Virus record (IMG/VR): IMGVR_UViG_3300028558_000791
Coordinates: 62,001 to 126,000 of that record
From: a virus
Reading direction: 5' to 3' (one strand)
Length of the DNA: 64,000 nt
Every line of letters begins with the position of its first letter. The stretch's first letter is position 1. The notes under the pieces were generated by a model. The model searched no databases. It was not told the DNA's origin and saw nothing but the letters and a program-made list of their open reading frames with translations. Made by a program: the position numbers and the translations under genes. Below are positions 1 to 64,000 of the stretch, piece after piece.

Positions 1-15
1 TTGAAAATCAACTGA

Positions 16-222
16 ATGCATCCTGAGATTAGGAAATTCTGGGAAGATGCTGGCCATGTTGTACATGGCCCTTCCATTATAGATACATATGAGATATACA
101 TTGGTCCTGGTCCAGCTAGACTAATTGAAACAATTGCTCACGGCAACAAGTACCGATTTAATAAACAATGGTATTCGGAAGAGGAAGCGCTAAGGATTAT
201 CAAGCTAAAAGCTTTTCTTTAA
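16..222 (+). CDS. Small protein with C-terminal LKAFL tail
   Basis: A 68-residue protein that I do not recognise. Its ATG lies directly after the stop (bases 13-15) of a gene that enters the window from the left, so the two are probably co-translated. The last residues are IIKLKAFL. The same ending recurs in the proteins at 47267 and 47671 and, as LKAFW, at 7467. No signal peptide or membrane segment is visible. It ends just ahead of a -10-like element and the tRNA-Cys gene. Confidence 0.7.
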   Translation: MHPEIRKFWEDAGHVVHGPSIIDTYEIYIGPGPARLIETIAHGNKYRFNKQWYSEEEALRIIKLKAFL

Positions 223-227
223 CCTAT

Positions 228-252
228 CAATAGGTGGATATATAAGATACGC
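228..252 (+). promoter_or_regulatory. Putative promoter of tRNA-Cys/Ser cluster
   Basis: The stretch CAATAGGTGGATATATAAG holds a -10-like TATATA at 239-244. It lies 15 bases before the first base of tRNA-Cys. The same CAATA(A)GG plus TATATA/TATAAT arrangement recurs ahead of other tRNA genes in the window. No good -35 box is visible. Assignment is by recurrence only. Confidence 0.5.
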
Positions 253-259
253 TATTTAA

Positions 260-335
260 GTCGTCGTACCCAAATGGTTAAGGGACGGAGCTGCAACCTC
301 CGTATGTGTCCGTTCGAATCGGACCGACGACTCCA
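260..335 (+). tRNA. tRNA-Cys (anticodon GCA)
   Basis: Complete cloverleaf. Acceptor stem GTCGTCG/CGACGAC, anticodon stem CGGAG/CTCCG with loop CTGCAAC giving GCA, T arm GTCCG-TTCGAAT-CGGAC. Discriminator T and an encoded CCA. Confidence 0.95.
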
Positions 336-344
336 TACCACTAA

Positions 345-434
345 GGAGATTTGCGTGAGTGGTTGAAACGGTCACCCTGGAAAGGTGAAGGGGTCGCAAG
401 GCTCCCATGGGTTCGAATCCCATAGTCTCCTCCA
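345..434 (+). tRNA. tRNA-Ser (anticodon GGA)
   Basis: Class II tRNA with a long variable arm. Acceptor GGAGATT/AGTCTCC, anticodon stem TCACC/GGTGA with loop CTGGAAA, encoded CCA. It is one of four serine tRNAs in the first 2 kb. Confidence 0.95.
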
Positions 435-440
435 AAACAA

Positions 441-638
441 ATGTGCTATCTATGTTTACAAGACAATCCATTTAATATCCAGGATTTATCTAAAGAAAAG
501 ATAGATATTAAGAGGAATAGAGCTAAGTTAGTTAAAGAGCTATTAGAGTTTTATTATAAAGAAGTTGTTTGTGATGATGGTAAGTTGGAGATAATAAAAC
601 TAAAAGAAGAGCAGTATAAATTATCCCGAGAGATGTAA
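441..638 (+). CDS. Small charged protein directly after tRNA-Ser
   Basis: A 65-residue, Lys/Glu-rich, probably helical protein of unknown function that begins with a CxxC (Cys2, Cys5). The ATG is only six bases after the CCA of tRNA-Ser(GGA) and no Shine-Dalgarno sequence can fit. If real, it would be translated from a nearly leaderless RNA after tRNA processing. It is flanked tightly by two tRNA-Ser genes. Function unknown. Confidence 0.5.
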   Translation: MCYLCLQDNPFNIQDLSKEKIDIKRNRAKLVKELLEFYYKEVVCDDGKLEIIKLKEEQYKLSREM

Positions 639-643
639 TATAT

Positions 644-733
644 GGAAACTTGGCCGAGTGGTTTAAGGCGCTAGTCTTGAAAACTAGAGATCTCGAAAGG
701 GGTCCGGGGGTTCGAATCCCTCAGTTTCCGCCA
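644..733 (+). tRNA. tRNA-Ser (anticodon TGA)
   Basis: Class II cloverleaf. Acceptor GGAAACT/AGTTTCC, anticodon stem CTAGT/ACTAG with loop CTTGAAA, long variable arm, T loop TTCGAAT, discriminator G and encoded CCA. Confidence 0.95.
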
Positions 734-755
734 GATTCATTATTGAAAGATTAGA

Positions 756-1676
756 ATGAATAAGATTGCAACATTAGTAGGATGTGCCATTGGAGATGCT
801 CTTGGCAATCCATTTGAGATGTGGAGTGTCCATGAGCCCAAGCTTAAAGAGTGGGATGGTCAGTTCAAAGCTGGCGGTACTTTCTGGGTAGGAGAGGCCG
901 GACAATATACCGATGATACCCTAATGAGCCTTGCTTTGTCATATTCTTTGCTTGAGAAGAGCGGATTCGATCAAGAGCACGTAGGTCTTCAGTACTTGGC
1001 TTGGATGGAGTCTGGTAACACTCGCGGTATTGGCGGGACTACTCACAGAGCTTTGACACGAATGAAGAACGGAGCATCCGCTCTTGAGAGTGGTGTTACC
1101 CATAACGATGGCAAGCCTGCCTCTGGTAATGGAACTGCTATGAGAGCCACACCAATTGGCCTCTGGTACCGTAAAGATATCGGCAAGTTGATTGAGGTTG
1201 CAATGGCGGACGCATCCATCACTCATAATTCATTTGAACCCAAGATGGGTTCTGTGGCGGTTGCACTAGGTACTGCATTGATTGCTAATGGTGCAACTGA
1301 CATGATTGAGGTCTTAGAAGAGGTAGCTGAGGTAATCTCTGAATCTATTGTCAAAGAGAAGTTAGTATTGGCCTTAACCCATCTAAAACTGGGTACCGAA
1401 CATTTTGAGGCCCTTGCGCAGATCGGCGTCAATGGCTATGTTCCAGAGACGGTTGGCGCGGCATTCTATTGTTTAGGGGCCAACGCAAACTATAGAGATA
1501 CTGTAGTGTTAGCTGTCAAGGCTGGCGGAGATACTGATACCACTGCGGCGATTGCTGGTGGCATGGCTGGTACTTTATACGGACTTGATGGTATTCCATT
1601 AGAATATAAGGATAAAGTAGAGAATTTCGAGTTATTGCAATCATTGACTGATGAACTTGTCAATAATGAGATATAA
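756..1676 (+). CDS. ADP-ribosylglycohydrolase (DraG family), copy 1
   Basis: A 306-residue protein of the ADP-ribosylglycohydrolase (DraG/ARH) family. Members hydrolyse ADP-ribose from modified amino acids using two bound Mg2+ ions. Hallmarks are visible in order: GCAIGDALGNPFE near the N-terminus, GQYTDDTLMSL around residues 49-59 (first metal-ligand cluster) and GGDTDTTAAIAGGMAG near residue 255 (second cluster). The length is normal for the family. A paralogue lies at 32806-33723, and the window also encodes a PARP, a macro-domain protein and a NADAR protein, so I infer a role in removing ADP-ribose. The ATG is 22 bases after tRNA-Ser(TGA), without a clear ribosome site. Substrate cannot be told from sequence. 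Confidence 0.9.
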   Translation: MNKIATLVGCAIGDALGNPFEMWSVHEPKLKEWDGQFKAGGTFWVGEAGQYTDDTLMSLALSYSLLEKSGFDQEHVGLQYLAWMESGNTRGIGGTTHRALTRMKNGASALESGVTHNDGKPASGNGTAMRATPIGLWYRKDIGKLIEVAMADASITHNSFEPKMGSVAVALGTALIANGATDMIEVLEEVAEVISESIVKEKLVLALTHLKLGTEHFEALAQIGVNGYVPETVGAAFYCLGANANYRDTVVLAVKAGGDTDTTAAIAGGMAGTLYGLDGIPLEYKDKVENFELLQSLTDELVNNEI

Positions 1677-1677
1677 T
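1672..1677 (+). promoter_or_regulatory. -10-like TATAAT before tRNA-Ser(GCT)
   Basis: TATAAT inside CAATAATGAGATATAATAG, overlapping the stop codon of the ADP-ribosylglycohydrolase gene and 14 bases ahead of tRNA-Ser(GCT). It matches the element seen before other tRNAs in the window. Confidence 0.5.
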
Positions 1678-1691
1678 AGTTAGCATAACAC

Positions 1692-1781
1692 GGAGAGTTG
1701 TCCGAGTGGTCTATGGTGAGAGTTTGCTAAACTCTTGGGGTCGAAAGGCCCCCACAGGTTCGAATCCTGTACTCTCCGCCA
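1692..1781 (+). tRNA. tRNA-Ser (anticodon GCT)
   Basis: Class II cloverleaf. Acceptor GGAGAGT/ACTCTCC, anticodon stem AGAGT/ACTCT with loop TTGCTAA, long variable arm, encoded CCA. Confidence 0.95.
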
Positions 1782-1792
1782 CACTGTGTTAA

Positions 1793-1883
1793 GGAATAGT
1801 GCGTGAGTCCGGCTGAAACGGTCTGTCTCGAAAACAGAAGCTCCTTATGGGAGCCAGGGGTTCAAATCCCTTCTATTCCTCCA
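1793..1883 (+). tRNA. tRNA-Ser (anticodon CGA)
   Basis: Class II cloverleaf. Acceptor GGAATAG/CTATTCC, anticodon stem TCTGT/ACAGA with loop CTCGAAA, long variable arm, T loop TTCAAAT, encoded CCA. Confidence 0.95.
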
Positions 1884-1890
1884 ACAATAC

Positions 1891-1961
1891 AGGGTCGAGT
1901 ATAGGATACAACGGAGCCTCCAAAACTCCGGAAGAGGGTTCAATTCCCTCCGGCCCTGCCA
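1891..1961 (+). tRNA. tRNA-Trp (anticodon CCA) with a shortened D arm
   Basis: Acceptor AGGGTCG/CGGCCCT, T arm GAGGG-TTCAATT-CCCTC, discriminator G and CCA. The anticodon loop CTCCAAA gives CCA (Trp); its stem GGAGC/ACTCC has a C-A mismatch at the loop-closing pair. The gene is 68 bases without the CCA end. All of the missing length is in the D arm, which folds as GTAT-AGG-ATAC with a three-base loop. The phage also encodes TrpRS at 62308. Confidence 0.8.
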
Positions 1962-1984
1962 ACTATTATAGAATTGGTTATTAC

Positions 1985-2236
1985 ATGAAAAGGTGCGCTG
2001 CTATTCTTGAGAAGAATCAAGAAACTGGCAAGGAAGACTGGCGTTTCTATCACAGCCCTACCATTGGCGACATTCGCAGACTTCGGCAAAGGGGCGCTAT
2101 CATAATGCGCCAACTCGTTGAGCGTCACGGGAATGAAGTACATAAGCGTTGGGTAACTGACTCGGGAGTAGTAGTGGTTCATAGTACCGACTACTTATCC
2201 TATGAACAACAAAGGAGACTCAACGATGGATATTAA
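1985..2236 (+). CDS. Hypothetical protein, 83 aa
   Basis: A basic 83-residue protein that I do not recognise, with an Arg-rich middle (DIRRLRQRGAIIMRQLVERHG). The ATG at 1985 is chosen because upstream in-frame codons run through two tRNA genes. It lies 23 bases after tRNA-Trp. Its 3' end overlaps the start of the next gene by 11 bases. Confidence 0.6.
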   Translation: MKRCAAILEKNQETGKEDWRFYHSPTIGDIRRLRQRGAIIMRQLVERHGNEVHKRWVTDSGVVVVHSTDYLSYEQQRRLNDGY

Positions 2237-2774
2237 TGAAGGCATGGAGTATCTTAGAAATCTCTACAAGGACAAAGAGTGGTTTCATTCTGTTGGACTT
2301 GAAAAGTATGGACGTATCGTAGTATACATTCACCACTCGACTCATGAGACACTTCATGACATTCCAGACAGCGTAGCTAATAAGCAGGTGCTTGTGCACT
2401 TTGCCGGCAGTTTGTTTTTGGACAAAGACAAGTATGTCAATCGACCGGGGCCTACTACCTATCCTATGTTGGAGCTTGAAGGTGCAGCCCGCCGTGCTGA
2501 TGCTGATGGTGGGCCTGACGTTCCGGTTGATATGCTTGATGAAGCAGTTGGTGCCCAAGCAGAAGAGTTGAGCATGCGATATCTGGAGACTGAACTGTTT
2601 AGGCTTGAGAAGGCTTGTGGCAGCAATACTCTTCAAGATATCTTCTATGAGATTAAGGATGCACGGAACGCCGTGACTAATCTGTCAGCTCGTTATCCTG
2701 ATGTACGCAAGTCTCTTGAGAAACTGTATGAACAGTACGGCTTCGATGTCATCTACGAGAACTTGGATGGTTGA
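2226..2774 (+). CDS. Hypothetical protein, 182 aa
   Basis: An acidic, soluble protein of about 182 residues with no motif I recognise. The start at 2226 is supported by a GGAG ribosome site at 2215-2218; an upstream in-frame ATG lies inside the previous gene. It is followed after one base by a small gene, so the run 1985-3277 behaves as one operon ending with an HNH protein. Confidence 0.75.
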   Translation: MDINEGMEYLRNLYKDKEWFHSVGLEKYGRIVVYIHHSTHETLHDIPDSVANKQVLVHFAGSLFLDKDKYVNRPGPTTYPMLELEGAARRADADGGPDVPVDMLDEAVGAQAEELSMRYLETELFRLEKACGSNTLQDIFYEIKDARNAVTNLSARYPDVRKSLEKLYEQYGFDVIYENLDG

Positions 2775-2775
2775 T

Positions 2776-2937
2776 ATGGCCGAGAATGAAGACGTTGAGA
2801 GAATGAAGAAGGCATTAGAGGATATCTATAAGAATGCTGATGAAGATATGCCAAACCATAATTCAGCAAGCATTCTGATGACACTACGATGGATTAAGAA
2901 ACTTGCTAAGCGAGGTCTTGGCGAGTCTGACGATTGA
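2776..2937 (+). CDS. Hypothetical protein, 53 aa
   Basis: A 53-residue helical protein starting MAENEDVERMKKAL. The start at 2776 follows the TGA of the previous gene (2772-2774) by one base, suggesting translational coupling. No recognisable domain. Confidence 0.6.
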   Translation: MAENEDVERMKKALEDIYKNADEDMPNHNSASILMTLRWIKKLAKRGLGESDD

Positions 2938-2944
2938 GGTTATT

Positions 2945-3277
2945 ATGTCTAGCGGCAAGAAAGCAATTAGAAAGTATTTCCGTGACGCATGTTACAAGCG
3001 TGACGGCTTTCGTTGCGCTATGTGTAATATGAAATCTTCCAAGGACACGGCCGAGGAAGAACTTGACGCTCATCACATAACCGATAGAAACTTACTTCCA
3101 AATGGTGGGTATGTAAAAGAGAATGGAATCTCCCTGTGTCCAACCTGCCATGAGAAGGCAGAAGTCTACCATTCGACAGGTACAGCAGTGGAGGGATTTG
3201 CCCCGGACGATCTGTACAAGAAAATCAATTCTACTTATGAAAAGGCAGTTGAAGCTAGCAATAAATTGAGTTCCTGA
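2945..3277 (+). CDS. HNH endonuclease-like protein
   Basis: A 110-residue protein with an HNH/McrA-like fold. A basic N-terminal helix is followed by CAMC (two zinc ligands), then DAHHIT, an Asn region and CPTCH, which completes the ββα-metal core. The start at 2945 has a GAGG ribosome site and lies just after the previous stop. Many phages carry such small HNH proteins, some free-standing and some as homing nucleases; which this is cannot be told. Confidence 0.85.
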   Translation: MSSGKKAIRKYFRDACYKRDGFRCAMCNMKSSKDTAEEELDAHHITDRNLLPNGGYVKENGISLCPTCHEKAEVYHSTGTAVEGFAPDDLYKKINSTYEKAVEASNKLSS

Positions 3278-3281
3278 TATA

Positions 3282-3290
3282 TGCTATAAT
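3282..3290 (+). promoter_or_regulatory. Extended -10 promoter TGCTATAAT
   Basis: A perfect extended -10 (TGnTATAAT) in the gap after the HNH gene. It would transcribe the gene at 3390 with a leader of about 90 bases. No -35 at proper spacing is seen. Confidence 0.6.
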
Positions 3291-3389
3291 GGGTGCGTTC
3301 TTCTAATAAGTTCGCATTAGACAATAGCCTATAACCTTTAGGAGGTACTCGGTTCTTTGAAATTACTTTAACGCAATAACTTTTCATAA

Positions 3390-3761
3390 ATGGAGTTTAA
3401 AATGACTCTTAACGAATTTGAATCTCTCGCCGTAATTGAAACAACAACCTCAGAAGAGAAGGATGATGAATTCAGCATCCCTCTAGATATCTCAGATATC
3501 ATCAGCATTTGCAGAGATTTTAATAATCTCGGTTGGCAAATTCAGCAACAAGTAGAGAATATACTAGAAGTCGGTGTGGAAGAGTCTATTAAAAGCGGTA
3601 ATGTCAAGAAAGAATCGTTGCCTCAGGTCAAGCATTTCTTACGCAGCATTTGTAAAAACGCTTACTTCGGAGACGCAGTAAGTCAAGCACAAGATTGTAT
3701 TAGACTTATTCAAGACTATGAAGAGAAGTATCAACTGAGATACGCATCTAACTACAACTAA
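3390..3761 (+). CDS. Hypothetical protein, 123 aa
   Basis: An acidic 123-residue protein, mostly helical by composition, with no recognised motif. It has its own promoter-like element upstream and a strong hairpin just after the stop, so it seems to be a single-gene transcript. A long leader and its own terminator often mark highly expressed phage genes (inference). Confidence 0.7.
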   Translation: MEFKMTLNEFESLAVIETTTSEEKDDEFSIPLDISDIISICRDFNNLGWQIQQQVENILEVGVEESIKSGNVKKESLPQVKHFLRSICKNAYFGDAVSQAQDCIRLIQDYEEKYQLRYASNYN

Positions 3762-3771
3762 CACTTAACAT

Positions 3772-3793
3772 TCGGGGGCGTAACAGCCCCCGA
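3772..3793 (+). terminator. Strong GC hairpin, likely terminator
   Basis: TCGGGGGC-gtaaca-GCCCCCGA, an 8-bp perfect stem with a six-base loop, ten bases after the stop of the gene at 3390. The following U-tract is poor (GTCATTT), so efficiency is uncertain. Confidence 0.7.
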
Positions 3794-3806
3794 GTCATTT
3801 CTACCT

Positions 3807-4223
3807 ATGGACAACACGTTAGATAAAGAAGAGAACGCGAAGAACATTTATGTTATCCGACATAAGCTAGGTAATCTCAGACCATGTCTTGGTCGTGGTG
3901 ATCGTTGGGAATACAAAGTAGGTAACTTCAATGTCGTCATGTTTGCATATGACATTGGTGATGTCCCGCCCCAAACAGATTCCATTCTTCGTTTTGAAAA
4001 AGTTGACGTAATTCTGAATGAATTTACTAAAGATGGAACAGCATCCAGCGTCTCTCTAAGGGACGACCCGCGCCTCAAAAACTACGAACCCATTCGATAT
4101 AATGTAATTGAATCTCCGGGTGGTAGAATCAACTTAAGTAATGGAGATGGGATGCCCATCCTTCATGTGTGTGAGCTTATTCGTTATCTTCATCGCCTAT
4201 CTAATCTAACAGCATTCATGTAA
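3807..4223 (+). CDS. Hypothetical protein, 138 aa
   Basis: A 138-residue protein, mixed alpha/beta by eye, that I do not recognise. No Shine-Dalgarno sequence is evident ahead of the ATG. The C-terminus LTAFM weakly resembles the LKAFL ending of other small proteins here. Confidence 0.65.
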   Translation: MDNTLDKEENAKNIYVIRHKLGNLRPCLGRGDRWEYKVGNFNVVMFAYDIGDVPPQTDSILRFEKVDVILNEFTKDGTASSVSLRDDPRLKNYEPIRYNVIESPGGRINLSNGDGMPILHVCELIRYLHRLSNLTAFM

Positions 4224-4234
4224 AGAGGTGTGTC

Positions 4235-4417
4235 ATGGAAAAGGAAGATTTGCTGGATCTCAAGGAACTCATTACAGAGTACGGGGCAAAGGAAGCATTG
4301 AAGGTTTTTCGTTTGGCATGTAGTGAAGTAGCCGACGATTACTCTGACCTGGGACTAAACGAACGTGCCCGAGAAGCGGCCGAGGTGGCTGACCTCTTGA
4401 GCAAGGTCTACATGTGA
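4235..4417 (+). CDS. Hypothetical protein, 60 aa
   Basis: A 60-residue acidic helical protein with a good AGAGG ribosome site. The C-terminal half is rich in Ala, Glu and Leu. No domain recognised. A TATAGT -10-like element overlaps its stop codon and may drive the next gene. Confidence 0.65.
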   Translation: MEKEDLLDLKELITEYGAKEALKVFRLACSEVADDYSDLGLNERAREAAEVADLLSKVYM

Positions 4418-4429
4418 TATAGTATTAGC

Positions 4430-4969
4430 ATGATTGCAATTCTCATCACAGCGTTTGTCGCTTTCTTCGCCTCTAGCCTTTTTGGTTATGTAGTCCATCG
4501 ATCACTCCATCAGAAATGGACTGGTCGTCTCAATCAGAAACATATGACGCATCATCTTATCCTGTATCCTCCGTCTAACTATCTGTCAGACAAGTACAGA
4601 CAGGCTGGTGTGGATAATACAGTTTTTACTTTCGCAATAGCAGCTATACCTTTGGTAGCAATCCCTCTCTTCTTAGGAGCCTTAGGGATTCTTTCATTAC
4701 CATCAGTTGTTACCGCTGTGATAGTAATGGGTCTCATGGGAGTTCTTCATGACCAACTTCATGATGCTTTCCATATCAAAAATCATTTTCTTAATCGAAT
4801 TCCGGGAGTTAGGAATATCTTTGCATACTGGAACCGACTGCACTATCTACATCACGTAGATATGCAGAAGAACTTCGGAATTTTCTTATTCCATTGGGAC
4901 CATGTATTCAAAACATATTGGAAGAACGATGGAAGAGAAGATATATACGTGCCGAACCGAAGAGATTAG
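4430..4969 (+). CDS. Fatty-acid hydroxylase/sterol desaturase-like membrane protein
   Basis: A 179-residue membrane protein with three histidine boxes typical of the di-iron fatty-acid hydroxylase superfamily: HRSLH plus HMTHH near residues 23-43, HDQLHDAFH near 105, and LHYLHH near 138 followed by HWDH. Two or three hydrophobic segments lie at residues 1-20 and 60-100. Such enzymes hydroxylate or desaturate lipids or carotenoids. I infer membrane-lipid modification during infection. TGATATAGT sits seven bases before the ATG, which could give a leaderless message. The gene overlaps the next by 41 bases. Confidence 0.8.
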   Translation: MIAILITAFVAFFASSLFGYVVHRSLHQKWTGRLNQKHMTHHLILYPPSNYLSDKYRQAGVDNTVFTFAIAAIPLVAIPLFLGALGILSLPSVVTAVIVMGLMGVLHDQLHDAFHIKNHFLNRIPGVRNIFAYWNRLHYLHHVDMQKNFGIFLFHWDHVFKTYWKNDGREDIYVPNRRD

Positions 4970-5165
4970 CGGCACAACCTACCGTTTCTATCTTTATCTA
5001 AAAGATGAAACTAAGTGGCGCTTAAGTGGAAGCTATCAATCAAGAGAAGAGGTTGATAGTTACGTGGAACGAATGATGAAAGCTCATCCTGAATATAGGA
5101 TTGAGATTACAGAACACCCTTGGACAAACAACGTCTGCATAGAATGTGGAAGAGAGGAGTATTAA
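4929..5165 (+). CDS. Hypothetical protein with terminal CxxC, 78 aa
   Basis: A 78-residue protein ending in CIECGREEY, a possible metal-binding knuckle. The start at 4929 lies inside the 3' end of the preceding membrane-protein gene, with GGAAG upstream. Function unknown. Confidence 0.6.
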   Translation: MEEKIYTCRTEEISGTTYRFYLYLKDETKWRLSGSYQSREEVDSYVERMMKAHPEYRIEITEHPWTNNVCIECGREEY

Positions 5166-5166
5166 T

Positions 5167-5256
5167 ATGTTAACAAATGTAATTTCAGATCGGATCATTT
5201 CCAATGATTCCGGCGTTGGCGTAGATACTCTACTCCACCTCAGCACCGTTATTTGA
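5167..5256 (+). CDS. Possible small protein, 29 aa
   Basis: A 29-codon frame starting one base after the previous stop, with AGAGGAG 7-13 bases ahead of the ATG. It reads MLTNVISDRIISNDSGVG and continues to a TGA that overlaps the -35 box of the EF-G promoter. It may be a real micro-protein or a chance frame. Confidence 0.35.
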   Translation: MLTNVISDRIISNDSGVGVDTLLHLSTVI

Positions 5257-5280
5257 CAAGGCGCCATTAGCATAATAGTT
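5253..5280 (+). promoter_or_regulatory. Putative promoter of the EF-G gene
   Basis: TTGACA (5253-5258) followed after 16 bases by ATAGTT (or after 17 by TAGTTT). It resembles the TTGACW-N16-TAnRTT elements ahead of the EF-Ts and ligase genes, though its -10 is a poorer match. It would leave a leader of about 90 bases. Confidence 0.5.
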
Positions 5281-5307
5281 TAGCGAAGGATCGCCTCGTC
5301 TTTGGAC

Positions 5308-5326
5308 GCATACCGTACTGGTATGC
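5308..5326 (+). promoter_or_regulatory. Hairpin in the EF-G leader
   Basis: GCATACC-gtact-GGTATGC, a perfect 7-bp stem in the 5' leader of the EF-G gene. It lacks a U-tract, so it is more likely a stability or translation-control element than a terminator. Confidence 0.4.
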
Positions 5327-5376
5327 CATCCGTTTAGATTTGAATGGGCTAATCCTTTAGCTCAAAGGAAACTGTT

Positions 5377-7470
5377 ATGAAGCACGTTAGCATTGATAGA
5401 TATCGCAACATCGGGATTATGGCTCACATTGACGCGGGCAAAACCACTGTAAGCGAACGCATCTTGTTCTATGCCGGTCTCATCCATACAATGGGTGAAG
5501 TACACGATGGTGACACTGTTATGGATGATGATCCGCGTGAGAAGACTCGCGGCATCACTATCAACTCAGCCGCTACCACTTTGTACTGGAAAGGTTCGGA
5601 TAACTCCCAGCCCGACCATCGCATCAACTTAATTGACACTCCAGGTCACATTGACTTCACTGTCGAAGTGGAAAGGTCTCTCCGTGTTCTTGACGGCGCT
5701 GTCTGTGTATTAGACGGCTCCCAAGGCGTTGAGCCTCAGACTGAACAGGTATGGCGTCAAGCTGACCGCTACAACGTAGCTCGTATCTGTTTTGTCAACA
5801 AGATGGATAAGACTGGCGCTAACTTCAATATGTCCGTTGATTCTCTTCGTGAGAAGCTAGGAGTCAAGGTCGTTCCTATTCAACTCCCTTATGGAGAAGA
5901 GGAACAGTTCCATGGCATCATTGACCTTATCAACATGAGAGTCGTTAGGTTTGATGAATCTACCAAGGGTAAGTCATTTTCATTCATGACTATGGACTAC
6001 CTTCCCGATAGCTTGATGAGCCACGTTCATCGAGCCAGGGAGCGTATGCTTGAAGCCCTAGCTGATGTCAGCGACTCCATCATGGAGAAATTCTTAGACG
6101 GCAGACTCAATGATATCTCTATTGAAGAGATTCATGCGGCTCTCCGTAAAGGAACTATCTCTCGCACTCTCTTCCCAGTTCTTTGCGGCTCTGCCCTAAA
6201 GAACAAGGGAGTACAGATGCTCCTTGATGCGGTCTTGGCCTATCTACCATCTCCAGTTGACTTGCCTCCTGTGTCTGGAATCAATCCAGATAACAAAGAG
6301 CAAGTTACTCGTCGCTTGGTAGATGAGGAACCATTGTCTGCTTTGGCATTCAAAATCATTAGCGAAGACACTGGCAACCTAACCTTTATTCGAGTTTACT
6401 CGGGTGTCCTACGTTCTGGCTCTTATGTGTATAACATAAGTCGCGGACAGAAGGAACGCGTCTCCCGTCTTGTACTTATGCACGCAAGTGATAGGCAGAA
6501 GATTGAAGAGGCAAGGGCGGGTGACATTGTTGCCGCTATTGGCTTGAAGACTACATATACTGGTGACACGCTGTGTGATGAGAAGTCTCCTATCATCTTA
6601 GAGAAGATGGACTTCCCTGATCCAGTAGTCGAGCTTTCTATTGAGCCGAAGACCTCGGCTGACTATGATAAGCTAGCTGTTGCTTTACAGAAGATGTTGC
6701 TTGAAGACCCAAGCCTCAAGGCTTATACTGACCCAGATACCTCTCAGACTATTCTGAAGGGTATGGGTGAGCTTCACCTTGAGATTGTAGTTGATAAGCT
6801 TCGTACTGACCGTGGAGTTGGTGTAACGACTGGACAACCTCGTGTTTCCTATCGTGAGACCATTACCAAGGAAGGTCATGCGGACTATAAACACAAAGCC
6901 CAGAATGGTGGCAAAGGTGTCTATGGTCATGCTGTCATCAAGGTAAAGCCAGGTGCTAGAGGCTCAGGCTTCGTCTTCCATGACGAAGTAGTAGGCGGCA
7001 GAATCCCAAGAGAGTTTATTCCATCTGTGGAGAAAGGCATCAAGAATGCCCTTCAAAACGGAATCTACTCTGGCAATCCAACGGTTGACATCGAGGTTAC
7101 CCTCATAGATGGTAGCACTCATGCAGTCGATGGTTGCGCCTTTGGATTCGAACTAGCTGGTTCAAAAGCTATCCAAGAAGCTGTCAATGCTGCGGGTCCA
7201 ACTGTGTTGGAGCCAATCATGGCAGTGGAAGTGGTAGCGCCTGAGGAGTATATGGGTGATGTTATTGGTGTCTTGTCTGCCCGTGCAGGCCAGATTACTA
7301 ATACATTGAGTCGTGGTAATGCTAGAGTCGTACAGGCTAACGTGCCATTGAGAAGCCTTTTCGGGATCACTACTGACCTCCGAGGAAGGACTCAAGGTCG
7401 TGCTGTACCTAGTATGGTCTTCTCTCATTACGATACTTGTTCCTTGAAACCATCGGAGCTTGATAAGTGA
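5377..7470 (+). CDS. fusA: Elongation factor G
   Basis: A full-length 697-residue translational GTPase, close to bacterial EF-G in size. It catalyses ribosome translocation and, with RRF, recycling. Visible motifs: P-loop AHIDAGKTT (G1), RGITI (switch I), DTPGHIDF (G3), NKMD (G4) and GSALKN (G5), then domains II-V with the conserved GMGELHLEI stretch. No ribosomal protein or EF-Tu is adjacent. It starts ATG after AAGGAAACTGTT. EF-G genes are very rare in phages. I infer that it either supports phage translation when the host factor is blocked or favours phage mRNAs. Antibiotic-resistant or ribosome-recycling-only variants cannot be told from this reading. Confidence 0.97.
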   Translation: MKHVSIDRYRNIGIMAHIDAGKTTVSERILFYAGLIHTMGEVHDGDTVMDDDPREKTRGITINSAATTLYWKGSDNSQPDHRINLIDTPGHIDFTVEVERSLRVLDGAVCVLDGSQGVEPQTEQVWRQADRYNVARICFVNKMDKTGANFNMSVDSLREKLGVKVVPIQLPYGEEEQFHGIIDLINMRVVRFDESTKGKSFSFMTMDYLPDSLMSHVHRARERMLEALADVSDSIMEKFLDGRLNDISIEEIHAALRKGTISRTLFPVLCGSALKNKGVQMLLDAVLAYLPSPVDLPPVSGINPDNKEQVTRRLVDEEPLSALAFKIISEDTGNLTFIRVYSGVLRSGSYVYNISRGQKERVSRLVLMHASDRQKIEEARAGDIVAAIGLKTTYTGDTLCDEKSPIILEKMDFPDPVVELSIEPKTSADYDKLAVALQKMLLEDPSLKAYTDPDTSQTILKGMGELHLEIVVDKLRTDRGVGVTTGQPRVSYRETITKEGHADYKHKAQNGGKGVYGHAVIKVKPGARGSGFVFHDEVVGGRIPREFIPSVEKGIKNALQNGIYSGNPTVDIEVTLIDGSTHAVDGCAFGFELAGSKAIQEAVNAAGPTVLEPIMAVEVVAPEEYMGDVIGVLSARAGQITNTLSRGNARVVQANVPLRSLFGITTDLRGRTQGRAVPSMVFSHYDTCSLKPSELDK

Positions 7471-7700
7471 GTGAGGAGAAGGAACTGAAGGGGAAATTCG
7501 TCAAAGTTGCTAAGGCCGATGGGTCTCAGGACTTTGACGAATCCTTTTGGGAAATATGGGACGGCGACTATTTACTATTCAAAAAGTCTGTCAAAGAACT
7601 TTGTAATGAGATTCGTTGGCTAGATTATGAAATGATTTTCTGTCCGGAGTTTGGTAAGTTGCTTTTGAAAAGAGCAAAGAAGTTGAAAGCGTTCTGGTAA
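7467..7700 (+). CDS. Small acidic protein ending LKAFW
   Basis: A 77-residue protein beginning at a GTG that overlaps the EF-G stop (GTGA), with GGAG upstream. It ends KKLKAFW, close to the LKAFL tails of the proteins at 16, 47267 and 47671. No known domain. The overlap implies co-translation with EF-G. Confidence 0.7.
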   Translation: MSEEKELKGKFVKVAKADGSQDFDESFWEIWDGDYLLFKKSVKELCNEIRWLDYEMIFCPEFGKLLLKRAKKLKAFW

Positions 7701-8458
7701 TGATTCTAATAACACAGCAAAGAGTTGGTCAGGCACACGGGGAAATCCTAGCTATGCAGATAGCGGCCAGGGAGATGGGTTGGGAAGTCCTCACCGCGCC
7801 CTCTGGCTGGCGTTTAGAGGACGATTTGATCAAGTCAGGCGTCAAGGGCGTACCCTATGGCTCCCAGACCTTCTGTGAGGTTATAGCGCAGCAGATGGGC
7901 TGGACTTTGAAGCAGAACAGTTTTGACTGGCTCTCTAAGCTTCACCCTGCCTATTTGAAGCGTCAAGTTGACTTTATGACCCTTGGCGAAGCCAAGAAGC
8001 TTAAGGAGACTAAGTTCATCAAGCCGGCGGATGATAAGGTCTTTCAGTGCGGAGTCTATACTCCTGGTACCCTTATCACGCCTGAGGTAGTCCCAGACGA
8101 TACTCCTACCCTTGTCTCAGAGGTAGTTGAATGGGACTTGGAGTATCGTACCTTTGTTGACAAGAGGGTAAGGACCTGGTCTAATTATATCTTTTTCGAT
8201 CATATTGCTGACCATAGGTTCTGGAATATGGTTCCGCTTGAAGAGGAGCGGTACCCTCATGACTTCGTAAATGATTTACTTCATGACATGGAGTATCATG
8301 ACATGGGCGACCTCATCACGGTCCCCAGCGTTATAGATGTTGGTAGAATCAAAGGAAAGGGTTGGGCCATTATTGAGACCAACCAAGCTTGGGCTTCTGG
8401 TCTTTATGGCTGTGGACCTATGCAAGTCCTAAAAGTATTGGAGCAAAGCTGTGTCTGA
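7700..8458 (+). CDS. ATP-grasp-like protein
   Basis: A 252-residue protein starting at the TAATG junction with the previous gene. The pattern resembles small ATP-grasp enzymes found in phages: KFIKPADDK (nucleotide-binding Lys), VVEWDLEYRTFV, and IIETNQAWASGLYG near the C-terminus in place of the metal-binding E-x-N loop. ATP-grasp enzymes join a carboxylate to an amine or thiol with ATP. The substrate is unknown. A second, divergent ATP-grasp-like protein is at 55179. Family assignment is by motif and not certain. Confidence 0.6.
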   Translation: MILITQQRVGQAHGEILAMQIAAREMGWEVLTAPSGWRLEDDLIKSGVKGVPYGSQTFCEVIAQQMGWTLKQNSFDWLSKLHPAYLKRQVDFMTLGEAKKLKETKFIKPADDKVFQCGVYTPGTLITPEVVPDDTPTLVSEVVEWDLEYRTFVDKRVRTWSNYIFFDHIADHRFWNMVPLEEERYPHDFVNDLLHDMEYHDMGDLITVPSVIDVGRIKGKGWAIIETNQAWASGLYGCGPMQVLKVLEQSCV

Positions 8459-8954
8459 TAGAGAAGATTTATCTGCTGAGTTGTTTACAGTAGTGTGTGA
8501 TGGTTGCCAGAATGTTTTCCCTGCGGAAGATGGGAAGTGCACTTGTGGCTTGTCTAAGGGTCAACTCAAACTTGACATCGATAAGATGTTGAATAGAGTC
8601 TATGATAGACATGCTCAAGGTAAAGAGGCTGGCGCAATTGATGTCATCTTCGATGTCTTCTGGCAACTACATAACAAGTGGGACATCATGAACGAAATCC
8701 TAACCAAGGCTGATGTCTCTAAACTAGACGGCAGCTTGTTGGTTGGCTTCATGGTTCAGACTTTCAAGTACATCAAGCAGGTCCCGGCCCATTTGGATTT
8801 CTGTGACAGGGCTGCTGCACGAATGAAAGATATGGGATACGATGATGAACGTATCCATGATTTGGTGGATAACTATCGTGAGACTGGAGATTACTGGGAA
8901 AGCATGAAGGCTTATGGCGCCCCCGAATGGTTAAGCGGTCCTAAGCCTGAATAA
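8451..8954 (+). CDS. Hypothetical protein with N-terminal zinc knuckle, 167 aa
   Basis: A GTG-started protein (GGAG upstream) overlapping the ATP-grasp gene by eight bases. Four cysteines in a CxxC...CxC arrangement near residues 15-32 suggest a small zinc-binding head; the rest is helical and acidic. I do not recognise a family. It lies last in the run 5377-8954. Confidence 0.65.
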   Translation: MSDREDLSAELFTVVCDGCQNVFPAEDGKCTCGLSKGQLKLDIDKMLNRVYDRHAQGKEAGAIDVIFDVFWQLHNKWDIMNEILTKADVSKLDGSLLVGFMVQTFKYIKQVPAHLDFCDRAAARMKDMGYDDERIHDLVDNYRETGDYWESMKAYGAPEWLSGPKPE

Positions 8955-8968
8955 TATCTCATCAGGTT

Positions 8969-9388
8969 ATGAGCAACCTACTAATTTTTCTTTGCATTCT
9001 ATTGTGGGGAATCAGCTCGTTCCTCAATAGATTATCTGTCGAGCGCATGCCTCCACTGTTGATGCAAGTCATAGTGGGATCAGTTTTCTTTTTCTATATT
9101 CCAGTAGCCCTAAAGCTAACTGGAGTAAACAATCCGCTCCACTACAAGTGGTCGTGGTACAGTGTTACCTTAACTACTATTGCAACACTATGTTCTATCT
9201 CGGCTAACATTTTACTATACACCAGTATAAAGGGCAGCAATACATCCGGATCATCTACTATGATGGTCTCTTTGTATCCAATAGTAACTTTTATATTATC
9301 CATCTTCATATTACATGAGCAGTTCTCAATGATGAAGATAATTGGCGTAATAGTAATGTTAGCTGGCGCTTACCTAATGACGAAGTAA
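8969..9388 (+). CDS. Small EamA/DMT-type membrane protein
   Basis: A 139-residue, four-helix hydrophobic protein. The N-terminal LWGISSFLNRLSVE and the C-terminal HEQFSMMKIIGVIVMLAGAYL are typical of one EamA repeat of the drug/metabolite transporter superfamily, as in bacterial proteins of about 140 residues that pair to form a carrier. Substrate unknown. It would insert in the host inner membrane. Confidence 0.75.
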   Translation: MSNLLIFLCILLWGISSFLNRLSVERMPPLLMQVIVGSVFFFYIPVALKLTGVNNPLHYKWSWYSVTLTTIATLCSISANILLYTSIKGSNTSGSSTMMVSLYPIVTFILSIFILHEQFSMMKIIGVIVMLAGAYLMTK

Positions 9389-9700
9389 TTACTTCTTCTT
9401 TTTCTTAGCTGGCTTGCCGCCCATCTTGCGGTACACATCATAGACTACTGCCCAAGGTTCTTCGTAACCTTTCCAGTATTTCTTGACAGCTTTCTTGGCG
9501 CGTTTCCAAACCTTCTCATCTATTAGATTTACATCTTGGACTTGATTATTGTCTTGTTTAGAAAGTGATTTGATGAAAGAAGCCTCTTCTGGGCTAAAGT
9601 CCGAAGCCTTCTTATCAGCCGGTGCCTTGTCGGCATACTGCTGTTCAGCGATCTTAATTGTGAATTCTTCGGCTAATTCAGCCACTTTTTCAAAGCTCAT
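9389..9700 (-). CDS. Minus-strand hypothetical protein, 103 aa
   Basis: A 103-residue charged helical protein ending in a Lys-rich tail (PAKKKKK). The N-terminus EKVAELAEEFTIKIAEQQ is an amphipathic helix, similar in style to the N-termini of the other minus-strand proteins at 10933 and 60230. It is divergent from RNase HII across 22 bases. I infer a virion or DNA-associated late protein, without direct proof. Confidence 0.7.
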   Translation of the reverse strand: MSFEKVAELAEEFTIKIAEQQYADKAPADKKASDFSPEEASFIKSLSKQDNNQVQDVNLIDEKVWKRAKKAVKKYWKGYEEPWAVVYDVYRKMGGKPAKKKKK

Positions 9701-9701
9701 A

Positions 9702-9714
9702 CCTTAATGTAAGG
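9702..9714. promoter_or_regulatory. Palindrome between divergent genes
   Basis: CCTTA-atg-TAAGG lies in the 22-base gap between the minus-strand gene and RNase HII. TAAGG on the + strand acts as the ribosome site for RNase HII, and the mirror copy sits against the minus-strand ATG. There is no room for promoters, so both must start inside the flanking genes. Confidence 0.35.
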
Positions 9715-9722
9715 ATATTAAT

Positions 9723-10352
9723 ATGATAGACAAGCCTGTAATTATTGGTTGCGATGAGGTTGGATATGGTTGCTTAGCCGGTCCCCTAGTTGTGGTCGGG
9801 GTCAGAGCACCTAAAGAATGGAAGCTGGAGGGCCTAAACGATTCCAAGAAATTGTCCGCCAAGAAGCGTGACGCCATGCTCCTCCCTCTGATGAAGCTGG
9901 CCCAGAGCAATGTAATAAGTTACCATCTAGCCGAACGAAGCTCTCAGGAGATTGATAAGGTAGGAGTGGCAGTTGCCCTGAAGGATGCTTATGTTGAATG
10001 TTTCAAGGCTTTGTATCAAGAAGATTGCCTGATAATTAGCGACGGAATCTTAAAATTTGACGGCCTGGGCGTCGATGACTATGATAAAGTTTCGGTGATC
10101 AAAGCTGACGCTAAGTTCCCGGCCGTAATGGCCGCTAGCATTATTGCTAAGACTTATCGTGATGATAAGATGCATAGATTACATCTTACATACCCTAACT
10201 ATGGTTGGGATTCTAATGTAGGGTATGGTTCCAAAGACCATCTGGCCGCCATTGAAAAGTATGGCCCCTGCCCACTTCATAGGTTCTCATATGCTCCAAT
10301 GAGGAATATGAAGATTGCTGACCCGCGACAGATGACATTTAAGGATTTCTAA
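9723..10352 (+). CDS. rnhB: Ribonuclease HII
   Basis: A 209-residue RNase HII, which removes ribonucleotides and RNA primers from RNA-DNA hybrids. The catalytic start IGCDEVGYGCLAGPL holds the Asp-Glu pair (residues 10-11), LNDSKKLS follows, then a DG region and KADAKFPAVMAASIIAKTYRD supply the remaining acidic residues. Length and motif order are normal. Its stop is joined to the next gene (TAATG). With the NAD-dependent ligase it may serve primer removal and nick sealing in phage replication. Confidence 0.95.
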   Translation: MIDKPVIIGCDEVGYGCLAGPLVVVGVRAPKEWKLEGLNDSKKLSAKKRDAMLLPLMKLAQSNVISYHLAERSSQEIDKVGVAVALKDAYVECFKALYQEDCLIISDGILKFDGLGVDDYDKVSVIKADAKFPAVMAASIIAKTYRDDKMHRLHLTYPNYGWDSNVGYGSKDHLAAIEKYGPCPLHRFSYAPMRNMKIADPRQMTFKDF

Positions 10353-10552
10353 TGGAACCGACTGATCAAAAGAAAGTTAGATTAATTTGTAACCAAGTTT
10401 CATTCCTAATGGAACATCAGGAAATTCTTCCAGATCTAAAAGAGTGCATTGCAAAGCTAAGCCCTGAGTCGGAAGGTAGTGAGTATCTGAAAGGCGCTCA
10501 GGACGCTTTGAATTATCTAATTGGATTTCTAGCAGCAAAGGGTAATCGATGA
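10352..10552 (+). CDS. Hypothetical protein, 66 aa
   Basis: A 66-residue helical protein that starts within the TAATG stop of RNase HII. No recognised domain; overlaps the next gene by four bases (ATGA). Confidence 0.6.
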   Translation: MEPTDQKKVRLICNQVSFLMEHQEILPDLKECIAKLSPESEGSEYLKGAQDALNYLIGFLAAKGNR

Positions 10553-10821
10553 AAACGGATTTTGTAACCTTGATTAAATCTATACGCAAGGCGCTTAGAC
10601 CGGAATTCAAAAAGCTTGAATCATTGACTGGTGAGCAGCACTCAAATACTCTTGATATGATAGAGCGAGAGTCATTGAAAATGATTTTGGAAGCAGATTA
10701 TACAGAGACAGAGTTCTATGAAGAGTATCAAGAATACTTTATGGACTTCTCGTCTGACAATCCCGATGAATGGATTATCAAACGTGACCCGGAGAATGCT
10801 GAAATAATTTCAGGTAATTAA
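10549..10821 (+). CDS. Hypothetical protein, 90 aa
   Basis: A 90-residue acidic protein joined to the previous gene by an ATGA overlap. No motif recognised. It ends the RNase HII operon just before a tRNA-Met promoter element. Confidence 0.6.
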   Translation: MKTDFVTLIKSIRKALRPEFKKLESLTGEQHSNTLDMIERESLKMILEADYTETEFYEEYQEYFMDFSSDNPDEWIIKRDPENAEIISGN

Positions 10822-10835
10822 CTATCAATAATGTG

Positions 10836-10844
10836 TGATATATA
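10836..10844 (+). promoter_or_regulatory. Extended -10 TGATATATA before tRNA-Met
   Basis: TGATATATA within CAATAATGTGTGATATATAG, ending ten bases before tRNA-Met. It matches the element seen before other tRNA genes. Confidence 0.5.
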
Positions 10845-10854
10845 GCACACATAT

Positions 10855-10930
10855 CGTGGTGTAGCAAATCGGCATATGCGACTGTTTCATACGCAGTATT
10901 AAGTGGGTTCGACTCCCACCTCCACGACCA
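10855..10930 (+). tRNA. tRNA with anticodon CAT (Met or Ile2)
   Basis: Acceptor CGTGGTG/CTCCACG with one T-T mismatch, anticodon stem ACTGT/GCAGT with loop TTCATAC, T arm GTGGG-TTCGACT-CCCAC, discriminator A, encoded CCA. There is no run of three G-C pairs in the anticodon stem and base 72 pairs with C1, so it is not a standard initiator. Elongator Met and lysidine-modified Ile2 cannot be separated here. Confidence 0.85.
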
Positions 10931-10932
10931 AA

Positions 10933-11328
10933 TCAATTCGTAGCAATTCCCGAACCTGGATCTCTACCAGTGAATGATAAGGTGGTTGTTCCTTGTGGAA
11001 CCTGAGGGAAGCTACTGATATGTTTCTCAAGATACTTCTTAATTTGTGCTGGTAACTTAGCGTAATTACCTGCAAATTGTGGAGGTTCAACTGATGGTGC
11101 TGACACGTCAACGTTCAAACCACCCAAGGTAGCCTCAGTAATGGTGACGTTGATATTTAAGTCAGCCTGATCTTTCTTGAGTTGAGATGGAAAATTCATG
11201 ATTCCATTAGCGCTGCTCTCGCCATAGCTGGCGGCATTCTGAATGATTTCTTGAAGATTCTGCGATTGAGCATACTTATTTTGAAATTTGTTTGCTAGTT
11301 TTAGAAGTAGGGCCTGAGACTTTTTCAT
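10933..11328 (-). CDS. Minus-strand hypothetical protein, possible late protein
   Basis: A 131-residue protein with an amphipathic N-terminal helix (LLLKLANKFQNKYAQ) followed by a Pro/Val/Thr-rich, beta-type C-terminal half. I do not recognise a family. Its start faces tRNA-Val, and its stop nearly touches tRNA-Met. Its strand and N-terminal style match the genes at 9389 and 60230, so I infer that these are expressed together, perhaps late as virion parts. Confidence 0.7.
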   Translation of the reverse strand: MKKSQALLLKLANKFQNKYAQSQNLQEIIQNAASYGESSANGIMNFPSQLKKDQADLNINVTITEATLGGLNVDVSAPSVEPPQFAGNYAKLPAQIKKYLEKHISSFPQVPQGTTTLSFTGRDPGSGIATN

Positions 11329-11347
11329 ACAAGATATATGGCTTTAG

Positions 11348-11356
11348 TGGTATATA
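11348..11356 (+). promoter_or_regulatory. Extended -10 TGGTATATA before tRNA-Val
   Basis: TGGTATATA in the gap between the minus-strand gene and tRNA-Val(TAC), 13 bases before the tRNA. The same sequence read on the other strand (CTTATATACC) could serve the minus-strand gene. Confidence 0.45.
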
Positions 11357-11369
11357 AGATACCGAAAAT

Positions 11370-11444
11370 GGTCGATTAACTCAGCGGTAGAGTGATGCCC
11401 TTACAAGGCGTAAGTCGGGGGTTCGAATCCCTCATCGACTACCA
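11370..11444 (+). tRNA. tRNA-Val (anticodon TAC), first copy
   Basis: Acceptor GGTCGAT/ATCGACT with a G1-T72 wobble, anticodon stem ATGCC/GGCGT with loop CTTACAA, T loop TTCGAAT, discriminator A and CCA. Confidence 0.92.
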
Positions 11445-11459
11445 GATATGCGGGTTTTA

Positions 11460-11491
11460 CCAAGGGCATAGCGTCCCGAGGCATCTCTTGG
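11460..11491 (+). other. Hairpin between tRNA-Val genes
   Basis: CCAAGG and TCTTGG form a 6-bp stem around a 20-base, GC-containing loop in the 73-base spacer between two tRNA-Val genes. No coding frame is present. It could guide tRNA processing; it is weak as a structure. Confidence 0.25.
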
Positions 11492-11517
11492 AAGGTGACT
11501 TAGTGTATTCCAAACAT

Positions 11518-11592
11518 TGGAGATTAGCTCAATGGTAGAGCGTCGGTTTTACACTCCGAAGACTTAGGGTTCGATCCCCTTATCTCCAACCA
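11518..11592 (+). tRNA. tRNA-Val (anticodon TAC), second copy
   Basis: Acceptor TGGAGAT/ATCTCCA, anticodon stem TCGGT/TCCGA (with a T-T at the loop-closing pair) and loop TTTACAC, discriminator A, encoded CCA. It is clearly different in sequence from the first tRNA-Val. Confidence 0.88.
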
Positions 11593-11660
11593 TGTGTCCC
11601 TAACATATAGGGGATGACACCTATCACAGTGGTGTGGAATGCTGGGGAGTACAGCACCAT

Positions 11661-11734
11661 GGGCGGTTAACTCAATGGTAGAGTGCTAGCATGACTCGCT
11701 AGCTACAGGGGTTCGATTCCCTTACCGCCTACCA
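11661..11734 (+). tRNA. tRNA-Val (anticodon GAC)
   Basis: Acceptor GGGCGGT/ACCGCCT with G1-T72 wobble, anticodon stem CTAGC/GCTAG with loop ATGACTC, so anticodon GAC with an unusual pyrimidine (T) at position 37. Encoded CCA. The preceding 68-base spacer contains no frame, only short inverted repeats. Confidence 0.85.
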
Positions 11735-11735
11735 G

Positions 11736-11984
11736 ATGCGTAAGCTAAGCATATTTGATGATGGTGCGTTTGTCGCATCGGTCACTATGAACGGTACCAC
11801 GCCTTTGATCTTTGCTCGCACGAGTAGGTCTTGGAGTGAAACCAACATGCTAGTTCGTGACAGGTACACTCGTACTGTTAACGGCAAGTACATAGAAGTC
11901 AAAATGGATGATGCCGATTTCCTCCAGCATGTAGCTGAGCGAGCGCAGGGTTACAATTTCAGCACGGAGTTGATCAATGAGTAG
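11736..11984 (+). CDS. Hypothetical protein directly after tRNA-Val
   Basis: An 82-residue, beta-rich protein (MRKLSIFDDGAFVASV at the N-terminus) of unknown function. The ATG is one base after the CCA of tRNA-Val(GAC), so no ribosome site can exist outside the tRNA. Translation would need a leaderless message after tRNA 3' processing, or initiation on the unprocessed transcript. It overlaps the next gene by eight bases. Confidence 0.65.
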   Translation: MRKLSIFDDGAFVASVTMNGTTPLIFARTSRSWSETNMLVRDRYTRTVNGKYIEVKMDDADFLQHVAERAQGYNFSTELINE

Positions 11985-12195
11985 CGTTGAAAATTATGAC
12001 GGTCTCTGTGGTATAATTCCTGAGTTCGCTGACTCTAGTAACCAAATACGTTGTAATTATGAATTGGGACATTATGGTCCCTGTTCATTTAAGAAACTAA
12101 GAAATCATCGTAGAGGTTATGCTGGTTGTTTCAGAGCGCCAGACCCAGACCGTGGTTTCATTGATTCTGTTCTGTCGCATCAAGAAGACGAATAA
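11977..12195 (+). CDS. Hypothetical protein, 72 aa
   Basis: A 72-residue protein with four cysteines (CGIIPEF, RCNYELGHYGPC, GCFRAPD) and His residues, compatible with a small metal-binding or disulfide fold. CGGAG upstream supports the start. No family recognised. Confidence 0.6.
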   Translation: MSSVENYDGLCGIIPEFADSSNQIRCNYELGHYGPCSFKKLRNHRRGYAGCFRAPDPDRGFIDSVLSHQEDE

Positions 12196-12207
12196 TTGAG
12201 GAAAGAA

Positions 12208-12408
12208 ATGAAGAAGTTAATTGGCTTTGTATTAGCATTGGTAATTGGTATTATAGTTATCGCCCCTGTTCACGAAGCAGAGGCCCAGGTTGTTTACACT
12301 CGCAAATGTTGCGATGGTAATAATAACGTCCGTTGTGTCTTAGAAAATTGGACTCCGGTGGGCAACTCTTGCTTTTGTTATGGCCAAGGCTGGGGATACG
12401 CCTGCTAA
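12208..12408 (+). CDS. Small secreted Cys-rich protein
   Basis: A 66-residue protein with a clear signal peptide: MKK, a hydrophobic core of about 16 residues, and a cleavage-like HEAEA-Q. The mature part is about 38 residues with six cysteines, including an adjacent CC pair and a CFC. The ATG at 12208 follows GAGGAAAG. I infer export to the periplasm, where the cysteines could form disulfides. Function unknown. Confidence 0.7.
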   Translation: MKKLIGFVLALVIGIIVIAPVHEAEAQVVYTRKCCDGNNNVRCVLENWTPVGNSCFCYGQGWGYAC

Positions 12409-12425
12409 TTTTCTACGGAGAATAA

Positions 12426-12716
12426 ATGATTGATGAGAATAAATTCTGGGACTTGGTTCGCCAGTGGGAATACGATACAAGAAATACTTCCTCTGCTAAC
12501 CAAATCCTTGGCCATACATCTGTGGCCGGCATAATTCAGATGGGTCAAGAGATAATTCCACTCGCATTGAAAGCGATGAAAGAAAACTATCATTTCACTT
12601 TCATATTGCATAAGTTAACTGGAGAGTGGCCAGTCAAAGATGAACATAAAGGTAATGGTCCAAGGATCATTGAAGCTTGGCGGAAGTGGGCCAAGAAACA
12701 TGGATACCAAGTCTAA
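12426..12716 (+). CDS. Conserved hypothetical protein, 96 aa
   Basis: A 96-residue helical protein. The pattern (an early W-D segment, SSANQILGH, IIQMGQEIIPLALKAM, LTGEWP, then AWRKWAKKHGY at the end) matches a small family of unknown function that I recall from many bacteria and phages. CGGAG lies upstream of the ATG. It is followed by a bidirectional terminator that isolates it from the minus-strand Kelch gene. Confidence 0.7.
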   Translation: MIDENKFWDLVRQWEYDTRNTSSANQILGHTSVAGIIQMGQEIIPLALKAMKENYHFTFILHKLTGEWPVKDEHKGNGPRIIEAWRKWAKKHGYQV

Positions 12717-12731
12717 GCTTGCTAAAAAGAA

Positions 12732-12758
12732 AAACGCCAGGTATTTAGCCTGGCGTTT
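12732..12758. terminator. Bidirectional terminator
   Basis: AAACGCCAGG-tatttag-CCTGGCGTTT, a perfect 10-bp stem with A- and T-runs on both sides. It lies between a + gene and a convergent minus-strand gene and should stop both transcripts. Confidence 0.88.
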
Positions 12759-12783
12759 CCATTTGATTCACTAAAAATTTAGA

Positions 12784-13689
12784 TTAGAGTTTTGTCCAAG
12801 TAGTACCGTTCCAAGACCAAGTGTGGTCGGAAGCGTAGTTGTCAACAGCGCTAATACCGCCGAACATAATTACGTTACCACTCTGGGAGTCCCAGCACAT
12901 CTGAGCGCCCTTACGGCCTGCTGGAGAGGTAGCTGGTGTAGCCTTAGTCCAAGTAGTTCCGTCATAGAGCCAAGTTTCTGGTAGGTTGTTGTATTCATTG
13001 ACACCACCGAATAGAACCCATTGTGCACGAGTTACGTCGTAAGCCATGCAAGCACCAGTTCTAACTGATGGGGAAGTTGCTGGAGCCTGGAGAGTCCAGG
13101 TAGTTCCGTCGAACTTCCAGGTATCATTCTTGCATTCACCGCTGCTGATGCTACCACCAAACAATACTGTGAAGGTTGGGCCGGCTGCCATTACGTGACC
13201 GACTCTGGCTGATGGGGAAGTTGCTGGAGCTAGTTGAGTCCAAGTCTGAACATAACCGTCCCACTTCCAAGTCTCATTTAGGTAGCCTTGGCCACCGTAA
13301 CCACCAAACATGGTGACATTGAGTGCAGTAGTAGTTGTACGACATGCTTCCGCGCCATAACGTCCAAATGGAGATGTAGTTGGAGATTTCTGGGTCCAAG
13401 TAGAACCGCTCCAAATCCAAGTATCCTTTAGGGCGCCTTGTAGGGCTGAGTCAGCTTGACCACCATAAACCATAACGCCATAACCATCATAGGCCATAAC
13501 TTGGTTAGTACGTCCTGGTAGTGGGCCAGCAGTTACTACTTGGGTCCAATCTGTGCCGTTCCAGGTCCAAGTTCCATTTTGGAAATTAGAAACACCTGGA
13601 TAGGCGCCAGAATCCAATAGAACTACTTCGCTAGAACCACGTTGGATCATGAAAGAATTTACGCAACGAAGTGGGGTGTGAGTTGTCAT
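12784..13689 (-). CDS. Kelch-repeat beta-propeller protein
   Basis: A 301-residue protein made of about six repeats of roughly 50 residues. Each has a W-x-W-N/D-G-T-x-W-T-Q/K strand, an Ala-Thr-Ser-Pro turn and an MAYD...VLFGG strand, a Kelch-type beta-propeller. AGAGGATAAA precedes the ATG on the minus strand. Propellers of this type in phages are often tail or fibre parts that bind surfaces, but an intracellular role is possible. A second, unrelated-looking Kelch protein is at 36306. Confidence 0.8.
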   Translation of the reverse strand: MTTHTPLRCVNSFMIQRGSSEVVLLDSGAYPGVSNFQNGTWTWNGTDWTQVVTAGPLPGRTNQVMAYDGYGVMVYGGQADSALQGALKDTWIWSGSTWTQKSPTTSPFGRYGAEACRTTTTALNVTMFGGYGGQGYLNETWKWDGYVQTWTQLAPATSPSARVGHVMAAGPTFTVLFGGSISSGECKNDTWKFDGTTWTLQAPATSPSVRTGACMAYDVTRAQWVLFGGVNEYNNLPETWLYDGTTWTKATPATSPAGRKGAQMCWDSQSGNVIMFGGISAVDNYASDHTWSWNGTTWTKL

Positions 13690-13772
13690 TTTATCCTCTT
13701 TAAGTGAATCAAAACTTTAAAAGCTTATTTGTATGGCTTAAAAGTGATAGAATAATTATAAGGAATTTTTCG

Positions 13773-14045
13773 ATGCATTATCATATTTTCTGGGGTTTAA
13801 GGACAACAGAGGAGCCCTTTATCCTAAATTTTTCGGACAGGGATACGGCCATTGACAAGTTCATTGCGCTAGTTAAAGATGTAGAAGGTGATAGCGTCAA
13901 GGACGGTCCACCACCCTGGGACGAGCAAAAGATTGGCAATACTCTAGTCTTTAGAATTGTTAGCCCTTTGTACAAGTATCTACTTGTATACTGTAATAAT
14001 TCTTGTGATACTGAAGATGCTCCTTTTCCAATGAATGTTAATTGA
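13773..14045 (+). CDS. Hypothetical protein, 90 aa
   Basis: A 90-residue protein starting MHYHIFWGLR. The start at 13773 is chosen for the AAGGA upstream; the upstream region (13740-13765) also holds AT-rich -10-like sequence. Divergent from the Kelch gene. No domain recognised. Confidence 0.6.
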   Translation: MHYHIFWGLRTTEEPFILNFSDRDTAIDKFIALVKDVEGDSVKDGPPPWDEQKIGNTLVFRIVSPLYKYLLVYCNNSCDTEDAPFPMNVN

Positions 14046-14059
14046 TTTTGGGCATAAGG

Positions 14060-14068
14060 TGATATAAT
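14060..14068 (+). promoter_or_regulatory. Extended -10 TGATATAAT before tRNA-Gly
   Basis: TGATATAAT preceded by CATAAGG, 11 bases before tRNA-Gly(TCC). A TTGATT lies upstream at 14042, but the spacing of 15 is short. Confidence 0.6.
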
Positions 14069-14079
14069 TATTACCGTAA

Positions 14080-14154
14080 GCGAATGTAACTCAATGGTAG
14101 AGTCTCTGCCTTCCAAGCAGATGGTTGAGGGTTCGAGCCCCTTCGTTCGCTCCA
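14080..14154 (+). tRNA. tRNA-Gly (anticodon TCC), first copy
   Basis: Acceptor GCGAATG/CGTTCGC, anticodon stem TCTGC/GCAGA with loop CTTCCAA, T loop TTCGAGC, discriminator T, encoded CCA. Confidence 0.94.
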
Positions 14155-14184
14155 AGCTCTGGTGCCTATAGAAACCTATTCGCC

Positions 14185-14231
14185 CCTAATTCGAGTCCAA
14201 AGGGCTGTGACATGGCCAGCCACGAATTAGG
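14185..14231 (+). ncRNA. Structured non-coding element in tRNA-Gly spacer
   Basis: CCTAATTCG (14185-14193) pairs perfectly over nine bases with CGAATTAGG (14223-14231). Inside, GGCTG (14203-14207) pairs with CAGCC (14217-14221). The result is a long stem, an asymmetric internal loop and an apical stem-loop in the 122-base spacer between two tRNA-Gly genes. There is no coding frame and no tRNA arm pattern. It may be a small RNA or a processing signal. Confidence 0.45.
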
Positions 14232-14276
14232 ATAAGCAGTAAAGTCAATCTGTAGGAAATAAACACCACGCTATAA

Positions 14277-14351
14277 GCAGACTTAATTCAGTGGTAGAAT
14301 GATTCGTTGCCAACGAATATGTCACGGGTTCGAGCCCCGTAGTCTGCTCCA
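14277..14351 (+). tRNA. tRNA-Gly (anticodon GCC), first copy
   Basis: Acceptor GCAGACT/AGTCTGC, anticodon stem ATTCG/CGAAT with loop TTGCCAA, T loop TTCGAGC, discriminator T, encoded CCA. Confidence 0.94.
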
Positions 14352-14359
14352 AGACGAAT

Positions 14360-14430
14360 GCCAGGTAGGATTACATGGATAAAGCGTCAGGAGTAATCCT
14401 GATTCGAGATGGTTCAAACCCATCAAACTT
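14360..14430 (+). pseudogene. Degenerate tRNA-like remnant
   Basis: The stretch has a D-arm-like ACATGGATAAAGCG, an anticodon-like stem CAGG/CCTG with a six-base loop, and a perfect T arm GATGG-TTCAAAC-CCATC. It has no matching acceptor stem and no CCA. It looks like a decayed tRNA gene in the glycine tRNA array; a small RNA mimic is an alternative. Confidence 0.35.
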
Positions 14431-14477
14431 TCCCGTAAGGGATCGTAAAAAATCTTTCCAAATTTAGTCGTCTATTT

Positions 14478-14551
14478 GCGGTTATCTTCTAATGGTAAGA
14501 ATACTGGTCGCCATCCAGAGAACGCCGGTTCGATTCCGGCTAACCGCTCCA
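14478..14551 (+). tRNA. tRNA-Gly (anticodon GCC), with C at position 33
   Basis: Acceptor GCGGTTA/TAACCGC, T arm GCCGG-TTCGATT-CCGGC, discriminator T, CCA. The anticodon arm is CTGG-TCGCCAT-CCAG, giving GCC. The normally invariant T33 is C. Confidence 0.85.
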
Positions 14552-14587
14552 CGATTCCCAATCTTTCATTTGAAAGCGTGACTTTAT

Positions 14588-14740
14588 ATGCGTTCACATC
14601 ATTATCTCTTTCTCTTTCTTCTCGTGGTAGTTGTAGGCTTCCTAACTCTTAGAGGATGTGTTCACTGTACCGGCAGAGTTCTCTCTGGCCCAACTCCTAC
14701 AAATACTATCTATGTTGTTCCAGGAGGACCAGCTAGGTAA
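14588..14740 (+). CDS. Possible small membrane protein, 50 aa
   Basis: A 50-codon frame in the gap between two tRNA-Gly genes. The N-terminus has a strong hydrophobic stretch (LFLFLLVVVVGFL) followed by LRGC and a short polar, Pro/Gly-rich tail, so a signal anchor or lipoprotein is possible. No clear ribosome site. It is the only frame in this 209-base gap. Confidence 0.45.
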   Translation: MRSHHYLFLFLLVVVVGFLTLRGCVHCTGRVLSGPTPTNTIYVVPGGPAR

Positions 14741-14760
14741 GTACAAAGCAGTTAAAATTA

Positions 14761-14844
14761 GCGGGCATCGCATAGCGGCGATTGCACTTGCCTTCCAAGC
14801 AAGACTCTGAAACAACGTGGGTTCGAGTCCCACTGCCCGCTCCA
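14761..14844 (+). tRNA. tRNA-Gly (anticodon TCC) with enlarged variable loop
   Basis: Acceptor GCGGGCA/TGCCCGC, anticodon stem CTTGC/GCAAG with loop CTTCCAA, T arm GTGGG-TTCGAGT-CCCAC, CCA. The body resembles bacterial GlyT, but 13 bases instead of four or five separate the anticodon and T stems. Confidence 0.85.
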
Positions 14845-14848
14845 GATT

Positions 14849-15151
14849 ATGATTGACGCATGTAAGTTCTGCGAGCATAAGATTCCTGTACCTGACCTTG
14901 GTGATGACTGGTGGTGTCCCAAGTGCCAGAAGTATTCTGTTGTCTGTATGGATAACAGTATTGTGGAGTCAGAGACATTGCGCTCTGGTAATTTCTATAT
15001 TATATTCTTTCCAGCTTATAAGACTGCCAGCATTGCTTCCACCAAAGAGGCAGAGAAACAAATTCTAAAGTCTTTTGAAATGGATGAGTTTACCCACGAG
15101 CAAGCACTCTATTGGGCGAACAAACTAAAAACATACGTACTGTTTCAGTGA
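14849..15151 (+). CDS. Zinc-ribbon protein directly after tRNA-Gly
   Basis: A 100-residue protein. CKFC and CPKC near residues 5-26 form a zinc ribbon; the remainder is alpha/beta. The ATG lies four bases after the tRNA-Gly CCA, without room for a ribosome site. It ends LKTYVLFQ. Function unknown. Confidence 0.65.
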   Translation: MIDACKFCEHKIPVPDLGDDWWCPKCQKYSVVCMDNSIVESETLRSGNFYIIFFPAYKTASIASTKEAEKQILKSFEMDEFTHEQALYWANKLKTYVLFQ

Positions 15152-15221
15152 GTCCATAGAAAAGTTATATGACGTAGATCGGGAAAAAGAACGCTACCAT
15201 TTTGTAAAAATGCGGAACGCC

Positions 15222-15249
15222 TTGACTCGCATTCTATACGATTTACATT
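15222..15249 (+). promoter_or_regulatory. Promoter of the EF-Ts operon
   Basis: TTGACT (15222-15227), 16-base spacer, TACATT (15244-15249). It belongs to the TTGACW-N16-TAnRTT set. It lies 20 bases ahead of the chosen EF-Ts ATG, with AAGGA between, which argues against the longer upstream reading frame. Confidence 0.65.
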
Positions 15250-15269
15250 TGAACACAAGGATAAGTAAC

Positions 15270-16229
15270 ATGAGTAACACGGAGCTAATCAGAGAGCTAA
15301 GGGCATTAACTTCAGCCGGCATGAAGGATTGCAAGGATGCTCTCGAAGAGTCTAGTTGGGATTTGCAAAAGGCCGTTGACATTGTCAAGGCTAAGGGCCT
15401 CAATGTTGTCTCCGGTCGTTCAGGCAAAGTTGCTTCTGAAGGTGCCGTTACCGTTTGGCATTTTGCCGAAGGGGTAGCGATGGCCGAAGTCAATTGCCAA
15501 ACTGACTTCGTTGCTAACAGCCCCGACTTCAGGGGATTTGCACAGAATGTAGCTCACGATGTTGCCGACGCAGTTAGCAATGGTGAAGCATTTACTGTTG
15601 ATATGGTTGAGCAAGAGAGACAAGCTATTGTCTCTACAACGAAAGAAAATGTTGTAGTTCGCCGATGGTGGGTTGAGCAACCAGTTGCCCCAGGAACCGC
15701 AACGTATTCTTACGTTCACTCTAATGGCAAGATTGGCGTTCTAATTACTTTGCTTGCCCCATCTGCTGATGCGGCTAAGGATTCCGCTTTCCGTGAGCTT
15801 GGTGAAGACCTTGCCATGCAGATTGCTGCCATGAGTCCGTTGGCAGTCGATGCGGATCGTATTCCACAAGAAGAAAAAGTTCGTCAGAAGGCAATCTTTG
15901 AGATGCAACTCAAGGATGAGAACAAGCCAGAGAAGATGTGGGATAAGATTATGGAAGGTAAGTTCCGTAAGTGGAACACAGAAGTTTGTTTGCTGGAGCA
16001 GGAGTCAGTGGTTGTTCCTAAGACGACTGTAAGGCAAGTAGTGAAGAATGTCGGGACCAAGTTGGGCGGTGAGATTCAAGTTGTGAATTTCGTTCGTTGT
16101 CAAGTTGGTGAGGGCATTGAAAAGAAACAAGACAACCTCGCCGAGGAAGTCGCTAAACTGACGGGACAAGAAAATGGTCAGATGGATACTACAGTATTAC
16201 AAACCATGTCCGCAGTCAGAAATAAGTAA
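15270..16229 (+). CDS. tsf: Elongation factor Ts
   Basis: A 319-residue EF-Ts, the nucleotide exchange factor that turns EF-Tu-GDP into EF-Tu-GTP. The N-terminal UBA-like domain carries the conserved TSAGMKDCKDALEES (residues 13-27), followed by the core with CQTDFVA (Tus-binding TDFV motif, about residues 76-82), a dimer-like second subdomain and a C-terminal module. It is a little longer than typical bacterial EF-Ts. No EF-Tu is visible here, so it should act on host EF-Tu. Host EF-Ts is also a known subunit of some RNA phage replicases; here a translational role with the phage EF-G is the simplest inference. Confidence 0.95.
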   Translation: MSNTELIRELRALTSAGMKDCKDALEESSWDLQKAVDIVKAKGLNVVSGRSGKVASEGAVTVWHFAEGVAMAEVNCQTDFVANSPDFRGFAQNVAHDVADAVSNGEAFTVDMVEQERQAIVSTTKENVVVRRWWVEQPVAPGTATYSYVHSNGKIGVLITLLAPSADAAKDSAFRELGEDLAMQIAAMSPLAVDADRIPQEEKVRQKAIFEMQLKDENKPEKMWDKIMEGKFRKWNTEVCLLEQESVVVPKTTVRQVVKNVGTKLGGEIQVVNFVRCQVGEGIEKKQDNLAEEVAKLTGQENGQMDTTVLQTMSAVRNK

Positions 16230-16237
16230 GGTACAAG

Positions 16238-16528
16238 ATGACAAGTGATGTAGGACAATTGATTGACAAGCTAACGAATGCAGTATCCTTCAAGTTTAAG
16301 GATGATGCTACCTCTCCTAACGTAACCATTTCCAAGTTGCGCAAAGGTTACTACTGTTCTGTCGTTCGATACTCTAAGAGTGGCGCTGCACAAAAGAAGG
16401 TCGTAGTCTGTAAGGCTACTGCTGATTCTATGGAAGATGCAGTCAAAACAGTTGTTACTGAGTTTCTCAAGGTAGCTCAGCCTCAACTTGATCCTCTTCA
16501 AGAATTGAACAACCTAGCCAATCAATAA
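16238..16528 (+). CDS. Hypothetical protein, 96 aa
   Basis: A 96-residue protein downstream of EF-Ts, nine bases after its stop. Mixed alpha/beta with Lys-rich, possibly RNA-binding strands (KLRKGYYCSVVRYSKSG). No family recognised. Part of the 15270-18183 operon. Confidence 0.65.
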   Translation: MTSDVGQLIDKLTNAVSFKFKDDATSPNVTISKLRKGYYCSVVRYSKSGAAQKKVVVCKATADSMEDAVKTVVTEFLKVAQPQLDPLQELNNLANQ

Positions 16529-16537
16529 GGGGGAATC

Positions 16538-16900
16538 ATGGATCGTAAGACCTTACTAAAAGAAATGAAGGAGACAATTGGAACGAGAGAACCAATTGTC
16601 TTTTTCGAAAAGATGGTTGATATGTTCAGTCTTCTTTTCGATCGTATCGAGAAACTAGAAAAAGATTTAGGCGAGACTCGCATGAATGCAGCTTTGGCTA
16701 TCCAGTGGGAACCGAAAGTTGCTCGCGCAATGATTACCGATGAAATCAGTATTCTTCGAGAAAATAAAGACACTTACGTTGAGGAAATCTCAAAGCTTAA
16801 GAAGGCTTTTATCGAGGATAAGGTTACGCAGAACTATAATGAATTCTGCCTCTTCTGGGAAGAGACGCTAGGATTCCATCCATTTTTGAGTTACGAATGA
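16538..16900 (+). CDS. Hypothetical coiled-coil protein, 120 aa
   Basis: A 120-residue helical protein; residues 25-90 are rich in Glu, Lys and Leu in heptad-like order. AAGGGGGAATC precedes the ATG. Overlaps the next gene by four bases (ATGA). Confidence 0.65.
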   Translation: MDRKTLLKEMKETIGTREPIVFFEKMVDMFSLLFDRIEKLEKDLGETRMNAALAIQWEPKVARAMITDEISILRENKDTYVEEISKLKKAFIEDKVTQNYNEFCLFWEETLGFHPFLSYE

Positions 16901-17163
16901 ACGCCAAAGAGATTTTTGACAAGCTTGTTGCAAGGGCTGGTGGCTTCTGGGCTAGCAGCTCTTTGCGCCGTAAACCAGTTGGCAAGCCCGGAGAACTAGT
17001 TGAAAGGCTGGCTCCCGAAGAACGAGAAGAGCTTCAAAACCTTACATCCAAAGATGTACAAGATGCAGACCGTAGTGTGCTATTGTACATGACAGGTATG
17101 TATCCTGAGTCTACCGTGACTGTTCACACTCATACTGTAAAGAAAGATGACGATGAATCTTGA
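16897..17163 (+). CDS. Hypothetical protein, 88 aa
   Basis: An 88-residue protein with a basic N-terminal third and an acidic C-terminus (KKDDDES). Linked by ATGA overlap to the preceding gene. Not recognised. Confidence 0.6.
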   Translation: MNAKEIFDKLVARAGGFWASSSLRRKPVGKPGELVERLAPEEREELQNLTSKDVQDADRSVLLYMTGMYPESTVTVHTHTVKKDDDES

Positions 17164-17425
17164 TGAATCAAAAAAGAAAGAAACTGTTAGGATTTCTAAA
17201 AAGGATCTCCTGAAGCTTCTTTCTGATAATGAGCATATGTCCAAACAAGTTACCGAACTTCAAACTCGAATGACTGAACTTGTAGAAGAGAATCGCAGAC
17301 TTAAACTGGAAGCTATTACTGGTCGACCTCCGGTGGCAGTTCTACCAGAATCAGATCCAATGCCATTCATTAGACCTGACATTTATTTTGATGGATCCAA
17401 TGGTTTAGATCGATACGGAAAATGA
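17147..17425 (+). CDS. Hypothetical coiled-coil protein, 92 aa
   Basis: A 92-residue protein whose residues 18-60 form a likely coiled coil (heptad Leu/Val, many Glu and Lys), with a Pro-rich C-terminal tail. The ATG at 17147 or at 17153 could be used; both sit in the end of the preceding gene. It overlaps pyrF by four bases. Confidence 0.6.
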   Translation: MTMNLDESKKKETVRISKKDLLKLLSDNEHMSKQVTELQTRMTELVEENRRLKLEAITGRPPVAVLPESDPMPFIRPDIYFDGSNGLDRYGK

Positions 17426-18183
17426 AACCTGATAACCCCATTATCGTTGCTCTTGATTTTTCTGATTTGCAAGAGGCGCGAAAGGTAGTGGAGCGCGTTC
17501 GTCCCCACATTGGAATGATTAAGATTGGATTAGAGCTGTTCACGGCTTATGGTCGTGAGGCTCTGGAGATGTCATCTGACTATCAGATTCCAGTCTTTCT
17601 AGACCTTAAACTGAATGATGTGCCAACCACGGTAAGTAAAACTACTTCCGTGGTTTGTGCTTTATTGGCTAAGCATCCTGGACCTCATATCCTAAGTGTC
17701 CACTGCAATGGTGGGCCAGAGATGGTTCGAGATGCTATGAAGACAGTAATGGGATCTAATGTTACCATTGCTGGAGTTACCGTACTGACGTCTCTAGACA
17801 CTCCATATTTTCGACGTATGGGATTTGGAAACAGTCAGCCAGGTACTCGTACAGTAGTTACTGCTGGTGTTGGGTATGATTGTATGAATGAGCGCCCAGT
17901 ATATGATACCAAAGGAGATAGGGTGTATGATGGACTGAAACAGTTCATCTGTGCTCCTAATCAAATTCCATTGATGAAGAAACATTTCGCAGATTCAATT
18001 CTGATTACTCCGGGTATCCGAGCTGACGGCGATGATACCAATGACCATGCTAGAACTAAGCCGGTAGGGTATGCCCTTAAGAACGGGGCGACTTGGGTTG
18101 TAGTTGGCAGGCCGATTACCAAAGCCACAGATCCACGTGATGCGGCTGTATGGTTCGAGCAACAAGCTAAAAAATACGCTTGA
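17422..18183 (+). CDS. pyrF: Orotidine 5'-phosphate decarboxylase
   Basis: A 253-residue OMP decarboxylase, the last step of UMP synthesis (OMP to UMP plus CO2). The TIM-barrel motifs are clear: IVALDFSD at the N-terminus, MIKIGLELFT, the catalytic DLKLNDVP (Asp-Lys-x-x-Asp, with Asn where His is common), LSVHCNGG, LTPGIR-like ILITPGIRADGDD and VVVGRPITKA near the end (phosphate-binding loop). A phage pyrF would raise pyrimidine supply for replication. It ends the EF-Ts operon. The catalytic set looks intact. Confidence 0.95.
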   Translation: MKPDNPIIVALDFSDLQEARKVVERVRPHIGMIKIGLELFTAYGREALEMSSDYQIPVFLDLKLNDVPTTVSKTTSVVCALLAKHPGPHILSVHCNGGPEMVRDAMKTVMGSNVTIAGVTVLTSLDTPYFRRMGFGNSQPGTRTVVTAGVGYDCMNERPVYDTKGDRVYDGLKQFICAPNQIPLMKKHFADSILITPGIRADGDDTNDHARTKPVGYALKNGATWVVVGRPITKATDPRDAAVWFEQQAKKYA

Positions 18184-18215
18184 AAAAGATTGCAATAAGG
18201 CGCTGCATAGCGGGG

Positions 18216-18221
18216 TATATG
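18216..18221 (+). promoter_or_regulatory. -10-like TATATG before tRNA-Arg
   Basis: TATATG 14 bases ahead of tRNA-Arg(CCG), with CAATAAGGCG further upstream at 18193-18202, as seen before tRNA-Leu(TAG). Weaker than the other members of the set. Confidence 0.35.
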
Positions 18222-18235
18222 TTAGGTGAAGCCAT

Positions 18236-18309
18236 TCAGGGCTCGTCTAACGGCAGGATCGAGGACTCCGAATCCTCTGATATTGGTTCGAATCCAATGC
18301 CCTGAACCA
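18236..18309 (+). tRNA. tRNA-Arg (anticodon CCG)
   Basis: Acceptor TCAGGGC/GCCCTGA, anticodon stem GAGGA/TCCTC with loop CTCCGAA, T loop TTCGAAT, discriminator A, encoded CCA. Confidence 0.94.
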
Positions 18310-18332
18310 CTTTTTCATTGAGAGATTTGTAA

Positions 18333-18737
18333 ATGAAGTCTATTGGTAAGCTGGTATATAACCCGCGAACCCACCTAGCCTCTTCGGAGCGCTGGTTGGT
18401 ATTGATGTGCGATGATGAAATCTCGCGCTACTATCGTCACTTGTTTACCAAGGACTATCCTTACCTAAATGGTGAGAAGACTGGTAAGCTGACTCGTCCT
18501 GTATGGGGAACCCACGTCTCGATCATTCGAGGTGAGTTCATTCCAAACTTCAAGCTATGGCGAGCCGACGAGAACAAGTTGGTTGAGTTTACCTATGAAG
18601 GTGGCGTTATAGACAATGGTGAATACTATTGGTTAAAGGTTACCTGTCCATATCTTCTAGATTTGCGGGAGAAGTATGGATTGACGCGTGAGCCTCGATT
18701 CGGATTGCACTTAACCATCGGGAGAACTACAGAATGA
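18333..18737 (+). CDS. Putative 2H phosphoesterase
   Basis: A 134-residue protein with two H-x-[ST] motifs, HVSI (residues 61-64) and HLTI (126-129), spaced as in the 2H phosphoesterase superfamily. Members open 2',3'-cyclic phosphates or cleave cyclic oligonucleotides; the phage T4 anti-CBASS protein Acb1 belongs to this superfamily. The gene is 23 bases after tRNA-Arg and about 2.6 kb ahead of an RNA ligase, so RNA repair is one option and second-messenger destruction is another. The remaining sequence is not diagnostic. Confidence 0.65.
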   Translation: MKSIGKLVYNPRTHLASSERWLVLMCDDEISRYYRHLFTKDYPYLNGEKTGKLTRPVWGTHVSIIRGEFIPNFKLWRADENKLVEFTYEGGVIDNGEYYWLKVTCPYLLDLREKYGLTREPRFGLHLTIGRTTE

Positions 18738-18811
18738 AATATATTACCACTGAAATTATTGCTTTGGTCTTTTTGGTTCTTGCCGTTGGCTATCTTATTT
18801 GGAGGCGATAA
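18734..18811 (+). CDS. Single-span membrane micro-protein, 25 aa
   Basis: A 25-codon frame coupled by ATGA to the preceding gene and by TAATG to the next. It encodes one hydrophobic helix (EIIALVFLVLAVGYLIW) ending in RR, so an N-out/C-in orientation is expected. The double coupling supports reality. Function unknown. Confidence 0.55.
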   Translation: MKYITTEIIALVFLVLAVGYLIWRR

Positions 18812-19173
18812 TGAGTGCCACGTTCACAATCGAATGTTGGGGATGTAGGAGATCCGTTTCTCGTCCCTATACAGACTACGATGATTCGCAACAAAAACTT
18901 GAAGAACTAAAAGCTGAGGGCTGGTGCCGTCGAGCTTTTGGCCCAAAGGGAGCGCCACAAAATTGGGATGAAGGCCCTTGGTTCTGTAGTAAAGAATGTG
19001 CCTACAGCTCCTACAATGCTGTTCAAGCGGAAGAGTATTGGAGAGATGAGGACTTCAAGGATTACTGTCAAGAGGCAAATATCCCGCCAGCTCTATGGGG
19101 CGCTTTGTTTTTCATTGGCCTAATCATGTTCTGCACAATGTTAGGAGACTGTTTTCATGCTGGAATACAATGA
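18811..19173 (+). CDS. Zinc-finger protein with C-terminal membrane anchor
   Basis: A 120-residue protein. CWGC near residue 9 and CSKEC near 59 form a likely zinc site; residues 92-112 form a hydrophobic segment (ALWGALFFIGLIMFCTML), a C-terminal tail anchor. GGAGG precedes the ATG. It overlaps the phosphatase gene by 17 bases. Not assigned to a family. Confidence 0.65.
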   Translation: MSATFTIECWGCRRSVSRPYTDYDDSQQKLEELKAEGWCRRAFGPKGAPQNWDEGPWFCSKECAYSSYNAVQAEEYWRDEDFKDYCQEANIPPALWGALFFIGLIMFCTMLGDCFHAGIQ

Positions 19174-19825
19174 ATTCTATCTAAACCTTATTCGTCACGG
19201 TCAAACACCAACCAATCTCGATGGTAATACTGTCGGTCAGACGGGCGAATCGCCCCTGACTGGAAAAGGTCGTGAACAAGCGCGTCTCTTAGGAGAAAGG
19301 TTAGCCTACAAAGACTTGGCAACTTTCGATAAGGTTTACTCATCTGACTATACTAGAGCACACGATACTGCTAAGATTGCCACCGGCAACAATCAGAACA
19401 TTATCTTAGCTCCTGAGCTAAGAGAATATAGTGCTGGTGACTGGACTGGTAGTAAACGTAACGAAGTTTACAATGTGCCGTCTTTATTAAAGATGGCTGC
19501 GATGACAAGCGGGTTCTTACCTCCCAACGGAGAATCGTTGCATATGGTAGAACGCCGAGCCTCTAAGTGGCTCGAAGACACCATCTTGTACAATAAACAA
19601 GTACAAGAAGAGGCCGATAGGCGACATGTTAAAAAGTTGCCGCCTCAGAACATCTATGTATTCTCTCATGGAATGACAATTAAATGTCTACTCCATTATA
19701 TTATGGGCTTTGATCAAAGTTTTACCTGGAAAGTTACAATAGAGAATACATCAATATCTAAACTCTACTTTGACCACAAGGGGTGGCGTCTTATCACCAT
19801 TAACGACCATGCGCATTTACTATAA
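19157..19825 (+). CDS. Histidine phosphatase (phosphoglycerate mutase-like)
   Basis: A 222-residue member of the histidine phosphatase superfamily. LIRHGQT near residue 11 holds the phospho-accepting His and the Arg of the RHG motif; SSDYTRAHDTA carries the second Arg; an Glu region (ELREYSAGDW) and FSHGMTIKCLL complete the pocket. Substrates range from phosphoglycerate and nucleotides to sugar phosphates and cannot be told. AGGAG at 19143-19147 supports the start within the previous gene. Confidence 0.88.
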   Translation: MLEYNEFYLNLIRHGQTPTNLDGNTVGQTGESPLTGKGREQARLLGERLAYKDLATFDKVYSSDYTRAHDTAKIATGNNQNIILAPELREYSAGDWTGSKRNEVYNVPSLLKMAAMTSGFLPPNGESLHMVERRASKWLEDTILYNKQVQEEADRRHVKKLPPQNIYVFSHGMTIKCLLHYIMGFDQSFTWKVTIENTSISKLYFDHKGWRLITINDHAHLL

Positions 19826-19834
19826 GAGGTCATC

Positions 19835-20353
19835 ATGGGAGCCCAGGAAAGAAAACGACAAAAACGTATCAAAGAATACGTTATCAATCGCGATGGCATG
19901 CTTTGCTGCTACTGCGACAAGGTGCTGATACCCGAAACCATTACAATGGAACATATCGTTCCCGATAGCAAACGCGGCACATTCAATACTACCAATCTCA
20001 CTGTTTCATGTTCTGATTGTAATAATAGGAGAGGTAATAAACCTTTCTTTGATTATTGTAAACAGTTTCATTGGGACGATGATAAGATGGGGAAATATAA
20101 GAAATTGTATTTCAACAATCTAAGAATCAAAGTTTTGAATATTGCCAAAGAAGAATGTATGAAAGAAGATCAGGTGATGCCGCAAGCCATCATCAAACAT
20201 GCCTGTCAGATCCTCAAAATTAAAGGAATGGATTTTGCTGAGTACGAGCAGGCATATCAATTTGAGATCAAGTTCGATGAACTGTGCGACCGCAAAAAGA
20301 TTAAGTATTGTTTCGAACAATTGATAAGAATTATAGAAGCAGATAGTACATGA
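19835..20353 (+). CDS. HNH endonuclease
   Basis: A 172-residue HNH protein. The basic N-terminus is followed by RDGMLCCYCDK, TMEHIVPDSKRG (catalytic His), TNLTVSCSDCNNRRGNK (Asn and second zinc pair). The C-terminal third is helical and family-specific. GAGG precedes the ATG. It may be a free-standing homing nuclease or a replication/packaging nuclease. Confidence 0.85.
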   Translation: MGAQERKRQKRIKEYVINRDGMLCCYCDKVLIPETITMEHIVPDSKRGTFNTTNLTVSCSDCNNRRGNKPFFDYCKQFHWDDDKMGKYKKLYFNNLRIKVLNIAKEECMKEDQVMPQAIIKHACQILKIKGMDFAEYEQAYQFEIKFDELCDRKKIKYCFEQLIRIIEADST

Positions 20354-20377
20354 TATATTCCATTCAAGGAGAATATC

Positions 20378-20665
20378 ATGAGCTTGCAACCACTGAGAGA
20401 TTTTATTGTCGTCGAGATTCCTAAGGCATCTGAAGAGAAGGTTGGTTTGATTTTCAAGCCTGCCACCGTAGAGCAGAAGATTGTTACTGGCAAGATTGTT
20501 GCCGCAGGTTCTGGCTATTTAACGGATGGTGGCACTATCGTACCTTTGGAAGTCAAGGCTGGCGATACCATCTTGTTTAGTAAACAGATGTCAGTTGAAG
20601 TATCTCATAATGGTGAGACTTTGTTTCTTCTTCGTGAAGAGCATGTCCTCAGCGTTGTTAGATAA
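20378..20665 (+). CDS. groES: GroES-like co-chaperonin
   Basis: A 95-residue GroES/Cpn10-type protein. The start LQPLRDFIVVEIPKA, the long mobile-loop region (KVGLIFKP), GKIVAAGSG, VKAGDTILFSK and a final ILxVxR-like HVLSVVR follow the family order. It would cap the host GroEL ring, as T4 gp31 does for capsid folding. AAGGAG precedes the ATG, and a terminator follows 28 bases after the stop. Confidence 0.92.
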   Translation: MSLQPLRDFIVVEIPKASEEKVGLIFKPATVEQKIVTGKIVAAGSGYLTDGGTIVPLEVKAGDTILFSKQMSVEVSHNGETLFLLREEHVLSVVR

Positions 20666-20692
20666 TCTCAAACAATAAATCACTCATTCAAC

Positions 20693-20714
20693 AAGCCGCT
20701 CTTATGGGCGGCTT
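20693..20714 (+). terminator. Rho-independent terminator after GroES-like gene
   Basis: AAGCCGC-(8-base loop)-GCGGCTT followed by TTGT. It lies 28 bases after the GroES stop and just ahead of the next ATG at 20725, which supports that start over an upstream in-frame ATG inside the hairpin. Confidence 0.85.
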
Positions 20715-20724
20715 TTGTATTACT

Positions 20725-21378
20725 ATGGATATTAAGCATTGCCCTCGCTGTCAACACAGATTTTTACAATCACAATATTACATGACAAAAGAACATAACT
20801 ACGTAGACTGCGATCGTTGTGGCCATTGGCAAGACGAACGAAGGCGCAAAGAAGTCTGCTCGCAGTGTAACAACATGCGCAAAACTATCGACCCCAAAGA
20901 GATTTTGTGCAATCGTTGTGGTGGATACCAGCGCCCAATTGGCTCTCATAATGAGCAATATTCTCATGGACTAGAGGATGTTTCGGTAACTGGTGGATAC
21001 GACTCATATCACATTTTTGATATGACCACTTACAAGTTCTCTATTTGTGAGAAGTGTCTTCGAGAGATGTTCAACCAGTTTGCCATCAAGCCAGCAGTCA
21101 TAGATCGAATGGGCGATATTAATGGATCATCAGATCCCTGGGCACAAGATCAAGAATGGTATGAGTATAGAGTCTGGAAAGATAATGGCGGACATCATCA
21201 AGCCTATCTAAATAAAACATGTAATTTGAAAAAAGACTGCCCCAATAAAGCAGTGTATACTCGTCGTATCAACGGAGACTTTTCCGAAGATTGCAGTTGT
21301 GAAGAGCATAAAACAGAAGATGGCGGTTCATATAAAAACGTCAAATTCATTCCAAACATATTGAAACCATTCCTATGA
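20725..21378 (+). CDS. Cysteine-rich zinc-binding protein, 217 aa
   Basis: A 217-residue protein with at least five CxxC pairs: CPRC, CDRC, CSQC, CNRC and CEKC, spread over residues 5-120, then further Cys and His near the end. It looks like a string of zinc ribbons, perhaps a nucleic-acid-binding or modifying protein. No enzyme motif seen. It overlaps the RNA ligase gene by four bases, so a link to RNA is possible. Confidence 0.7.
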   Translation: MDIKHCPRCQHRFLQSQYYMTKEHNYVDCDRCGHWQDERRRKEVCSQCNNMRKTIDPKEILCNRCGGYQRPIGSHNEQYSHGLEDVSVTGGYDSYHIFDMTTYKFSICEKCLREMFNQFAIKPAVIDRMGDINGSSDPWAQDQEWYEYRVWKDNGGHHQAYLNKTCNLKKDCPNKAVYTRRINGDFSEDCSCEEHKTEDGGSYKNVKFIPNILKPFL

Positions 21379-21992
21379 AATCATATCCCTCAATTACCAA
21401 AGAAGTAAGGCAAGACATTTACATCTATGCTTTCGATAAATTAGACGGATCTAATATCCGTGCTGAATGGAATAACAAGAAGGGTTTCTATAAGTTTGGT
21501 ACCCGCACTCAGTTGACGGATGAGAAGACAATGCCATTCGGTCGAGCCATTCCGTTGATTCGAGAAAAATACGAAGAGGACTTGACAGCAGTTTTTAAAG
21601 AACAAGGTTACAAGGACGCATTGTGCTTTTTCGAGTATTGGGGACCCAGCTCGTTTGCCGGGAACCATAATTTTGAAGAAAAAATGGATGTAACTCTAAT
21701 TGATGTCAATCCGTACAAAGAGGGTATATTAGTCCCTACCGAGTTCATCAAGCTGTTTGGTCATCTTGACCTACCAAAAATTTGCTATGAAGGACACGTT
21801 ACAACAGAGTTGTTTGATAAAGTAAAGCAGTCTACACTTAAGGGAATGACTTTCGAGGGTGTGGTTTGCAAAGGCGCCAATGATAAAGCAACAAAAATGC
21901 CGATTATGTTCAAAATCAAATCGAAGGCATGGTTAGAGAAGTTGCGAGAGTACTGTAAGGGCGATCAGAATTTGTTTGAAAGGTTATCATGA
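21375..21992 (+). CDS. RNA ligase (nucleotidyltransferase family)
   Basis: A 205-residue ATP-dependent RNA ligase-type protein. KLDGSNIR (residues 17-24) is motif I with the AMP-accepting Lys; KFGTRTQ is motif Ia; CFFEYWG is motif III; FEGVVCKG is motif IV and MFKIKSKAW is motif V. It resembles the short Rnl2-like ligases, which seal nicks in RNA after tRNA cleavage by host defences. It is joined by ATGA overlaps to the zinc-rich gene before and the AAA ATPase after. Confidence 0.88.
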   Translation: MKSYPSITKEVRQDIYIYAFDKLDGSNIRAEWNNKKGFYKFGTRTQLTDEKTMPFGRAIPLIREKYEEDLTAVFKEQGYKDALCFFEYWGPSSFAGNHNFEEKMDVTLIDVNPYKEGILVPTEFIKLFGHLDLPKICYEGHVTTELFDKVKQSTLKGMTFEGVVCKGANDKATKMPIMFKIKSKAWLEKLREYCKGDQNLFERLS

Positions 21993-23176
21993 AAAAGAAC
22001 GATATGGATATGTGGAAGAGCGCAGAATTTGCGGCAATGTTTTCTCAGACTGAGTTGACTGCCCATTCTATTGGGTTGGCACCGCTGTTCAAGTCCTTGG
22101 TCAATAAGACCTCCGGTCACGTCTCTGAGTATACTCATGAGGGTACCATCAAGGATGTTGAGGAAGATACGGAGAATATCGCGGAGGTTCAGGCTCACGA
22201 TAAGAGGCTTCAGAAGTACGTGGAAGACAAAGGCGGTCGCCTTATCTACCGCGAGATCAGAGGAGTTGGTGACCAAACCATCTATCTATGGAAAGATGGT
22301 ATCTTGGACCTGACCGTCTCTGGTAGCTACGTTAGCGTACAGGTCATGTCCCATGACCAGAAGTTTGTCGAAGAGATTCGAGATTACTTCAAGCCGATGT
22401 GGTTGCCTGCCGAGAAGAAAGGTCATATCTATGCTATCGTTCGCCAGGGTATGCACCTTGGTTTGAACAGCATTGGTAATGCGGGCATTCCCTTGGTGGC
22501 TGATAACTACACCAAGAAAGTGCAAGATGATTACAGATTCGCCATCAACGATTTGAACTCTGAGAGTCCATCGGGGCGCATTGTAATTATGCGAGGTCCG
22601 GCTGGAACTGGTAAGACCCACTTGATCCGTGCCATGTTGTTGCAGGTTCCTGACGCCATGTTCGTCTTGATTTCCCCCGAAGTGGTTACCAACCTAGCTG
22701 GCCCAGAGCTATTGCCATTGTTGATGAACTACCGTGGTGGTTCCACTGGACCAATCGTGTTAGTTTTGGAAGATGCGGATCGTTGCTTGGTTACCCGAGC
22801 CGATGAGAACATGAGCCTAATTCAATCTCTTTTGAACTTGGGCGATGGTATCTTGGGTTCGTTGCTAGATATTCGTATCGTGGCCACAACCAATGCCGAT
22901 GAGTTGAAGATGGAGCCAGCCATCATGCGTCCAGGTCGTTTGTCCAAGATGTTGGATGTAAATCATGTGGATTTTGAGACGGCCACAAGTATCTTTACCA
23001 GGCTATTGCCAGGTCTAGCTATGCCAGAAGTTCTAAAGAAGAATAATCCACATAATCCGTTGAAGATGACATTGGCTGAGGTGTATTCCTTGGCCCGCCA
23101 GAATGGCTGGAAAGCCTCCCCTCGTAAAGTAGAGGAAGAGAACGAAGACGAAGATGAAGACGATTGGGATGAATAA
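21989..23176 (+). CDS. AAA+ ATPase
   Basis: A 395-residue protein. The N-terminal 190 residues are unassigned; then come Walker A GPAGTGKTH (about residue 204), Walker B VLVLEDAD (about 255), sensor 1 VATTNAD and an Arg-finger-like RPGRLSKM. The C-terminus is strongly acidic (EEENEDEDEDDWDE). This is a classic-type AAA module acting as a remodelling ATPase. The partner is unknown; coupling to the RNA ligase suggests joint expression. Confidence 0.88.
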   Translation: MKKNDMDMWKSAEFAAMFSQTELTAHSIGLAPLFKSLVNKTSGHVSEYTHEGTIKDVEEDTENIAEVQAHDKRLQKYVEDKGGRLIYREIRGVGDQTIYLWKDGILDLTVSGSYVSVQVMSHDQKFVEEIRDYFKPMWLPAEKKGHIYAIVRQGMHLGLNSIGNAGIPLVADNYTKKVQDDYRFAINDLNSESPSGRIVIMRGPAGTGKTHLIRAMLLQVPDAMFVLISPEVVTNLAGPELLPLLMNYRGGSTGPIVLVLEDADRCLVTRADENMSLIQSLLNLGDGILGSLLDIRIVATTNADELKMEPAIMRPGRLSKMLDVNHVDFETATSIFTRLLPGLAMPEVLKKNNPHNPLKMTLAEVYSLARQNGWKASPRKVEEENEDEDEDDWDE

Positions 23177-23189
23177 TTAGGCATAAGGG

Positions 23190-23214
23190 GACAATCCTAT
23201 TAGATAAGATTGTC
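23190..23214 (+). promoter_or_regulatory. Hairpin next to a ribosome site
   Basis: GACAATC-(11-base loop)-GATTGTC, a perfect 7-bp stem ending directly at AGGAG (23215-23219) of the next gene. It may regulate access of ribosomes or act as a weak terminator after the ATPase gene. Confidence 0.4.
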
Positions 23215-23224
23215 AGGAGACTTT

Positions 23225-23467
23225 ATGCAATCAGGCGAACTAATCGTAACAGGAAAAGATAGGGCTACAATTCCACTAAACGGAATTCCTAGTGAGGTTA
23301 AGGTTCATTTCATACATGAACTTGATCTTACTCCTTGCAATCCACATCACAGAGACTGTTTAGAATACGAAGTCCACGTAAGTCATCATCATCACAGCAA
23401 GTTTGTGTTGTTGATTAGGTGGGAAGTATCTGGTGTCCGCGAGATTAAGTGGAAAGTTTCTTACTAA
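23225..23467 (+). CDS. His-rich small protein, tandem paralogue 1
   Basis: An 80-residue beta-rich protein starting MQSGELIVTG. It has a PCNPHHRDC segment and an SHHHHS run in the middle and ends VSGVREIKWKVSY. It is clearly homologous to the next gene. GGAGACTTT precedes the ATG. A metal-binding role is inferred from His content; function unknown. Confidence 0.7.
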   Translation: MQSGELIVTGKDRATIPLNGIPSEVKVHFIHELDLTPCNPHHRDCLEYEVHVSHHHHSKFVLLIRWEVSGVREIKWKVSY

Positions 23468-23476
23468 GGAGACTCT

Positions 23477-23764
23477 ATGCAAACTGGAACTTTAACTGTA
23501 ACTGGCGAAGGAAAGACCGAGCTACCACTACGTGGTTGGCCTCGTGAGGTAATCGTGTTTTTCAAACCAAGTCACGATCCAGTTCCTTGCGACCCACATC
23601 ACCATCACCACCATGATCATTTGTCTTTCAAAATTGAGCATGAGGATGAAGACCACAGAGATCACCATAGACCAGGTCATCATCATCATGAACGAAAGTA
23701 CTTCTTAGAAATCAAGTGGAAAGTATCTGGCGTTCGTGAAGTTGAATGGGTAGTCTTTTACTAA
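23477..23764 (+). CDS. His-rich small protein, tandem paralogue 2
   Basis: A 95-residue paralogue of the previous protein (MQTGTLTVTG at the start; VSGVREVEWVVFY at the end), with an expanded centre holding PCDPHHHHHHDH and a second run PGHHHH. About a fifth of the residues are His. Same ribosome site GGAGACTCT. Likely a tandem duplication with His-run expansion. Confidence 0.7.
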   Translation: MQTGTLTVTGEGKTELPLRGWPREVIVFFKPSHDPVPCDPHHHHHHDHLSFKIEHEDEDHRDHHRPGHHHHERKYFLEIKWKVSGVREVEWVVFY

Positions 23765-23773
23765 GGCATTGTA

Positions 23774-24739
23774 ATGAAAGTTCTTGTATACGGATGGTAT
23801 CATCAAGGCAACATCGGCGATGATCTATTTATGGATGCCTTCTGCTATTTGTTTCCCAATATTAGCTTTGAATTTACAGAGAAAATAACTGCTGACAAGC
23901 TCAAAGATATAGATGCCGTTTTCTTCGGAGGCGGCTCTTTTCTTTTAGATGCTCCTAACATTAGCAGTGACGCACTTCAGATTATGGCCACTAAGAAAGT
24001 GTTCTATCTAGGCGTAGGCATAGAGACTAACATCCATCCAACACATCAAGCGTTGCTATCTCATGCATCGTTGATTGCAACTCGTTCTTTAGAACAAGTA
24101 GAAAAAATAAAGTCATTCAATCATAACGTTAGATTTGTGCCTGATTTAGTGTATGCTTTGCAACCAAAAATAAAAGAAGCGACTCCGATTGATAAATCTG
24201 TGTTGGTTATGACTAACATATCGGTAGTTCCACATAATGCAGATCCACATTGGAAACATGCCGCTTGGGCATATTTCAAGTCAGAGTTCGGTCAATTTTT
24301 GGACTGGTTGGTAGATTCTGGTTACAAGCCACAATTATTTTCAATGTGTCAGGGAATTAATTTAGATGATAGTTGGGCCTCGGCTGAGCTGGTTAATTCT
24401 CTAAGTAAGAGAAGTCGCAATAGACTTATGATGGAAAAACCTACTGGTATTGAACAAGTATCAGAACTTATCTCCAGACATGAAATGCTTATTACCCAGC
24501 GATTTCATGGCATTGTTCTGGCCGAGATGACCAGGACGCCATACATAGCCATTCACCATCATGACAAGTTGAAGTTCAGTCAACCAAACGAAGGAACCTT
24601 CCTTTCCTACTATAATAGTTCCAAGTTGTCCTACATAAGTGCCTTTGAGAAAACAATAAAGATGAATTTCTCTGACACTCTGCCAATAGAATCAAATATC
24701 TTCAAGACTCTTGTTGAAGAGGTCGGGAGTCTTTTATGA
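23774..24739 (+). CDS. Polysaccharide pyruvyl transferase-like protein
   Basis: A 321-residue protein of the polysaccharide pyruvyl transferase fold. The start VYGWYHQGNIGDDLFMDAF carries the typical GN-x-GD motif; FFGGGSFLLD and LGVGIE follow; TQRFHGIVLAEM is the conserved R-x-H-G near residue 245. Known members add pyruvate ketals to surface sugars. With the following glycosyltransferase it could alter host or virion glycans (inference). Confidence 0.85.
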   Translation: MKVLVYGWYHQGNIGDDLFMDAFCYLFPNISFEFTEKITADKLKDIDAVFFGGGSFLLDAPNISSDALQIMATKKVFYLGVGIETNIHPTHQALLSHASLIATRSLEQVEKIKSFNHNVRFVPDLVYALQPKIKEATPIDKSVLVMTNISVVPHNADPHWKHAAWAYFKSEFGQFLDWLVDSGYKPQLFSMCQGINLDDSWASAELVNSLSKRSRNRLMMEKPTGIEQVSELISRHEMLITQRFHGIVLAEMTRTPYIAIHHHDKLKFSQPNEGTFLSYYNSSKLSYISAFEKTIKMNFSDTLPIESNIFKTLVEEVGSLL

Positions 24740-24751
24740 TGGTTGGTATAA

Positions 24752-26032
24752 ATGGCACGCTATATCGGAGTGAAGAACAATCGCATCTGCGTAGTATCGG
24801 ACAATTTATTCAATAATGCCGGGCTGGATGTAATCGAAATCCCACCTGAGTTGTCCCATGTGTCTCCTGCCGATTTATTAACCACCTGCGTTGTTATCAA
24901 TGGAAAGATAAAATGCAAGTGTTCCAAGAAACCAACTAATGAAATACGATTAGCATTAGTAGGTAATTGGAAAATGAGATGTGGAATTGCCACATACTCA
25001 GAAAACCTTTGGCCAGAAGTCGCTAAACATGTTGGCGATTTTAAACTTTTCATAGAGAAGAATGATATTACAACTGGTGATGTACATCAGTTTGGAGATC
25101 AAACATTATCAGAGGACCAAGTTGTTGCCTGCTGGAAGCGTGGCGAATCTTTGCAGCCCCTGATTCAAGAACTCAAAGATTTTGATCCAGACATCATTTG
25201 GATTCAACATGAGTTTGGTTTGTGGCCTAACGCCAGTTACTGGTTGTCCATGATGAGCCAATTGGGCGACTATCGTGTCATTGTAACCATGCATTCTGTT
25301 TTCCATCACAAAGATAAAACAATTGTCGAAGCAGCTATGCCAGAAATTGTAACTCATTTGGAAGGTGGACGAGTTCTTCTCAAAGAAGAGAAGGGTCTCA
25401 GTTCTAAAGTATACGTCATCCCACACGGCTGCTACAAGTTCGACAACCAGCGTTTGTGGAATTTCTACAAGTCCGACAAAACGTTTATGCAGTTTGGCTT
25501 CGGCTTCCGCTACAAGGGCTGGGAGAATTCTATAAGAGCCACTGCGATTCTTAAAGAGAAGTATCCTGACGTTTTCTTCACCGGGCTGTTCTCCGAATCG
25601 CCATACGCCAAGCTTGACCACCAAATCTATTACAACGAACTAATGAGTTTGGTTAGTGAGTTGGGTATTCAAGAGAACGTTGCAATTATACGTGGCTATC
25701 AGTCTGATGAAGTGTTGGATAGTTTCTTGCGTACCAACCAAGCAACTATCTTCCCATACGTCTCCCATCCACAGCACGAAGTGTTCGGGGCATCTGGAGC
25801 TGCACGCATGGCAATGTCCAGAGGATTACCAGTAGTTACATCTTCCGTCAACCATTTCTCTGATTTACCAACTATGAAGGCTGATACTCCTGAAGATATT
25901 GCTGCTGCCCTAGAAATTCTTTTCACAGTACCAAGTGCTAGAGAAAAGCAATTGCAATCTCAAATGGCCTATCTCAATGAAAACACTTGGGAAAATATCG
26001 GTTTACGTTACGCCCAGATATTCGGCGAATGA
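24752..26032 (+). CDS. Glycosyltransferase (GT4-like)
   Basis: A 426-residue protein. Residues 1-65 are an extra N-terminal segment; the GT-B fold starts at RLALVGNWKMRCGIATYSENLW. IWIQHEFGLW and VTMHSVFHH lie in the acceptor domain, and PYVSHPQHEVFGASGAARMAMSRGLPVV in the donor domain shows the E-x7-E-like GT4 signature. Donor and acceptor unknown. It is 12 bases after the pyruvyl transferase-like gene, so they are probably co-expressed. Confidence 0.85.
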   Translation: MARYIGVKNNRICVVSDNLFNNAGLDVIEIPPELSHVSPADLLTTCVVINGKIKCKCSKKPTNEIRLALVGNWKMRCGIATYSENLWPEVAKHVGDFKLFIEKNDITTGDVHQFGDQTLSEDQVVACWKRGESLQPLIQELKDFDPDIIWIQHEFGLWPNASYWLSMMSQLGDYRVIVTMHSVFHHKDKTIVEAAMPEIVTHLEGGRVLLKEEKGLSSKVYVIPHGCYKFDNQRLWNFYKSDKTFMQFGFGFRYKGWENSIRATAILKEKYPDVFFTGLFSESPYAKLDHQIYYNELMSLVSELGIQENVAIIRGYQSDEVLDSFLRTNQATIFPYVSHPQHEVFGASGAARMAMSRGLPVVTSSVNHFSDLPTMKADTPEDIAAALEILFTVPSAREKQLQSQMAYLNENTWENIGLRYAQIFGE

Positions 26033-26074
26033 AATTAACGATAAAAAACGATATGATCTATGAAATTAACGATA
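26029..26074 (+). repeat. 15-bp direct repeat before the Gly-rich protein gene
   Basis: ATGAAATTAACGATA occurs at 26029-26043 and 26060-26074, 31 bases apart. The second copy runs into TATATA (26073-26078), a -10-like element. It may be a duplicated promoter or operator for the gene at 26112. Confidence 0.55.
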
Positions 26075-26111
26075 TATAGGTGATTGACATCAATTAACCC
26101 GAGGAGAAAGC

Positions 26112-27077
26112 ATGTCAAACCCTAATTACACCTTAGAAATTATCAGCCACCACCCTAAATTCAATAACAAATCGTTGCGCAAATACTATGTGGATGGAAT
26201 TGAAACAGTAGGAGCTTGGGGCGATGAGCCCTTTGAGATCCGTTTCAAGAACAACACCTGGCAAAAAGTTCAGGTAAAGATCACACTCGATGGAACTGAT
26301 GTTCTAACTGGTAAGCCAGGTGACACTCAGGTCTCCAAAGACATGTGGGTCGTCAATGGTTACGGAACCCTATCACTCAAGGCTTGGCCAGAAACTAACA
26401 ATGGCGGAGCCGCTTTCGTTTTTACCGGCGCTGAAAAGAGCGTTGCAGTTCATACTCATGGAGACTTATCTAGCCGTGGTATCATCGCTGCCGCTGTCTT
26501 CACTGAAGGCCATGTAGAGCCAATTACATATGCACCAGCAGTATATCACCATCATCACTATGATAACATCAGACGTTGTAAGGGAATGGGTGGAGGATAC
26601 TACGGCGGTGGTACCATTATTGGTGGAGGAATCACTTATACTGCTGGCAACACTGGCAGCCTCGGCGGAACTCTGTCTTCCAATACAATCAGCCTAAATA
26701 ATGCTAGCGCGTCCTCAGCCTCTGCTAATTACTTTAGTGATGCAAGAGAGATTAGTGATAGTGATGGATTAAGTGAGGGAGCAGCTTCGTTTGACACTCT
26801 AGTATCAGTAGGTGCTGGAGAGCATGTTGATCAGAAGATCAGTTATGTAACCGGGCTAATCAAGCCTCTCTTTACTGAGACTGTTAGGGTCAAGTATCTA
26901 TGGTGGGATGATTTGACTGCCAAGCTACGTACTGAGACTCATGCTAGACCACAGCCTTCTGGATTTCCAGGTGACGATGAACGAAAGAACATTGACCTGA
27001 AATGTACTCCAAGAGTTGGAGGGAAGCAAGGATCATTTCGTCGAGTAGAACAACCACAAGTGTTTGATCGATTCTAA
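26112..27077 (+). CDS. Glycine-rich protein, possible virion component
   Basis: A 321-residue protein with a strong ribosome site (GAGGAGAAAGC). The N-terminal 110 residues look like a beta-sandwich, then a VYHHHHYD run, a Gly-rich segment (GMGGGYYGGGTIIGGG) and a Ser/Asn-rich linker, and a charged C-terminal domain. I do not recognise a family. Own promoter region and own terminator suggest high expression; a structural role is inferred. Confidence 0.65.
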   Translation: MSNPNYTLEIISHHPKFNNKSLRKYYVDGIETVGAWGDEPFEIRFKNNTWQKVQVKITLDGTDVLTGKPGDTQVSKDMWVVNGYGTLSLKAWPETNNGGAAFVFTGAEKSVAVHTHGDLSSRGIIAAAVFTEGHVEPITYAPAVYHHHHYDNIRRCKGMGGGYYGGGTIIGGGITYTAGNTGSLGGTLSSNTISLNNASASSASANYFSDAREISDSDGLSEGAASFDTLVSVGAGEHVDQKISYVTGLIKPLFTETVRVKYLWWDDLTAKLRTETHARPQPSGFPGDDERKNIDLKCTPRVGGKQGSFRRVEQPQVFDRF

Positions 27078-27085
27078 TCGACACG

Positions 27086-27109
27086 GAGATAGAAAGTTAT
27101 TTCTATCTC
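27086..27109 (+). terminator. Terminator after the Gly-rich protein gene
   Basis: GAGATAGAAA-gtta-TTTCTATCTC, a perfect 10-bp stem with a four-base loop followed by ATTTTAT. Nine bases after the stop codon. Confidence 0.8.
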
Positions 27110-27125
27110 ATTTTATGGGAGCGTC

Positions 27126-27153
27126 TTGACAGCGCATTCGTAGAAATTATGTT
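27126..27153 (+). promoter_or_regulatory. Promoter TTGACA-N16-TATGTT
   Basis: TTGACA (27126-27131), 16-base spacer, TATGTT (27148-27153), immediately after a terminator. It would transcribe the 45-residue membrane protein and perhaps the NAD cluster. Confidence 0.7.
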
Positions 27154-27172
27154 AGGGGCACGAGGTAGAACT

Positions 27173-27310
27173 ATGCTTTTTATGTGGTGCTTACTAATTG
27201 CTGTGAATGGTTATTTTGCATATGCTAACCGTAAAAATTGGTTTGCTATTGTAAGTATTGCCTGCTGTGTTTGGTCAATTTTTCAAGCCGTTCAGTGCCT
27301 GAAAAACTGA
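27173..27310 (+). CDS. Small membrane protein, 45 aa
   Basis: A 45-residue protein with two hydrophobic segments (LFMWCLLIAVNGYFAYA and WFAIVSIACCVWSIF) joined by a short basic loop NRKN, so a helical hairpin is likely. GAGGT lies ahead of the ATG and a good promoter is 20 bases upstream. Function unknown. Confidence 0.6.
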   Translation: MLFMWCLLIAVNGYFAYANRKNWFAIVSIACCVWSIFQAVQCLKN

Positions 27311-27322
27311 TAGGCATAACGA

Positions 27323-27349
27323 TATATATGTTTATGAACCCAGTGAGGG
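27323..27349 (+). promoter_or_regulatory. Promoter and leader motif of the NAD cluster, site 1
   Basis: ACGATATATATG holds a TATATA -10-like element, then CCCAGTGAGGG at 27339-27349. The second motif, a short CCC/GGG inverted repeat, is repeated ahead of the NAMPT gene (28399-28409), and both leaders then run through AATTA, an ATAC and CGGAGAGT to the ATG. Confidence 0.5.
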
Positions 27350-27382
27350 TTCTTGACAATTAGATACACGGAGAGTGTTATT

Positions 27383-28390
27383 ATGGAACAATATCAGTAT
27401 TGCGTCGTTGTTGGGCGTTTCGAGCCATTTCATCTTGCACATCATGAGCTTATTCGAGAAGCTCTGAGTTTGGCAAAGACTGCATTAGTCATTATTGGGA
27501 GCGCCCACAAGGCCCGCACCATTCAAAATCCTTGGACCGCTGTTGAGCGAGAAGCAATGATTGTTGCCGCCCTCACAGAAGAGGAAAGGGCACGAGTCAA
27601 ATTCTTCCATGTTCGCGACTACTTCTACACCAACAACCGTTGGTTGAGTGAAGTTCAGCAGCTTATTGCTGAGGCAACTGATGGAATTGAAGATGACCAG
27701 ATTTGCAACATTGGTGAGCCTGTAAACGACTTCTACTTCCCTCAGTGGAAGTATTTCAAGATGCGCAACCTAGATAGGATGCCGCATGCAACGAAGGTTC
27801 GTGATTTGTATTTCACTCACGATGCTGCATATAAGACCCATCTGGACGCTCCAGTTGCGGAAATCTTAGAAAACTTCAAAACGACTCTTGCCTTCAAGAC
27901 TTTGAAGGATGAGTATGATCATATCCGAAACTACCGCTCTTCCTGGGATGGTGCTCCCTTTCCTCCAACTTTTGTTACGATTGACTGCATTGTTATCAAG
28001 AGTGGTCACGTATTGACGGTCCGTCGAAAAGGTAGTCCTGGTCGAGGTTTGATTGCTCTTCCTGGCGGATTCTTGAACCAAAAGGAAACAATCCTTGAAG
28101 GAGCCCTTCGAGAGTTAAAGGAAGAGACTGGTATCAAGGTTTCCAAAGAGGAGCTTGAGAAGTCTATTATTGAGCAGAAAGTGTTCGACTACCCAGAGCG
28201 CTCTCTACGAGGCCGCACAATTACACATGCCTTCCTAATCAATCTAGGTCAAGGCCCACTTCCTGTCGTCAAAGGAATGGATGATGCCGACAAGGCATGG
28301 TGGATGTCACTAAGTGATTTGGCAACTAGGGAATCGGAATTCTTCGAAGACCACTTCCACATCATCACACACTTCATCAACAAATTCTAA
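27383..28390 (+). CDS. nadM: NMN adenylyltransferase-Nudix bifunctional protein
   Basis: A 335-residue two-domain protein. Residues 1-175 form a NadM-type nucleotidyltransferase (VVGRFEPFHLAHHELI, the HxxH-like nucleotide site, and SAHKARTIQNPW), which joins NMN and ATP to give NAD+. The C-terminal domain (about 195-335) carries a full Nudix box, GGFLNQKETILEGALREL-KEETG, which in related bifunctional proteins hydrolyses ADP-ribose. The ATG at 27383 is chosen for the CGGAGAG site. Followed by NAMPT and NAD synthetase, it forms an NAD+ synthesis cluster. The ADP-ribose hydrolase activity would fit the ADP-ribosylation genes elsewhere in the window. Confidence 0.93.
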   Translation: MEQYQYCVVVGRFEPFHLAHHELIREALSLAKTALVIIGSAHKARTIQNPWTAVEREAMIVAALTEEERARVKFFHVRDYFYTNNRWLSEVQQLIAEATDGIEDDQICNIGEPVNDFYFPQWKYFKMRNLDRMPHATKVRDLYFTHDAAYKTHLDAPVAEILENFKTTLAFKTLKDEYDHIRNYRSSWDGAPFPPTFVTIDCIVIKSGHVLTVRRKGSPGRGLIALPGGFLNQKETILEGALRELKEETGIKVSKEELEKSIIEQKVFDYPERSLRGRTITHAFLINLGQGPLPVVKGMDDADKAWWMSLSDLATRESEFFEDHFHIITHFINKF

Positions 28391-28398
28391 GAAAAGTT

Positions 28399-28409
28399 CC
28401 CAGTGAGGG
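28399..28409 (+). promoter_or_regulatory. Leader motif of the NAD cluster, site 2
   Basis: CCCAGTGAGGG, identical to 27339-27349, in the 47-base gap between nadM and the NAMPT gene, followed by the same AATTA-ATAC-CGGAGAGT series. A shared regulatory RNA or operator is likely. Confidence 0.5.
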
Positions 28410-28437
28410 GATTTCAAATTAATACGGAGAGTATATC

Positions 28438-29841
28438 ATGAATTACGAAGCAGAGAATTTTCTCATCGATACGGATAGTTACAAGGCCAGCCATTACCTT
28501 CAATATCCTGAAGGAACAACGAGTATGTTTAGCTACATCGAATCTCGTGGTGGTGATTACAAGAAGACGGTGTTCTTCGGCCTACAATACTACGTCAAGA
28601 AGTACCTTACTCACAGAGTGACTGTGGAAGAGGTTGAAGAGGCCAAGGAGTTCTTCGAAGCACACGGAGAGCCATTCAACTACGAAGGTTGGATGTATAT
28701 CGCTAAGGAACTTGGTGGTAAGTTGCCGGTTCGTATTCGAGCCGTTCCCGAGGGTAGCGTTGTTCCTACTCACAATATCTTAGTCAGTATCGAATCTACT
28801 GATCCCAAAGTCTTTTGGGTGGTATCCTGGATCGAAACAATGCTACTTAGGGTCTGGTATCCTATCAACGTTGCAACCAGGAGTCACAAAATTAGACAGA
28901 TCATCTCAGAAGCCTTGAGAATCTCGGCAGATGATCCGCAGGCAGAAATCAATTTCAAGCTGCACGATTTCGGAAGCAGAGGCGTTTCGTCTCAGGAATC
29001 GGCAATGATTGGTGGAGCCGCTCATTTGGTTAACTTCATGGGTTCCGATACTGTCGTTGGTGTGCGATGCGCCAACAAATTCTACAACTCTAAGATGGCT
29101 GGTTTCAGTATCCCTGCCATGGAGCACAGCTCAGTTACCTCTTGGGGCAGAGAGCACGAAGCTGATGCCTACCGCAACATGCTTCAGAAGACTGGAAAAC
29201 CGGGCGGATTAGTTGCTTGTGTAAGCGACTCTTACGATCTGTGGAATGCCTGTTCTAACCTGTGGGGCAAAGAACTGAAGGATGAAGTGATCAAGTCGGG
29301 AGCTACTGTAGTTATCCGTCCTGACTCTGGAGATCCTTCCAGTGTTGTCCTCCGCACTGCACAATTGCTTGAAGAAAAGTTTGGAGTTACTGTCAATAGC
29401 AAAGGCTTCAAGGTTCTCAACAATGTACGCATTATCCAGGGAGACGGTATCAATGAAGACTCAATTCAAGAGATCCTTAACAATTTGCTGGATCATACTT
29501 ACAGCGCCAGCAATATTGCTTTTGGTATGGGCGGCGCTCTGCTACAGCAACATAATCGCGATACACTGAAGTTCGCCATGAAGTGTAGCCACATCTATCG
29601 TACGGTAGATGGTAAGGAAGTTTCAGTGGATGTCTTCAAGGATCCTGTTACTGACCACGGTAAAGTTAGTAAGGCTGGCCGTTTGGATTTGATTCGTGAC
29701 ATGTCTGGCAATTGGTCCACTGTCACTCTTGGAGACAAAGATCATCACCTGTTGACGGTGATGGATCTTGTCTATGAGAATGGTGAGGTTCTCAAGGAAT
29801 ATACGTTTGACGAAATTAGAAACCGTGCGAAGGGAGTGTAA
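28438..29841 (+). CDS. nadV: Nicotinamide phosphoribosyltransferase
   Basis: A 467-residue NAMPT/NadV, which makes NMN from nicotinamide and PRPP, the first step of nicotinamide salvage. Family signatures are clear: DSYKASHYLQYPEGT at the start, the HDFGSRGVSSQESA loop, GSDTVVG, SMEHS-like AMEHSSVTSWG, RPDSGDP (phosphate-binding) and FGMGGALLQ. Length is close to animal and bacterial homologues. It starts 47 bases after nadM with a CGGAGAG site. With NadM it rebuilds NAD+ from the nicotinamide released by NAD-cleaving enzymes. Confidence 0.96.
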   Translation: MNYEAENFLIDTDSYKASHYLQYPEGTTSMFSYIESRGGDYKKTVFFGLQYYVKKYLTHRVTVEEVEEAKEFFEAHGEPFNYEGWMYIAKELGGKLPVRIRAVPEGSVVPTHNILVSIESTDPKVFWVVSWIETMLLRVWYPINVATRSHKIRQIISEALRISADDPQAEINFKLHDFGSRGVSSQESAMIGGAAHLVNFMGSDTVVGVRCANKFYNSKMAGFSIPAMEHSSVTSWGREHEADAYRNMLQKTGKPGGLVACVSDSYDLWNACSNLWGKELKDEVIKSGATVVIRPDSGDPSSVVLRTAQLLEEKFGVTVNSKGFKVLNNVRIIQGDGINEDSIQEILNNLLDHTYSASNIAFGMGGALLQQHNRDTLKFAMKCSHIYRTVDGKEVSVDVFKDPVTDHGKVSKAGRLDLIRDMSGNWSTVTLGDKDHHLLTVMDLVYENGEVLKEYTFDEIRNRAKGV

Positions 29842-29842
29842 C

Positions 29843-30742
29843 ATGATTAAAGACTATCTAAAAACTGCAATTCATATCGAAACTTGGATCAAAAATTACG
29901 CTGCCAAAGCAGGTGTTTCTACATTAGTTCTGGGCCTTTCTGGCGGAATTGACTCTGCTGTCTGTGCCTTACTCATCAAACGAACTGGAATTCCTTTGGT
30001 GTGTGTTAACATGCCATGTCATAGTTCCTCTTCTGCTTATGACCGTGCTAAGGCATTTGCTGATGAGAATGACATTAAGCTGATGAAGGTTGATTTGTCA
30101 GCGGCCCATGCAGTCATTGCTGATCAACTAACTGTCCAGGCACCATTTGATTGGCAAAGCAAAGGTTCTGCTGGCGGACTTCGTTCTTGCCTCAGAGCAC
30201 CAACTCTATCCTATGTTGCTCATGCCACCAACGGAATCATCGTTGGTACTGGCAATCGTAGTGAAGACCGTATCACCCGTTACTTTCAGAAGTTTGGTGA
30301 TGGTTGCGTAGACTTCTCACCAATTGCTGACTTGTGGAAGTCGGAAGTGTATGCCCTGTTCAAGTTCCTTGCTGAGGAAAACAATGGTGTCATGGGTCCT
30401 GGTGCACAGGCTATCTATGATGCTAAGCCAAGTGCTGACCTTTGGGGAGCTGATTCTGGTCAAGAAGATGAGAAAGAGCTTGGCATCTCCTATGATGAGA
30501 TTGAGTGGGCTGATCGTGAAGATGTTGACTCACAAGGTGAAGGTGCTTGGGGTCAGCCTATGCCAGGAATTATCTTCCTAGATTCTCACCCCGAGGAACA
30601 TGAACGTTGGGGCTCCTATACTCCACGTCAGCAAGAAGTCATTAAGACCCTTCATCGTATGGAGAAGACCTCTCGTCATAAGGCTAATCCAGCTATGCCA
30701 GTCTGTAATGTGCATGACCCTAAACTTGAACTTTGCGAGTAA
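29843..30742 (+). CDS. nadE: NAD synthetase
   Basis: A 299-residue ammonia-dependent NAD synthetase, which amidates nicotinate adenine dinucleotide (NaAD) to NAD+. The P-loop LGLSGGIDSAV (residues 32-42) of the N-type ATP pyrophosphatase family, GTGNRSED and FSPIADLWKSEVYAL are clear. There is no glutaminase domain. The ATG at 29843 follows one base after the NAMPT stop, with AAGGGAG inside the previous gene. The substrate comes from the nicotinic acid route, so the phage covers both the amidated (NAMPT-NadM) and the deamidated path. Confidence 0.95.
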   Translation: MIKDYLKTAIHIETWIKNYAAKAGVSTLVLGLSGGIDSAVCALLIKRTGIPLVCVNMPCHSSSSAYDRAKAFADENDIKLMKVDLSAAHAVIADQLTVQAPFDWQSKGSAGGLRSCLRAPTLSYVAHATNGIIVGTGNRSEDRITRYFQKFGDGCVDFSPIADLWKSEVYALFKFLAEENNGVMGPGAQAIYDAKPSADLWGADSGQEDEKELGISYDEIEWADREDVDSQGEGAWGQPMPGIIFLDSHPEEHERWGSYTPRQQEVIKTLHRMEKTSRHKANPAMPVCNVHDPKLELCE

Positions 30743-30745
30743 ACC

Positions 30746-31021
30746 ATGAAAGTTCTTAAAAGACCCAATACCGAATGGTCGATGAAACATACCTGTACTC
30801 ATTGTACTGCCGAATTGGAAGTGGAGAAAAGTGATGTGAAATTCACTAGTCATCCCGGCGACTTCCGAGATCCGGGATATGAAACCTGGTCAGCCACTTG
30901 TCCGGTTTGCTCCAATACTTTCAATATCAAGGAATCGACGCTTCCAAAGATTGTTCAAATTGAAATCAAAAAGCGCCAACCTGATAATGGGCCGTATGGT
31001 GGTGGATATTACGATCGCTAA
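30746..31021 (+). CDS. Zinc-ribbon protein, paralogue 1
   Basis: A 91-residue protein with CTHC (near residue 17) and CPVC (near 51), a two-knuckle zinc ribbon. It begins MKVL, contains a GDFRDPG segment and LPKIVQ, and is homologous to the protein at 31426. It lies four bases after nadE. Function unknown. Confidence 0.7.
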   Translation: MKVLKRPNTEWSMKHTCTHCTAELEVEKSDVKFTSHPGDFRDPGYETWSATCPVCSNTFNIKESTLPKIVQIEIKKRQPDNGPYGGGYYDR

Positions 31022-31022
31022 A

Positions 31023-31052
31023 CACCTAATATTTTCCTATCCTTATTAGGTG
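31023..31052 (+). promoter_or_regulatory. Hairpin that could hide a ribosome site
   Basis: CACCTAATA (31023-31031) pairs perfectly with TATTAGGTG (31044-31052) around a 12-base loop. The only SD-like bases before the ATG at 31057 (TTAGGTG) are in the 3' arm, so folding would block initiation. Confidence 0.55.
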
Positions 31053-31056
31053 CAAA

Positions 31057-31413
31057 ATGAAAATAAGTGACAAATTGTATGGAAAATACGCTTCTAGGTC
31101 TCCGCTTTTACCACCAGAAGGTGAAGAAGTATTAGTTTCCATTCCAAAACACAATAAATTTCCATCTATTGCCGACCTTACTCCAGAGGAAATGGAGCAG
31201 TGGGAAAAGTTTGTTGAGAACAAGAAGATTGAAAAAGAGCTTGCAAAAGATTTGGACCTCACTAAAAAAATGGTTGATATTGGTAAAGAAGATAAACTTG
31301 AAAAAGAGCTTGGCACTTTACCGGCCGTACCATCTAAAAAGCAAGGCGATTTGTCACCTGATTCTTTGTTGAAGAAATGTAGTCAGTATTACGATTTGTG
31401 TACCAAGTTCTAA
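31057..31413 (+). CDS. Hypothetical charged protein, 118 aa
   Basis: A 118-residue, Lys/Glu-rich protein with a likely coiled coil at residues 45-85 and a C-terminal CSQYYDLC. Translation may be controlled by the hairpin just upstream. It separates the two zinc-ribbon paralogues. Not recognised. Confidence 0.65.
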   Translation: MKISDKLYGKYASRSPLLPPEGEEVLVSIPKHNKFPSIADLTPEEMEQWEKFVENKKIEKELAKDLDLTKKMVDIGKEDKLEKELGTLPAVPSKKQGDLSPDSLLKKCSQYYDLCTKF

Positions 31414-31425
31414 GTCAGAGGTAAT

Positions 31426-31677
31426 ATGAAAGTCCTCCAATATAGTATTGATCCTAAAGTGTGGACCCATGCAATCACTTGTGATTGGTGTAAGTCTCAA
31501 ATTGAAATCAGTGCCGATGATTTGTCTCACGAAGGTGAGAGAGGCGATTATGTGGATCCGGGCTGGGACCGTTATACATGTGATTGTGGCGCTTGTGGTC
31601 ATGAGATAGAAGTTCCTGAGAAGCAGCTTCCTAACATCATTCAATCCTACGCAAGGAAACGAAAAAAGAAACGATGA
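31426..31677 (+). CDS. Zinc-ribbon protein, paralogue 2
   Basis: An 83-residue paralogue of the protein at 30746: MKVL start, CDWC, GDYVDPG, a CDCGACG second knuckle and LPNIIQ. The C-terminus is basic (KRKKKR), suggesting nucleic-acid contact. Overlaps the next gene by four bases. Confidence 0.7.
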   Translation: MKVLQYSIDPKVWTHAITCDWCKSQIEISADDLSHEGERGDYVDPGWDRYTCDCGACGHEIEVPEKQLPNIIQSYARKRKKKR

Positions 31678-32240
31678 TCTATGCTGTAAGTTTCAAGCAT
31701 ACCATCCCCGAAGGTTCTTTATCTATGGACGTTACCTCCAGGTCTAATACCTGGGGAAGGCACTTCAGTCCATTCAATCTAGGGCCAGTGGACCTGTATG
31801 ATGGATATGTGGCCAAGAACATTGAGAATGCTTTTCAGTTCTCTAGGGTTTATCCCGAGTACTCTACTGTGGACGGTGTACCGTCGGAACACTATTGGGA
31901 GTGGGCAAAGATTGGTTGGGCCGAATCTAAGCCTATCAAATATCCTATGGGTGTTTGGAATAAGCATTTGTATCATTGGTGGGATGGTAAGAAGCTAGGA
32001 ATGTTAGAAGCTCAGAATCAAATATTCTTACCATTGTATAAGAAGGCCGTCATCAAAACCCCAGCCTTTGAGAAGCTAAAGTATTTTTACGAAAACTCAA
32101 AGCAAGACATTTACCTGATCGATTTCGAAGGTTATAATCATCGATACCTGGAAAAAACCTGGGATCAGGTGATCAGCGATCCTGATAGACCTGTAGGCCA
32201 AGCTTTTGCTCTTTGTATGATATTAGAGGGATTTCTATGA
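31674..32240 (+). CDS. Conserved phage protein, possible NADAR-like fold
   Basis: A 188-residue protein. NTWGRHFSPFNLGPVDLYDG, NIENAFQFSRVYPEY and a final GQAFALCMILEGFL resemble a conserved family of unknown function that I recall from phages and bacteria. The order of blocks (N-terminal SPF/LGP, an En-x-xQ-x-SK/R-like helix, then a G-x-AF-x-L helix) is reminiscent of NADAR proteins, but I cannot confirm homology. It is coupled to neighbours on both sides by ATGA and lies about 570 bases ahead of the second DraG gene. Confidence 0.55.
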   Translation: MIYAVSFKHTIPEGSLSMDVTSRSNTWGRHFSPFNLGPVDLYDGYVAKNIENAFQFSRVYPEYSTVDGVPSEHYWEWAKIGWAESKPIKYPMGVWNKHLYHWWDGKKLGMLEAQNQIFLPLYKKAVIKTPAFEKLKYFYENSKQDIYLIDFEGYNHRYLEKTWDQVISDPDRPVGQAFALCMILEGFL

Positions 32241-32539
32241 AAAAGAATACGACTTGGCATGAACAGCTTGATGAGATTGTAATTGACAATATCTTCGGGC
32301 ATAACCTTGAGTGGGATGTCAAAGATGTTCGCAAGTACATTCTCAAACTAGAAGAGTTGGGCGCCTGGGAAATCAAAATTCTAGATTTGGATAGTTTACA
32401 GTTCACTTTGCCCGTTGGAGAATCACAGGTTACTTTGTTGATCTGGATTCTCACGGGCGGAGGTTCTCATGGTAGGATGCCGTCTTCGGTTAATCATAAC
32501 AAGAAGAAAAGAACCCTGCGATTGAATTTCGATTGGTAA
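32237..32539 (+). CDS. Hypothetical protein, 100 aa
   Basis: A 100-residue protein starting MKKNTTWHEQLDEIV, with AGAGGG upstream. The N-terminal half is helical, the C-terminal half basic (NKKKRTLRLNF). ATGA overlap with the previous gene. Not recognised. Confidence 0.65.
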   Translation: MKKNTTWHEQLDEIVIDNIFGHNLEWDVKDVRKYILKLEELGAWEIKILDLDSLQFTLPVGESQVTLLIWILTGGGSHGRMPSSVNHNKKKRTLRLNFDW

Positions 32540-32540
32540 T

Positions 32541-32813
32541 ATGATAAGTATTGACGAAGAGATTCAAAGAATAATTCACTTCTTGAGCCAAGGAATCGAT
32601 TATACGCTCACTATAGGGATTCTTAGTATTACCCCGATCTGTTCAGATGAGGCTTGCTGGGTGGTGAGTTGGCAAGAACAGATTGATGATACTATTCTAG
32701 AATGCCAGAAGGATTTTATATCCTTGTTCGATGCTGCACAGTATTTTGTCGAGAAAAGACGCTATATGTGCATTGGATCTGATTTTGATACATTGGAGAA
32801 TGATAATGAGTAG
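32541..32813 (+). CDS. Hypothetical protein, 90 aa
   Basis: A 90-residue acidic protein, one base after the previous stop. No motif. It overlaps the second ADP-ribosylglycohydrolase gene by eight bases. Confidence 0.65.
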   Translation: MISIDEEIQRIIHFLSQGIDYTLTIGILSITPICSDEACWVVSWQEQIDDTILECQKDFISLFDAAQYFVEKRRYMCIGSDFDTLENDNE

Positions 32814-33723
32814 CGTATTACTTGGTACTGCAATTGGTGATGCCTTGGGTGTTCCATTTGAAACTAAACTTGCTAACTATGAGTTGTTGGTTGCTTGGGA
32901 TGGTGAAACCTATTTAGGTAGCGAGCATCACGGCCTCAAACCTGGACAATACTCTGATGATACTCAGATGAGTCTGATGGTTGCCGAATCTCTTATCGAG
33001 AACCATGGATTCAATCCCGATGACTTAGCCGAACGCTATGTTGAATGGATTACATCTGGCAGGGCTAGAGGTTATGGTAAAACAACCCTATTAGCCATTC
33101 AAAATTTGGTCAATGGTAAACACTGGAGCGAATCTGGTATTGCTGGTTCCTATGGAAATGGAACCGCTATGCGAGCTGCTCCATTTGGAGTTTACTTCCG
33201 CAATGATTTACAGTCCCTAATCAGTATTTGTAAGATGGATAGTTCTATCACCCACGCTTCTGATGAGGCTGAAGCCGGTTCTATTGCTATTGGGTATGCA
33301 GCAGCCTATGCGGTCAATGGCGAGAAGGAAGGGTTACTAGATGAATTGTGGCGAATTCTGCCGGACAGCAAGGTAAAAAGTATCATTTACAGCCTTGACT
33401 CCTTGATTGATTCGCCTTACATTACACCGGAACAAGCGCTCCGTGTGATTGGAACTAAGGCAGATGTTCGACAGACTGCTCCAGCCGCATTGTATTGTTT
33501 CCTAAAGTTTGAGACCTATGCAGAGGCAATACAAGCCGCCATTAGAGCTGGTGGAGATACAGATACCACGGCTGCCATTGTAGGAGCTTTGTTTGCTGCC
33601 AGAGATGGTACGTTGAATATCTCTGATGCTTGGATTAGTGGTGTAGAGGAATCTAGTAGGCTCATGGAGCTAGATAGTCAACTTTACAACCGATCAAACG
33701 ATTCGTTTCTGAAAAGAGGATAA
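32806..33723 (+). CDS. ADP-ribosylglycohydrolase (DraG family), copy 2
   Basis: A 305-residue paralogue of the protein at 756. Shared hallmarks are GTAIGDALGVPFE at the N-terminus, GQYSDDTQMSL (first metal cluster), SGNGTAMR-like YGNGTAMRAAPFG in the middle and GGDTDTTAAIVGAL near residue 250 (second metal cluster). The start at 32806 is inside the end of the previous gene. Two divergent DraG copies in one window suggest different substrates or partners, for example protein-Arg versus other ADP-ribose links. Confidence 0.9.
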   Translation: MSSVLLGTAIGDALGVPFETKLANYELLVAWDGETYLGSEHHGLKPGQYSDDTQMSLMVAESLIENHGFNPDDLAERYVEWITSGRARGYGKTTLLAIQNLVNGKHWSESGIAGSYGNGTAMRAAPFGVYFRNDLQSLISICKMDSSITHASDEAEAGSIAIGYAAAYAVNGEKEGLLDELWRILPDSKVKSIIYSLDSLIDSPYITPEQALRVIGTKADVRQTAPAALYCFLKFETYAEAIQAAIRAGGDTDTTAAIVGALFAARDGTLNISDAWISGVEESSRLMELDSQLYNRSNDSFLKRG

Positions 33724-33725
33724 TC

Positions 33726-34814
33726 ATGGGTTGTTGGAATGAAACTTGTGGCATTACTCAAATGCCAATCGAAGGTGGCGATAAGGTACGAATGTTCCTT
33801 ATCGTGGAAGCCGAGCATTGGGATGAGGGTGGAGCGCTCTATCACTCAACTGACTTATGGAAGCCATTTGGTTTGCCACTCAAGGGCACTTATGACGAGT
33901 ATGGTAGAATCGAAGACATCGAAGAAGATGCTCTCTCTGATTTACTTCTCGCCTCCCTCAAAGAGATTATTGTAGAAGTCCCCAATAGAATGGGCGATAT
34001 TTTCAAGCGTGAAGAATTGACTTGGGAAACCGCCATTGATTTCTTGACTGACGAAGGCTTGCGGGTTACTGACCCCAATCACATCAGTTTTATTGGCAAG
34101 AAATTGGATGAATTACTTGCGGAGATGAAGGTAAAGTTTCCGGATTTGCCAGCCAATGGTTGGTCTTCGGAAAGATCCGATCTCTCTAAGCAGCAAAAGA
34201 AAGCTGTCAAAGAAGATCCGAACATTGTTCGTATGTATCATATGATGGTACATGAAGACGTCTATCAGGCTTTGGTCAATTACAAAGTGCCTTCTACTCG
34301 TTTTAGCTCTTGGACTGACGGCAATCTCCGAGCAGAGATGGAAGCTGGCGCCAAAGAATACATTGCTCAAGTTCGAACTGATTTGGCCTCACTCACTGGA
34401 TTATCAGAGGTTGATGCCCTAGATAGCAAATTCCGCAAATCTATGCGTCGTTATGAAACGAGAAATCGTTTTGTTTCTGCTACCAATCATCTGACTGGTA
34501 ACTATGGTTCTGGAGAATATCTGCGCAAGTATCTTGATTTCGTAGAAAAAAGAATTGCTGATGGCGCATCTGATGATGATGCACAAATCAAGATTCTAAC
34601 AGATCAATTCATTGATTTTGTTTGTTTCAACCAGGCAATGACTCTATTGCGTAAGATGTGGTTACCACAATCTGGTAAGGGCGGTCAAGACCGCGAGTAT
34701 GTGTTACACAAGTATCTTGGTCAAGTCATCACCGACTTCTCTGATAAAAAGATGAAGGCTTGGGATGAGCAGATGGCCGAGTATGAGGAGAAAGATGCCG
34801 AAGAAAGTAAGTAA
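33726..34814 (+). CDS. Conserved phage protein, 362 aa
   Basis: A 362-residue protein starting MGCWNETCGITQMPI, with CxxxxxC and a GGDKVRMFLI stretch that I recall at the start of a family of uncharacterised phage proteins. The rest is largely helical and acidic. It begins two bases after the DraG stop, with AGAGG upstream, and overlaps the helicase gene by 20 bases. Function unknown. Confidence 0.7.
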   Translation: MGCWNETCGITQMPIEGGDKVRMFLIVEAEHWDEGGALYHSTDLWKPFGLPLKGTYDEYGRIEDIEEDALSDLLLASLKEIIVEVPNRMGDIFKREELTWETAIDFLTDEGLRVTDPNHISFIGKKLDELLAEMKVKFPDLPANGWSSERSDLSKQQKKAVKEDPNIVRMYHMMVHEDVYQALVNYKVPSTRFSSWTDGNLRAEMEAGAKEYIAQVRTDLASLTGLSEVDALDSKFRKSMRRYETRNRFVSATNHLTGNYGSGEYLRKYLDFVEKRIADGASDDDAQIKILTDQFIDFVCFNQAMTLLRKMWLPQSGKGGQDREYVLHKYLGQVITDFSDKKMKAWDEQMAEYEEKDAEESK

Positions 34815-36288
34815 GTTTCCTCCTAAGAAACCAGACAACTCTCATCTGCGCATTGCCGCACCCAAGAGAAACTGGTCTAAGTTTCAGAAAGATATCTTCC
34901 GAGATATCAACGGTGGAGCTGGCCATACAGTTGTCATTGCCCGAGCTGGGTCTGGAAAGACTTCTACCATTGTCGAAGGTTTCAAGTACCTACCCAAAGG
35001 TAAGAAGACTTTAATGGTGGCTTTCAACAAGTCCATTGCCGAAGAACTAAAACAACGCGCACCATCTTATGTAGACGTAATGACCCTGCACTCTCTGGGC
35101 TTCCGAGCTATCAAGCAGAGTTTTGGGCCTGATGTCGTTCTAGATAACAATAAAACTCATACACTTATCTCCACCTTAATTGGGGATGATAGGGATATGT
35201 GGGAAGTCAATCAGAGCATTGCTAAGTGCGTTTCGCTTTGCAAGGGTTTCTTGTTCGATACTCCAGCTAAGATTGGGGATTTGATTGATAAGTTTGGAAT
35301 CGAGATATTCGATTACTCCCGTGAGAAGTTTACGGAACTGGTCATCAAAACTCTAGGTCTCTGCAAAGCTAAGAAGAATGTTATTGATTTTGATGACATG
35401 ATTTGGTTTCCTTTCGTTTATCGTTTGAATGTCGGTAAATTTGACGTTGTCTTTGTTGACGAAGCTCAAGATTTGAATGCCGCTCAAATGGCAATGGTTC
35501 TTTCCGCCAATAAAATGGACGGCCGTATCATTGCAGTAGGCGATCCAGCTCAGAGCATTTATCAGTTCCGAGGAGCTGATAGTGAGGCAATTCCAAACTT
35601 TATCACCAAACTCAGTGCCAAGTCGCTGCCTTTGTCGGTCACCTACCGTTGCCCGACCAAGATCGTAGCCCTAGCGAAGGAAATTGTACCTGACATTGAG
35701 GCGGCCGAGAACGCCCCAGAAGGTACAGTGGAGGAGGTGCCGGCAGAACAAATTCTTAAATTGGTTAGGGCGGGGGATTTCGTACTCTCCAGGACCAATG
35801 CGCCCCTTATCAAACACTGTATGGCATTGCTGCGTGCAGGTATTCCAGCTAATATCCAAGGAAGAGATGTTGGGTCCAATCTACAATATTTTATCAAAAA
35901 GTCTAAAGCGAAGACTATTGTTCAATTTACAGAATATGTGAATACCTGGAGAGAACAAGAGGTAAAGAGATTGTTGGGAGAAAAGAAAGATCCAATCGCA
36001 ACGGTAGATAAAGCGGAATGCTTGTTAAACCTCTGTGAAGGTACCCTTACAATTAAGGACCTAAAAGAGACAATAGAGAAGCTTTTCAATGATACTGATG
36101 ATCATGCTAAGGTTATTTTTTCAACAACACATAAGGCCAAAGGTCTGGAACGCGATCGTGTCTTTGTTCTCGTCAACACCTACCGATACGGACCAGGAGT
36201 CGAAGGAGAAGAGGCCAACCTCTGGTATGTGGCGGTAACTCGTAGTAAATCTGAGTTGTATCTGGTAAAGAAACATTTGAAGCAATAA
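34795..36288 (+). CDS. UvrD/Rep-type superfamily 1 helicase
   Basis: A 497-residue SF1 helicase. Motif I ARAGSGKTST, motif Ia FNKSIAEEL, motif II VDEAQDLN, motif III VGDPAQSIYQFRGA, motif IV TYRCP, motif V THKAKGLE and motif VI YVAVTRSK are in order. It is shorter than full UvrD (about 720 residues), so the 1B/2B domains are reduced. It should unwind DNA 3' to 5' in repair or replication. The ATG at 34795 has a GAGGAG site in the preceding gene. Confidence 0.93.
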   Translation: MPKKVSKFPPKKPDNSHLRIAAPKRNWSKFQKDIFRDINGGAGHTVVIARAGSGKTSTIVEGFKYLPKGKKTLMVAFNKSIAEELKQRAPSYVDVMTLHSLGFRAIKQSFGPDVVLDNNKTHTLISTLIGDDRDMWEVNQSIAKCVSLCKGFLFDTPAKIGDLIDKFGIEIFDYSREKFTELVIKTLGLCKAKKNVIDFDDMIWFPFVYRLNVGKFDVVFVDEAQDLNAAQMAMVLSANKMDGRIIAVGDPAQSIYQFRGADSEAIPNFITKLSAKSLPLSVTYRCPTKIVALAKEIVPDIEAAENAPEGTVEEVPAEQILKLVRAGDFVLSRTNAPLIKHCMALLRAGIPANIQGRDVGSNLQYFIKKSKAKTIVQFTEYVNTWREQEVKRLLGEKKDPIATVDKAECLLNLCEGTLTIKDLKETIEKLFNDTDDHAKVIFSTTHKAKGLERDRVFVLVNTYRYGPGVEGEEANLWYVAVTRSKSELYLVKKHLKQ

Positions 36289-36305
36289 TCTCGTATTTAG
36301 CTGAG

Positions 36306-37553
36306 ATGACTCGCTATAAAATGGTTGCCAGGGATTTCAACTCTAATCCCACACAATATCGTACTTGGGTAGTTCAGGACCAACCTGATTTTGATGGCTA
36401 TTACTATGCTGGCTATAAATCAGGACCAAATGACTTTACCGAGGTTAGTGCTTATGCCATCAATGATGGGTACGCTATCGTAGACTTCAATCTACCAGAC
36501 CCTACTTCATGGGTAGCTACTACTGATCATTTGGGTTGGGACTATCCAATTCGTAAGGTTATGCCATTCCCCGTAGAAGATGCTGCCCTAGCAGTTCTCG
36601 ACGGTTACATCTATACATTCGGGGGCAAAATTACCGATAAGATTTTCCGTGCTTCAGTAGAGAATCCTGCTGACTGGTTTGATACTGGCGCTAGATTACC
36701 TAATACTCTATATGGTGCAGCTATGGCAATTGTCGATGGCTACATCTATCTATTTGGCGGAAACACTGGAACTAATTTTGGACTTGGAACGGTAGATAAT
36801 ATCTACTCCGCCCCAGTTAGTAATCCGCTTTTTTGGACTGATCATGGTCCTGGATTGCTCCCCCGCAAAATAGACTATTCGGGAATCGGTATGGACGGAT
36901 ATAATCTGTACATATTTGGTGGTAGAGAAACTAACATTGCTTCCGATATCATCTTTACGGCCTCAACATCTAATCCATTGGTATGGACTGATACTGGCGC
37001 TAAACTACCTTACAAGGTTTATGGTGCCATATTTGCAGAAGTCAATAATAATTGGATGTTATTTGGAGGGCAGCTTACTCCAGATACCCCAACTAATACC
37101 ATTATCTCTGCGCCAGTTGGTTCTCCACTCGTTTGGCATCTAACTGGTTTATTACCATGGTCATGTTCTTTTGGACAGTTTGTCAATATCGGTGGTGATG
37201 GTTATATCTTTGGACCGATGAGCGGAGTAACAACTACTTTTACTTCTATTTTGAGATGTAATCTGACGGACCCAAATGCTTGGGTAGATACTCAGAGAAT
37301 TATACGTGGCGTCATATCTCATTCACAGTCAGCAATTGTGGCTGATAGGGTATGGTTATTTGGCGGTAGCGGGCTGACTGCTATTTTTGCTTGTAATCAG
37401 GTTTTGAAGTATGTACCTTCATATCCTAAAGCTGCTAACTATGGAAACATAACTCGTACAGTTGTTCCTAATACAGACAACATAAACAGTCCGTACCAGG
37501 CATTATGTATACCGTGGTGGCGAACTGATTATCCATTCCACAATCGACCGTAA
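36306..37553 (+). CDS. Kelch-like beta-propeller protein, 415 aa
   Basis: A 415-residue protein with repeated VDGYIYLFGG/LDGYIYTFGG blades spaced by about 55 residues, each with a following NPLxWTDTGAxLP segment. This is a Kelch or galactose-oxidase-like propeller of six to seven blades. The N-terminal 75 residues are different and may be an attachment domain. The repeat wording differs from the minus-strand Kelch protein at 12784. A tail or surface-binding role is inferred. Confidence 0.75.
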   Translation: MTRYKMVARDFNSNPTQYRTWVVQDQPDFDGYYYAGYKSGPNDFTEVSAYAINDGYAIVDFNLPDPTSWVATTDHLGWDYPIRKVMPFPVEDAALAVLDGYIYTFGGKITDKIFRASVENPADWFDTGARLPNTLYGAAMAIVDGYIYLFGGNTGTNFGLGTVDNIYSAPVSNPLFWTDHGPGLLPRKIDYSGIGMDGYNLYIFGGRETNIASDIIFTASTSNPLVWTDTGAKLPYKVYGAIFAEVNNNWMLFGGQLTPDTPTNTIISAPVGSPLVWHLTGLLPWSCSFGQFVNIGGDGYIFGPMSGVTTTFTSILRCNLTDPNAWVDTQRIIRGVISHSQSAIVADRVWLFGGSGLTAIFACNQVLKYVPSYPKAANYGNITRTVVPNTDNINSPYQALCIPWWRTDYPFHNRP

Positions 37554-37566
37554 TTTAATAAATACG

Positions 37567-37585
37567 GCGGGCTTGACTGCCCGCT
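37567..37585 (+). promoter_or_regulatory. Hairpin carrying a TTGACT loop
   Basis: GGCGGGC-(ttgact)-GCCCGCT: a 7-bp stem (one G-T) after the Kelch gene. The loop is the -35 hexamer of the promoter at 37573-37600. There is no U-tract, so a terminator is not certain. Confidence 0.4.
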
Positions 37586-37600
37586 TACAATGATTAGGTT
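37573..37600 (+). promoter_or_regulatory. Promoter TTGACT-N16-TAGGTT
   Basis: TTGACT (37573-37578), 16 bases, TAGGTT (37595-37600). It is a member of the TTGACW-N16-TAnRTT set and lies seven bases before an ATG at 37608, so the message would be nearly leaderless or use a later start. Confidence 0.5.
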
Positions 37601-37607
37601 TTGCAGT

Positions 37608-38111
37608 ATGAAAGACCACGACTCAGCGGAAGCCCGAGAAGAAAGGGCTACGCAAGAAGACCCTATTGTTATGTACTTAATTGTTCATGAGTCATTGAAC
37701 ATGAGTATTGGTAAGACGGCTGCCCAAGCGGCACATGCGTCCCAAATGCTTACTCTTAAGTACTTTGAAATGAAGGAGCTATCTGCTTCTATTCAAAGAC
37801 AGATGCAACCTTTACTAAATGCTCCGCCTGAAGGGGATCATATGGAAAGATTAAAGACGGCTTATGCTTCAATGGCTAAACCAATTTCTATTATGGGTGA
37901 GTGGTTGAATTCTTCTTTCCGTAAAGTAGTTCTCAGGGCCTCTGACAAAGAGTGGGCTAAACTCAAGGAAGAGTTTAAGGATTCTATGGTAATGGTTGTA
38001 GATGCTGGTCTAACGGAGATTGCATCTGGTAGTGAGACGGTTATTGGTCTATGGCCAGTTCGTAAGAGTCAAGTTTCTAAAACTGTAAAACGTTTGCAGG
38101 TATTAAAATGA
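37608..38111 (+). CDS. Peptidyl-tRNA hydrolase, Pth2 type
   Basis: A 167-residue protein of the archaeal/eukaryotic Pth2 family, which frees tRNA from stalled peptidyl-tRNA. The core starts at MYLIVHESLNMSIGKTAAQAAHAS (written in two parts here: MYLIVHESLNM and SIGKTAAQAAHAS), with the catalytic Lys and the AAQAAHA helix, then VVLRASDKEWAKLKEE and a SETVIGLWPV end. Bacteria usually use an unrelated Pth, so this is a foreign type. The start is uncertain: 37608 is used, but 37671 is where the family core begins. It opens a run of coupled genes through 43629. Confidence 0.88.
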   Translation: MKDHDSAEAREERATQEDPIVMYLIVHESLNMSIGKTAAQAAHASQMLTLKYFEMKELSASIQRQMQPLLNAPPEGDHMERLKTAYASMAKPISIMGEWLNSSFRKVVLRASDKEWAKLKEEFKDSMVMVVDAGLTEIASGSETVIGLWPVRKSQVSKTVKRLQVLK

Positions 38112-38683
38112 GACCAGTTCAAAAAATTACCATCAACAAAGATTCTGATTTCTGGAAGTCAATTCAAAAATCTGCCGAATTAGATGCAGAAGAAGCTGCC
38201 ACAAAAGCCGCAGCCCGAGCCAGAAAAGAAACATTAGAACGAGCTGAGAAGCTCGCTGCTGAAAAGCAAGCCTACTTGGATTCCATTCGTCACTATGACA
38301 AATTAGAATTCAAGAATGAAAAGATACGAGAACAAATTCAAGAGTGTATTGCTCTTCGTGCTGATTACAGTAAATTATCAAGTGATCAATGGCAAAAACA
38401 AGAAGAGCTTCGTAAAAAATTACAGGCTCAGTGCTCTCATGATATGGTCATTGAAATGAGAACTTCCTATCGTGATGATTACGATAGTTGGCATGATGGT
38501 CATTACGAACGTAAGTGTATAGAATGTTTCTTAGTAGAGCAAAGCGATAGTCTGCCTGGTCAGCGTGGTTATGATTTCTCTAGAGATAAGTACAAAAAAT
38601 TAGAGAAGTCGCAAGTTGTTTTATTGCGTAAAACGGTTGATGGTAAAGAATACGAATTGGAGTTTGAAGATCTCAAATGGTAG
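38108..38683 (+). CDS. Hypothetical coiled-coil protein with zinc site
   Basis: A 191-residue protein. Residues 20-105 are a long charged helix rich in Ala, Glu and Lys; then CSHDM and CIECF (with an intervening His-rich part) suggest a zinc site; the C-terminus is beta-like. ATGA overlap with the Pth2 gene. Function unknown. Confidence 0.65.
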   Translation: MRPVQKITINKDSDFWKSIQKSAELDAEEAATKAAARARKETLERAEKLAAEKQAYLDSIRHYDKLEFKNEKIREQIQECIALRADYSKLSSDQWQKQEELRKKLQAQCSHDMVIEMRTSYRDDYDSWHDGHYERKCIECFLVEQSDSLPGQRGYDFSRDKYKKLEKSQVVLLRKTVDGKEYELEFEDLKW

Positions 38684-39054
38684 GATTAGTGGTCAAGAAT
38701 ACTCAAAGCCGCGGGCTAGGTGTTTTTGCCACTGAACGTATCGAGAAGGGCGACCTAATCGAATGTTGTAGGGTTATCATTGTACCCCGCGCAGAAATCA
38801 TGATTGGTAACACTAGTTCTGTCATGAGGCATTATGTTGTTGATTGGGATAACAAACTAGCTATCCCAACCGGCTATGGCTGCTATTACAATCATTCTTA
38901 TCAGCCCAATGCCATTCATCACAAGCACCTCGATTTGAACGAGATTCATTTTCATGCCTTGGTAGATATCCTACCGTTTGAAGAAATCACGTTTAATTAT
39001 GGCGGGTATCCGACCTGTAATGAACCTCTATGGTTCGAAGTCAAGCAGTCATGA
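38677..39054 (+). CDS. SET-domain protein, putative lysine methyltransferase
   Basis: A 125-residue protein that fits a minimal SET domain. SRGLGVFATERIEKGDLIE is the N-terminal SET motif; YYNHSYQPNA is the NHS-x-x-PN pseudoknot motif; FEEITFNYG is the final E-x-T-F-x-Y-G strand with the catalytic Tyr. SET enzymes use S-adenosylmethionine to methylate lysine. They are common in eukaryotes and rare in phages. The target could be a host or phage protein such as a ribosomal protein or factor (inference). Coupled on both sides by overlaps. Confidence 0.85.
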   Translation: MVGLVVKNTQSRGLGVFATERIEKGDLIECCRVIIVPRAEIMIGNTSSVMRHYVVDWDNKLAIPTGYGCYYNHSYQPNAIHHKHLDLNEIHFHALVDILPFEEITFNYGGYPTCNEPLWFEVKQS

Positions 39055-39704
39055 AACAACCCTTCATTATCAAAGAAGTACGACCTCGCATTTTTCTATT
39101 TGAGTTCAGTAATCATTACGATATGTGTATGCATTTCTTGCGCTATCAAGAATTCTACGAATCACCTTCTCCTAAGTTTAGGGGTAAGAGTTTTCGTATT
39201 CTAGATTTCATGAAGTGGTACACTTTCAAATATGGAAACGGTTCTTTCACTTATCCAAATGATTGGAATGGGTTTAATATACCTGGTGATACTATTAACA
39301 AAGTTTGTCAATTGGGCCTGCCCGATCAAAATCCCTATGATAAAGAGATGTTGTTGGCCTGGAACAAATGCAATAGTAAAGCTAATGGAGAGCCATTTTA
39401 CATTATCGGGGTAGTCCGTGGTAACAAAGCCTTGAACCATGAGATTGCTCACGGGTTATTCTACCTAAATAAGGAATACAAAAAAGAAACTGTGAGGCTG
39501 GTTAAAGAACTGCCGACCTCTATTAGAAAAACCATCAATGATGGTTTAAAGAAGCTTGGATATACTCCAAAGGTCTACGTTGACGAAACGCAAGCCTATA
39601 TGTCTACTGGTTTGTCAGAGGCTTTTGGTAAGGTAGATCAATGGAAAGGTGAGCGTGCCGATTTTGAGGCGTGCTTTAAAAAGTTTTCAAGGAAAGTAAA
39701 ATGA
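39051..39704 (+). CDS. Zincin-like putative metalloprotease
   Basis: A 217-residue protein with NHEIAHGLFYLN near residue 137, an HExxH-type zinc-binding motif, and a downstream E-rich segment (SEAFGK) that could give the third ligand. No signal peptide, so it would act in the cytoplasm. The start at 39051 overlaps the SET gene by four bases. Substrate unknown; I recognise no closer family. Confidence 0.6.
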   Translation: MKQPFIIKEVRPRIFLFEFSNHYDMCMHFLRYQEFYESPSPKFRGKSFRILDFMKWYTFKYGNGSFTYPNDWNGFNIPGDTINKVCQLGLPDQNPYDKEMLLAWNKCNSKANGEPFYIIGVVRGNKALNHEIAHGLFYLNKEYKKETVRLVKELPTSIRKTINDGLKKLGYTPKVYVDETQAYMSTGLSEAFGKVDQWKGERADFEACFKKFSRKVK

Positions 39705-40594
39705 GTAACGATAGCCTTGGCGATAGGATGAAGTCCTATGAAGATGTTTTTAGACTTCATTTGCCGATTAGAATGCCGGTCATCATGCGTATTGACGGCA
39801 AAGCGTTTCATTCTTATGTAAAAGGTAAGGGTGTAGATGGAAAAGAAGTCGATAAGCCTTTTGATAAGGGACTGTTTGATTGTATGAACGATACTGCCAT
39901 TGCACTTTGTAAAGAAGTGCAAGGTTGTCGTTTGGCTTATGTCCAATCTGACGAGATTTCTCTTCTGTTAACTAACTACAGCACAGTAGATACTCAATCC
40001 TGGTTTGATAACAACCTTCTAAAAATGGTTAGCATCTCTGCATCTGTAGCTTCTGTTACTTTTACCGAGAACTCTTACAAGATTTGGGGAATAGATTACT
40101 CCAACGAGGATCCTTTCTATCTCACCAAGCCAGCTCATTTTGATAGTCGAGCTTTTGTAATGCCAAAGGAAGATGTAACAAACTATTTCTTGTGGCGTCA
40201 GCAGGATGCTACTCGAAACTCTGTGCAGATGCTGGCTCGTTCCCTGTATTCCCACAAGGAATTGGAAAACAAGAACAACTCAGAGCTTCAAGAGATGTGT
40301 TTCCAAAAAGGTGCCAACTGGAATGACGTTCCTACTGCTCAGAAACGTGGTCGTTGTATTGTTAAAAAGGTTACTCAACATACCGCCTTCAACCCTAAGA
40401 CAAAAGAATATGTCAAATCTGAGCGTAGTGCCTGGGTAGTTGATGACGAAATCCCTATTTTCTCTGTGGATAGAGAGTACGTTGATCGATTTGTTTACCC
40501 TGAAAGAGAGAATGATTATGTCCCAGGAAAAGGTAGAGTGTATAACGTCTCTTATGGACATCCCGGTATTAGGACTTTAGGTGAAGGCGACTAA
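39701..40594 (+). CDS. thg1: tRNA-His guanylyltransferase-like protein (Thg1/TLP)
   Basis: A 297-residue member of the Thg1 family, 3'-5' polymerases that add G-1 to tRNA-His or repair tRNA 5' ends. The conserved IMRIDGKAFHSYVKG (first metal-binding Asp), GCRLAYVQSDEISLLL (second carboxylate pair) and the HINN-like NSVQMLARSLYSHKEL region are present. Homologues in bacteria and phages (TLPs) usually repair truncated tRNA 5' ends. Two tRNA-His genes occur at 61070 and 61158, both with an encoded G-1, so repair seems at least as likely as G-1 addition. ATGA overlap with the previous gene. Confidence 0.92.
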   Translation: MSNDSLGDRMKSYEDVFRLHLPIRMPVIMRIDGKAFHSYVKGKGVDGKEVDKPFDKGLFDCMNDTAIALCKEVQGCRLAYVQSDEISLLLTNYSTVDTQSWFDNNLLKMVSISASVASVTFTENSYKIWGIDYSNEDPFYLTKPAHFDSRAFVMPKEDVTNYFLWRQQDATRNSVQMLARSLYSHKELENKNNSELQEMCFQKGANWNDVPTAQKRGRCIVKKVTQHTAFNPKTKEYVKSERSAWVVDDEIPIFSVDREYVDRFVYPERENDYVPGKGRVYNVSYGHPGIRTLGEGD

Positions 40595-40922
40595 GGCTCA
40601 AGTCCGAAAAGAGCGCAAACGGAAACGCCATCAGCAGAAAAAGATTAACACCAAACTCAAAAAGAGATTATTTGGTCATCTGTTCATGGCGCCTTGCTGC
40701 TACTGTAGGCAAGTCTTTTTGTTTACAGAGCTAACGGTGGAACATATCACTCCACTTTGTCTAGGCGGGACAAACGAGCCAAGCAATATTGCATTGGCTT
40801 GCGGGCCGTGCAATCATGAGCGTGGGCGTGAAGCCTGGACTCATAAGCAACAAATCAATAAGAAAACCTATGAACAATATCACACGCAGCATCGAAGCAA
40901 AAATTGGGAAAGGGCTGTATAA
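40581..40922 (+). CDS. HNH endonuclease-like protein, 113 aa
   Basis: A 113-residue protein from a GTG start (AGGACTTTAG upstream). A very basic N-terminus (RKERKRKRHQQKK) is followed by CCYCRQ, VEHITPLCLGG, NIALACGPCNHERG, a complete HNH core. It overlaps both the Thg1-like gene and the PheRS gene. Possibly a homing nuclease placed between tRNA-related genes. Confidence 0.8.
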   Translation: MKATKAQVRKERKRKRHQQKKINTKLKKRLFGHLFMAPCCYCRQVFLFTELTVEHITPLCLGGTNEPSNIALACGPCNHERGREAWTHKQQINKKTYEQYHTQHRSKNWERAV

Positions 40923-41937
40923 AAAGTCTGACCATCCCCTATCTACTGTTAAAGATATGGTGTTCGAATATTTCGATGACCTTGCTCGCATCGAAATTGA
41001 TAATCCCTATGTTCCTATTGAATACAACTTCGATAGACTACGTGTCCCTACTGATCATCCATCTAGGCGTATGACCGATACCTTCTACAAGGATGAGAAG
41101 ACTTGCCTTCGTACCCATATGACTTGCTATCTTTATCCACTGGGTAAGTCAGAGACTGGGCATAGCAAGCTCAAGTACATTACCTGTGGCGATGTGTATA
41201 GAAAAGATGCTATTGATTCATCTCACTATCCCGTCTTTCATCAAATGGATGCCTTCTGTATGGTACCGGATGGAGTGGATGTCAAGAAAGATTTAAGAGA
41301 TCGTCTTAGTGGTTTGGTAAAACACCTATTCGGAAACAATGTTGATCATCAATTCTTAGAAGATTCTGATTATGAGGAAGTATATTTCCCTTTCACGGTT
41401 GATTCTCTAGAGGTTAGTGTATCTATACCAGATGAAAATGGCAAAATGAGACAGCTAGAGATTCTAGGGGCGGGAACTGTACACCCAGATATCATGAGCG
41501 ATCTTGGTTTACCGGGCAAAAAGGCTTGGGCATTCGGTGTTGGTTTGGAAAGACTAGCTATGGTGATGTTTGGTATCCCTGATATCAGGCTATTCTGGAG
41601 TACCGATAAGAGATTCGTTGACCAATTCACTCAAGGTAAGGTAACGAAGTTCAAGCCGTTCTCGAAATACGAGTCCTGCTATAAGGACATTTCATTTTAT
41701 ACAAGCCTTAAGTTCTCGTACAATGACCTTTGCTCTATTGCTAGGGATGAGGACGAGTATAACCTGATCGAATCTATTATATTGATTGACGAGTTCCAAA
41801 GCAAAGGGAGAACGTCTCAGTGTTATAGAATTACATACCGATCCATGGACGGTACTTTAAGAAATTCTGATGTGAATAAGATTCAGAAGTCTATTCGCGA
41901 TAGAATCACCAAAGAACTAGAGGTAGAAGTCAGATGA
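40870..41937 (+). CDS. Monomeric phenylalanyl-tRNA synthetase
   Basis: A 355-residue single-chain PheRS. The class II catalytic core has RTHMTCYL (motif 2 entry), YITCGDVYRKD, FHQMDAFCM, a GAGTVHPDI region and the motif 3 GVGLERLAMVMFGIPDIR. The last 95 residues (FKPFSKYESCYKDISFY ... onwards) form an FDX-ACB anticodon-binding domain, as in the C-terminus of bacterial PheT and in mitochondrial PheRS. Bacterial PheRS is an alpha2-beta2 enzyme; this layout is that of the mitochondrial monomer. No pheT is nearby. The ATG at 40870 lies inside the HNH gene without a clear ribosome site. Confidence 0.93.
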   Translation: MNNITRSIEAKIGKGLYKKSDHPLSTVKDMVFEYFDDLARIEIDNPYVPIEYNFDRLRVPTDHPSRRMTDTFYKDEKTCLRTHMTCYLYPLGKSETGHSKLKYITCGDVYRKDAIDSSHYPVFHQMDAFCMVPDGVDVKKDLRDRLSGLVKHLFGNNVDHQFLEDSDYEEVYFPFTVDSLEVSVSIPDENGKMRQLEILGAGTVHPDIMSDLGLPGKKAWAFGVGLERLAMVMFGIPDIRLFWSTDKRFVDQFTQGKVTKFKPFSKYESCYKDISFYTSLKFSYNDLCSIARDEDEYNLIESIILIDEFQSKGRTSQCYRITYRSMDGTLRNSDVNKIQKSIRDRITKELEVEVR

Positions 41938-42401
41938 AAACAGTCTATATCTTATTTGGCGAGATGGGTTGTGGGAAGACTTACTGCGGTTCTCGATATG
42001 CTGAGCGCCACGGATTCAAGTTTTTCGACGGTGATAGTGTAATCACTCCCAGAATGCTAGAGAGGGTATCGAAGTTTAGTTCTATTAGTGAAGATATTCT
42101 GGAAGAGTACATGGATGTTTTAGCGGACTCTATTGCAGACCAAATGGTAAGTAATGATCACCTTGTTGTTTCACAGGCCCTCTATCGAAATAAAGATAGA
42201 GAGTCTTTAAAGCTTTTTCTTGAATGCTTAGGTTATCGGGTTAGGATGTGGTGGGTGCAGGTTCCAATTTGGCGGAACTTCCAAAACTTGCTAACCCGAA
42301 AAAATGGTTGGAAGTGGGCCGCTTATTGGCTTCTCAATAAGGCATTCTTTCAGAAACCCACTCATGACCATCATATATTCTATAACATATATTCAGGGTG
42401 A
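41934..42401 (+). CDS. P-loop kinase-like protein
   Basis: A 155-residue protein with a Walker A ILFGEMGCGKT at residues 6-16 and FFDGDSVI near 33, the pattern of small-molecule or nucleotide kinases such as gluconate or shikimate kinases. The LID-type Arg region is not obvious. It overlaps PheRS by four bases and the HD gene follows. Substrate unknown. Confidence 0.7.
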   Translation: MKTVYILFGEMGCGKTYCGSRYAERHGFKFFDGDSVITPRMLERVSKFSSISEDILEEYMDVLADSIADQMVSNDHLVVSQALYRNKDRESLKLFLECLGYRVRMWWVQVPIWRNFQNLLTRKNGWKWAAYWLLNKAFFQKPTHDHHIFYNIYSG

Positions 42402-42406
42402 GCGTC

Positions 42407-43039
42407 ATGGAGAACAAGGAAACCTTCCAAGCCAGAATTAGACCGTACTTTAGTCCATCAGATCAGTTGGACGTCAAGCTGGCATATTGCCTAGCCAAGT
42501 TTGGGCATCGAGCCCAGGTTAGGAAAGAGTTGATGGAAGGTAAACCAACCCGTTATTTCGAGCATGTTAGACGAGTGGCCCTTGTTCTAATGGATGAGAT
42601 GAAGATTATCGACCGTGATATGGTCATCACGGCCCTACTTCATGACTCAATAGAGGATACTGTTGACCTGACACCAGAGCTTCTAGAGCACTGCTTTGGT
42701 TCAGATGTCGTTACTATGGTTAAGGTGCTTAGTAAAGTTCCAAAAGAAGGATACATTGAGAGGTTAAACAATTGCCATAACTGGAAAGTGTTAGCAATCA
42801 AGGCTTGCGATAGGTTGGATAACCTTCGTTCCTTGATGATACCAGGAACCAGTTTGGAATTTCAAAAGAAACAAATCAAAGAAACTAAAGAAAAGTATTT
42901 CCCTATATTCGACAAGCTAGTCAGTACTCTATGCCCTCAGGAACATGTTGAAAACGTTACCAAGGTCAGAGACGAAATCAGAAGATTAATTGAGCGATAT
43001 AGTACCATTATCGAACTTCAGGAAGGAAAAACTGCATGA
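42407..43039 (+). CDS. SpoT/MESH1-type HD hydrolase
   Basis: A 210-residue HD-domain protein of the RelA/SpoT hydrolase type. FEHVRRVA (first His), TALLHDSIEDT (HD plus the ED pair typical of (p)ppGpp hydrolases) and IKACDRLDNLRSL (final Asp) are in order. There is no synthetase domain. It may degrade (p)ppGpp and so relieve stringent response, or hydrolyse a related nucleotide such as (p)ppApp. The ATG at 42407 is preferred over the overlapping GTG at 42398. It sits with aminoacyl-tRNA genes, consistent with amino-acid starvation control. Confidence 0.88.
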   Translation: MENKETFQARIRPYFSPSDQLDVKLAYCLAKFGHRAQVRKELMEGKPTRYFEHVRRVALVLMDEMKIIDRDMVITALLHDSIEDTVDLTPELLEHCFGSDVVTMVKVLSKVPKEGYIERLNNCHNWKVLAIKACDRLDNLRSLMIPGTSLEFQKKQIKETKEKYFPIFDKLVSTLCPQEHVENVTKVRDEIRRLIERYSTIIELQEGKTA

Positions 43040-43629
43040 CTTGTATTGTTGGCTTAGTACACGGTGGTGATGTATACATTGGTGGAGATAGTGCCGGTAT
43101 AGCTGGCCTCTCTGTTTCAATTAGGGCAGATGAAAAGGTATTTGGTAATGGTCCATTCATTATGGGGTTTACAACCTCTTTTCGTATGGGTCAATTACTG
43201 AGATATAAGTTTTCACCTCCTGCACAAACTGTCCACCAGGACGATATGGAGTATATGGTAACTAGTTTCATTGATGCTGTTCGCCAGTGTTTCGCTGGTA
43301 ACGGTTTCGGGGATAAGGATGCCTCTGTCGGAGGTAATTTTCTCGTAGGATACAAGGGCAAGTTATACAACATTGAATCCGATCACCAAGTAGGTGTTCC
43401 TAAGCTAGCATACGATGCAGTTGGATGCGGAACCGACCTGGCCCTTGGCGCTATGTTTGCCACCGAAGGATTGAGCCCAGAGCAAAGAATCAATGCAGCC
43501 TTGTCTGCTGCCAGCAATTTCAGTGCTGGAGTTGCTCCTCCATTCACCATTCTCAGACTCGAAGGCGATGCTAAGACTGTAAAAGCTAAGCCAAAACCAA
43601 AGAGAAAAGTTAAAAGAGCCACAAAGTAA
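43036..43629 (+). CDS. Proteasome-fold Ntn hydrolase-like protein
   Basis: A 197-residue protein resembling proteasome beta subunits and HslV. After Met removal the N-terminus would be Thr-Cys, then IVGLVHGGDVYIGGDSAG (the conserved GGD-S strand-turn), ADEKVF with the Lys-like position, GFTTSFRMGQLLRY and a C-terminal basic tail (KPKPKRKVKRATK). No ATPase partner is adjacent. It could be a protease, or an Ntn enzyme with another substrate. ATGA overlap with the HD gene. Confidence 0.75.
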   Translation: MTCIVGLVHGGDVYIGGDSAGIAGLSVSIRADEKVFGNGPFIMGFTTSFRMGQLLRYKFSPPAQTVHQDDMEYMVTSFIDAVRQCFAGNGFGDKDASVGGNFLVGYKGKLYNIESDHQVGVPKLAYDAVGCGTDLALGAMFATEGLSPEQRINAALSAASNFSAGVAPPFTILRLEGDAKTVKAKPKPKRKVKRATK

Positions 43630-43644
43630 TAAATTGTCGCGCCC

Positions 43645-43672
43645 TTGACATGCCACGCTCAAGCCTTACGTT
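43645..43672 (+). promoter_or_regulatory. Promoter TTGACA-N16-TACGTT
   Basis: TTGACA (43645-43650), 16-base spacer, TACGTT (43667-43672), in the 125-base gap before the ligase gene. Same layout as the sites at 15222, 27126, 37573 and 54111. Confidence 0.6.
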
Positions 43673-43716
43673 GTGGGGAGGCCGACGGGAGTGGTGTGTC
43701 CTGGGCGTGCCTTTTT
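43654..43716 (+). terminator. Possible long-stem terminator overlapping the ligase promoter
   Basis: CACGCTC (43654-43660) can pair with GGGCGTG (43703-43709), followed by CCTTTTT. For read-through transcripts this could act as a terminator; transcripts from the promoter at 43645 would lack the 5' arm. The 42-base loop lowers confidence. Confidence 0.35.
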
Positions 43717-43742
43717 AACTAGAGCGCACTTACCCAACCTAA

Positions 43743-45628
<1,886 letters not shown>

Positions 45629-45629
<1 letters not shown>

Positions 45630-45973
45630 TGGATTTTATCAATAGCGACAGGACGCTCAAAGTTGGCGATCTAGTCTTTTCTAATTATCATAAAGGCGAT
45701 TTACTATTTAAGGTAACTAAAATCGAACGAAGGTTTCTTGTTAAAGATGATCTTCGTTATGGTGCTTATAAAGATGGTAAGGTTGGGGACGAATATGATC
45801 CTCTAACTACCATTGAATCGGTTGCCAATTTAGGATTTAGAGTAGATAGAAGTAAGAAGTTTCGTAAGACTACTAAAGTTTTAGATGCCTCTTATCTAGT
45901 CAAAGCTAATCCAGATTTGGTAAATGAACAAATCAAAGTACTTCAAACTATTCTTTTGGATTTTTGGCCATGA
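45629..45973 (+). CDS. Hypothetical protein, 114 aa
   Basis: A 114-residue protein joined to the ligase stop by TAATG. The first 60 residues look like a small beta-barrel (LKVGDLVFSNYHKGDLLFKVTK), the rest is mixed. Not recognised. Confidence 0.65.
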
Positions 45974-46296
45974 ATTATATTAAGTTTCCAATCTATACAA
46001 AGTTTATGTTTTACCACCCATATGGTGGTGAAGGTAAGTCATATAACTTCTCTTCTAAGCTAGATAAGATTGGTTCTGAGTGGGATGTTTCGATTAAGAA
46101 CGGAACTGGTATTGAGATTGTCTCTGATATCGATCCGGTAACACTTGACCACCCTAAATATGGAATCATCTCACTTGTCAAGATTAAAGCTGATGTATCT
46201 ACTGATTATCATACTATAATCAAAGAATTTTGGGTTCCGGTTGATTGCATTATTGAGACATCAAAGCATGAGAGACAAATACCTGTGGTTCACTGA
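45970..46296 (+). CDS. Hypothetical protein, 108 aa
   Basis: A 108-residue beta-rich protein starting at an ATGA overlap. No motif recognised. It overlaps the phosphoesterase gene by 29 bases. Confidence 0.65.
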   Translation: MNYIKFPIYTKFMFYHPYGGEGKSYNFSSKLDKIGSEWDVSIKNGTGIEIVSDIDPVTLDHPKYGIISLVKIKADVSTDYHTIIKEFWVPVDCIIETSKHERQIPVVH

Positions 46297-47074
46297 TACC
46301 CATTTGGATAAAGTTGGCCCCTTCAGGATGTTTAAATTCATTCGACATCTCCTTAAAGAGAATCCGAAAGGCATCTTTCTTACCGGAGACATATCAAATG
46401 GTTGGGCGACGGCCTGGCATTTGCGCTTGATTGCCACTTTTGTTAAGTGTCCAATCTACTTTGTGCTCGGAAATCATGATTATCACTTCTCTTCCGTTGA
46501 TAAAACTCATAAAAAGATAAGAGAACTATGTAAAGAGTTCCCCAATCTTATATGGATGACAGATGCGGGCGTAGTTCATCTCAGTGATGAGGTCTGTCTT
46601 ATCGGCACAGAGGGGTGGTATGACGCTGATAATGGCAAACCAAAGTATCTTCAGTTCACTTTAGACTGGATGTTGACGGAAGATTTCCGAAAACTTCCTG
46701 ATATGGAAGCTAGAATTGAGCATTGGCGACAGATAGCAGACCAAAGCGCTCACGATATTGTGGATAAATTAGAAAAAGCTATTGAACAAGGATACAAAAC
46801 CATCTATATCTTGACACACTTCCCTCCTTGGAGGGAGGCGACTCGTGATGTTGGCACCTTTATGGAACAGTTTTGGCTCCCATACAATGTTAATTTGCGT
46901 TTAGGTAAAGCAATTAAGCATGCTATGCAGGAACATAAGAAGAAACATGTTACTGTATTGGCTGGTCATACTCATACAGACTGCTGGATTCATGTAACTC
47001 GCAACGTAGATTGCAAAGTTAGTAAGGCGAAATACTATGGAGAACTCCGAAACGAAGAGCACATCTTTATCTGA
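46268..47074 (+). CDS. Calcineurin-like metallophosphoesterase, copy 1
   Basis: A 268-residue metallophosphoesterase. FTDTHLD (D-x-H), FLTGDIS (GD), VLGNHDYH (GNHD), ILTHFPPW (H) and LAGHTHTDCW (GHxH) are all present and in order. These enzymes use two metals to split phosphodi- or monoesters. The substrate is not predictable; RNA ends, cyclic nucleotides or ADP-ribose derivatives are possible. A second, different copy lies at 56812. The ATG at 46268 is inside the end of the previous gene. Confidence 0.9.
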   Translation: MRDKYLWFTDTHLDKVGPFRMFKFIRHLLKENPKGIFLTGDISNGWATAWHLRLIATFVKCPIYFVLGNHDYHFSSVDKTHKKIRELCKEFPNLIWMTDAGVVHLSDEVCLIGTEGWYDADNGKPKYLQFTLDWMLTEDFRKLPDMEARIEHWRQIADQSAHDIVDKLEKAIEQGYKTIYILTHFPPWREATRDVGTFMEQFWLPYNVNLRLGKAIKHAMQEHKKKHVTVLAGHTHTDCWIHVTRNVDCKVSKAKYYGELRNEEHIFI

Positions 47075-47267
47075 AGGCGATTGTGACTGTAATATGCCAG
47101 ATTGCTTAGTATGTTTCTTGCGATATGTAAAAGATGTCGAAGATGCAGGTTATGCGGACAAAGAATTGTATTGGGAAGGAATTGAATTAGAATCTCGATT
47201 GGCTGTAGAGGAGCATGCAGAGAAAAACATTCCTGATGAAATCTATAACTTGAAAGATTCTTGGTAA
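47037..47267 (+). CDS. Small acidic Cys-containing protein, 76 aa
   Basis: A 76-residue protein with CDCNMPDCLVC at residues 17-27, a possible zinc knuckle, and an acidic helical C-terminus. It overlaps the phosphoesterase gene by 38 bases. Not recognised. Confidence 0.6.
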   Translation: MENSETKSTSLSEGDCDCNMPDCLVCFLRYVKDVEDAGYADKELYWEGIELESRLAVEEHAEKNIPDEIYNLKDSW

Positions 47268-47674
47268 TGGATTACGAAGATTTATTTGATAATGGAATAG
47301 ATGGAGAACCATTCGATGGTCCAGGCGATGATTGCTATGAAGAATATTATCGAGAGTCCTTTGACGTTGTCAATGCAAACGGATTAGAGATTCAAGGTTG
47401 GCCAACATACGGTAACTATACAATCATTACCAGCCTATTCCATGTTTATTATTGGCCTGGCGCTAATATATTAGAAATCCACAGCAAAGATCCTAATGCT
47501 AGTTGTGCCGGACCCAACGATCGTTTACTGTTAACGCTTAAAAATCACGATCTATATTTCTTTGGTGAGAAAACATCATTGGATGATGATGGTAAATGGA
47601 ATGTAGATTGGTATACTGGCGAGCAGATCGATCAAAAGATTCAACGGTATCTTAATCTGAAGGCGTTTTTATGA
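47267..47674 (+). CDS. LKAFL-tail protein, 135 aa
   Basis: A 135-residue, acidic, aromatic-rich protein with a beta-type centre (VYYWPGANILEIHSK) and the C-terminus QRYLNLKAFL. It is similar in outline to the next protein: an acidic start, a Y-x-W-P segment, a beta core and the same tail. The ATG at 47267 overlaps the previous stop (TAATG). Confidence 0.7.
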   Translation: MDYEDLFDNGIDGEPFDGPGDDCYEEYYRESFDVVNANGLEIQGWPTYGNYTIITSLFHVYYWPGANILEIHSKDPNASCAGPNDRLLLTLKNHDLYFFGEKTSLDDDGKWNVDWYTGEQIDQKIQRYLNLKAFL

Positions 47675-48075
47675 TAGAAGATATTGAATTTAATGATTTG
47701 AATGATGCTTATGAAGATCATATGTATGGCGATGAGCTATACGTTTATCATTGGCCAGCAAAACCTGGCTGGGAACCACACGTACTTCATGTCTGGGACT
47801 GGTGGGATGTTGGTCGTGTTCCATTAATCTGTATTGAATATAAACATTTGGGTAAAGAATTTCGGCTTCGTCTCTTTTTCGAAGGTGAAGCTTATCATAA
47901 AATCATTGGATATAGGTTAGATGTTGATAGTACAACATTATTTAATGTTGAAAATGTCAGTATGACAATGGATGACTTCTTCGTACGATCTTCAGACGGA
48001 ACTTTCATCAAAGGAACTGAAGAGAAGTGTGTCAAACTAATTAATCGGTACTGGAATTTGAAAGCGTTTCTGTGA
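47671..48075 (+). CDS. LKAFL-tail protein, 134 aa
   Basis: A 134-residue paralogue-like neighbour of the previous protein. It has YVYHWPAKPG near residue 24, a beta-rich core and the C-terminus NRYWNLKAFL. Joined by ATGA. Function unknown; the two may form a complex or be a diverged duplication. Confidence 0.7.
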   Translation: MIEDIEFNDLNDAYEDHMYGDELYVYHWPAKPGWEPHVLHVWDWWDVGRVPLICIEYKHLGKEFRLRLFFEGEAYHKIIGYRLDVDSTTLFNVENVSMTMDDFFVRSSDGTFIKGTEEKCVKLINRYWNLKAFL

Positions 48076-48311
48076 TGTTAAAGATAATTACCAACCACAA
48101 TAAGCAGGATATCACATACACCTATACTCTGGGGCAAACATTTCCAGATATTCAGGGTAAGTTATTGCAATTAGAGCTTAGTGGTAAAGAATTAGCTAGA
48201 CTCGTCCAGGAGAAAGAGATTCCTATCTGCGCTATCGATAACTCTCAGCTTATTTGGCACGGTAAGAGTGCCGGTTCGGTTCTAAAAATGTTACGAGAGA
48301 TTCTATGCTAG
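48075..48311 (+). CDS. Hypothetical protein, 78 aa
   Basis: A 78-residue alpha/beta protein. Start ATG at 48075; a GTG at 48072 in the same frame is also possible. It overlaps the next gene by seven bases. Not recognised. Confidence 0.55.
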   Translation: MLKIITNHNKQDITYTYTLGQTFPDIQGKLLQLELSGKELARLVQEKEIPICAIDNSQLIWHGKSAGSVLKMLREILC

Positions 48312-48613
48312 AAACAATTATTACACTGTTGGCAATCTATGGGCTTGCTTTTCTGGTTAAGGAAAGTGCCGGACCATTTGATATTATGGATAAGACCCGT
48401 TCATTCCTTATGAGGAATAAGTATACAGGAGTCTTCTTCTTCAAATTGTTAGATTGTTATTTTTGTGTAGGTTGCCATTGTGGGTGGATTGTTTATCTAT
48501 TGAGCCACAAATCTTATAGTTGGCAATTTTTTACATTGTGGACGCTTGCGGGCGGCGTCATCAGCCTTATGATGAGTAGTGCGCTAGCGAGGCTGCACTC
48601 TTCGGTTAGCTAA
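48305..48613 (+). CDS. DUF1360-like membrane protein
   Basis: A 102-residue membrane protein with two or three helices. ESAGPFDIMDKTR followed by FKLLDCYFCVGCHCGWIVYLL fits the DUF1360 family seen in many phages and Bacillus, whose function is unknown. The Cys-rich turn between helices is typical. Confidence 0.75.
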   Translation: MLETIITLLAIYGLAFLVKESAGPFDIMDKTRSFLMRNKYTGVFFFKLLDCYFCVGCHCGWIVYLLSHKSYSWQFFTLWTLAGGVISLMMSSALARLHSSVS

Positions 48614-48633
48614 TACTTTTTATGCATTAGTAG

Positions 48634-48840
48634 GTGAAATATCTACTTTTGATGCTATTTCTATTGACTGGATGTGTCAAGTTTACTGGACCCGTCCCTT
48701 GGAAACAGCCAGATAAAACAACTATAGTTTGTACTGGTGACACGTGTTGTTATCCGTCTTCGCCGAGAACTATGGAGTGTCTTTCTAGTCAGCCATTTAA
48801 TGGGACTGTAATTATCTATATTAAAGTTCTCGAAAAGTAA
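48634..48840 (+). CDS. Small lipoprotein, 68 aa
   Basis: A GTG-started frame of 68 codons. The N-terminus is a lipoprotein signal with lipobox LLTGC (Cys14); the mature part has four further Cys (CTGDTCC and MEC) and several Pro. It would be lipid-anchored outside the inner membrane, which points to a diderm host if the protein is sorted outward. An Rz1-like spanin subunit is one possibility but no partner is seen. Confidence 0.6.
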   Translation: MKYLLLMLFLLTGCVKFTGPVPWKQPDKTTIVCTGDTCCYPSSPRTMECLSSQPFNGTVIIYIKVLEK

Positions 48841-48950
48841 TTTGTCGAGAAAAAGTTTGCTTTTCATCATTTACAACTGAGTTCGAAAGAACTTCCGATA
48901 ATTTATCAAACTGACTAAAAATAGTCATCCGAACTACGATAAGAGGAAAT

Positions 48951-50447
48951 ATGAGTCTGCCTGTCATTAAGGACCAGTCCGTCATTGATAACATCAAAGT
49001 TGTGGAATCCGTCAAGCGATGGACACTTAACTTTACCGACATTGTCAATAACAACAATAAGTTTTACAACCTGGAAGTTGTTAAGTCATCTGACGACAAA
49101 TTCTATCTGTACACCGTTTACGGTCGAGTTGGTGCCGGTGGCGCCAAAGAGTACAGGTCAGCATCTTCTCTCAACGAAGCAGAGAAGGAAGCCGAAGGCA
49201 TCATCAAGTCCAAGAACAAGAAGGGCTATGTTGAAGTCAAGCTTGCTAAAGCTGACATCGGTTCCGAGCTTGGTAAGGCCAAGGTCGATACCTCTGTGAC
49301 CCTTGAGTCTTTGAAGAAGGCTGGCGTGAAGGTTACAGAAGAGCCTCAAGCTGCCAGCAAACTGCATGTTGAAGTGCAAGACCTTGTTCGCACTTGGTTC
49401 GGCGTTACTCAAGAGTTCCTTGAGTTGAACCTTGACACCAAGAAGTGCCCACTCGGCCAGTTGTCTCTCGATCAAATCGACAAGGCCAAGCAGATTCTTG
49501 AAGAGGCTCGTAATATCGTTCATGCTAAGAAGCCTGACAAGGATGAGTTGAACAAGTTGACGAGTTCCTATTACTCCAACATTCCTCACGTTCTTGGTTC
49601 TCGAATCAATGCGGATTTGCTTCGTTTTGATGATGACCCCAAGATTGACAAAGCGTTTGATATTCTTGACGTCTTTGCTGACGCCAAGAACGTTCAGGCC
49701 GTTATTTCCAAGAAGAGCGCGGTTGATTCGCAATATGCGACTCTGAATGCTGGTTTGGAATACGTTGATCCAAAGGATCCGACCTTCAAGTGGCTTGAGG
49801 CAATGGTTCTTGAAACCCGCGCCAGCAACCACACCGGCTTGGGCAAGCTGAAGATTCATAAGGTCTTCAAGCTGGCTCGTAACAATGAAGACAAATACTT
49901 CATGGAGACAGCCGAAAAGATTGCTAAGGAATGCGGTAAGTTTGTTCCTTCTCCGGTCTATTCTAATTTGGTCAAGAGGCGCCCTGATCTCTCCAAGGAG
50001 ATGCAGGAGCTTTACCAGAGGGCTAACATTCTCCCTGGTTGGCACGGTACTCGCCGTGCAAACATGATTGGTATCACTACCAAGGGACTTTTGATTCGTC
50101 CTTCTGGAGTTATCCATGCGGGTTCTATGTATGGTGACGGTATTTACTGGGCCGTTCATAGTACTAAGTCCATCAATTACTGTGACGTCCGTGGTTCTCA
50201 CTGGGCTCAGGGTAATAACAAGACCGCGTATCTCTTCTTAGGAGACGTGGCTTTTGGTAACCAGGAGATGGCTGGTGGTTCTCGTATGTATACCAAGAAG
50301 AACATCGCGCCTAACCATTCTGTGTGGGCAAAGTCCGGTGGTAACTCTGGATTGTACAATGACGAACTGATTACCTACACCGCTTCTGGTGCGGGTCAGC
50401 AGCACGCCCTTCGCTACATTATCGAATTTGAGACGCAAGCCAAATGA
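48951..50447 (+). CDS. PARP-type ADP-ribosyltransferase with WGR domain
   Basis: A 498-residue poly(ADP-ribose) polymerase homologue with three parts. First, a WGR domain (YTVYGRVGAGG, about residues 54-64, DNA-sensing in PARP1-3). Second, a helical regulatory domain (CPLGQLSLDQIDKA, matching the PLGKLS start of the PARP regulatory domain). Third, a catalytic domain with the full H-Y-E triad: His365 in GWHGTR, Tyr399 in YGDGIYWA and Glu472 in YNDELITY. The Glu suggests polymer or at least ester-linked ADP-ribosylation. NAD+ is the donor. GAGG lies before the ATG. PARPs are common in eukaryotes and rare in phages. Targets are unknown. Confidence 0.95.
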   Translation: MSLPVIKDQSVIDNIKVVESVKRWTLNFTDIVNNNNKFYNLEVVKSSDDKFYLYTVYGRVGAGGAKEYRSASSLNEAEKEAEGIIKSKNKKGYVEVKLAKADIGSELGKAKVDTSVTLESLKKAGVKVTEEPQAASKLHVEVQDLVRTWFGVTQEFLELNLDTKKCPLGQLSLDQIDKAKQILEEARNIVHAKKPDKDELNKLTSSYYSNIPHVLGSRINADLLRFDDDPKIDKAFDILDVFADAKNVQAVISKKSAVDSQYATLNAGLEYVDPKDPTFKWLEAMVLETRASNHTGLGKLKIHKVFKLARNNEDKYFMETAEKIAKECGKFVPSPVYSNLVKRRPDLSKEMQELYQRANILPGWHGTRRANMIGITTKGLLIRPSGVIHAGSMYGDGIYWAVHSTKSINYCDVRGSHWAQGNNKTAYLFLGDVAFGNQEMAGGSRMYTKKNIAPNHSVWAKSGGNSGLYNDELITYTASGAGQQHALRYIIEFETQAK

Positions 50448-50908
50448 ACATTTTCGTTTTAGACACTGACGTAAAACGGGCCGCTCAGGCGCATGTTGAC
50501 AAGCATTGTGTCAAAATGGTTCTTGAAACTACGCAACTACTTAATAACGCGCTTATTACTGGGTCCTCAAATTATGACCCAGTATATAAGCAGACGCATA
50601 AAAATCATCCTTGTAGTATTTGGGCTGCGGAATCTATTGATAATTTCAATTGGCTAACCAATCTTGGCTTGGCCCTTTGTGAGGAGTATACGTTTCGCTA
50701 CTCAAAGATTCATAAGTGTCAGCCAATTATTCAACGGTTCTCATCACTAGCTAACGATTTACCTAAAATTGGTTTGACACCATTTCAACTTTGTATGCCA
50801 GACCAATATAAAGTTGATGATGCTGTTGAATCTTATCGGAACTACTATCGTGGCGATAAAGCCTACATTGCAAAATGGTCTAAACGTAATCAACCAAGCT
50901 GGTGGTAA
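50444..50908 (+). CDS. Conserved phage protein, 154 aa
   Basis: A 154-residue protein with the start NIFVLDTDVKRAAQAHVDKHCVKM in pieces: IFVLDTD, AAQAHVDKH and KMVLETTQLL. This is a family I recall from many large phages, function unproven. The C-terminus has PxxYRNYYRGDKAYIAKW, an Arg/Lys- and Tyr-rich end. ATGA overlap with the PARP gene implies co-expression. Confidence 0.75.
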   Translation: MNIFVLDTDVKRAAQAHVDKHCVKMVLETTQLLNNALITGSSNYDPVYKQTHKNHPCSIWAAESIDNFNWLTNLGLALCEEYTFRYSKIHKCQPIIQRFSSLANDLPKIGLTPFQLCMPDQYKVDDAVESYRNYYRGDKAYIAKWSKRNQPSWW

Positions 50909-50909
50909 A

Positions 50910-51065
50910 ATGTTTTATGTTGTATATGAAGTGAACGGTTTTGATGGTGTTCAAAAGGCAGGCCCATATTCGCAGGCTGATGTTCAATATCAGCGGGATG
51001 ATATCGCAGGCTTCGAAGGCGTGGTGAACGTCAAGGTTGTTCCTGCTGAGGAAATGGACGAATGA
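50910..51065 (+). CDS. Hypothetical protein, 51 aa
   Basis: A 51-residue beta-type protein (MFYVVYEVNGFDGVQ). The start at 50910 follows the previous stop by one base. It overlaps the radical SAM gene by four bases. Not recognised. Confidence 0.55.
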   Translation: MFYVVYEVNGFDGVQKAGPYSQADVQYQRDDIAGFEGVVNVKVVPAEEMDE

Positions 51066-52330
51066 AAATCGGATTGCTAACCTTTCCGCGACTGACCAAC
51101 ACTTTTTCAGTTGGTCGGCCGACACTGCTGGCCCAAAAGCTTGAGCCATCTGTGTTGTACCTCTCCCCTTCTCAAGGGGAGTTGGTTTTTCTAGAGGACA
51201 ACAAACCTCGCGCTGATATTGATCTCTATCTTTGCTCAGTGTATACTCGTGGTTACAATGAGTTTGTTCGTTTCTCCCAAGAGGTTGGACGAGATAAAAT
51301 CATTGCTGGCGGCTATCATCCCACGGCTGAACCGTCCGATACCTTCAAACACGCTCATAAAGTGGTTGTGGGTTACTGCGACAACATCGATCAAATCTTG
51401 GATGAGAAACCCGGAATCCATCGTGGTTCCTTTGGGTTCACTCGTATGCGCCGGGACTTGATTGATATGACTACTATGAAGCAAGTCTACCCAGACATCT
51501 ATCCTCATGATATCTCTGGGTCTATGGTTTCCTCTGTTGGGTGTCCATATGATTGTGACTTCTGTTCCACTCCACAAATGTCTGGGCGTAAGATGCGCAC
51601 TGCCACTTTGGATTACGTAGCAGAAGAGATTGATGATCTTGTTAAGCGTGGAGCTACTACCGTTTTCATTCGAGATGAAAGTTTTGCCACTCATCCGCTA
51701 GTGAAAGAAGTCGCCCCACTTTTCAAAGACAAGTTCAAAGTTCTTTACTCATTTGGAACCAGCGGGGTATATGCTAAGCATCCAGAGATTCTCGCGACTC
51801 TCAAAGATAGCGGATGGCACTCTCTCAACATCGGCCTGGAAGATGTTGGTGTCAAATACAAGAAGAACATCAACATCAAGCTTGGTGTAGAGAACATTCA
51901 TCGTAATGGTTTGCAACACGTGATGTCATTCATTGTCAATGACGATGGCAAGACTGAAGATGAAGCCCGCGCTAATTACAAAGCTTTGTATGAAGCGTTT
52001 GTGGACTTGAAACCATTACAAGTATGTGCTAACTTTCTAATGCCTTTCCCCGGCACTAAGCTATGGGAAGGTTACAAGAGCCGTGTAACTACTGCGGATT
52101 TCGATCGTTTCGATTCCAAAACCCCAGTCTTTACTCATGGCGCTTTTGGTGAGTGGCACAAACGAATGTTAGTGTCAGTTCAGCTTAAGTATTACTTGAG
52201 CGAAATCTACAACAAGCAGGTGCGTCCATTTGATTGTGGCGATCTACTTCATCTTAGGATGAATGAGTTGGCCAAAGAATTCAATTTGGATGATGTGTCT
52301 TGGGATCAATTGTTGGAGCTGAAGGTATGA
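51062..52330 (+). CDS. B12-type radical SAM protein
   Basis: A 422-residue radical SAM enzyme. The cluster motif CPYDCDFC (CxxxCxxC, residues about 161-168) binds the 4Fe-4S cluster. The N-terminal 130 residues have the order of a cobalamin-binding Rossmann domain (IDLYLCSVYTRGYNE, IIAGGYHPTAEP), without a clear D-x-H-x-x-G. Such proteins methylate or rearrange unactivated carbons. The substrate is not predictable. It is coupled to the macro-domain gene by ATGA. Radical SAM genes of this type are uncommon in phages. Confidence 0.88.
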   Translation: MKIGLLTFPRLTNTFSVGRPTLLAQKLEPSVLYLSPSQGELVFLEDNKPRADIDLYLCSVYTRGYNEFVRFSQEVGRDKIIAGGYHPTAEPSDTFKHAHKVVVGYCDNIDQILDEKPGIHRGSFGFTRMRRDLIDMTTMKQVYPDIYPHDISGSMVSSVGCPYDCDFCSTPQMSGRKMRTATLDYVAEEIDDLVKRGATTVFIRDESFATHPLVKEVAPLFKDKFKVLYSFGTSGVYAKHPEILATLKDSGWHSLNIGLEDVGVKYKKNINIKLGVENIHRNGLQHVMSFIVNDDGKTEDEARANYKALYEAFVDLKPLQVCANFLMPFPGTKLWEGYKSRVTTADFDRFDSKTPVFTHGAFGEWHKRMLVSVQLKYYLSEIYNKQVRPFDCGDLLHLRMNELAKEFNLDDVSWDQLLELKV

Positions 52331-52806
52331 TTGAGATTGTAACTGGAGATTTGTTCGAAGCAACAGAGAAATATCTTTGTCATCAGTGCAACTGCGTAAC
52401 CAATAAGGCCGCGCATCTAGCCGCTGATATGTTCGAGAAGTTCCCTCACTCCGACATCTATACTCCACGTACTGAGCCAGACCAGCCTGGTCATATTATT
52501 ATTCGTGGTGATGGCAAGGCCGAACGTTATGTGGTTGCAATGCTTGGTCAATATTACCCAGGTCGCTCCAAGTACCCCAAATCAACTTTAGACGGCCTCC
52601 CGATTCGCGAGAAATACTTTTACCGCTGCCTGCTCCGCCTGGCTCAAGTGCCCGACCTGGAAAGTGTAGCATTCCCCTGGCGCGTTGGCTGCGGCGCTGC
52701 TGGTGGGGACTGGGAACATTACCTTGGAACCATCACCAATTTCGCTCAATACGTTGGGGAGAAGGGTGTTAAAGTTCGCATTTACCGCCGTGATGGAGAC
52801 GAATAA
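52327..52806 (+). CDS. Macro-domain protein
   Basis: A 159-residue macro domain, the fold that binds or hydrolyses ADP-ribose. IEIVTGDLFEATEKY is the first strand and loop; CHQCNCVTNKAAHLAADMF is the substrate-binding Asn/Ala-rich loop; VVAMLGQYYPG and WRVGCGAAGGDWEHY carry the second Gly-rich phosphate loop. Related phage and bacterial proteins remove ADP-ribose from proteins or nucleic acids. It follows the radical SAM gene and precedes NADAR, so this block handles ADP-ribose. Confidence 0.9.
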   Translation: MIEIVTGDLFEATEKYLCHQCNCVTNKAAHLAADMFEKFPHSDIYTPRTEPDQPGHIIIRGDGKAERYVVAMLGQYYPGRSKYPKSTLDGLPIREKYFYRCLLRLAQVPDLESVAFPWRVGCGAAGGDWEHYLGTITNFAQYVGEKGVKVRIYRRDGDE

Positions 52807-53006
52807 TGTCTGATGATAAGAAGTCCTATTTGGACTATGATTTTGCAACGTTTAAAGAACAGATGGAAGAAGCTACTGCTATTCTGAAGAAGATGAACGA
52901 AGCTGCTAACTATATGCGTTGGCAGTATGAAATGGATGAAACCATGAAAGAGTTTGAGAAAGAAGTTCAGGATGCAAGTGGATGGCTGTCAAGCTGGTGC
53001 GGGTGA
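52806..53006 (+). CDS. Hypothetical helical protein, 66 aa
   Basis: A 66-residue charged helix-forming protein between the macro-domain and NADAR genes; starts in a TAATG junction. Not recognised. Confidence 0.6.
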   Translation: MSDDKKSYLDYDFATFKEQMEEATAILKKMNEAANYMRWQYEMDETMKEFEKEVQDASGWLSSWCG

Positions 53007-53010
53007 AACA

Positions 53011-53442
53011 ATGGCAATCAAATTCTATAAAGTAAAAGAGCCTTACGGCTTCTGTAGCAACTATTACAAAAGCCGATTCTTCGTCTTTGGCCGCTGGTGG
53101 AACTGGAGTGAAGCTCCGTACCAGGCAGCCAAGACTAGCGTTCAGTCTGAGATTGATGCAATTCATCAAGCTACCAAGGCCAATGATACTCGTCTTTTAG
53201 GGCAGAAAGTAACCATGCGTCCCGATTGGGATGAGATGAAGTACTCTGTTATGAAAGAAGTTTGCATGGCCAAGTTTCTTCAGCATCCAGATTTGCGAAA
53301 GCAACTTATCGCTTCTGGCGATGAAGAGTTGATTGAAGACTCTCCAGTTGACTATTACTGGGGTTGTGGGGCCGATGGTTCCGGTAAGAACATGCTCGGT
53401 AAATTGCTCATGGAACTTCGAGAGGAGTTGAAAGGTGAGTAA
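53011..53442 (+). CDS. NADAR (YbiA/DUF1768) family protein
   Basis: A 143-residue NADAR protein. FYKVKEPYGFCSNYYKS at the start, the W-x-EAPYQAAKT helix, AKFLQHPDLRKQLIASGDEELIED and YYWGCGADGSGKNMLGKLLMELR follow the family closely. NADAR proteins are N-glycosidases; some remove ADP-ribose from guanine as antitoxins of DarT-like systems. The start at 53011 lies five bases after the previous stop. It is the third type of ADP-ribose-handling protein in the window. Confidence 0.92.
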   Translation: MAIKFYKVKEPYGFCSNYYKSRFFVFGRWWNWSEAPYQAAKTSVQSEIDAIHQATKANDTRLLGQKVTMRPDWDEMKYSVMKEVCMAKFLQHPDLRKQLIASGDEELIEDSPVDYYWGCGADGSGKNMLGKLLMELREELKGE

Positions 53443-53770
53443 GAAAGAACTAGTAATCTGGTTTAACCAGAATGGTGATATGACAGATCAGGGCGGGTAT
53501 AGTCCCCAGAATACTTATGGTTTCAAATCTGAAATTGCAAAAGATTTCGATGATCAAATGGAGTATGAAAACCTCTATGAGTTTCGTAAGAGGTCTGGCC
53601 GAGTCTATTTTAAATCGACAACGACGGGTCGACAATACACCATGTACCTTGACGATTTCAATAATATCATAAAAGAAAAACGATTTAATAACAATCGAAT
53701 CCAAGGAACTTTTCATTTCATAAAGAGAAGTTCTGGCCAAGCTATTCAATTAATTCCGGAGAAACCATGA
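53435..53770 (+). CDS. Hypothetical protein, tandem paralogue A
   Basis: A 111-residue protein from GTG (GAGGAG upstream). The C-terminal half, YFKSTTTGRQYTMYLDDF then NNRIQGTFHFIKR, matches the next gene. Beta-rich, function unknown. Confidence 0.65.
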   Translation: MSKKELVIWFNQNGDMTDQGGYSPQNTYGFKSEIAKDFDDQMEYENLYEFRKRSGRVYFKSTTTGRQYTMYLDDFNNIIKEKRFNNNRIQGTFHFIKRSSGQAIQLIPEKP

Positions 53771-54096
53771 AAGCTAAAGGTGTTTTCAAAGTTGCTTTTG
53801 ACAGTACAACTGGAGATTTGCTACATCGGTTGTATGGCTGGCAAATCAATCAAGGTAACTTCAAAGAAGAAGACAACCACGTCTTTTCTGATAAATTGGA
53901 ATACCATGATTATGGCGGCTCCCACATTTTCTTCAAGTCATTAGTAACTGGTAGGAAATACCATATGTTCCTCTCTGATTTTCATACCATGATGAAAGCC
54001 AAGAAGATGCAAGATAACATCATCGAAGGCGAATTCACTTTTTGCAAAAAGGGGCGAGTGCAGGGATTCAAAATGATTCTCCCCAAAGCACCATAA
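53767..54096 (+). CDS. Hypothetical protein, tandem paralogue B
   Basis: A 109-residue paralogue of the previous protein (FFKSLVTGRKYHMFLSDF and IIEGEFTFCKKG), linked by ATGA. A recent duplication is likely. Function unknown. Confidence 0.65.
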   Translation: MKAKGVFKVAFDSTTGDLLHRLYGWQINQGNFKEEDNHVFSDKLEYHDYGGSHIFFKSLVTGRKYHMFLSDFHTMMKAKKMQDNIIEGEFTFCKKGRVQGFKMILPKAP

Positions 54097-54110
54097 TTTT
54101 TACGCCGCCC

Positions 54111-54138
54111 TTGACTCTAATTTTTCAAAATATAGGTT
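54111..54138 (+). promoter_or_regulatory. Promoter TTGACT-N16-TAGGTT
   Basis: TTGACT (54111-54116), 16-base spacer, TAGGTT (54133-54138), directly ahead of the kinase-like gene. Same layout as the others of the set. Confidence 0.6.
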
Positions 54139-54145
54139 ACTTGAG

Positions 54146-54643
54146 ATGCCAGCTTATGACAAAGATTCGCCGGAGTATAAGTTCGAGAAGAAAACCAAGT
54201 TGAAGCTTGGTAAGTTACTCAAAGGCGGTAATGGTAAAATCTACAGCCTCAAAGATTATCCTAAGCGGGTAGTCAAGATTGATGATACTCTTGATGCTGA
54301 TGATCGTCAGCTTGTAATGAGAATCATTAGGAATCTAAAGAAGTCTAGGAATTCTGTAGTAGTCAAGATTCACAAAGCGGGTATTATCCGTGGCGGGTAT
54401 CACTACTATGTGATGGATAAACTTAAGCCTCTGAAAGATAAGTGGAATACTGGTGATCGACTCAGCCAGTATATTTTGGGACAGGCAGTCCCGAATTTTG
54501 AGTCACCTAAAGTAAAGTCTTTTGTTAAAGGAGTGATTGCTCTCAACAACCGTTATTACTATGCCGATTTGCATGGCGGTAACATTATGTTGACTGAAGA
54601 TAAGTCACTCAAGCTCGTGGATTTAGAATCATTTACCTACTAA
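54146..54643 (+). CDS. Mini protein kinase-like protein
   Basis: A 165-residue protein with reduced eukaryotic-type kinase features: LKGGNGKIYSL (Gly-loop), RVVKIDD (the ATP-anchoring Lys), a hinge region YHYYVMDKLKPL, YADLHGGNIML (HGD/HxD-type catalytic loop with D and N) and KLVDLESF in place of the DFG loop. It lacks most of the C-lobe. It could phosphorylate a protein or small molecule, or be a pseudokinase. Only seven bases separate the promoter -10 from the ATG. Confidence 0.72.
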   Translation: MPAYDKDSPEYKFEKKTKLKLGKLLKGGNGKIYSLKDYPKRVVKIDDTLDADDRQLVMRIIRNLKKSRNSVVVKIHKAGIIRGGYHYYVMDKLKPLKDKWNTGDRLSQYILGQAVPNFESPKVKSFVKGVIALNNRYYYADLHGGNIMLTEDKSLKLVDLESFTY

Positions 54644-54655
54644 GGAGAAATAGCA

Positions 54656-55162
54656 ATGTCTAATTTGGAAGATACAGTTCGTTCGGTTGTGCAAGATTTC
54701 ATCAGTCGTGAAGTTCTCTTTACGGCGTTGGATGTCAGTAATGCAGTCAAAACTGCTGCGCCTCATGTCAGGCACCGTGAAGTGAGAGATGTGGTTCGTG
54801 CCATGTTCTCTTCGGATATTGAGACCCAGGGTTGGGCTCGTACTCCTATTTCCGTTACCTTGGGTGATGGTACTACGGCAGAAGCTTTGCTGTACCATCC
54901 TCTAACTGACTCCTGGGATTTGGATAACAAGTACAGCGTTCAACAGCGCGTGACCACTTCTGCTCGTCCAGTTTCTGTTGCACAGGCTGCTGCCAGTGTT
55001 ACTTCAACGGTTACTCTCCCAGCTTCTTTGCCAGTTCCTGTGGTTGCGGCTCCATTACCGACTGTAACGCCGGCCGTGGTTCCTACCGCTCCATTGCCAA
55101 CTGCTCGTAGCCTTTGGGACCAGATGTTCCAAGTTCAACCATCTTTGTTCCCTCGTAAGTAA
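54656..55162 (+). CDS. Hypothetical protein with Pro/Ala-rich linker
   Basis: A 168-residue protein. The N-terminal 80 residues could be a winged-helix-like domain (AVKTAAPHVRHREVRDVVRAMF). Residues 105-150 are low-complexity Pro/Ala/Val/Thr, and the last 15 (LWDQMFQVQPSLFPRK) look like a short docking peptide. AAGGAG lies upstream. Function unknown. Confidence 0.65.
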   Translation: MSNLEDTVRSVVQDFISREVLFTALDVSNAVKTAAPHVRHREVRDVVRAMFSSDIETQGWARTPISVTLGDGTTAEALLYHPLTDSWDLDNKYSVQQRVTTSARPVSVAQAAASVTSTVTLPASLPVPVVAAPLPTVTPAVVPTAPLPTARSLWDQMFQVQPSLFPRK

Positions 55163-55178
55163 TTACTAAGGACAAGTT

Positions 55179-55979
55179 ATGCAACGAAACATAATTCTGT
55201 ATCGCGGTTCGGATTTTGAAAAAGAGGAATTAGATTCAGCGCTTCAAGTATTTGAATGCACTGATCGAAGGCCGGAAATCCAAGCTGGCGATCTTGTTAT
55301 CGGAAGATATTCACTTTGGCCGTTCTATGTGGATCAAGCTAAAGACATTGAGTATGTTGGCGCCAAGCTGATTAACAATTATCAGCAGTACCGTTACATT
55401 GCCGATTTGCAGAATTATGTAATGGACCTTCGAGAACTGACTCCTCGGACCTGGAGAGACATCACGGATCTGCCAGATAAGGGTCAGTTCATCTTGAAGG
55501 GTGAGACTAACTCTCGTAAATCCAATTGGAAACGAGATATGTTCGCACCCGACAAGAAGACAGCAATTGAGATTTATGCTCGCCTGATGGATGATAGTCT
55601 AATCGGGCAGCAAAACATTTATATTCGCCGGTACGAACCAATGGTTACGTACATGGAAGGTATCAATGGAATTCCAATTACTAAAGAGTTTAGATTCTTT
55701 GTCGCCTATGGACAGATTCTAAGTGGAGGTTATTACTGGCAAAACTATGTAGATGAGTTGCCAGAAGTCCCCAACCCAGATGAAGTTCCTCGTGAATTCT
55801 TGAATGAAGTTATTGTGCGAGTGGGCAATCAATCCAATTTCTATACCATTGACGTGGGACAATCCATCTCTGGCAAATGGTTTGTAGTTGAACTGAATGA
55901 AGGACAGCAATCAGGGTTATCCTGTAACGATCCTTTTACTATGTACAAAAATCTAGACAAGGCCATTAGAAGCCAATGA
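55179..55979 (+). CDS. ATP-grasp-like protein, second copy
   Basis: A 266-residue protein resembling small phage ATP-grasp proteins. FILKGETNSRKSNW (nucleotide-binding Lys), IYIRRYEPMVTYMEG, KEFRFFVAYGQILSGGYYW and WFVVELNEGQQSGLS (the D/E-x-N metal loop) are in the expected order. It is a better match than the protein at 7700. Substrate unknown. It overlaps the next gene by four bases. Confidence 0.75.
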   Translation: MQRNIILYRGSDFEKEELDSALQVFECTDRRPEIQAGDLVIGRYSLWPFYVDQAKDIEYVGAKLINNYQQYRYIADLQNYVMDLRELTPRTWRDITDLPDKGQFILKGETNSRKSNWKRDMFAPDKKTAIEIYARLMDDSLIGQQNIYIRRYEPMVTYMEGINGIPITKEFRFFVAYGQILSGGYYWQNYVDELPEVPNPDEVPREFLNEVIVRVGNQSNFYTIDVGQSISGKWFVVELNEGQQSGLSCNDPFTMYKNLDKAIRSQ

Positions 55980-56602
55980 AAGAGTTCAACTCTATTCAAG
56001 AGCTGTGGGATTACTGCGCGTACTGTCCCATTTGTACACGGAATTGTCGAGAGGTAATTGTCTCAGTAGGGCCAGATAAAGTTTTTATTCTAGTGTCCTC
56101 TGAAAAGAAAGACAACAATCTATTTATGCAATGTACCTACAAGAATAAGCGCTCTATCTATACGGTTGAATATAATCTCAACTGTACTGATAATACATTT
56201 CGTGTAGAAGTACCTAACGTAGTAGAATTGCCGCTTGGTGAAACTGCCAAGCCCGAAAAGATTAAAGAAGCCTATTTCTTCTTCTTTGTTGAAGGTATGT
56301 GTAATCAGTGCAATTGCGCTACAGCACATAGTTTAGACTTGGAGCTAGATATAGTGGATAGACGGATTTCTAACATCGGACTAGAGCGTGAGAGTTTTTA
56401 TCTTTTTGAAGGTAAAGACAAATTTCACGTGACTCCCATTCATGACCGAAACGTCATGTTGGTGAGCCGCTGCTATGTCGACGATGAGCAACTTGGCTTC
56501 TCCGAAAGTGATAAAACAATCGAGTTGCCTTTAGTAAAACTTGATCTTTCTGATCAGGAAAAAGTCACTAATAAAATTAAGACTCTAATTCTATTTAGTT
56601 GA
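55976..56602 (+). CDS. Hypothetical protein with two Cys clusters
   Basis: A 208-residue protein. CAYCPICTRNC near residue 15 and CNQCNC near 114 suggest metal binding; the rest is beta-rich and may be two similar halves, each with a Cys cluster. It ends LILFS. Not recognised. Confidence 0.65.
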   Translation: MKEFNSIQELWDYCAYCPICTRNCREVIVSVGPDKVFILVSSEKKDNNLFMQCTYKNKRSIYTVEYNLNCTDNTFRVEVPNVVELPLGETAKPEKIKEAYFFFFVEGMCNQCNCATAHSLDLELDIVDRRISNIGLERESFYLFEGKDKFHVTPIHDRNVMLVSRCYVDDEQLGFSESDKTIELPLVKLDLSDQEKVTNKIKTLILFS

Positions 56603-56611
56603 GGGTATCCC

Positions 56612-56815
56612 ATGTCCACTTTCAGAGAAGCCAGCCAAGTCCGTCTTGTATTGAAAATGAAACTATCCATGTATGCATGGTATAGCTCCAGTACTGTCGT
56701 CGCAGTTGACGATGGCTTTGGCGTAATTATTGGCGTCAAACATATGGACAATGGCATCCGCAAACTGGTTCCGCCGGTTGTAGATGGCGTATCAGTGAAA
56801 GCGGAAGTAGAATGA
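56612..56815 (+). CDS. Hypothetical protein, 67 aa
   Basis: A 67-residue protein, half helical, half beta (VVAVDDGFGVIIGV). GAGGG precedes the ATG. ATGA overlap with the phosphoesterase gene. Not recognised. Confidence 0.6.
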   Translation: MSTFREASQVRLVLKMKLSMYAWYSSSTVVAVDDGFGVIIGVKHMDNGIRKLVPPVVDGVSVKAEVE

Positions 56816-57525
56816 AAATCAAACGAATCTCAGATCAAACTGCTAGGAATTTCAAAATGCGACTTTGTCATGTGTCAGATACTCACGGTAGATTCCCTCG
56901 TCTCTATGGACGATACGATGCCGTTATCCACACTGGCGATCTGTTTCCTAACAGCCATCATGTGTTTTCTGGGAACAAGAATCAAGAGATGGCATTCCAA
57001 CTCAAGTGGCTTCGTGAGAGTGCGGAAGAGATCAAGTCTTGGCTTCAGGGCCATCCCTTGCTCTATGTTCCTGGCAATCATGACTTCTTGCACTCCAGTC
57101 TAATGGAGTTCGAGTTGCGCCAGATTGGTTTGGAAGCATTCGATCTGACGGATAAGACGCTCAACTTTCGAGGGGTAAACTTCTATGGTTTCCCTTACGT
57201 ACCAGAAATCAATGGTATGTGGAACTATGAGCGCCGGCTCCCGGAGATGCAGAAGGAAGTCGACAAGATGGTTGAAATTGTCAACAAAGAATATGTCGAC
57301 GTTTTGGCTTGCCATGCTCCACCCTATAAAATGCTTGACCTCACGATGGGTAATGAGGTTGTAGGTTGTCAGGTAATGTCTACGGCTCTAGATTACAAAA
57401 TCAGCAGAGATATGATGCCTTCTTATTTCTTGTGCGGTCACATCCATGAAGCAAATGGAATGTCTGTGCGTAATGGGATGATGGTTAGCAACGCTGCTAC
57501 CACGCGTCATATCATCGAGGTCTAA
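56812..57525 (+). CDS. Calcineurin-like metallophosphoesterase, copy 2
   Basis: A 237-residue metallophosphoesterase. CHVSDTHGR (D-x-H), VIHTGDLF (GD), YVPGNHDF (GNHD), LACHAPPY (H) and LCGHIHEANG (GHxH) are present. It differs from copy 1 and is closer to the YfcE/239AB-like group. Start 56812 is used; an ATG at 56857 would also leave the fold whole. Substrate unknown. Confidence 0.9.
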   Translation: MKIKRISDQTARNFKMRLCHVSDTHGRFPRLYGRYDAVIHTGDLFPNSHHVFSGNKNQEMAFQLKWLRESAEEIKSWLQGHPLLYVPGNHDFLHSSLMEFELRQIGLEAFDLTDKTLNFRGVNFYGFPYVPEINGMWNYERRLPEMQKEVDKMVEIVNKEYVDVLACHAPPYKMLDLTMGNEVVGCQVMSTALDYKISRDMMPSYFLCGHIHEANGMSVRNGMMVSNAATTRHIIEV

Positions 57526-57526
57526 T

Positions 57527-57997
57527 ATGAAAGTCAAACCGAAAGAAGTATTAGTGAATCTCCCAGTGGCTCTATTGTTCGATGAGCCCTGGGAGATTGC
57601 CTCCTTTGCCGCTAACATCAATGCTATCCTTCATGGTAAGGTTAGATTGAAGGCTGAGGATTTGGGCGTACTCGGCGGAAGGTATGTAGGATTGTTTTAC
57701 CTACAGCGTAACGGAGAATCCCAACAGATTCATGATGAGTTCATGCGACTCATTGAAGAAGAGGAAGTTAGCGAGCACGACCATTCTTTTGTCCCTGGCC
57801 CCACTTCTGAGCCTGAGGAAGAATGGATTGATGATGCTCATCCAAGAGATGAAGATAATTATGCTCATGGTCTTTGCAAAGATTGTGACGAATACTCTAT
57901 GCTTCATATCAAAGGAGAGGATCATTGTCGCTGCGGAGGCGAAATGGTCAATGGCGTATGTAAGCTCTTAGGAAAGATTAGAAAGACCAATGCGTAA
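57527..57997 (+). CDS. Hypothetical protein with C-terminal zinc cluster
   Basis: A 156-residue protein. The N-terminal 60 residues are alpha/beta (VALLFDEPWEIASFAANINAI); the middle is acidic with His; the end has CKDCDEY, CRCGG and a final Cys (a zinc site). Not recognised. Confidence 0.6.
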   Translation: MKVKPKEVLVNLPVALLFDEPWEIASFAANINAILHGKVRLKAEDLGVLGGRYVGLFYLQRNGESQQIHDEFMRLIEEEEVSEHDHSFVPGPTSEPEEEWIDDAHPRDEDNYAHGLCKDCDEYSMLHIKGEDHCRCGGEMVNGVCKLLGKIRKTNA

Positions 57998-58496
57998 ACA
58001 TCAAGTAAGATTCTATAGCCCAGGAACCCTATTCTCTGAATCGTCAGCCCATGATATCGATAGCTGGGATATTCCTAAAGCAGTCGAGATGGCCGAGAAG
58101 ATTTTGGAAAGATATAATGCGAAACCTTATGGTTTTGTGTTTGAAACTTTTTTGGTGGCTGACGATGTGCCAGATGGAGAAGGTGGAACTCTTCGAGTCG
58201 AATCTAAACGAGTGGCTCAATCTGGAGTCCATTTCCTTGGTGGTAGGTTGGAGACTTATGATGAAGTAGTTGCTCGTAATGACGAGAAGGAAAGTATTCT
58301 TCGAAGCAATATGCGAGGCAATGAACAATGGATTGTGTGCATCAACACTAATAGCTGGCGTACTACCATGCCTTTTGATGAGAAAGATTGCATTGTGGAT
58401 GCTAGGGGATTTGTTACCGAACGAGGTGACCTTCCTAAATATGTAGCCTATCGAGCAGAACAGCTTGCCAAGCGTAAGGCTGAGTTAGGTTACTAA
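57990..58496 (+). CDS. Conserved hypothetical protein, 168 aa
   Basis: A 168-residue protein (VRFYSPGTLFSE at the start, NAKPYGFVFET, SNMRGNEQWIVCINTNSWRTT). I recall similar uncharacterised proteins from phages and bacteria. It overlaps its neighbours on both sides (TAATG at the end). Function unknown. Confidence 0.65.
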   Translation: MRKHQVRFYSPGTLFSESSAHDIDSWDIPKAVEMAEKILERYNAKPYGFVFETFLVADDVPDGEGGTLRVESKRVAQSGVHFLGGRLETYDEVVARNDEKESILRSNMRGNEQWIVCINTNSWRTTMPFDEKDCIVDARGFVTERGDLPKYVAYRAEQLAKRKAELGY

Positions 58497-58963
58497 TGAT
58501 AGTGGCATTCACAGGTCATAGGCCCGACAAACTCGGTGGGTACAAGCTTCCCAATGACACTTACATTCGAGTTTGTCAAAAGATTGATACTGCTCTCAAA
58601 GAACTCAAACCAAAGAAGATAATCACTGGTATGGCTTTAGGGGTAGACCAGTGGGCAGCTATGATAGCCCATAAGCTCGGTATTCCCTTCCTAGCGGCGA
58701 TTCCGTTTGAAGGACAGGAGAATGCGTGGCCAGAAGCTAGTAGACGCACCTACCACCTTTTACGCAAGCTAGCGGCCGAAGAAGTCATTGTCAGTCAGGG
58801 TGGGTACTCGGCTGACAAGATGCAGGTTCGCAATATCTGGATGGTCGATAACTGTACTAACCTCATCGCAGTATGGGATGGTACTAAGGGCGGTACAGGT
58901 AATTGTGTAGAATATGCTAAGTCGGTGAATAGGGAAATTTATTACATTGACCCGCGAGCTTGA
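58496..58963 (+). CDS. SLOG-fold protein, YpsA/DUF1273-like
   Basis: A 155-residue protein of the SLOG superfamily. IVAFTGHRPDKLGG at the start and ITGMALGVDQWAA, IPFEGQENAWP and KGGTGNCVEYAKS match the YpsA/DUF1273 group. SLOG proteins bind nucleotide ligands, and YpsA-type members are thought to recognise NAD+ or ADP-ribose derivatives. In this window it would fit as a sensor or handler of such a molecule (inference). Confidence 0.85.
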   Translation: MIVAFTGHRPDKLGGYKLPNDTYIRVCQKIDTALKELKPKKIITGMALGVDQWAAMIAHKLGIPFLAAIPFEGQENAWPEASRRTYHLLRKLAAEEVIVSQGGYSADKMQVRNIWMVDNCTNLIAVWDGTKGGTGNCVEYAKSVNREIYYIDPRA

Positions 58964-58989
58964 CATGCTAATTCCTAAGCATTAAGCTT

Positions 58990-59109
58990 ATGGATGAACT
59001 CGTCGTACAGTCTTTAGTTGGTCTTGGCCAATTTTTCATGATATGCTGCGCAGTTGGCAGCATTTGGTTAGTCTATTGGTTCATCAAACAATTCTTTAAA
59101 GACGAGTAA
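58990..59109 (+). CDS. Possible small membrane protein, 39 aa
   Basis: A 39-codon frame with one strong hydrophobic helix (FFMICCAVGSIWLVYWF) flanked by acidic N- and basic/acidic C-termini (KQFFKDE). No good ribosome site. TTGACA occurs at 58960. It fills the gap between the SLOG gene and a tRNA-Leu promoter. Confidence 0.45.
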   Translation: MDELVVQSLVGLGQFFMICCAVGSIWLVYWFIKQFFKDE

Positions 59110-59117
59110 TAACTCGG

Positions 59118-59123
59118 TATATA
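59118..59123 (+). promoter_or_regulatory. -10-like TATATA before tRNA-Leu(CAA)
   Basis: CGGTATATACGATAC, with TATATA ending 12 bases before the tRNA. Same context as the sites at 239 and 11351. Confidence 0.45.
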
Positions 59124-59135
59124 CGATACCACATT

Positions 59136-59221
59136 GCCGATGTGGCGGAATGGCAGACGCGGAAGTTTCAAAAACTTCTGTCCGCAAGGACGTGTGGGTT
59201 CGAGTCCCTCCTTCGGCACCA
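59136..59221 (+). tRNA. tRNA-Leu (anticodon CAA)
   Basis: Class II cloverleaf. Acceptor GCCGATG/CTTCGGC with a T-T mismatch, anticodon stem GAAGT/ACTTC with loop TTCAAAA, long variable arm (TCCGCAAGGA), discriminator A, CCA. Confidence 0.93.
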
Positions 59222-59251
59222 GCATTTTCAATTCAACCTTTCAAGTAAGTC

Positions 59252-59713
59252 ATGAATATTAAGAATCTGTTGACCTTAACGGTTCGTACTGTAGACTTTA
59301 ACTTAGTTGCTAAGCAACCAGAACTTCTGGTTCAGCTAAGAAAATTGACGCTCTCTCCATATTCCGGCTTGAACTATGAACTCAATCGGATGCTGGAAGA
59401 TGTAAAGACACGAGAAGTCAGATGTCAAGTGCTTTTGGCCTATCGTTTTCGTAAACTAGTAGGCTGGGCCATCTTATCGAAAGAAACTACCCAATACAAT
59501 TTTTCTCGGTCTTTTGATGGTTTCAAGGCTGAGAATGGTATGATGTTTCAAGTTTTCGTGGATCCGACTTATCGAAGGCAAGGAATTGCTTCTGAAATAT
59601 ATAAGAAGGCTCAACATCTGGCAAATAATGAACTTCTTCATGTTTGTCCATGGGATGAAAGAAGTACAAATTTCTACGCCCGACATACGACAACAGCTAC
59701 TAAATGGCTGTGA
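59252..59713 (+). CDS. GNAT acetyltransferase
   Basis: A 153-residue GNAT-fold protein. VFVDPTYRRQGIASEIYKKA near residue 100 is the acetyl-CoA-binding motif A (R-x-x-G-x-A), preceded by a beta strand and followed by the FYARH segment typical of motif B. It would move an acetyl group to an amine; the substrate is unknown. Some phage GNATs inactivate host toxins or tRNA-targeting systems, which fits its place between tRNA-Leu genes only loosely. Confidence 0.8.
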   Translation: MNIKNLLTLTVRTVDFNLVAKQPELLVQLRKLTLSPYSGLNYELNRMLEDVKTREVRCQVLLAYRFRKLVGWAILSKETTQYNFSRSFDGFKAENGMMFQVFVDPTYRRQGIASEIYKKAQHLANNELLHVCPWDERSTNFYARHTTTATKWL

Positions 59714-59731
59714 AATCTAGCAATAAGGCGA

Positions 59732-59737
59732 TATATA
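59732..59737 (+). promoter_or_regulatory. -10-like TATATA before tRNA-Leu(TAG)
   Basis: CAATAAGGCGATATATAAA; TATATA ends nine bases before the tRNA. Close match to the tRNA promoter consensus. Confidence 0.5.
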
Positions 59738-59746
59738 AAACACAAC

Positions 59747-59830
59747 GCTACCATGGTGGAATGGCAGACACAGCAGTCTTAGAAGCTGCCGCCGCAAGGC
59801 GTGGGGGTTCGAGTCCCTCTGGTAGCACCA
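59747..59830 (+). tRNA. tRNA-Leu (anticodon TAG)
   Basis: Class II cloverleaf. Acceptor GCTACCA/TGGTAGC, anticodon stem GCAGT/GCTGC with loop CTTAGAA, variable arm CGCCGCAAGGCGT, CCA. Confidence 0.94.
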
Positions 59831-59831
59831 A

Positions 59832-60047
59832 ATGGAACATGATTGGCAAGTTGAACTAGTTGAATACTATGATATGGATTCAGACTGGGTATGTCAAAAA
59901 TGTCAAGTTAGAATGCACAGAGAGTTTCCTCGTAAAGAGGGTGGCGGTTACAGAGACACCAGAGAAACTTTAACTGAATTCAAAATTAGACTTGAATCTC
60001 CATGGGAAGCTTGGAGAAAGATTCCTAAAGAATGTTCCAGTAAGTAA
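59832..60047 (+). CDS. Hypothetical protein directly after tRNA-Leu
   Basis: A 71-residue acidic protein with CQKCQV near residue 21. The ATG is one base after the CCA of tRNA-Leu(TAG); no ribosome site is possible outside the tRNA. Two bases separate its stop from tRNA-Leu(CAG). Not recognised. Confidence 0.6.
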   Translation: MEHDWQVELVEYYDMDSDWVCQKCQVRMHREFPRKEGGGYRDTRETLTEFKIRLESPWEAWRKIPKECSSK

Positions 60048-60049
60048 AT

Positions 60050-60126
60050 GCTCAGGTGACGGAATTGGCATACGTACGAGTCTCAGAAACTCGGTTTTGA
60101 GGGTTCGACCCCCTTCTTGAGCACCA
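60050..60126 (+). tRNA. tRNA-Leu (anticodon CAG) with a short variable loop
   Basis: Acceptor GCTCAGG/CTTGAGC, anticodon stem CGAGT/ACTCG with loop CTCAGAA, T loop TTCGACC, CCA. The D arm is of Leu type, but the variable loop is only five bases (GTTTT) instead of the long arm normal for Leu. Confidence 0.85.
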
Positions 60127-60130
60127 AATT

Positions 60131-60217
60131 GTCATCGTGGTGGAATGGTATACACACTAGTCTGAGAAGCTAGGGCTCGTAAGGGCCGTGAGGGTTCGAG
60201 TCCCTCCGATGACACCA
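60131..60217 (+). tRNA. tRNA-Leu (anticodon GAG)
   Basis: Class II cloverleaf. Acceptor GTCATCG/CGATGAC, anticodon stem CTAGT/GCTAG with loop CTGAGAA, long variable arm, T loop TTCGAGT, CCA. Confidence 0.94.
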
Positions 60218-60229
60218 ATTGAGAGGGAA

Positions 60230-61003
60230 TCAACCACCCCAAGTTTTTGGAGCTTCATAAGGGTTAGGTGGCAACTGCTCTGATTCTTTTTCTCTTGTTA
60301 CTTGATAAACGTTAGCATTATCATCATAAGGAATGGCTTGTTTGGCTTTGTATTGAGGTTCTCTTTTGAGATTTTCAAAAGCAAGTTCATTGCTAACGCC
60401 AGGCTGCCTAATACTTTTCTTGTAAATGTCAAGCGCCGCTTGAGTTTGTCTTCCTAACTTACCATCAGGGTTTACTCCGAGCATAGTCTGGAAGACAGGA
60501 TCAATTTTAGGACCAGTCCAACCCTGTGGTTTGGCGGGAGTCTTTGGAGAGACCATTGTTTGAGTTGGAAGATTAATGACATTTGATTGAGGCTGGGAGT
60601 TCCAGTTAATAGGAACTGGGCCCTGTCGATTATCTGTTCCAAACATCTTTTGTTGGCCAGCTTGAACAATTTCAGAATACTGCTCTTGAGAAATCTGGTT
60701 TCCCATATAATCAGTGTGAGCTTGCTGCAAATAACCGCCAACATACTCTTTGACTTTGTCAGGAGTTAGGGTGGCAGTATTGACAGCATTAATGCTTTGA
60801 ATACGACTCTGTGTTGATACCTTAGAGCTTTCAATATCTTCTGGTCTGACTTGTCCGACAGCAAATTTGTTTAATAAAGCATCATAATACTTGGAGCCCA
60901 GCTTTTTCTTTTCTTTTTTAGCGGTCTTGACGGCCAAAGCCCTGGTGGCTAAATTCTCGTAATCAGCGGCCATCTTCATCAATTCTTTTAGGGAGTAGGA
61001 CAT
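60230..61003 (-). CDS. Minus-strand hypothetical protein, possible late/virion protein
   Basis: A 257-residue protein. The N-terminus (YSLKELMKMAADYENLA) is an amphipathic helix followed by a Lys-rich stretch (KTAKKEKKKLG) and long Gln/Pro-rich, low-complexity sequence, with a region (MLGVNPDGKLGRQTQAALDIYKKS) that resembles a peptidoglycan-binding repeat of the PG_binding_1 type. The ATG at 61003 has AAGAGG upstream on the minus strand. It lies between tRNA clusters and opposes them. I infer a virion-associated role, perhaps contact with the cell wall. Confidence 0.7.
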   Translation of the reverse strand: MSYSLKELMKMAADYENLATRALAVKTAKKEKKKLGSKYYDALLNKFAVGQVRPEDIESSKVSTQSRIQSINAVNTATLTPDKVKEYVGGYLQQAHTDYMGNQISQEQYSEIVQAGQQKMFGTDNRQGPVPINWNSQPQSNVINLPTQTMVSPKTPAKPQGWTGPKIDPVFQTMLGVNPDGKLGRQTQAALDIYKKSIRQPGVSNELAFENLKREPQYKAKQAIPYDDNANVYQVTREKESEQLPPNPYEAPKTWGG

Positions 61004-61017
61004 CAAAACCTCTTTTG

Positions 61018-61035
61018 CGTACGATATATAAGAGT
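61018..61035. promoter_or_regulatory. AT-rich site between minus-strand gene and tRNA-His
   Basis: The region CGATATATAAGAGTATAC carries the TATATA element on the + strand and CTTATATATCG on the minus strand. On the minus side it is about 20-30 bases ahead of the start of the gene at 61003, so it may be that gene's promoter. Confidence 0.4.
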
Positions 61036-61069
61036 ATACTAATAATTAGGCAAGATTATTACCACATAT

Positions 61070-61145
61070 GGTTTGCGTTGTCATTTGGCAATGATAGGTG
61101 TCTGTGAAACATCAAAAGCGGGTTCGATTCCCGTCGCTCACCCCA
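61070..61145 (+). tRNA. tRNA-His (anticodon GTG), divergent copy
   Basis: Anticodon stem GGTGT/ACATC with loop CTGTGAA, T arm GCGGG-TTCGATT-CCCGT, C73 and CCA, and a G at -1. The acceptor GTTTGCG/CGCTCAC has two mismatches, so the gene may be decaying or may need repair. The 3' part resembles the next tRNA-His. Confidence 0.75.
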
Positions 61146-61157
61146 TACCATTTTTAT

Positions 61158-61232
61158 GGTGACTGTAGTTCAATGGTAGAACGCTAGCTTGTGGCGCTAG
61201 CTACGCGGGTTCGATTCCCGTCAGTCACCCCA
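61158..61232 (+). tRNA. tRNA-His (anticodon GTG)
   Basis: Acceptor GTGACTG/CAGTCAC, G at -1 opposite C73, anticodon stem CTAGC/GCTAG with loop TTGTGGC, T arm GCGGG-TTCGATT-CCCGT, CCA. A complete His tRNA. Confidence 0.92.
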
Positions 61233-61236
61233 AAAT

Positions 61237-61311
61237 GGGCCGTTCGTCTACTGGCTAGGACACTTGGCTTTCACCCAGGAAAAACGGGATCGATACCCGT
61301 ACGGCTCACCA
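61237..61311 (+). tRNA. tRNA-Glu (anticodon TTC)
   Basis: Acceptor GGGCCGT/ACGGCTC (one G-T), anticodon stem CTTGG/CCAGG with loop CTTTCAC, T arm ACGGG-ATCGATA-CCCGT, CCA. Confidence 0.9.
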
Positions 61312-61488
61312 ATGAAAAAGATAGTTAGTTTAGCGTTTCTTTTTTTAATTGCAGCATCTTGCAATCCTAATCCTGCGAATTATCATGTACCGCAGGGCTA
61401 TCAGACCTGCCGAACAATTGCGGACTGTCCTCGTGGCACCTACTGTGGTTTTGTAGAAATTGATAGTTATGCTGTTTGCCGCAGATGA
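61312..61488 (+). CDS. Small lipoprotein, ATG directly abutting tRNA-Glu
   Basis: A 58-residue protein with a lipoprotein signal (MKK, hydrophobic core, lipobox IAASC; Cys17). The mature part has four more Cys (CRTIADC, YCG and VCRR). The ATG begins on the base after the tRNA CCA, so the message has no leader if the tRNA is cut out. Upstream in-frame codons are inside the tRNA. Anchored in a membrane after export; function unknown. Confidence 0.6.
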   Translation: MKKIVSLAFLFLIAASCNPNPANYHVPQGYQTCRTIADCPRGTYCGFVEIDSYAVCRR

Positions 61489-61502
61489 ATCTGGCAATAA
61501 GC

Positions 61503-61511
61503 TGATATAAT
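61503..61511 (+). promoter_or_regulatory. Extended -10 TGATATAAT before tRNA-Glu(CTC)
   Basis: CAATAAGCTGATATAATAG; the -10 ends ten bases before the tRNA. Best match to the tRNA promoter consensus. It would drive the Glu-Arg-Arg-Arg tRNA run. Confidence 0.6.
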
Positions 61512-61521
61512 AGATACGACT

Positions 61522-61597
61522 GGCCCATTCGTCTAATGGTTTAGGACGGCAGCCTCTCACGTTGCTAATACGGGTTCGAATCCCGTATGGGTCACCA
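61522..61597 (+). tRNA. tRNA-Glu (anticodon CTC)
   Basis: Acceptor GGCCCAT/ATGGGTC (one G-T), anticodon stem GCAGC/GTTGC with loop CTCTCAC, T arm ACGGG-TTCGAAT-CCCGT, CCA. Confidence 0.92.
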
Positions 61598-61610
61598 AGT
61601 AAGTATTCAT

Positions 61611-61687
61611 GTCTCTGTAACTCAACTGGATAGAGTGGCAGTCTTCTAAACTGCAAGTTGGGGGTTCGAGTCCCTCCAGAGATGCCA
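61611..61687 (+). tRNA. tRNA-Arg (anticodon TCT)
   Basis: Acceptor GTCTCTG/CAGAGAT with G1-T72, anticodon stem GCAGT/ACTGC with loop CTTCTAA, T loop TTCGAGT, discriminator G, CCA. Confidence 0.93.
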
Positions 61688-61700
61688 AGTAAGATAACAT

Positions 61701-61777
61701 GTGCCTGTAGCTCAGTTGGATAGAGCGTCGGTCTACGAAACCGAAGGTCGAAGGTTCGAATCCCTCCAGGCATGCCA
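61701..61777 (+). tRNA. tRNA-Arg (anticodon ACG)
   Basis: Acceptor GTGCCTG/CAGGCAT with G1-T72, anticodon stem TCGGT/ACCGA with loop CTACGAA (A34 is usually edited to inosine), discriminator G, CCA. Confidence 0.94.
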
Positions 61778-61782
61778 AGTAC

Positions 61783-61857
61783 GTCTCCATAGTGAAACGG
61801 ATATCACGATTGTCTTCGAAACAATCAGTACAGGTTCGATTCCTGTTGGAGATGCCA
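61783..61857 (+). tRNA. tRNA-Arg (anticodon TCG)
   Basis: Acceptor GTCTCCA/TGGAGAT with G1-T72, anticodon stem ATTGT/ACAAT with loop CTTCGAA, T loop TTCGATT, discriminator G, CCA. Confidence 0.93.
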
Positions 61858-61858
61858 A

Positions 61859-61874
61859 AGCGCCGAAAGGCGCT
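61859..61874 (+). terminator. Terminator of the tRNA-Arg run
   Basis: AGCGCC-gaaa-GGCGCT followed by ATTTTTG: a GNRA-loop hairpin with a U-tract, two bases after the last tRNA-Arg. Confidence 0.88.
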
Positions 61875-61899
61875 ATTTTTGTTTCTGGAATATAATAAA

Positions 61900-62304
61900 A
61901 TGGAACTTCATGATATTTGCGATGGCTGTAGTAGACATCCCGCCGTTTGCATATGCAGTGTGTCCGTTGGACCAGATGGCGTATCGGCATCTCGACCTCA
62001 GCCTGCTGCAATGGCTGATAAGCTCAGAATCATTGCTAGTGATGCTCGTATTAAAGAACACCAAACAATGTCTCAAAGCTTAACTGAACAAGTTAGATTC
62101 AAGGCTTTTGCAGCCGCTAAACAAGGAAAAGTATCTCTTCATATCTGGTGTGGCAGCCAAAACATCTCAAAAGAAGCTGCCGAGATGGTCGCTCGTGAAT
62201 TGGAACGAGACGGTTTCAAATGTACCATCAGCCATGAAATTACAGCCCATTATTCAAATACGGACTGTGATTCTGAAGACCTTTTATTTGTTAGTTGGGA
62301 ATGA
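61900..62304 (+). CDS. Hypothetical protein, 134 aa
   Basis: A 134-residue protein. CDGCSRHPAVCICS at residues 7-20 suggests zinc binding; the C-terminal half is alpha/beta with several Cys. The ATG at 61900 is chosen because longer frames cross the tRNA and the terminator. TATAAT lies four bases upstream, too close to be its promoter. Followed by TrpRS after three bases. Confidence 0.6.
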   Translation: MELHDICDGCSRHPAVCICSVSVGPDGVSASRPQPAAMADKLRIIASDARIKEHQTMSQSLTEQVRFKAFAAAKQGKVSLHIWCGSQNISKEAAEMVARELERDGFKCTISHEITAHYSNTDCDSEDLLFVSWE

Positions 62305-62307
62305 ATC

Positions 62308-63270
62308 ATGAAAATCCTGTCAGGCATACAGCCGTCAGGAACAATTCACATCGGAAACTATTTTGGAATGATCAAGCCACTGCTTGGTTTCCAAGACAAG
62401 GGAGAAGTGTTTTGTTTCTTGGCGGATTACCATTCAATGACCTCATTGTTTGATGCAAAAGAACGTAAAGCAAATTCTATCGAAGCGGCCACTACTCTTT
62501 TAGCTTGTGGTCTAGACCCCCTGAAGACAACCTTCTTCAAACAGTCAGACGTACCACAAGTAACTGAACTGGCCTGGATGCTGTCCACCGTAACTCCTAT
62601 GGGATTACTAGAACGCTGTCATAGCTACAAAGATAAGACATCCAAAGGTATCTCGGCTAATCATGGGCTATTTGCTTATCCCGTATTGATGGCAGCAGAT
62701 ATTCTCATCTACCAATCTAATCTTGTACCAGTTGGTAAAGATCAGATGCAGCACCTAGAAGTTGCCCGCGACATTGCTGTCAAGTTCAATACTGCTTATG
62801 GAGATGTATTTACCCTGCCAGAACCATTCATTCAACAGCAAGTTGCTATTGTTCCGGGAACTGATGGCGGTAAGATGTCCAAAAGCCACGGCAATACACT
62901 TGAAGTGTTTGGAGATGAGAAGCTTCTCAAAAAGAAGATAATGTCCATCACAATGGATAGTAGGTCTCCAACTGAGCCTAAACCTGACGCTAGCCAGAAT
63001 ACAGCTATTCAGTTGCTGAAATTGGTAGCTCCCGAAGATATTGCTTCTGATACAGAGACAAAGCTTAGGGAAGGTCAGCTTGGCTATGGTACGCTCAAGG
63101 GAATCCTGTTTGAGCATTGTACTAACTACTTTGCCAAACCACGTGAGTTGTACAACGATTTGAAGAATAACCAAGACTATGTTGAGGCTATTCTCGAAGA
63201 TGGGGCTGCTCGTGCAGCTTGTACAGCTCAATATACGATGAAGAACGTAAGGAAGGCTGTTGGTCTATGA
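62308..63270 (+). CDS. trpS: Tryptophanyl-tRNA synthetase
   Basis: A 320-residue class I TrpRS. GIQPSGTIHIGNYFG carries the HIGH motif as HIGN (normal for TrpRS), LADYHSMT follows, DILIYQSNLVPVGKDQMQHLE is the substrate-binding part, and GGKMSKSHGN is the KMSKS motif. Length matches bacterial TrpRS. The phage also carries an unusual tRNA-Trp with a shortened D arm (1891-1961), so a matched pair is possible. It is joined by ATGA to a small gene and shares a run with TyrRS. Confidence 0.96.
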   Translation: MKILSGIQPSGTIHIGNYFGMIKPLLGFQDKGEVFCFLADYHSMTSLFDAKERKANSIEAATTLLACGLDPLKTTFFKQSDVPQVTELAWMLSTVTPMGLLERCHSYKDKTSKGISANHGLFAYPVLMAADILIYQSNLVPVGKDQMQHLEVARDIAVKFNTAYGDVFTLPEPFIQQQVAIVPGTDGGKMSKSHGNTLEVFGDEKLLKKKIMSITMDSRSPTEPKPDASQNTAIQLLKLVAPEDIASDTETKLREGQLGYGTLKGILFEHCTNYFAKPRELYNDLKNNQDYVEAILEDGAARAACTAQYTMKNVRKAVGL

Positions 63271-63461
63271 AGACTAAAGAATGGCTTCTAAATCGTAAAA
63301 GAGATTTGGAAGAAGAGCTTGAGGGTTACGACGAGCTAATAGAAGAGCTGAAAGAAGTTGAAAAAGCTCTTGCTGCTTTGGAACCCAAAAAGAAAAAGAC
63401 CGAGTGTAATGGATGCGCAAGTGGTTGTGATATCTGTCGCACTGGCCCTTACTACCGATGA
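63267..63461 (+). CDS. Small coiled-coil protein with Cys tail
   Basis: A 64-residue protein. Residues 5-40 form a charged coiled coil (many Glu, Leu and Lys), followed by CNGCASGCDIC, a zinc-knuckle-like end. ATGA overlap with TrpRS, and overlap of four bases with the next frame. Not recognised. Confidence 0.65.
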   Translation: MKTKEWLLNRKRDLEEELEGYDELIEELKEVEKALAALEPKKKKTECNGCASGCDICRTGPYYR

Positions 63462-63469
63462 AGGATATC

Positions 63470-63688
63470 ATGTCAGATCAGGACGATGAAGATTTGAGGT
63501 TGCGTGATAAACTGGCAGCGGCTGCCCTTCCAGCTCTCATTCAGAGGTATAACGATAAAGTTGATAGTAAATGGATTGTAGATGGTGAGGTAACAGAACG
63601 ATTTGGTTATGATGCAGATCAGATAGCTATCTTGGCGTATAAGATAGCTGATGCGATGCGTAAAGCTAGATTACAAGCTTTTACTTGA
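63470..63688 (+). CDS. Conserved small phage protein, 72 aa
   Basis: A 72-residue helical protein (RDKLAAAALPALIQRY, ILAYKIADAMRKAR) resembling a family of small proteins found in many phages, of unknown function. AAGGA lies before the ATG at 63470; an in-frame ATG at 63458 that overlaps the previous stop is also possible. Confidence 0.7.
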   Translation: MSDQDDEDLRLRDKLAAAALPALIQRYNDKVDSKWIVDGEVTERFGYDADQIAILAYKIADAMRKARLQAFT

Positions 63689-63696
63689 GAAAAACA

Positions 63697-64000
63697 ATGA
63701 AAACATTTGAAGACTTGGAACAACGTGGTCTAATTAAACAGACAACTAACACAGAGAAGTTACGTGAACTACTCAACTCAAATGTTCCAGTCACGTTTTA
63801 CATTGGGTTCGATCCGACCGCTGACAGTTTGCATGTAGGACATCTACTGCAAATTGTTACGGCCAAACGTTTAGCTGATGCGGGCCATCGCCCCATCATG
63901 CTAATCGGCGGGGCTACCGCATTGATCGGTGATCCCACCGGGAAGTCTGAAATGCGCAAGATGCTTTCTCACTCTGACATTAGAGTGAATGGTGAAGCTA
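63697..64000 (+). CDS. tyrS: Tyrosyl-tRNA synthetase, 5' part
   Basis: The first 101 codons of a class I TyrRS; the gene runs past the window end. YIGFDPTADSLHVGHLLQI carries the HIGH motif as HVGH, and MLIGGATALIGDPTGKSEMR is the conserved ATP/tyrosine-site part. No KMSKS can be seen because of the cut. It is the third aminoacyl-tRNA synthetase of the window. No tRNA-Tyr is visible here. Confidence 0.93.
   Translation, partial: MKTFEDLEQRGLIKQTTNTEKLRELLNSNVPVTFYIGFDPTADSLHVGHLLQIVTAKRLADAGHRPIMLIGGATALIGDPTGKSEMRKMLSHSDIRVNGEA

Follow-up and report, generated by a model that had tools for sequence, protein, structure and literature searches.

Bacterial anti-phage immunity often ends in the depletion of NAD+, which phages are known to rebuild. 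In the NARP2 pathway the genes of a nicotinamide phosphoribosyltransferase (NAMPT, or NadV) and of an NMN adenylyltransferase are adjacent in a phage genome. In phages, NadV and NadM-Nudix have already been described next to genes for ADP-ribose processing, in a survey (PMC9503650) whose available passages give the synthesis enzymes as NadV, NadM and NadR.

Several RNA elements resemble the leaders described below. In the guanidine-II riboswitch (mini-ykkC) a pair of small hairpins, with loops that resemble each other, lies immediately before the start codon; the likeness is one of architecture alone, its loops being ACGR tetraloops whereas the element reported here has RNNGA and GGAGN pentaloops and precedes different genes. 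The NAD+-I riboswitch (nadA motif) has two stem-loop domains in tandem that are similar to each other, with the ribosome-binding site in the second (PMC7708056), an arrangement shared by the present element; its stem-loops are bulged, with a ACANCCCC bulge (PMC7297122), whereas here plain pentaloop hairpins are found. For the NAD+-II riboswitch (pnuC motif), which binds NAD+, NMN and NR, translational control through a covered Shine-Dalgarno sequence has been proposed (PMC7749635, PMC8632094), again as here, but this RNA is pseudoknotted, linked to pnuC and found in Streptococcus, whereas two simple hairpins are predicted for our element. Finally, the simple tandem stems of the pan motif have been interpreted as possible dimeric protein sites (PMC2864571). 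Screening against Rfam 15 (4227 models) returned no match to the leaders, either at the gathering or at relaxed thresholds, which argues against membership of NAD+-I and, together with the lack of a predicted pseudoknotted three-helix fold, of NAD+-II. No earlier description of the element was found in the accessible literature.

The NAD+ salvage cluster

The record of this giant phage comprises 480,838 bp, of which a window of 64,000 nucleotides provides the coordinates used here. The nadM-Nudix, NAMPT and single-domain nadE genes are consecutive, all on the plus strand, as proposed in the initial annotation, and its assignment to a NARP2-type pathway also holds, NAMPT and the NMN adenylyltransferase being encoded together. 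The cluster and its surroundings contain the following features:

27312-27327, plus strand: promoter-like stretch AGGCATAACGATATAT, which close relatives conserve ahead of the nadM leader
27383-28390, plus strand: nadM-Nudix, bifunctional NMN adenylyltransferase/Nudix hydrolase (PF01467 and PF00293, phrog_395)
28438-29841, plus strand: NAMPT (nadV), nicotinamide phosphoribosyltransferase (PF18127 and PF04095, phrog_448)
29843-30742, plus strand: nadE, NH3-type NAD(+)/NMN synthetase (PF02540, TIGR00552), a single domain without the glutaminase domain
31674-32240, plus strand: DUF6939-like protein (a weak match that stays under the Pfam cut-off), a co-conserved neighbour
32800-33723, plus strand: ADP-ribosylglycohydrolase of the ARH/DraG family (PF03747, 237 bits), a co-conserved neighbour

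As in NARP2, the two core genes are adjacent and their active-site motifs are intact. The nadM-Nudix product retains HxxH and the Nudix box, has 2QJO as its best PDB match (319 bits) and reaches 398 bits against NCBIfam NF003791, slightly below the cut-off of 409; NAMPT, whose best PDB match is the bacterial NAMPT 7YQO, conserves the active-site stretches (His, RPDSGD). The cluster differs from NARP2 in the fusion of the adenylyltransferase to a Nudix domain, in the addition of nadE, in the DUF6939-like and ADP-ribosylglycohydrolase genes downstream and in the RNA element carried by both core genes. The available part of the phage survey cited above makes no mention of a leader RNA, and the term nadE is absent from its main text, whereas both are present in this phage. 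The enzymes themselves form an ordinary NARP2-type pathway; what is new here is the leader.

The closest solved structure to nadE is 3FIU (106 bits, the next one scoring 82 bits), which we take to be the NMN synthetase of Francisella, so that the phage NadE could, judging by sequence similarity, make NMN from NaMN. In Francisella an NMN synthetase is paired with NadM (PMC3376133). The previously suggested extension of the cluster by nadE to the deamidated route through NaAD is doubtful in view of this closest relative. Among the neighbours, the ADP-ribosylglycohydrolase gene is found near NAMPT in about 10 related phages. The AlphaFold model of the DUF6939-like protein is poor (pLDDT 51, too low for its fold to be read), and a NADAR-like fold would be a guess. 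For PRPP synthetase, only a sub-threshold fragment was found in the phage. The stretch AGGCATAACGATATAT, of which the window contains a single exact copy, recurs in the majority of the nadM leaders of closer phages and may act as a promoter.

Two hairpins before nadM and NAMPT

The first two genes had been noted to share an identical sequence followed by similar bases, and both points are confirmed. Indeed, CCCAGTGAGGG occurs exactly at 27339-27349 and 28399-28409; these are the only two copies on both strands of the whole record, where base composition predicts 0.13, and the pattern read backwards has no copy in the record. The similar bases that follow correspond to a second hairpin. Each leader is thus made of two hairpins, HP1 with a stem of 5–9 bp and a pentaloop RNNGA, and HP2 with a stem of about 4 bp, whose pentaloop GGAGA is the Shine-Dalgarno sequence and which ends 3–4 nt before the ATG:

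27336-27352, plus strand: HP1 of the nadM leader, GAACCC-AGTGA-GGGTTC (compensatory changes across phages; folds alone as drawn)
27366-27378, plus strand: HP2 of the nadM leader, ACAC-GGAGA-GTGT, Shine-Dalgarno sequence in the loop (alignment and covariation)
28394-28414, plus strand: HP1 of the NAMPT leader, AAGUUCCC-AGUGA-GGGGAUUU (fold and alignment)
28422-28434, plus strand: HP2 of the NAMPT leader, ATAC-GGAGA-GTAT, Shine-Dalgarno sequence in the loop (alignment, covariation and fold)

The outer pairs of HP2 in the nadM leader shift slightly in the single-sequence fold. HP2 alone is weak.

In the leader alignment the letters of the stems change in compensating pairs and the loops stay fixed. 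Within the phage set 98.1% of the cells are paired, against 73.8% after shuffling, and 75 cells show double changes, against 24; none of 500 shuffles was as good on either measure, and compensatory changes are seen in 7 of the 10 pairs. When phage and bacterial leaders are combined, in an alignment built by spacer padding, 96.2% of the cells are paired (47.3% shuffled) and all 11 pairs show compensatory changes. A conserved and covarying RNA structure, as expected of a riboswitch, is therefore present in the 5' leaders of functionally related genes. The exact 11-mer CCCAGTGAGGG was rejected as the conserved unit, since already in close relatives the loop becomes AGAGA and other stems replace it; the conserved unit is the pair of hairpins, whose loops are fixed and whose stems vary freely.

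Distribution of the element

Diverged phages have the same element before NAMPT and nadM, and so do bacteria (Xanthomonadales, Burkholderiales, Acidobacteria, Chloroflexota and Cyanobacteria). By a strict criterion, written like the others after the first leaders had been inspected, it was found before 15 of 22 NAMPT and 14 of 22 nadM genes in phages, where roughly one in three of those that have both genes lack the strict form, and before 34 of 49 bacterial NAMPT genes located near nadM. Only 7 of 49 bacterial nadM genes carry it under this criterion (13 of 49 when relaxed). Conversely, none of 39 NAMPT genes without nadM nearby and none of 1644 other ORFs used as controls has the strict form, the latter ruling out chance occurrence. 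When pentaloop hairpins are tallied without filtering, the loop is RNNGA in 74 of the 94 from target leaders and in none of the 143 from control leaders.

Searches with models of the element agree with this association. Across the phage's own genome they recovered the nadM and NAMPT leader copies only. Over 31 virus records, all matches of the R1 model with E<1e-4 precede nadM or NAMPT, weaker extra matches coming mainly from one phage type, and one record (G024) that had been fetched through nadE alone carries the element before its nadM and its NAMPT. In 25 bacterial genomes (~130 Mb) the 10 matches with E<=1 all lie at a NAMPT/nadM locus. An order-wide R2 search of 151 genomes gave 1 match, which is uninformative because the stricter filters used there miss even the known copy of the centre genome. 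Scanning IMG/VR for both core motifs, matches with well-formed stems (st1 at least 3, st2 at least 4) lead to nadM or NAMPT, with the exception of L111, a match without a downstream ATG. Among cultured phages, those of Mesorhizobium, Myxococcus, Caulobacter and Vibrio and the T4-like ones that were examined have no R1/R2-type element before NAMPT or nadM. In Cronobacter phage GAP32 both genes are preceded by a variant whose HP2 (CTAAG-GGAGT-CTTAG) likewise holds the Shine-Dalgarno sequence in its loop. From group to group the HP1 loop takes different forms: AGWGA in the present phages, AUAGA or ACAGA in proteobacteria, and GGGUA or AGGUA in Acidobacteria and in phage L011.

The covarying hairpin pair with the Shine-Dalgarno sequence in the HP2 loop is thus associated almost exclusively with NAMPT and nadM, in phages as in bacteria. 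The expected conservation of the leader in related phages is borne out for the two-hairpin form but not for the 11-mer, and joint control of the two genes keeps the shared, conserved leader that it needs, though not a phage-only sequence. The initial annotation had missed that the leader is a structured RNA over the ribosome-binding site, widespread in bacteria.

Candidate modes of control

On balance we favour a NARP2-type salvage pathway in which each of the two genes is under its own copy of the RNA element, probably a metabolite-sensing switch that turns translation off. NAMPT would make NMN from nicotinamide and PRPP, and NadM would convert NMN to NAD+, each gene being controlled in cis by its own leader. 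HP1, with its conserved RNNGA pentaloop, would be the sensor hairpin, and HP2, the short hairpin presenting the Shine-Dalgarno sequence as its loop, would in the off state be stabilised via HP1 and block ribosome binding; on loss of the signal HP2 would open and both enzymes would be translated. From this arrangement we infer translational repression. It is less certain that the RNA would itself bind the signal and that this would be a metabolite of the NAD pathway (NAD+, NMN or nicotinamide). Host defences that deplete NAD+ would then switch the salvage genes on, and from the literature a counter-defence effect of the cluster is plausible.

The element is probably a riboswitch for such a metabolite and less probably the operator of an RNA-binding protein. 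In the latter case, which we consider possible but would not expect, a host or phage protein, or an enzyme of the pathway, would bind both pentaloops and cover the Shine-Dalgarno sequence. The loops of HP1 and HP2 are indeed alike (RNNGA and GGAGN), the tandem stems of the pan motif offer a precedent (PMC2864571), the HP1 loop is of the same type in both leaders of a given phage (AUAGA twice in L020, AGGUA twice in L011), and differences between groups would also be expected from co-evolution with a binding protein. NadM itself might be the binder, which fits the lack of the element at the 39 NAMPT loci without nearby nadM. CsrA/RsmA was rejected as the protein: GGA is present in HP2 but in no more than 11 of the 67 HP1 loops. 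Few unpaired positions are conserved, namely R, G and A of the HP1 loop and the GGAG of HP2, the latter of which a Shine-Dalgarno sequence would keep in any case; this is small for a metabolite aptamer and counts against a riboswitch. On the other hand, occurrence in several bacterial phyla as well as phages would demand a very conserved protein, and because of this span a widely available signal is favoured over a phage-specific protein.

Hairpins without any regulatory role, setting a fixed low translation rate or protecting the 5' end of the mRNA and carried along with the genes, are unlikely. A Shine-Dalgarno sequence enclosed by 4 bp could plausibly act as a static attenuator, and nadM and NAMPT do move together between bacteria and phages; however, such an attenuator would have no need of HP1, which lies some distance upstream of the Shine-Dalgarno sequence and conserves its loop but not its stem, and each gene retains its own copy of the element despite several hundred bases between nadM and the NAMPT leader (L004, L005, L025). 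Regulation of the NrtR type typically involves inverted repeats ahead of NAD genes, and the repeats could accordingly be read as DNA operators for a transcription factor such as an NrtR-like repressor. We regard this as highly improbable, because a DNA-binding protein would keep the sequence of the arms, which here vary with compensating changes around a conserved loop; in addition, the second repeat encloses the Shine-Dalgarno sequence directly before the start codon.

Returning to the metabolite-sensing switch, a conserved RNA on exactly two salvage enzymes, in phages and several bacterial phyla, is a concrete and testable candidate regulator. Should its ligand prove to be NAD+ or NMN, the element would add a third and minimal class to the NAD riboswitches and could serve directly as a laboratory sensor of NAD+. 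Only tentatively do we suggest a new class of NAD-pathway riboswitches with two pentaloop hairpins, widespread before bacterial nadV and nadM, that in phages senses immune NAD+ depletion; if so, the phage would turn on NAD+ rebuilding only upon that depletion. The third gene, nadE, has no leader, its start codon lying 1 nt past the stop codon of NAMPT, and its translation is probably coupled to that of NAMPT.

Leader element before nadM and NAMPT

The NAD cluster comprises three consecutive genes:

27383–28390, plus strand, nadM-Nudix
28438–29841, plus strand, NAMPT (nadV)
29843–30742, plus strand, nadE

Comparison of the sequences upstream of each start codon in 28 related viral loci, collected by NAMPT, reveals that the 11-mer common to the leaders of the first two genes is the core of a hairpin. 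The nadM leader consists of a first hairpin (HP1, GAACCC-AGTGA-GGGTTC), a spacer, a second hairpin (HP2, ACAC-GGAGA-GTGT) and the ATG; the NAMPT leader follows the same order, with AAGTTCCC-AGTGA-GGGGATTT as HP1 and ATAC-GGAGA-GTAT as HP2. The Shine-Dalgarno (SD) sequence sits in the HP2 loop, and the inner pairs of HP2 are ACAC/GTGT, ATAC/GTAT, TCAC/GTGA or GATA/TATC. Versions of HP1 in relatives include CTTCTC-AGAGA-GAGAAG, CTTCCC-AGTGA-GGGAAG and GGTTCTC-AGAGA-GAGAACT, with paired changes in the stem letters and unchanged loops. Among 32 phage leaders, compensatory changes occur at 7 of the 10 pairs; 98.1% of the cells are paired, versus 73.8% in shuffles, and pairing falls to 28–63% when the partner column is shifted by 1–3. 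Searches of the leaders against Rfam 15 give no family match, whether at gathering or at relaxed thresholds. In the portions of the literature covered, the NAD+ riboswitches described are NAD+-I (nadA) and NAD+-II (pnuC) only, and nadV/nadM leaders are unmentioned in the covered parts of two motif surveys; an earlier description elsewhere, for instance in the 2017 survey of 224 motifs or in the first NARP publication, is possible.

Distribution in phages and bacteria

A covariance model built from the phage leaders (R1) was searched against 31 virus records, some of them fragmentary. At E<1e-4 it recovered positions before nadM and NAMPT only, usually two per record: exactly two in the phage's own record, and two in a record fetched through nadE alone (G024), where they are the leaders of its nadM and NAMPT. 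Extra matches between about 1e-4 and 1e-3 are confined to the phage type of loci L007 and L016, where they precede an ORF of 108 aa and a gene for an HNH endonuclease, both located directly ahead of nadM; the few matches elsewhere that are weaker than this range appear to be chance hits. In L217, a locus of the same type as L007, extra HP1-like copies precede these two genes (2025–2108 and 2477–2508), an arrangement that looks as though the leader had been invaded by the endonuclease. When IMG/VR was scanned with a pattern blind to gene annotation, the scan gave nadM or NAMPT as the only next genes among the matches listed with both stems well formed, except for one match without a downstream ATG (L111). 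In Cronobacter phage GAP32 (L182), an identical SD-in-loop hairpin, CTAAG-GGAGT-CTTAG, occurs before nadM and NAMPT (upstream of 1255 and 2974) and the upstream hairpin differs; these leaders are possibly a third subtype of the element. The viral contig L020 carries a tmRNA (2608–2961; best match permuted tmRNA, 98 bits) shortly before nadM.

Scanning bacterial genomes with the NAMPT profile yielded 80 loci, and the two-hairpin architecture is also present in leaders of these bacterial NAMPT loci, as well as before nadM in Burkholderia, Cyanobacteria and Chloroflexota. Examples (HP1, then HP2) are:

Luteimonas: GCCGGCGG-ATAGA-CCGCCGG, then CGAAGGAGCTTCCG
Burkholderia: CGCCGCG-ACAGA-CGCGGCG, then CTAGA-GGAGC-TCTAG
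Variovorax: GGGCTCCG-GTTGA-CGGAGCCC, then GTGAAA-GGAGC-TTTCAC
Anaerolineae bin: CAATGAC-GGGGA-GTCATTG, then TTCC-GGGGA-GGAA
Acidobacteria nadM: CCGTTC-AGGAA-GAACGG, then AACAC-GGAGA-GTGTT

The joint phage and bacterial model (R2, 36 leaders) displays compensatory changes at 11 of 11 pairs, a figure that is partly circular because rows were picked for having stems. On 25 bacterial genomes it gave 10 matches at E<=1, all within the NAMPT/nadM loci of the profile scan, and on the phage's own record again just the two leaders. The HP1 loop has A or G at position 1, G at position 4 and A at position 5. In 67 leaders with pre-filtered loops, a G-C closing pair accompanies AUAGA, ACAGA, AAAGA and GUUGA, a C-G closing pair AGAGA, AGUGA, AGGGA, GGAGA and relatives, and no loop sequence occurs with both; HP1 thus falls into two subtypes. 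The C-G-closed one typically occurs in these phages, on cyanobacterial nadM and in Chloroflexota and Acidobacteria, the G-C-closed one in proteobacteria.

A single fixed two-hairpin criterion was applied to all start codons near NAMPT and nadM and to all other ORFs of those loci. In IMG/VR loci the architecture was found before 15/22 phage NAMPT and 14/22 phage nadM genes, and in none of 17 cultured-phage records. In bacteria it precedes 34/49 NAMPT genes with nadM nearby and 7/49 nadM genes (13/49 if HP2 may overlap the start codon), but 0/39 NAMPT genes without nearby nadM; the other ORFs gave 0/1644. With no loop filter, pentaloop hairpins of 6 bp or more are present in 94 of the 148 leaders that have both genes in the vicinity, RNNGA being the loop in 74 of them, versus 143 of 1180 control leaders, none with RNNGA. 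The criteria were fixed after part of the data had been seen; these controls show that the association with nadM/NAMPT was not created by that choice.

Mode of action and signal

Since the SD is held in a covarying hairpin, the alignments argue for an element acting on translation initiation. HP1 is likely the sensing part, because its loop is conserved and the SD is not covered by it. What it senses could be a metabolite or a protein. A protein would agree with the small number of conserved nucleotides, with loop types that vary by lineage yet, within a single phage, coincide in both leaders (L011, L020), and with the absence of the element at NAMPT loci without nadM. On the other hand, the wide taxonomic spread, the placement on two steps of a single pathway and the precedent of two NAD+ riboswitches count for a metabolite. 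We place a metabolite-binding riboswitch slightly ahead. With either sensor, both salvage enzymes would stay repressed until released by a signal, for which low NAD+ is the simplest candidate; such control would suit a response to NAD-depleting immunity.

Gene set and genomic setting

Domain and closest-structure matches bear out the three enzyme identities of the initial annotation. NadM-Nudix contains both PF01467 and PF00293, with its HxxH motif present and its Nudix box intact (nearest solved structure 2QJO), and NAMPT contains NAMPT_N and the catalytic domain (nearest, the bacterial enzyme 7YQO). NadE, which had been proposed to extend the cluster to the NaAD route, belongs to the ammonia-type synthetases and has a single domain; among solved structures it best matches 3FIU, presumably the Francisella NMN synthetase (106 bits, the next at 82 bits). 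Francisella has NadM instead of NadD, and with this goes a NadE homologue that serves as NMN synthetase (PMC3376133). On these two grounds, the phage NadE may supply NMN to NadM instead of completing the NaAD route. As a gene set the cluster is ordinary: NadV, NadM and ADP-ribose processing enzymes are already described together in phages in the part of PMC9503650 covered, and the name NARP2 is in use (PMC12028318).

The source virus is a jumbo phage, with a whole IMG/VR record of 480,838 bp of which the window represents bases 62001–126000. At the DNA level no phage of the GenBank collection is similar across the region, the sole matches being short NAMPT stretches. The window alone contains 25 tRNA genes, clustered in groups at 260–1883, 10855–18309 and 59136–61857, with Ser, Gly, Leu, Arg and Val isoacceptors present repeatedly. 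Downstream of the NAD cluster, at a distance of about 22 kb, the window has a gene with an unambiguous NADAR domain (PF08719, 118 bits; window 53023–53433, record 115023–115433). A DUF6939-like protein (window 31674–32240) is kept near NAMPT and an ADP-ribosylglycohydrolase, with relatives in the viral loci L003, L004, L005, L007, L010, L025 and L026, two copies each in L004 and L005; the arrangement of its conserved residues is suggestive of NADAR proteins.

Follow-up and report, generated by a model that had tools for sequence, protein, structure and literature searches.

A WGR-containing PARP and an accompanying set of ADP-ribose and NAD+ genes are conserved among related huge phages

Results

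The window analysed here is a stretch of 64,000 nucleotides (positions 62,001 to 126,000 of IMG/VR record IMGVR_UViG_3300028558_000791) from the 480-kb genome of a bacterial virus found in a metagenome. It holds a full-length WGR-HD-PARP, a divergent macrodomain, a NADAR protein, a YpsA-type SLOG protein and two DraG/ARH3-like glycohydrolases; every feature given below with both of its ends lies on the + strand. The putative writer of ADP-ribose (48951..50447; 498 aa) consists of WGR, PARP_reg (HD) and PARP domains, all three above the Pfam cut-off (1.4e-17, 3.1e-19 and 1.9e-19, respectively), and matches PARP1/2/3 in the PDB by sequence. Residues H365 (in WHGTRR), Y399 (in GDGIYW) and E472 (in NDELITY) occupy the H-Y-E positions of PARP1; among 28 members of the family the H and E are present in all 28 and the Y in 25. 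Judged by its sequence, the protein has the domain composition (WGR, helical regulatory and ART catalytic) and the triad of a DNA-dependent PARP of the PARP1/2/3 type, and the description of it in a sequence-only reading of this DNA, as a PARP with WGR and regulatory domains and an intact triad, is borne out. The AlphaFold model of the protein is poor (pLDDT 62), yet it matches DNA-bound PARP1/2; we used this model solely to back up what the sequence shows. Note that cellular relatives of the PARP in GTDB genomes are few and distant, the best being a Myxococcaceae MAG (27%).

Downstream of the PARP gene, an ORF starting at the ATG at 52327 (52327..52806; 159 aa) matches phrog_335 (1.3e-12) and has no hit in Pfam. 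Its AlphaFold model (pLDDT 85, pTM 0.84) retrieves DarG, YmdB, Poa1p and alphavirus macrodomains in Foldseek, with TM-scores of about 0.65-0.71 and E-values down to 1.7e-7, and the ADP-ribose loop GCGAAGG is kept in most relatives. The product is thus, by its predicted structure, a macro fold with an ADP-ribose loop, in agreement with the earlier assignment despite the missing Pfam match. Several hydrolase subclasses (DarG, TARG1, Poa1p-like) match the model about equally and Pfam assigns none. (A second macro-family match, an ORF in locus L108 beyond the window, had been overlooked.) The NADAR and SLOG genes that the sequence-only reading placed in the same block were both recovered with Pfam: a NADAR protein of 143 aa at 53011..53442 (ATG at 53011; 4.2e-34) and a SLOG protein of 155 aa at 58496..58963 that matches YpsA (PF06908, 4.2e-14, above cut-off) and Bacillus YpsA (2nx2). 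The SLOG match in one relative, L003, holds a stop.

Residues E34, K41, E109, D114 and W117 of the NADAR protein are invariant (20/20). Compared with the published catalytic residues, a last-strand Glu together with an E/K pair (PMC11543638, PMC11125620), the protein fits by sequence the YbiA (Glu) subfamily through E109 and E34/K41, and it is neither the DarT1-linked Asp form nor the His form of gp30.3. It had been suggested that the NADAR and macro proteins could act as antitoxins of DNA ADP-ribosylation. This suggestion went too far, since the NADAR is of the YbiA/Glu type and lacks the DarT1-linked extension, and since NADAR activity in vitro need not by itself give protection from DarT1 (PMC11543638, PMC11125620). 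We rejected a DarT1-associated NADAR antitoxin on three grounds: Glu in place of Asp, the missing N-terminal extension and the lack of an adjacent DarT, no DarT having been found in 12 records that include this phage. KptA (PF01885) was likewise found neither in the phage's own genome nor in the clade records, which led us to reject a KptA-macro RNA repair system. Given the NADAR type and the lack of DarT and KptA in the phage and its clade, neither a cognate DarT antitoxin pair nor KptA-type RNA repair is supported; these genes may still protect the phage itself from host ADP-ribosylating toxins. The matches from PADLOC were all weak and generic (NADAR to PDC-M42C, SLOG to ShosA, plus a kinase-like gene).

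The two DraG-type glycohydrolases that had been noted, at 756..1676 (Pfam 2.7e-68; metal motifs DDT and GGDTDTTAAI intact) and at 32731..33723 (5.2e-70; ARH3/MJ1187-like), were confirmed by their matches to PF03747 and by metal-binding DDT / GDTDT motifs. The true start of the second probably lies later than 32731, because the proteins of relatives are shorter by about 20 residues at the N-terminus. This gene is 2 kb downstream of a group of NAD+ supply genes (27353-30742) comprising a NadM-type NMN adenylyltransferase fused to Nudix (27353..28390; NUDIX 2e-18, CTP_transf_like 2.9e-9), an adjoining NadV/NAMPT nicotinamide phosphoribosyltransferase (28438..29841; NAPRTase 2.5e-57, NAMPT_N 2.1e-32) and a NadE-type NAD+ synthetase (29768..30742; NAD_synthase 8.9e-38). 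(The NadE start as listed overlaps NadV, and the true start may be later.) The earlier description of the set as complete therefore holds for the writer and eraser families, which are present, and fails for these three genes, which it overlooked and which are central to an NAD+ economy. It also missed an NAD+-dependent DNA ligase, LigA, with OB, HhH and BRCT domains (43755..45629), 3.3 kb upstream of the PARP gene. As in NARP1 (Adps and Namat), a NAMPT-family enzyme would serve NAD+ supply here; unlike in NARP1, the phage NadV is linked to NadM and NadE. NARP1 itself was rejected, for NadV has GMGGALLQQHNRD and not the aromatic GSx..TRD selectivity-clamp motif described in PMC12774641. The absence of the Namat motif, together with the linkage to NadM and NadE, argues for a PRPP-type NadV-NadM salvage route.

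The order LigA-PARP-macro-NADAR-SLOG is kept in about 30 related huge-phage loci, while the intervening genes turn over. LigA precedes PARP in 25 of 26 relatives, and macro (25/27), NADAR (22/27) and SLOG (20/23) persist in most. The accessory genes are found far less often: a pyrimidine-dimer-glycosylase-like gene (50444..50908) and a radical-SAM gene (51062..52330), both between PARP and macro, occur in 11/28 and 4/28 relatives, and an R2K and a kinase gene in 7/24 and 5/24. The ADP-ribose genes are intact, and in the relatives they evolve under purifying selection (dN << dS, with many dS values saturated), which argues that the set did not arise by chance; their recurrence together in relatives passes the co-occurrence check that the sequence-only reading had proposed. 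Distances between orthologues are correlated for macro-NADAR (r 0.65), LigA-macro (0.60), PARP-LigA (0.56) and macro-SLOG (0.54), and marginally for PARP-NADAR and PARP-SLOG (p about 0.05). In eight clade records NadV and DraG are about 0.8-3.1 kb apart. (In one relative, G012, a second NADAR lies between NadE and DraG.)

A 480-kb genome might simply gather many NAD+/ADP-ribose genes, their shared order being general clade synteny. Two genes in the block with no known ADP-ribose link are equally persistent (48305, 30/31; 54656, 25/25), so synteny alone could give this conservation. We nevertheless consider such loose accumulation very unlikely: the surrounding accessory genes are readily lost while the ADP-ribose genes stay, and linkage of DraG to PARP or NAD+ genes recurs in unrelated phages.

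The fixed position of LigA, and a WGR and helical domain as in DNA-bound PARP1/2, would also fit a phage DNA repair unit in which the PARP would detect nicked phage DNA and act together with the adjoining ligase (and the dimer glycosylase where present), in the manner of PARP1-3 during the repair of single-strand breaks. LigA lies near PARP in four distant loci as well (L058, L069, L072, L082), and a DNA ligase lies two genes from PARP in Cellulophaga phi17:2. However, those four loci, some of them related, are not clearly above chance, LigA being common; the dimer glycosylase is confined to 11 of the 28 relatives, and no other repair genes were recognised within the block. We regard this explanation as distinctly improbable, if a little less so than loose accumulation.

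The claim that no described phage system has this whole set proved overstated. No match at the DNA level was found among the public phages searched with this sequence, and a literature search for WGR, poly ADP-ribose polymerase and bacteriophage found no paper naming these. At the protein level, PARPs like that in the window, with WGR, regulatory and PARP domains, occur in Xanthomonas phage XacN1 (BBA65562.1), Klebsiella phages FBKp34 and 05F01 and Stenotrophomonas phage RAS14; four of these phage matches extend over 93% of the query, and the FBKp34 record annotates all three domains. They differ from the window PARP in sequence (26-37% identity) and in lacking a macro-NADAR-SLOG cassette beside the PARP gene in the stretches examined; NADAR and macro matches are present in their genomes. 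Within 10 kb of distant phage PARPs, these neighbours are mostly missing. PARPs have been described in a few jumbo phages (Iyer 2021). Two uncultured huge phages unrelated to the clade, LR756511 (595 kb) and LR756500 (462 kb), were compared for PARP, DraG, NADAR, macro, NAPRTase-family, NAD synthase and KptA genes. Each has the first six in one genome, with distant proteins (the DraGs are only 27-33% identical to those of the window) and in another gene order, and LR756500 alone also has KptA. DraG lies about 4.3 kb from PARP in LR756511 and 0.8 kb, one gene, from the NAPRTase-family gene in LR756500.

According to the sections of Iyer 2022 (PMC9503650) used here, Macro, NADAR, SLOG and Nudix are found together in DNA viruses more often than chance predicts; the same sections describe a network of these with ARG, NadV/NadM and NAD+ ligase in large phages. 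A WGR-PARP set among macro and NADAR genes, a pair of DraGs in a single phage, and NadE are not described in those sections, where the terms WGR and NadE occur 0 times. They argue that soluble derivatives of ADP-ribose are the main targets of phage Macro, NADAR, SLOG and Nudix proteins, with salvage replenishing NAD+. The genes of the window could thus form a kit without a shared circuit, with macro, NADAR, SLOG, Nudix and NAD+ salvage each directed at a separate NAD+/ADP-ribose defence of the host, and the PARP acting apart from them as an enzyme of host takeover. Published jumbo-phage frequencies (macro 56%, NADAR 48%, SLOG 31%, NadV 33% and NAD+ ligase 32%), are consistent with such a kit. 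So is the loss or truncation of NADAR in several relatives, often where PARP stays, which means that NADAR is not obligatory. On the other side, most of the clade keeps PARP, macro and NADAR in a fixed order. DraG, known from only about 5% of jumbo phages, occurs twice here, and in unrelated phages it is a close neighbour of PARP or NAD+ genes. We think this explanation unlikely, though less so than a repair unit.

Discussion

The ADP-ribose/NAD+ gene set is genuine, and related huge phages have conserved it, but most of its parts are already known from big phages. Its gene identities, catalytic residues, purifying selection and conserved order lead us to favour a phage-run NAD+/ADP-ribose economy of the clade, a reading that in our judgement has an even chance of being right. 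The enzyme activities within it are those expected from the respective families. NAD+ would be rebuilt during infection by NadV and NadM, NadE serving the deamidated route, and LigA and the PARP1/2/3-like enzyme would use it up. The WGR domain may bring the PARP to DNA ends or nicks, where autoinhibition would be relieved via the helical domain, and the enzyme could then ADP-ribosylate host or phage proteins or DNA. The two DraG/ARH3-like hydrolases and the macrodomain would take ADP-ribose off macromolecules. The ADP-ribose products of host NADase and ADP-ribosylation defences, whether soluble or base-linked, may be bound or broken down by macro, NADAR and SLOG. As to the targets, the timing and the parts acting as one circuit, we only infer them.

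A more specific form of this economy, which we put forward tentatively and rate as no likelier than the kit without a shared circuit, is a virus-encoded poly(ADP-ribosyl)ation cycle gated by DNA breaks, its writer, erasers and NAD+ supply all coming from the phage and carried as a clade-wide syntenic unit. Such a cycle would mark DNA-associated proteins of the phage or host and so control replication or pre-empt ADP-ribose-based immunity. If it is real, it would constitute a poly(ADP-ribose) pathway of a bacterial virus with parts comparable to those of the DNA-damage response in eukaryotes, and what PARPs do in phages could then be tested directly. The clade cassette and the linkages of DraG to NAD+ genes offer specific pairs for counter-defence tests against NADase, Thoeris and DarTG.

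Gene identities

The sequence-only reading had placed a PARP, a macrodomain, a NADAR protein, a SLOG protein and two DraG-type ADP-ribosylglycohydrolases in one phage (whose 480,838-base IMG/VR record holds the window as bases 62001-126000), and had taken this to mean that the phage governs ADP-ribosylation and shields itself; the gene identities were borne out by Pfam and, for the macrodomain, by phrog_335 together with a predicted fold. In particular, the WGR, regulatory and catalytic domains of the PARP (48951) each scored over the Pfam cut-off, human PARP1/2/3 resemble it along its length, and its H365-Y399-E472 triad is kept; among 28 aligned family members the H and E are invariant and the Y is Ile in three. 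Pfam matches were also clear for NADAR (53011), SLOG (58496) and both DraGs (756 and 32731). The macrodomain (52327) is too divergent in sequence to have a Pfam match; it matched phrog_335, and a 20-sequence alignment gave a confident macrodomain model (pLDDT 85, pTM 0.84) whose top structural matches were macrodomains, including those of alphavirus, DarG, YmdB and Poa1p. Note that this phage encodes a second macrodomain-family protein outside the window (G000:C1:156092-156613).

NADARs are divided by one residue, which is Glu in YbiA, Asp in DarT1-linked NADARs and His in phage gp30.3 (PMC11543638, PMC11125620). The window NADAR has Glu at this position (E109), plus E34 and K41, and in this respect is like YbiA and unlike the DarT1-linked and gp30.3 types. 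The proposal that it serves as an antitoxin was not upheld, because it is of the Glu type, the N-terminal extension is absent and no DarT partner was found in the phage's genome. Hydrolysis of guanine-ADPr in vitro is plausible for this protein; protection against DarT1 is not implied.

NAD+ genes and their linkage to DraG and PARP

The sequence-only reading overlooked genes for NadM-Nudix, NadV/NAMPT and NadE (27353-30742), which precede the second DraG by some 2 kb. It also overlooked LigA (43755), an NAD+-dependent DNA ligase 3.3 kb ahead of the PARP. Because the NadV sequence lacks the published motif that marks Namat of NARP1 (a phage NAD+ reconstitution pathway), the best interpretation of this route is PRPP-type NadV-to-NadM salvage.

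One or two DraGs occur in 10 of 11 records of at least 150 kb from related huge phages (the clade), the sole exception being G011, whose PARP lies ~5 kb from the record start. By position, counterparts of DraG 32731 and DraG 756 lie ~12-18 kb and ~37-49 kb upstream of the PARP, respectively, in most clade records, orthology being sequence-checked only in G001-G003. In eight records ~0.8-3.1 kb separates NadV from DraG; G012 carries a second NADAR, with NadE on one side of it and DraG on the other. In two unrelated huge phages, DraG lies 0.8 kb, or one gene, from a NAPRTase-family gene (LR756500) and ~4.3 kb from a PARP on the same strand (LR756511). These linkages are probably of separate origin, since the two DraGs share only 27-33% identity with those of the window.

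Conservation of the block

Two IMG/VR scans yielded 71 PARP loci, ~30 of them clade relatives (46-90% identity). Gene persistence was counted over 31 loci, with denominators restricted to loci extending far enough. LigA (25/26), macro (25/27), NADAR (22/27) and SLOG (20/23) persist in unchanged order; neighbours in the same stretch are rarer (dimer glycosylase 11/28, R2K ATP-grasp 7/24, kinase-like 5/24, radical-SAM 4/28). Two genes of unknown function, 48305-48613 (30/31) and 54656-55162 (25/25), persist like LigA and the PARP, and therefore conservation alone is no proof of an ADP-ribose unit. For all block genes dN is far below dS, which is often saturated. NADAR is the weakest member: it is a 65-aa remnant (L003:12750-12944) in a locus whose PARP is an 87% relative, and G002, G007 and G008 have no NADAR match anywhere in the record. 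The SLOG match in L003 contains a stop.

Some huge phages carry tandem or second PARP genes (L062:9173-12308; G011 16667-17161). The window encodes two R2K-clade ATP-grasp proteins (7700-8458 and 55179-55979), and in the Xanthomonas phage XacN1 a DUF4343 gene likewise lies near the PARP.

Other genes in the window

The window encodes elongation factors G (5377-7470) and Ts (15210-16229), PTH2 (37590), Thg1 (39701), a TyrRS/TrpRS-type enzyme (62308-63270) and a single-chain phenylalanyl-tRNA synthetase (40789-41937) with a class II core and FDX-ACB domain, the arrangement of mitochondrial PheRS. There are also 25 tRNA genes across 1-64000, isoacceptor clusters among them, and two Kelch-repeat proteins (12784-13689, minus strand; 36306-37553, plus strand).

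Novelty and proposed mechanism

PARPs are on record in a few jumbo phages, with BBA65562.1, the PARP of XacN1, named as one (Iyer 2021, PMC7824862). Iyer 2022 (PMC9503650) describes all families of the set and gives jumbo-phage frequencies of 56% for macro, 48% for NADAR, 31% for SLOG, 33% for NadV, 32% for NAD+ ligase and ~5% for ARG. In the literature consulted, we found no description of a clade-wide block enclosing a WGR-PARP, of two DraGs in one phage or of the linkage of DraG to NAD+ genes.

The observed identities, residues, selection and gene order are best read as an NAD+/ADP-ribose scheme, for which we infer activities, targets, timing and unity as one circuit. NadV, NadM and NadE would refill the NAD+ that LigA and the putatively DNA-dependent PARP would consume; DraG and macro would reverse ADP-ribose conjugates, and macro, NADAR and SLOG may handle soluble or base-linked ADP-ribose products, those of host defence included.
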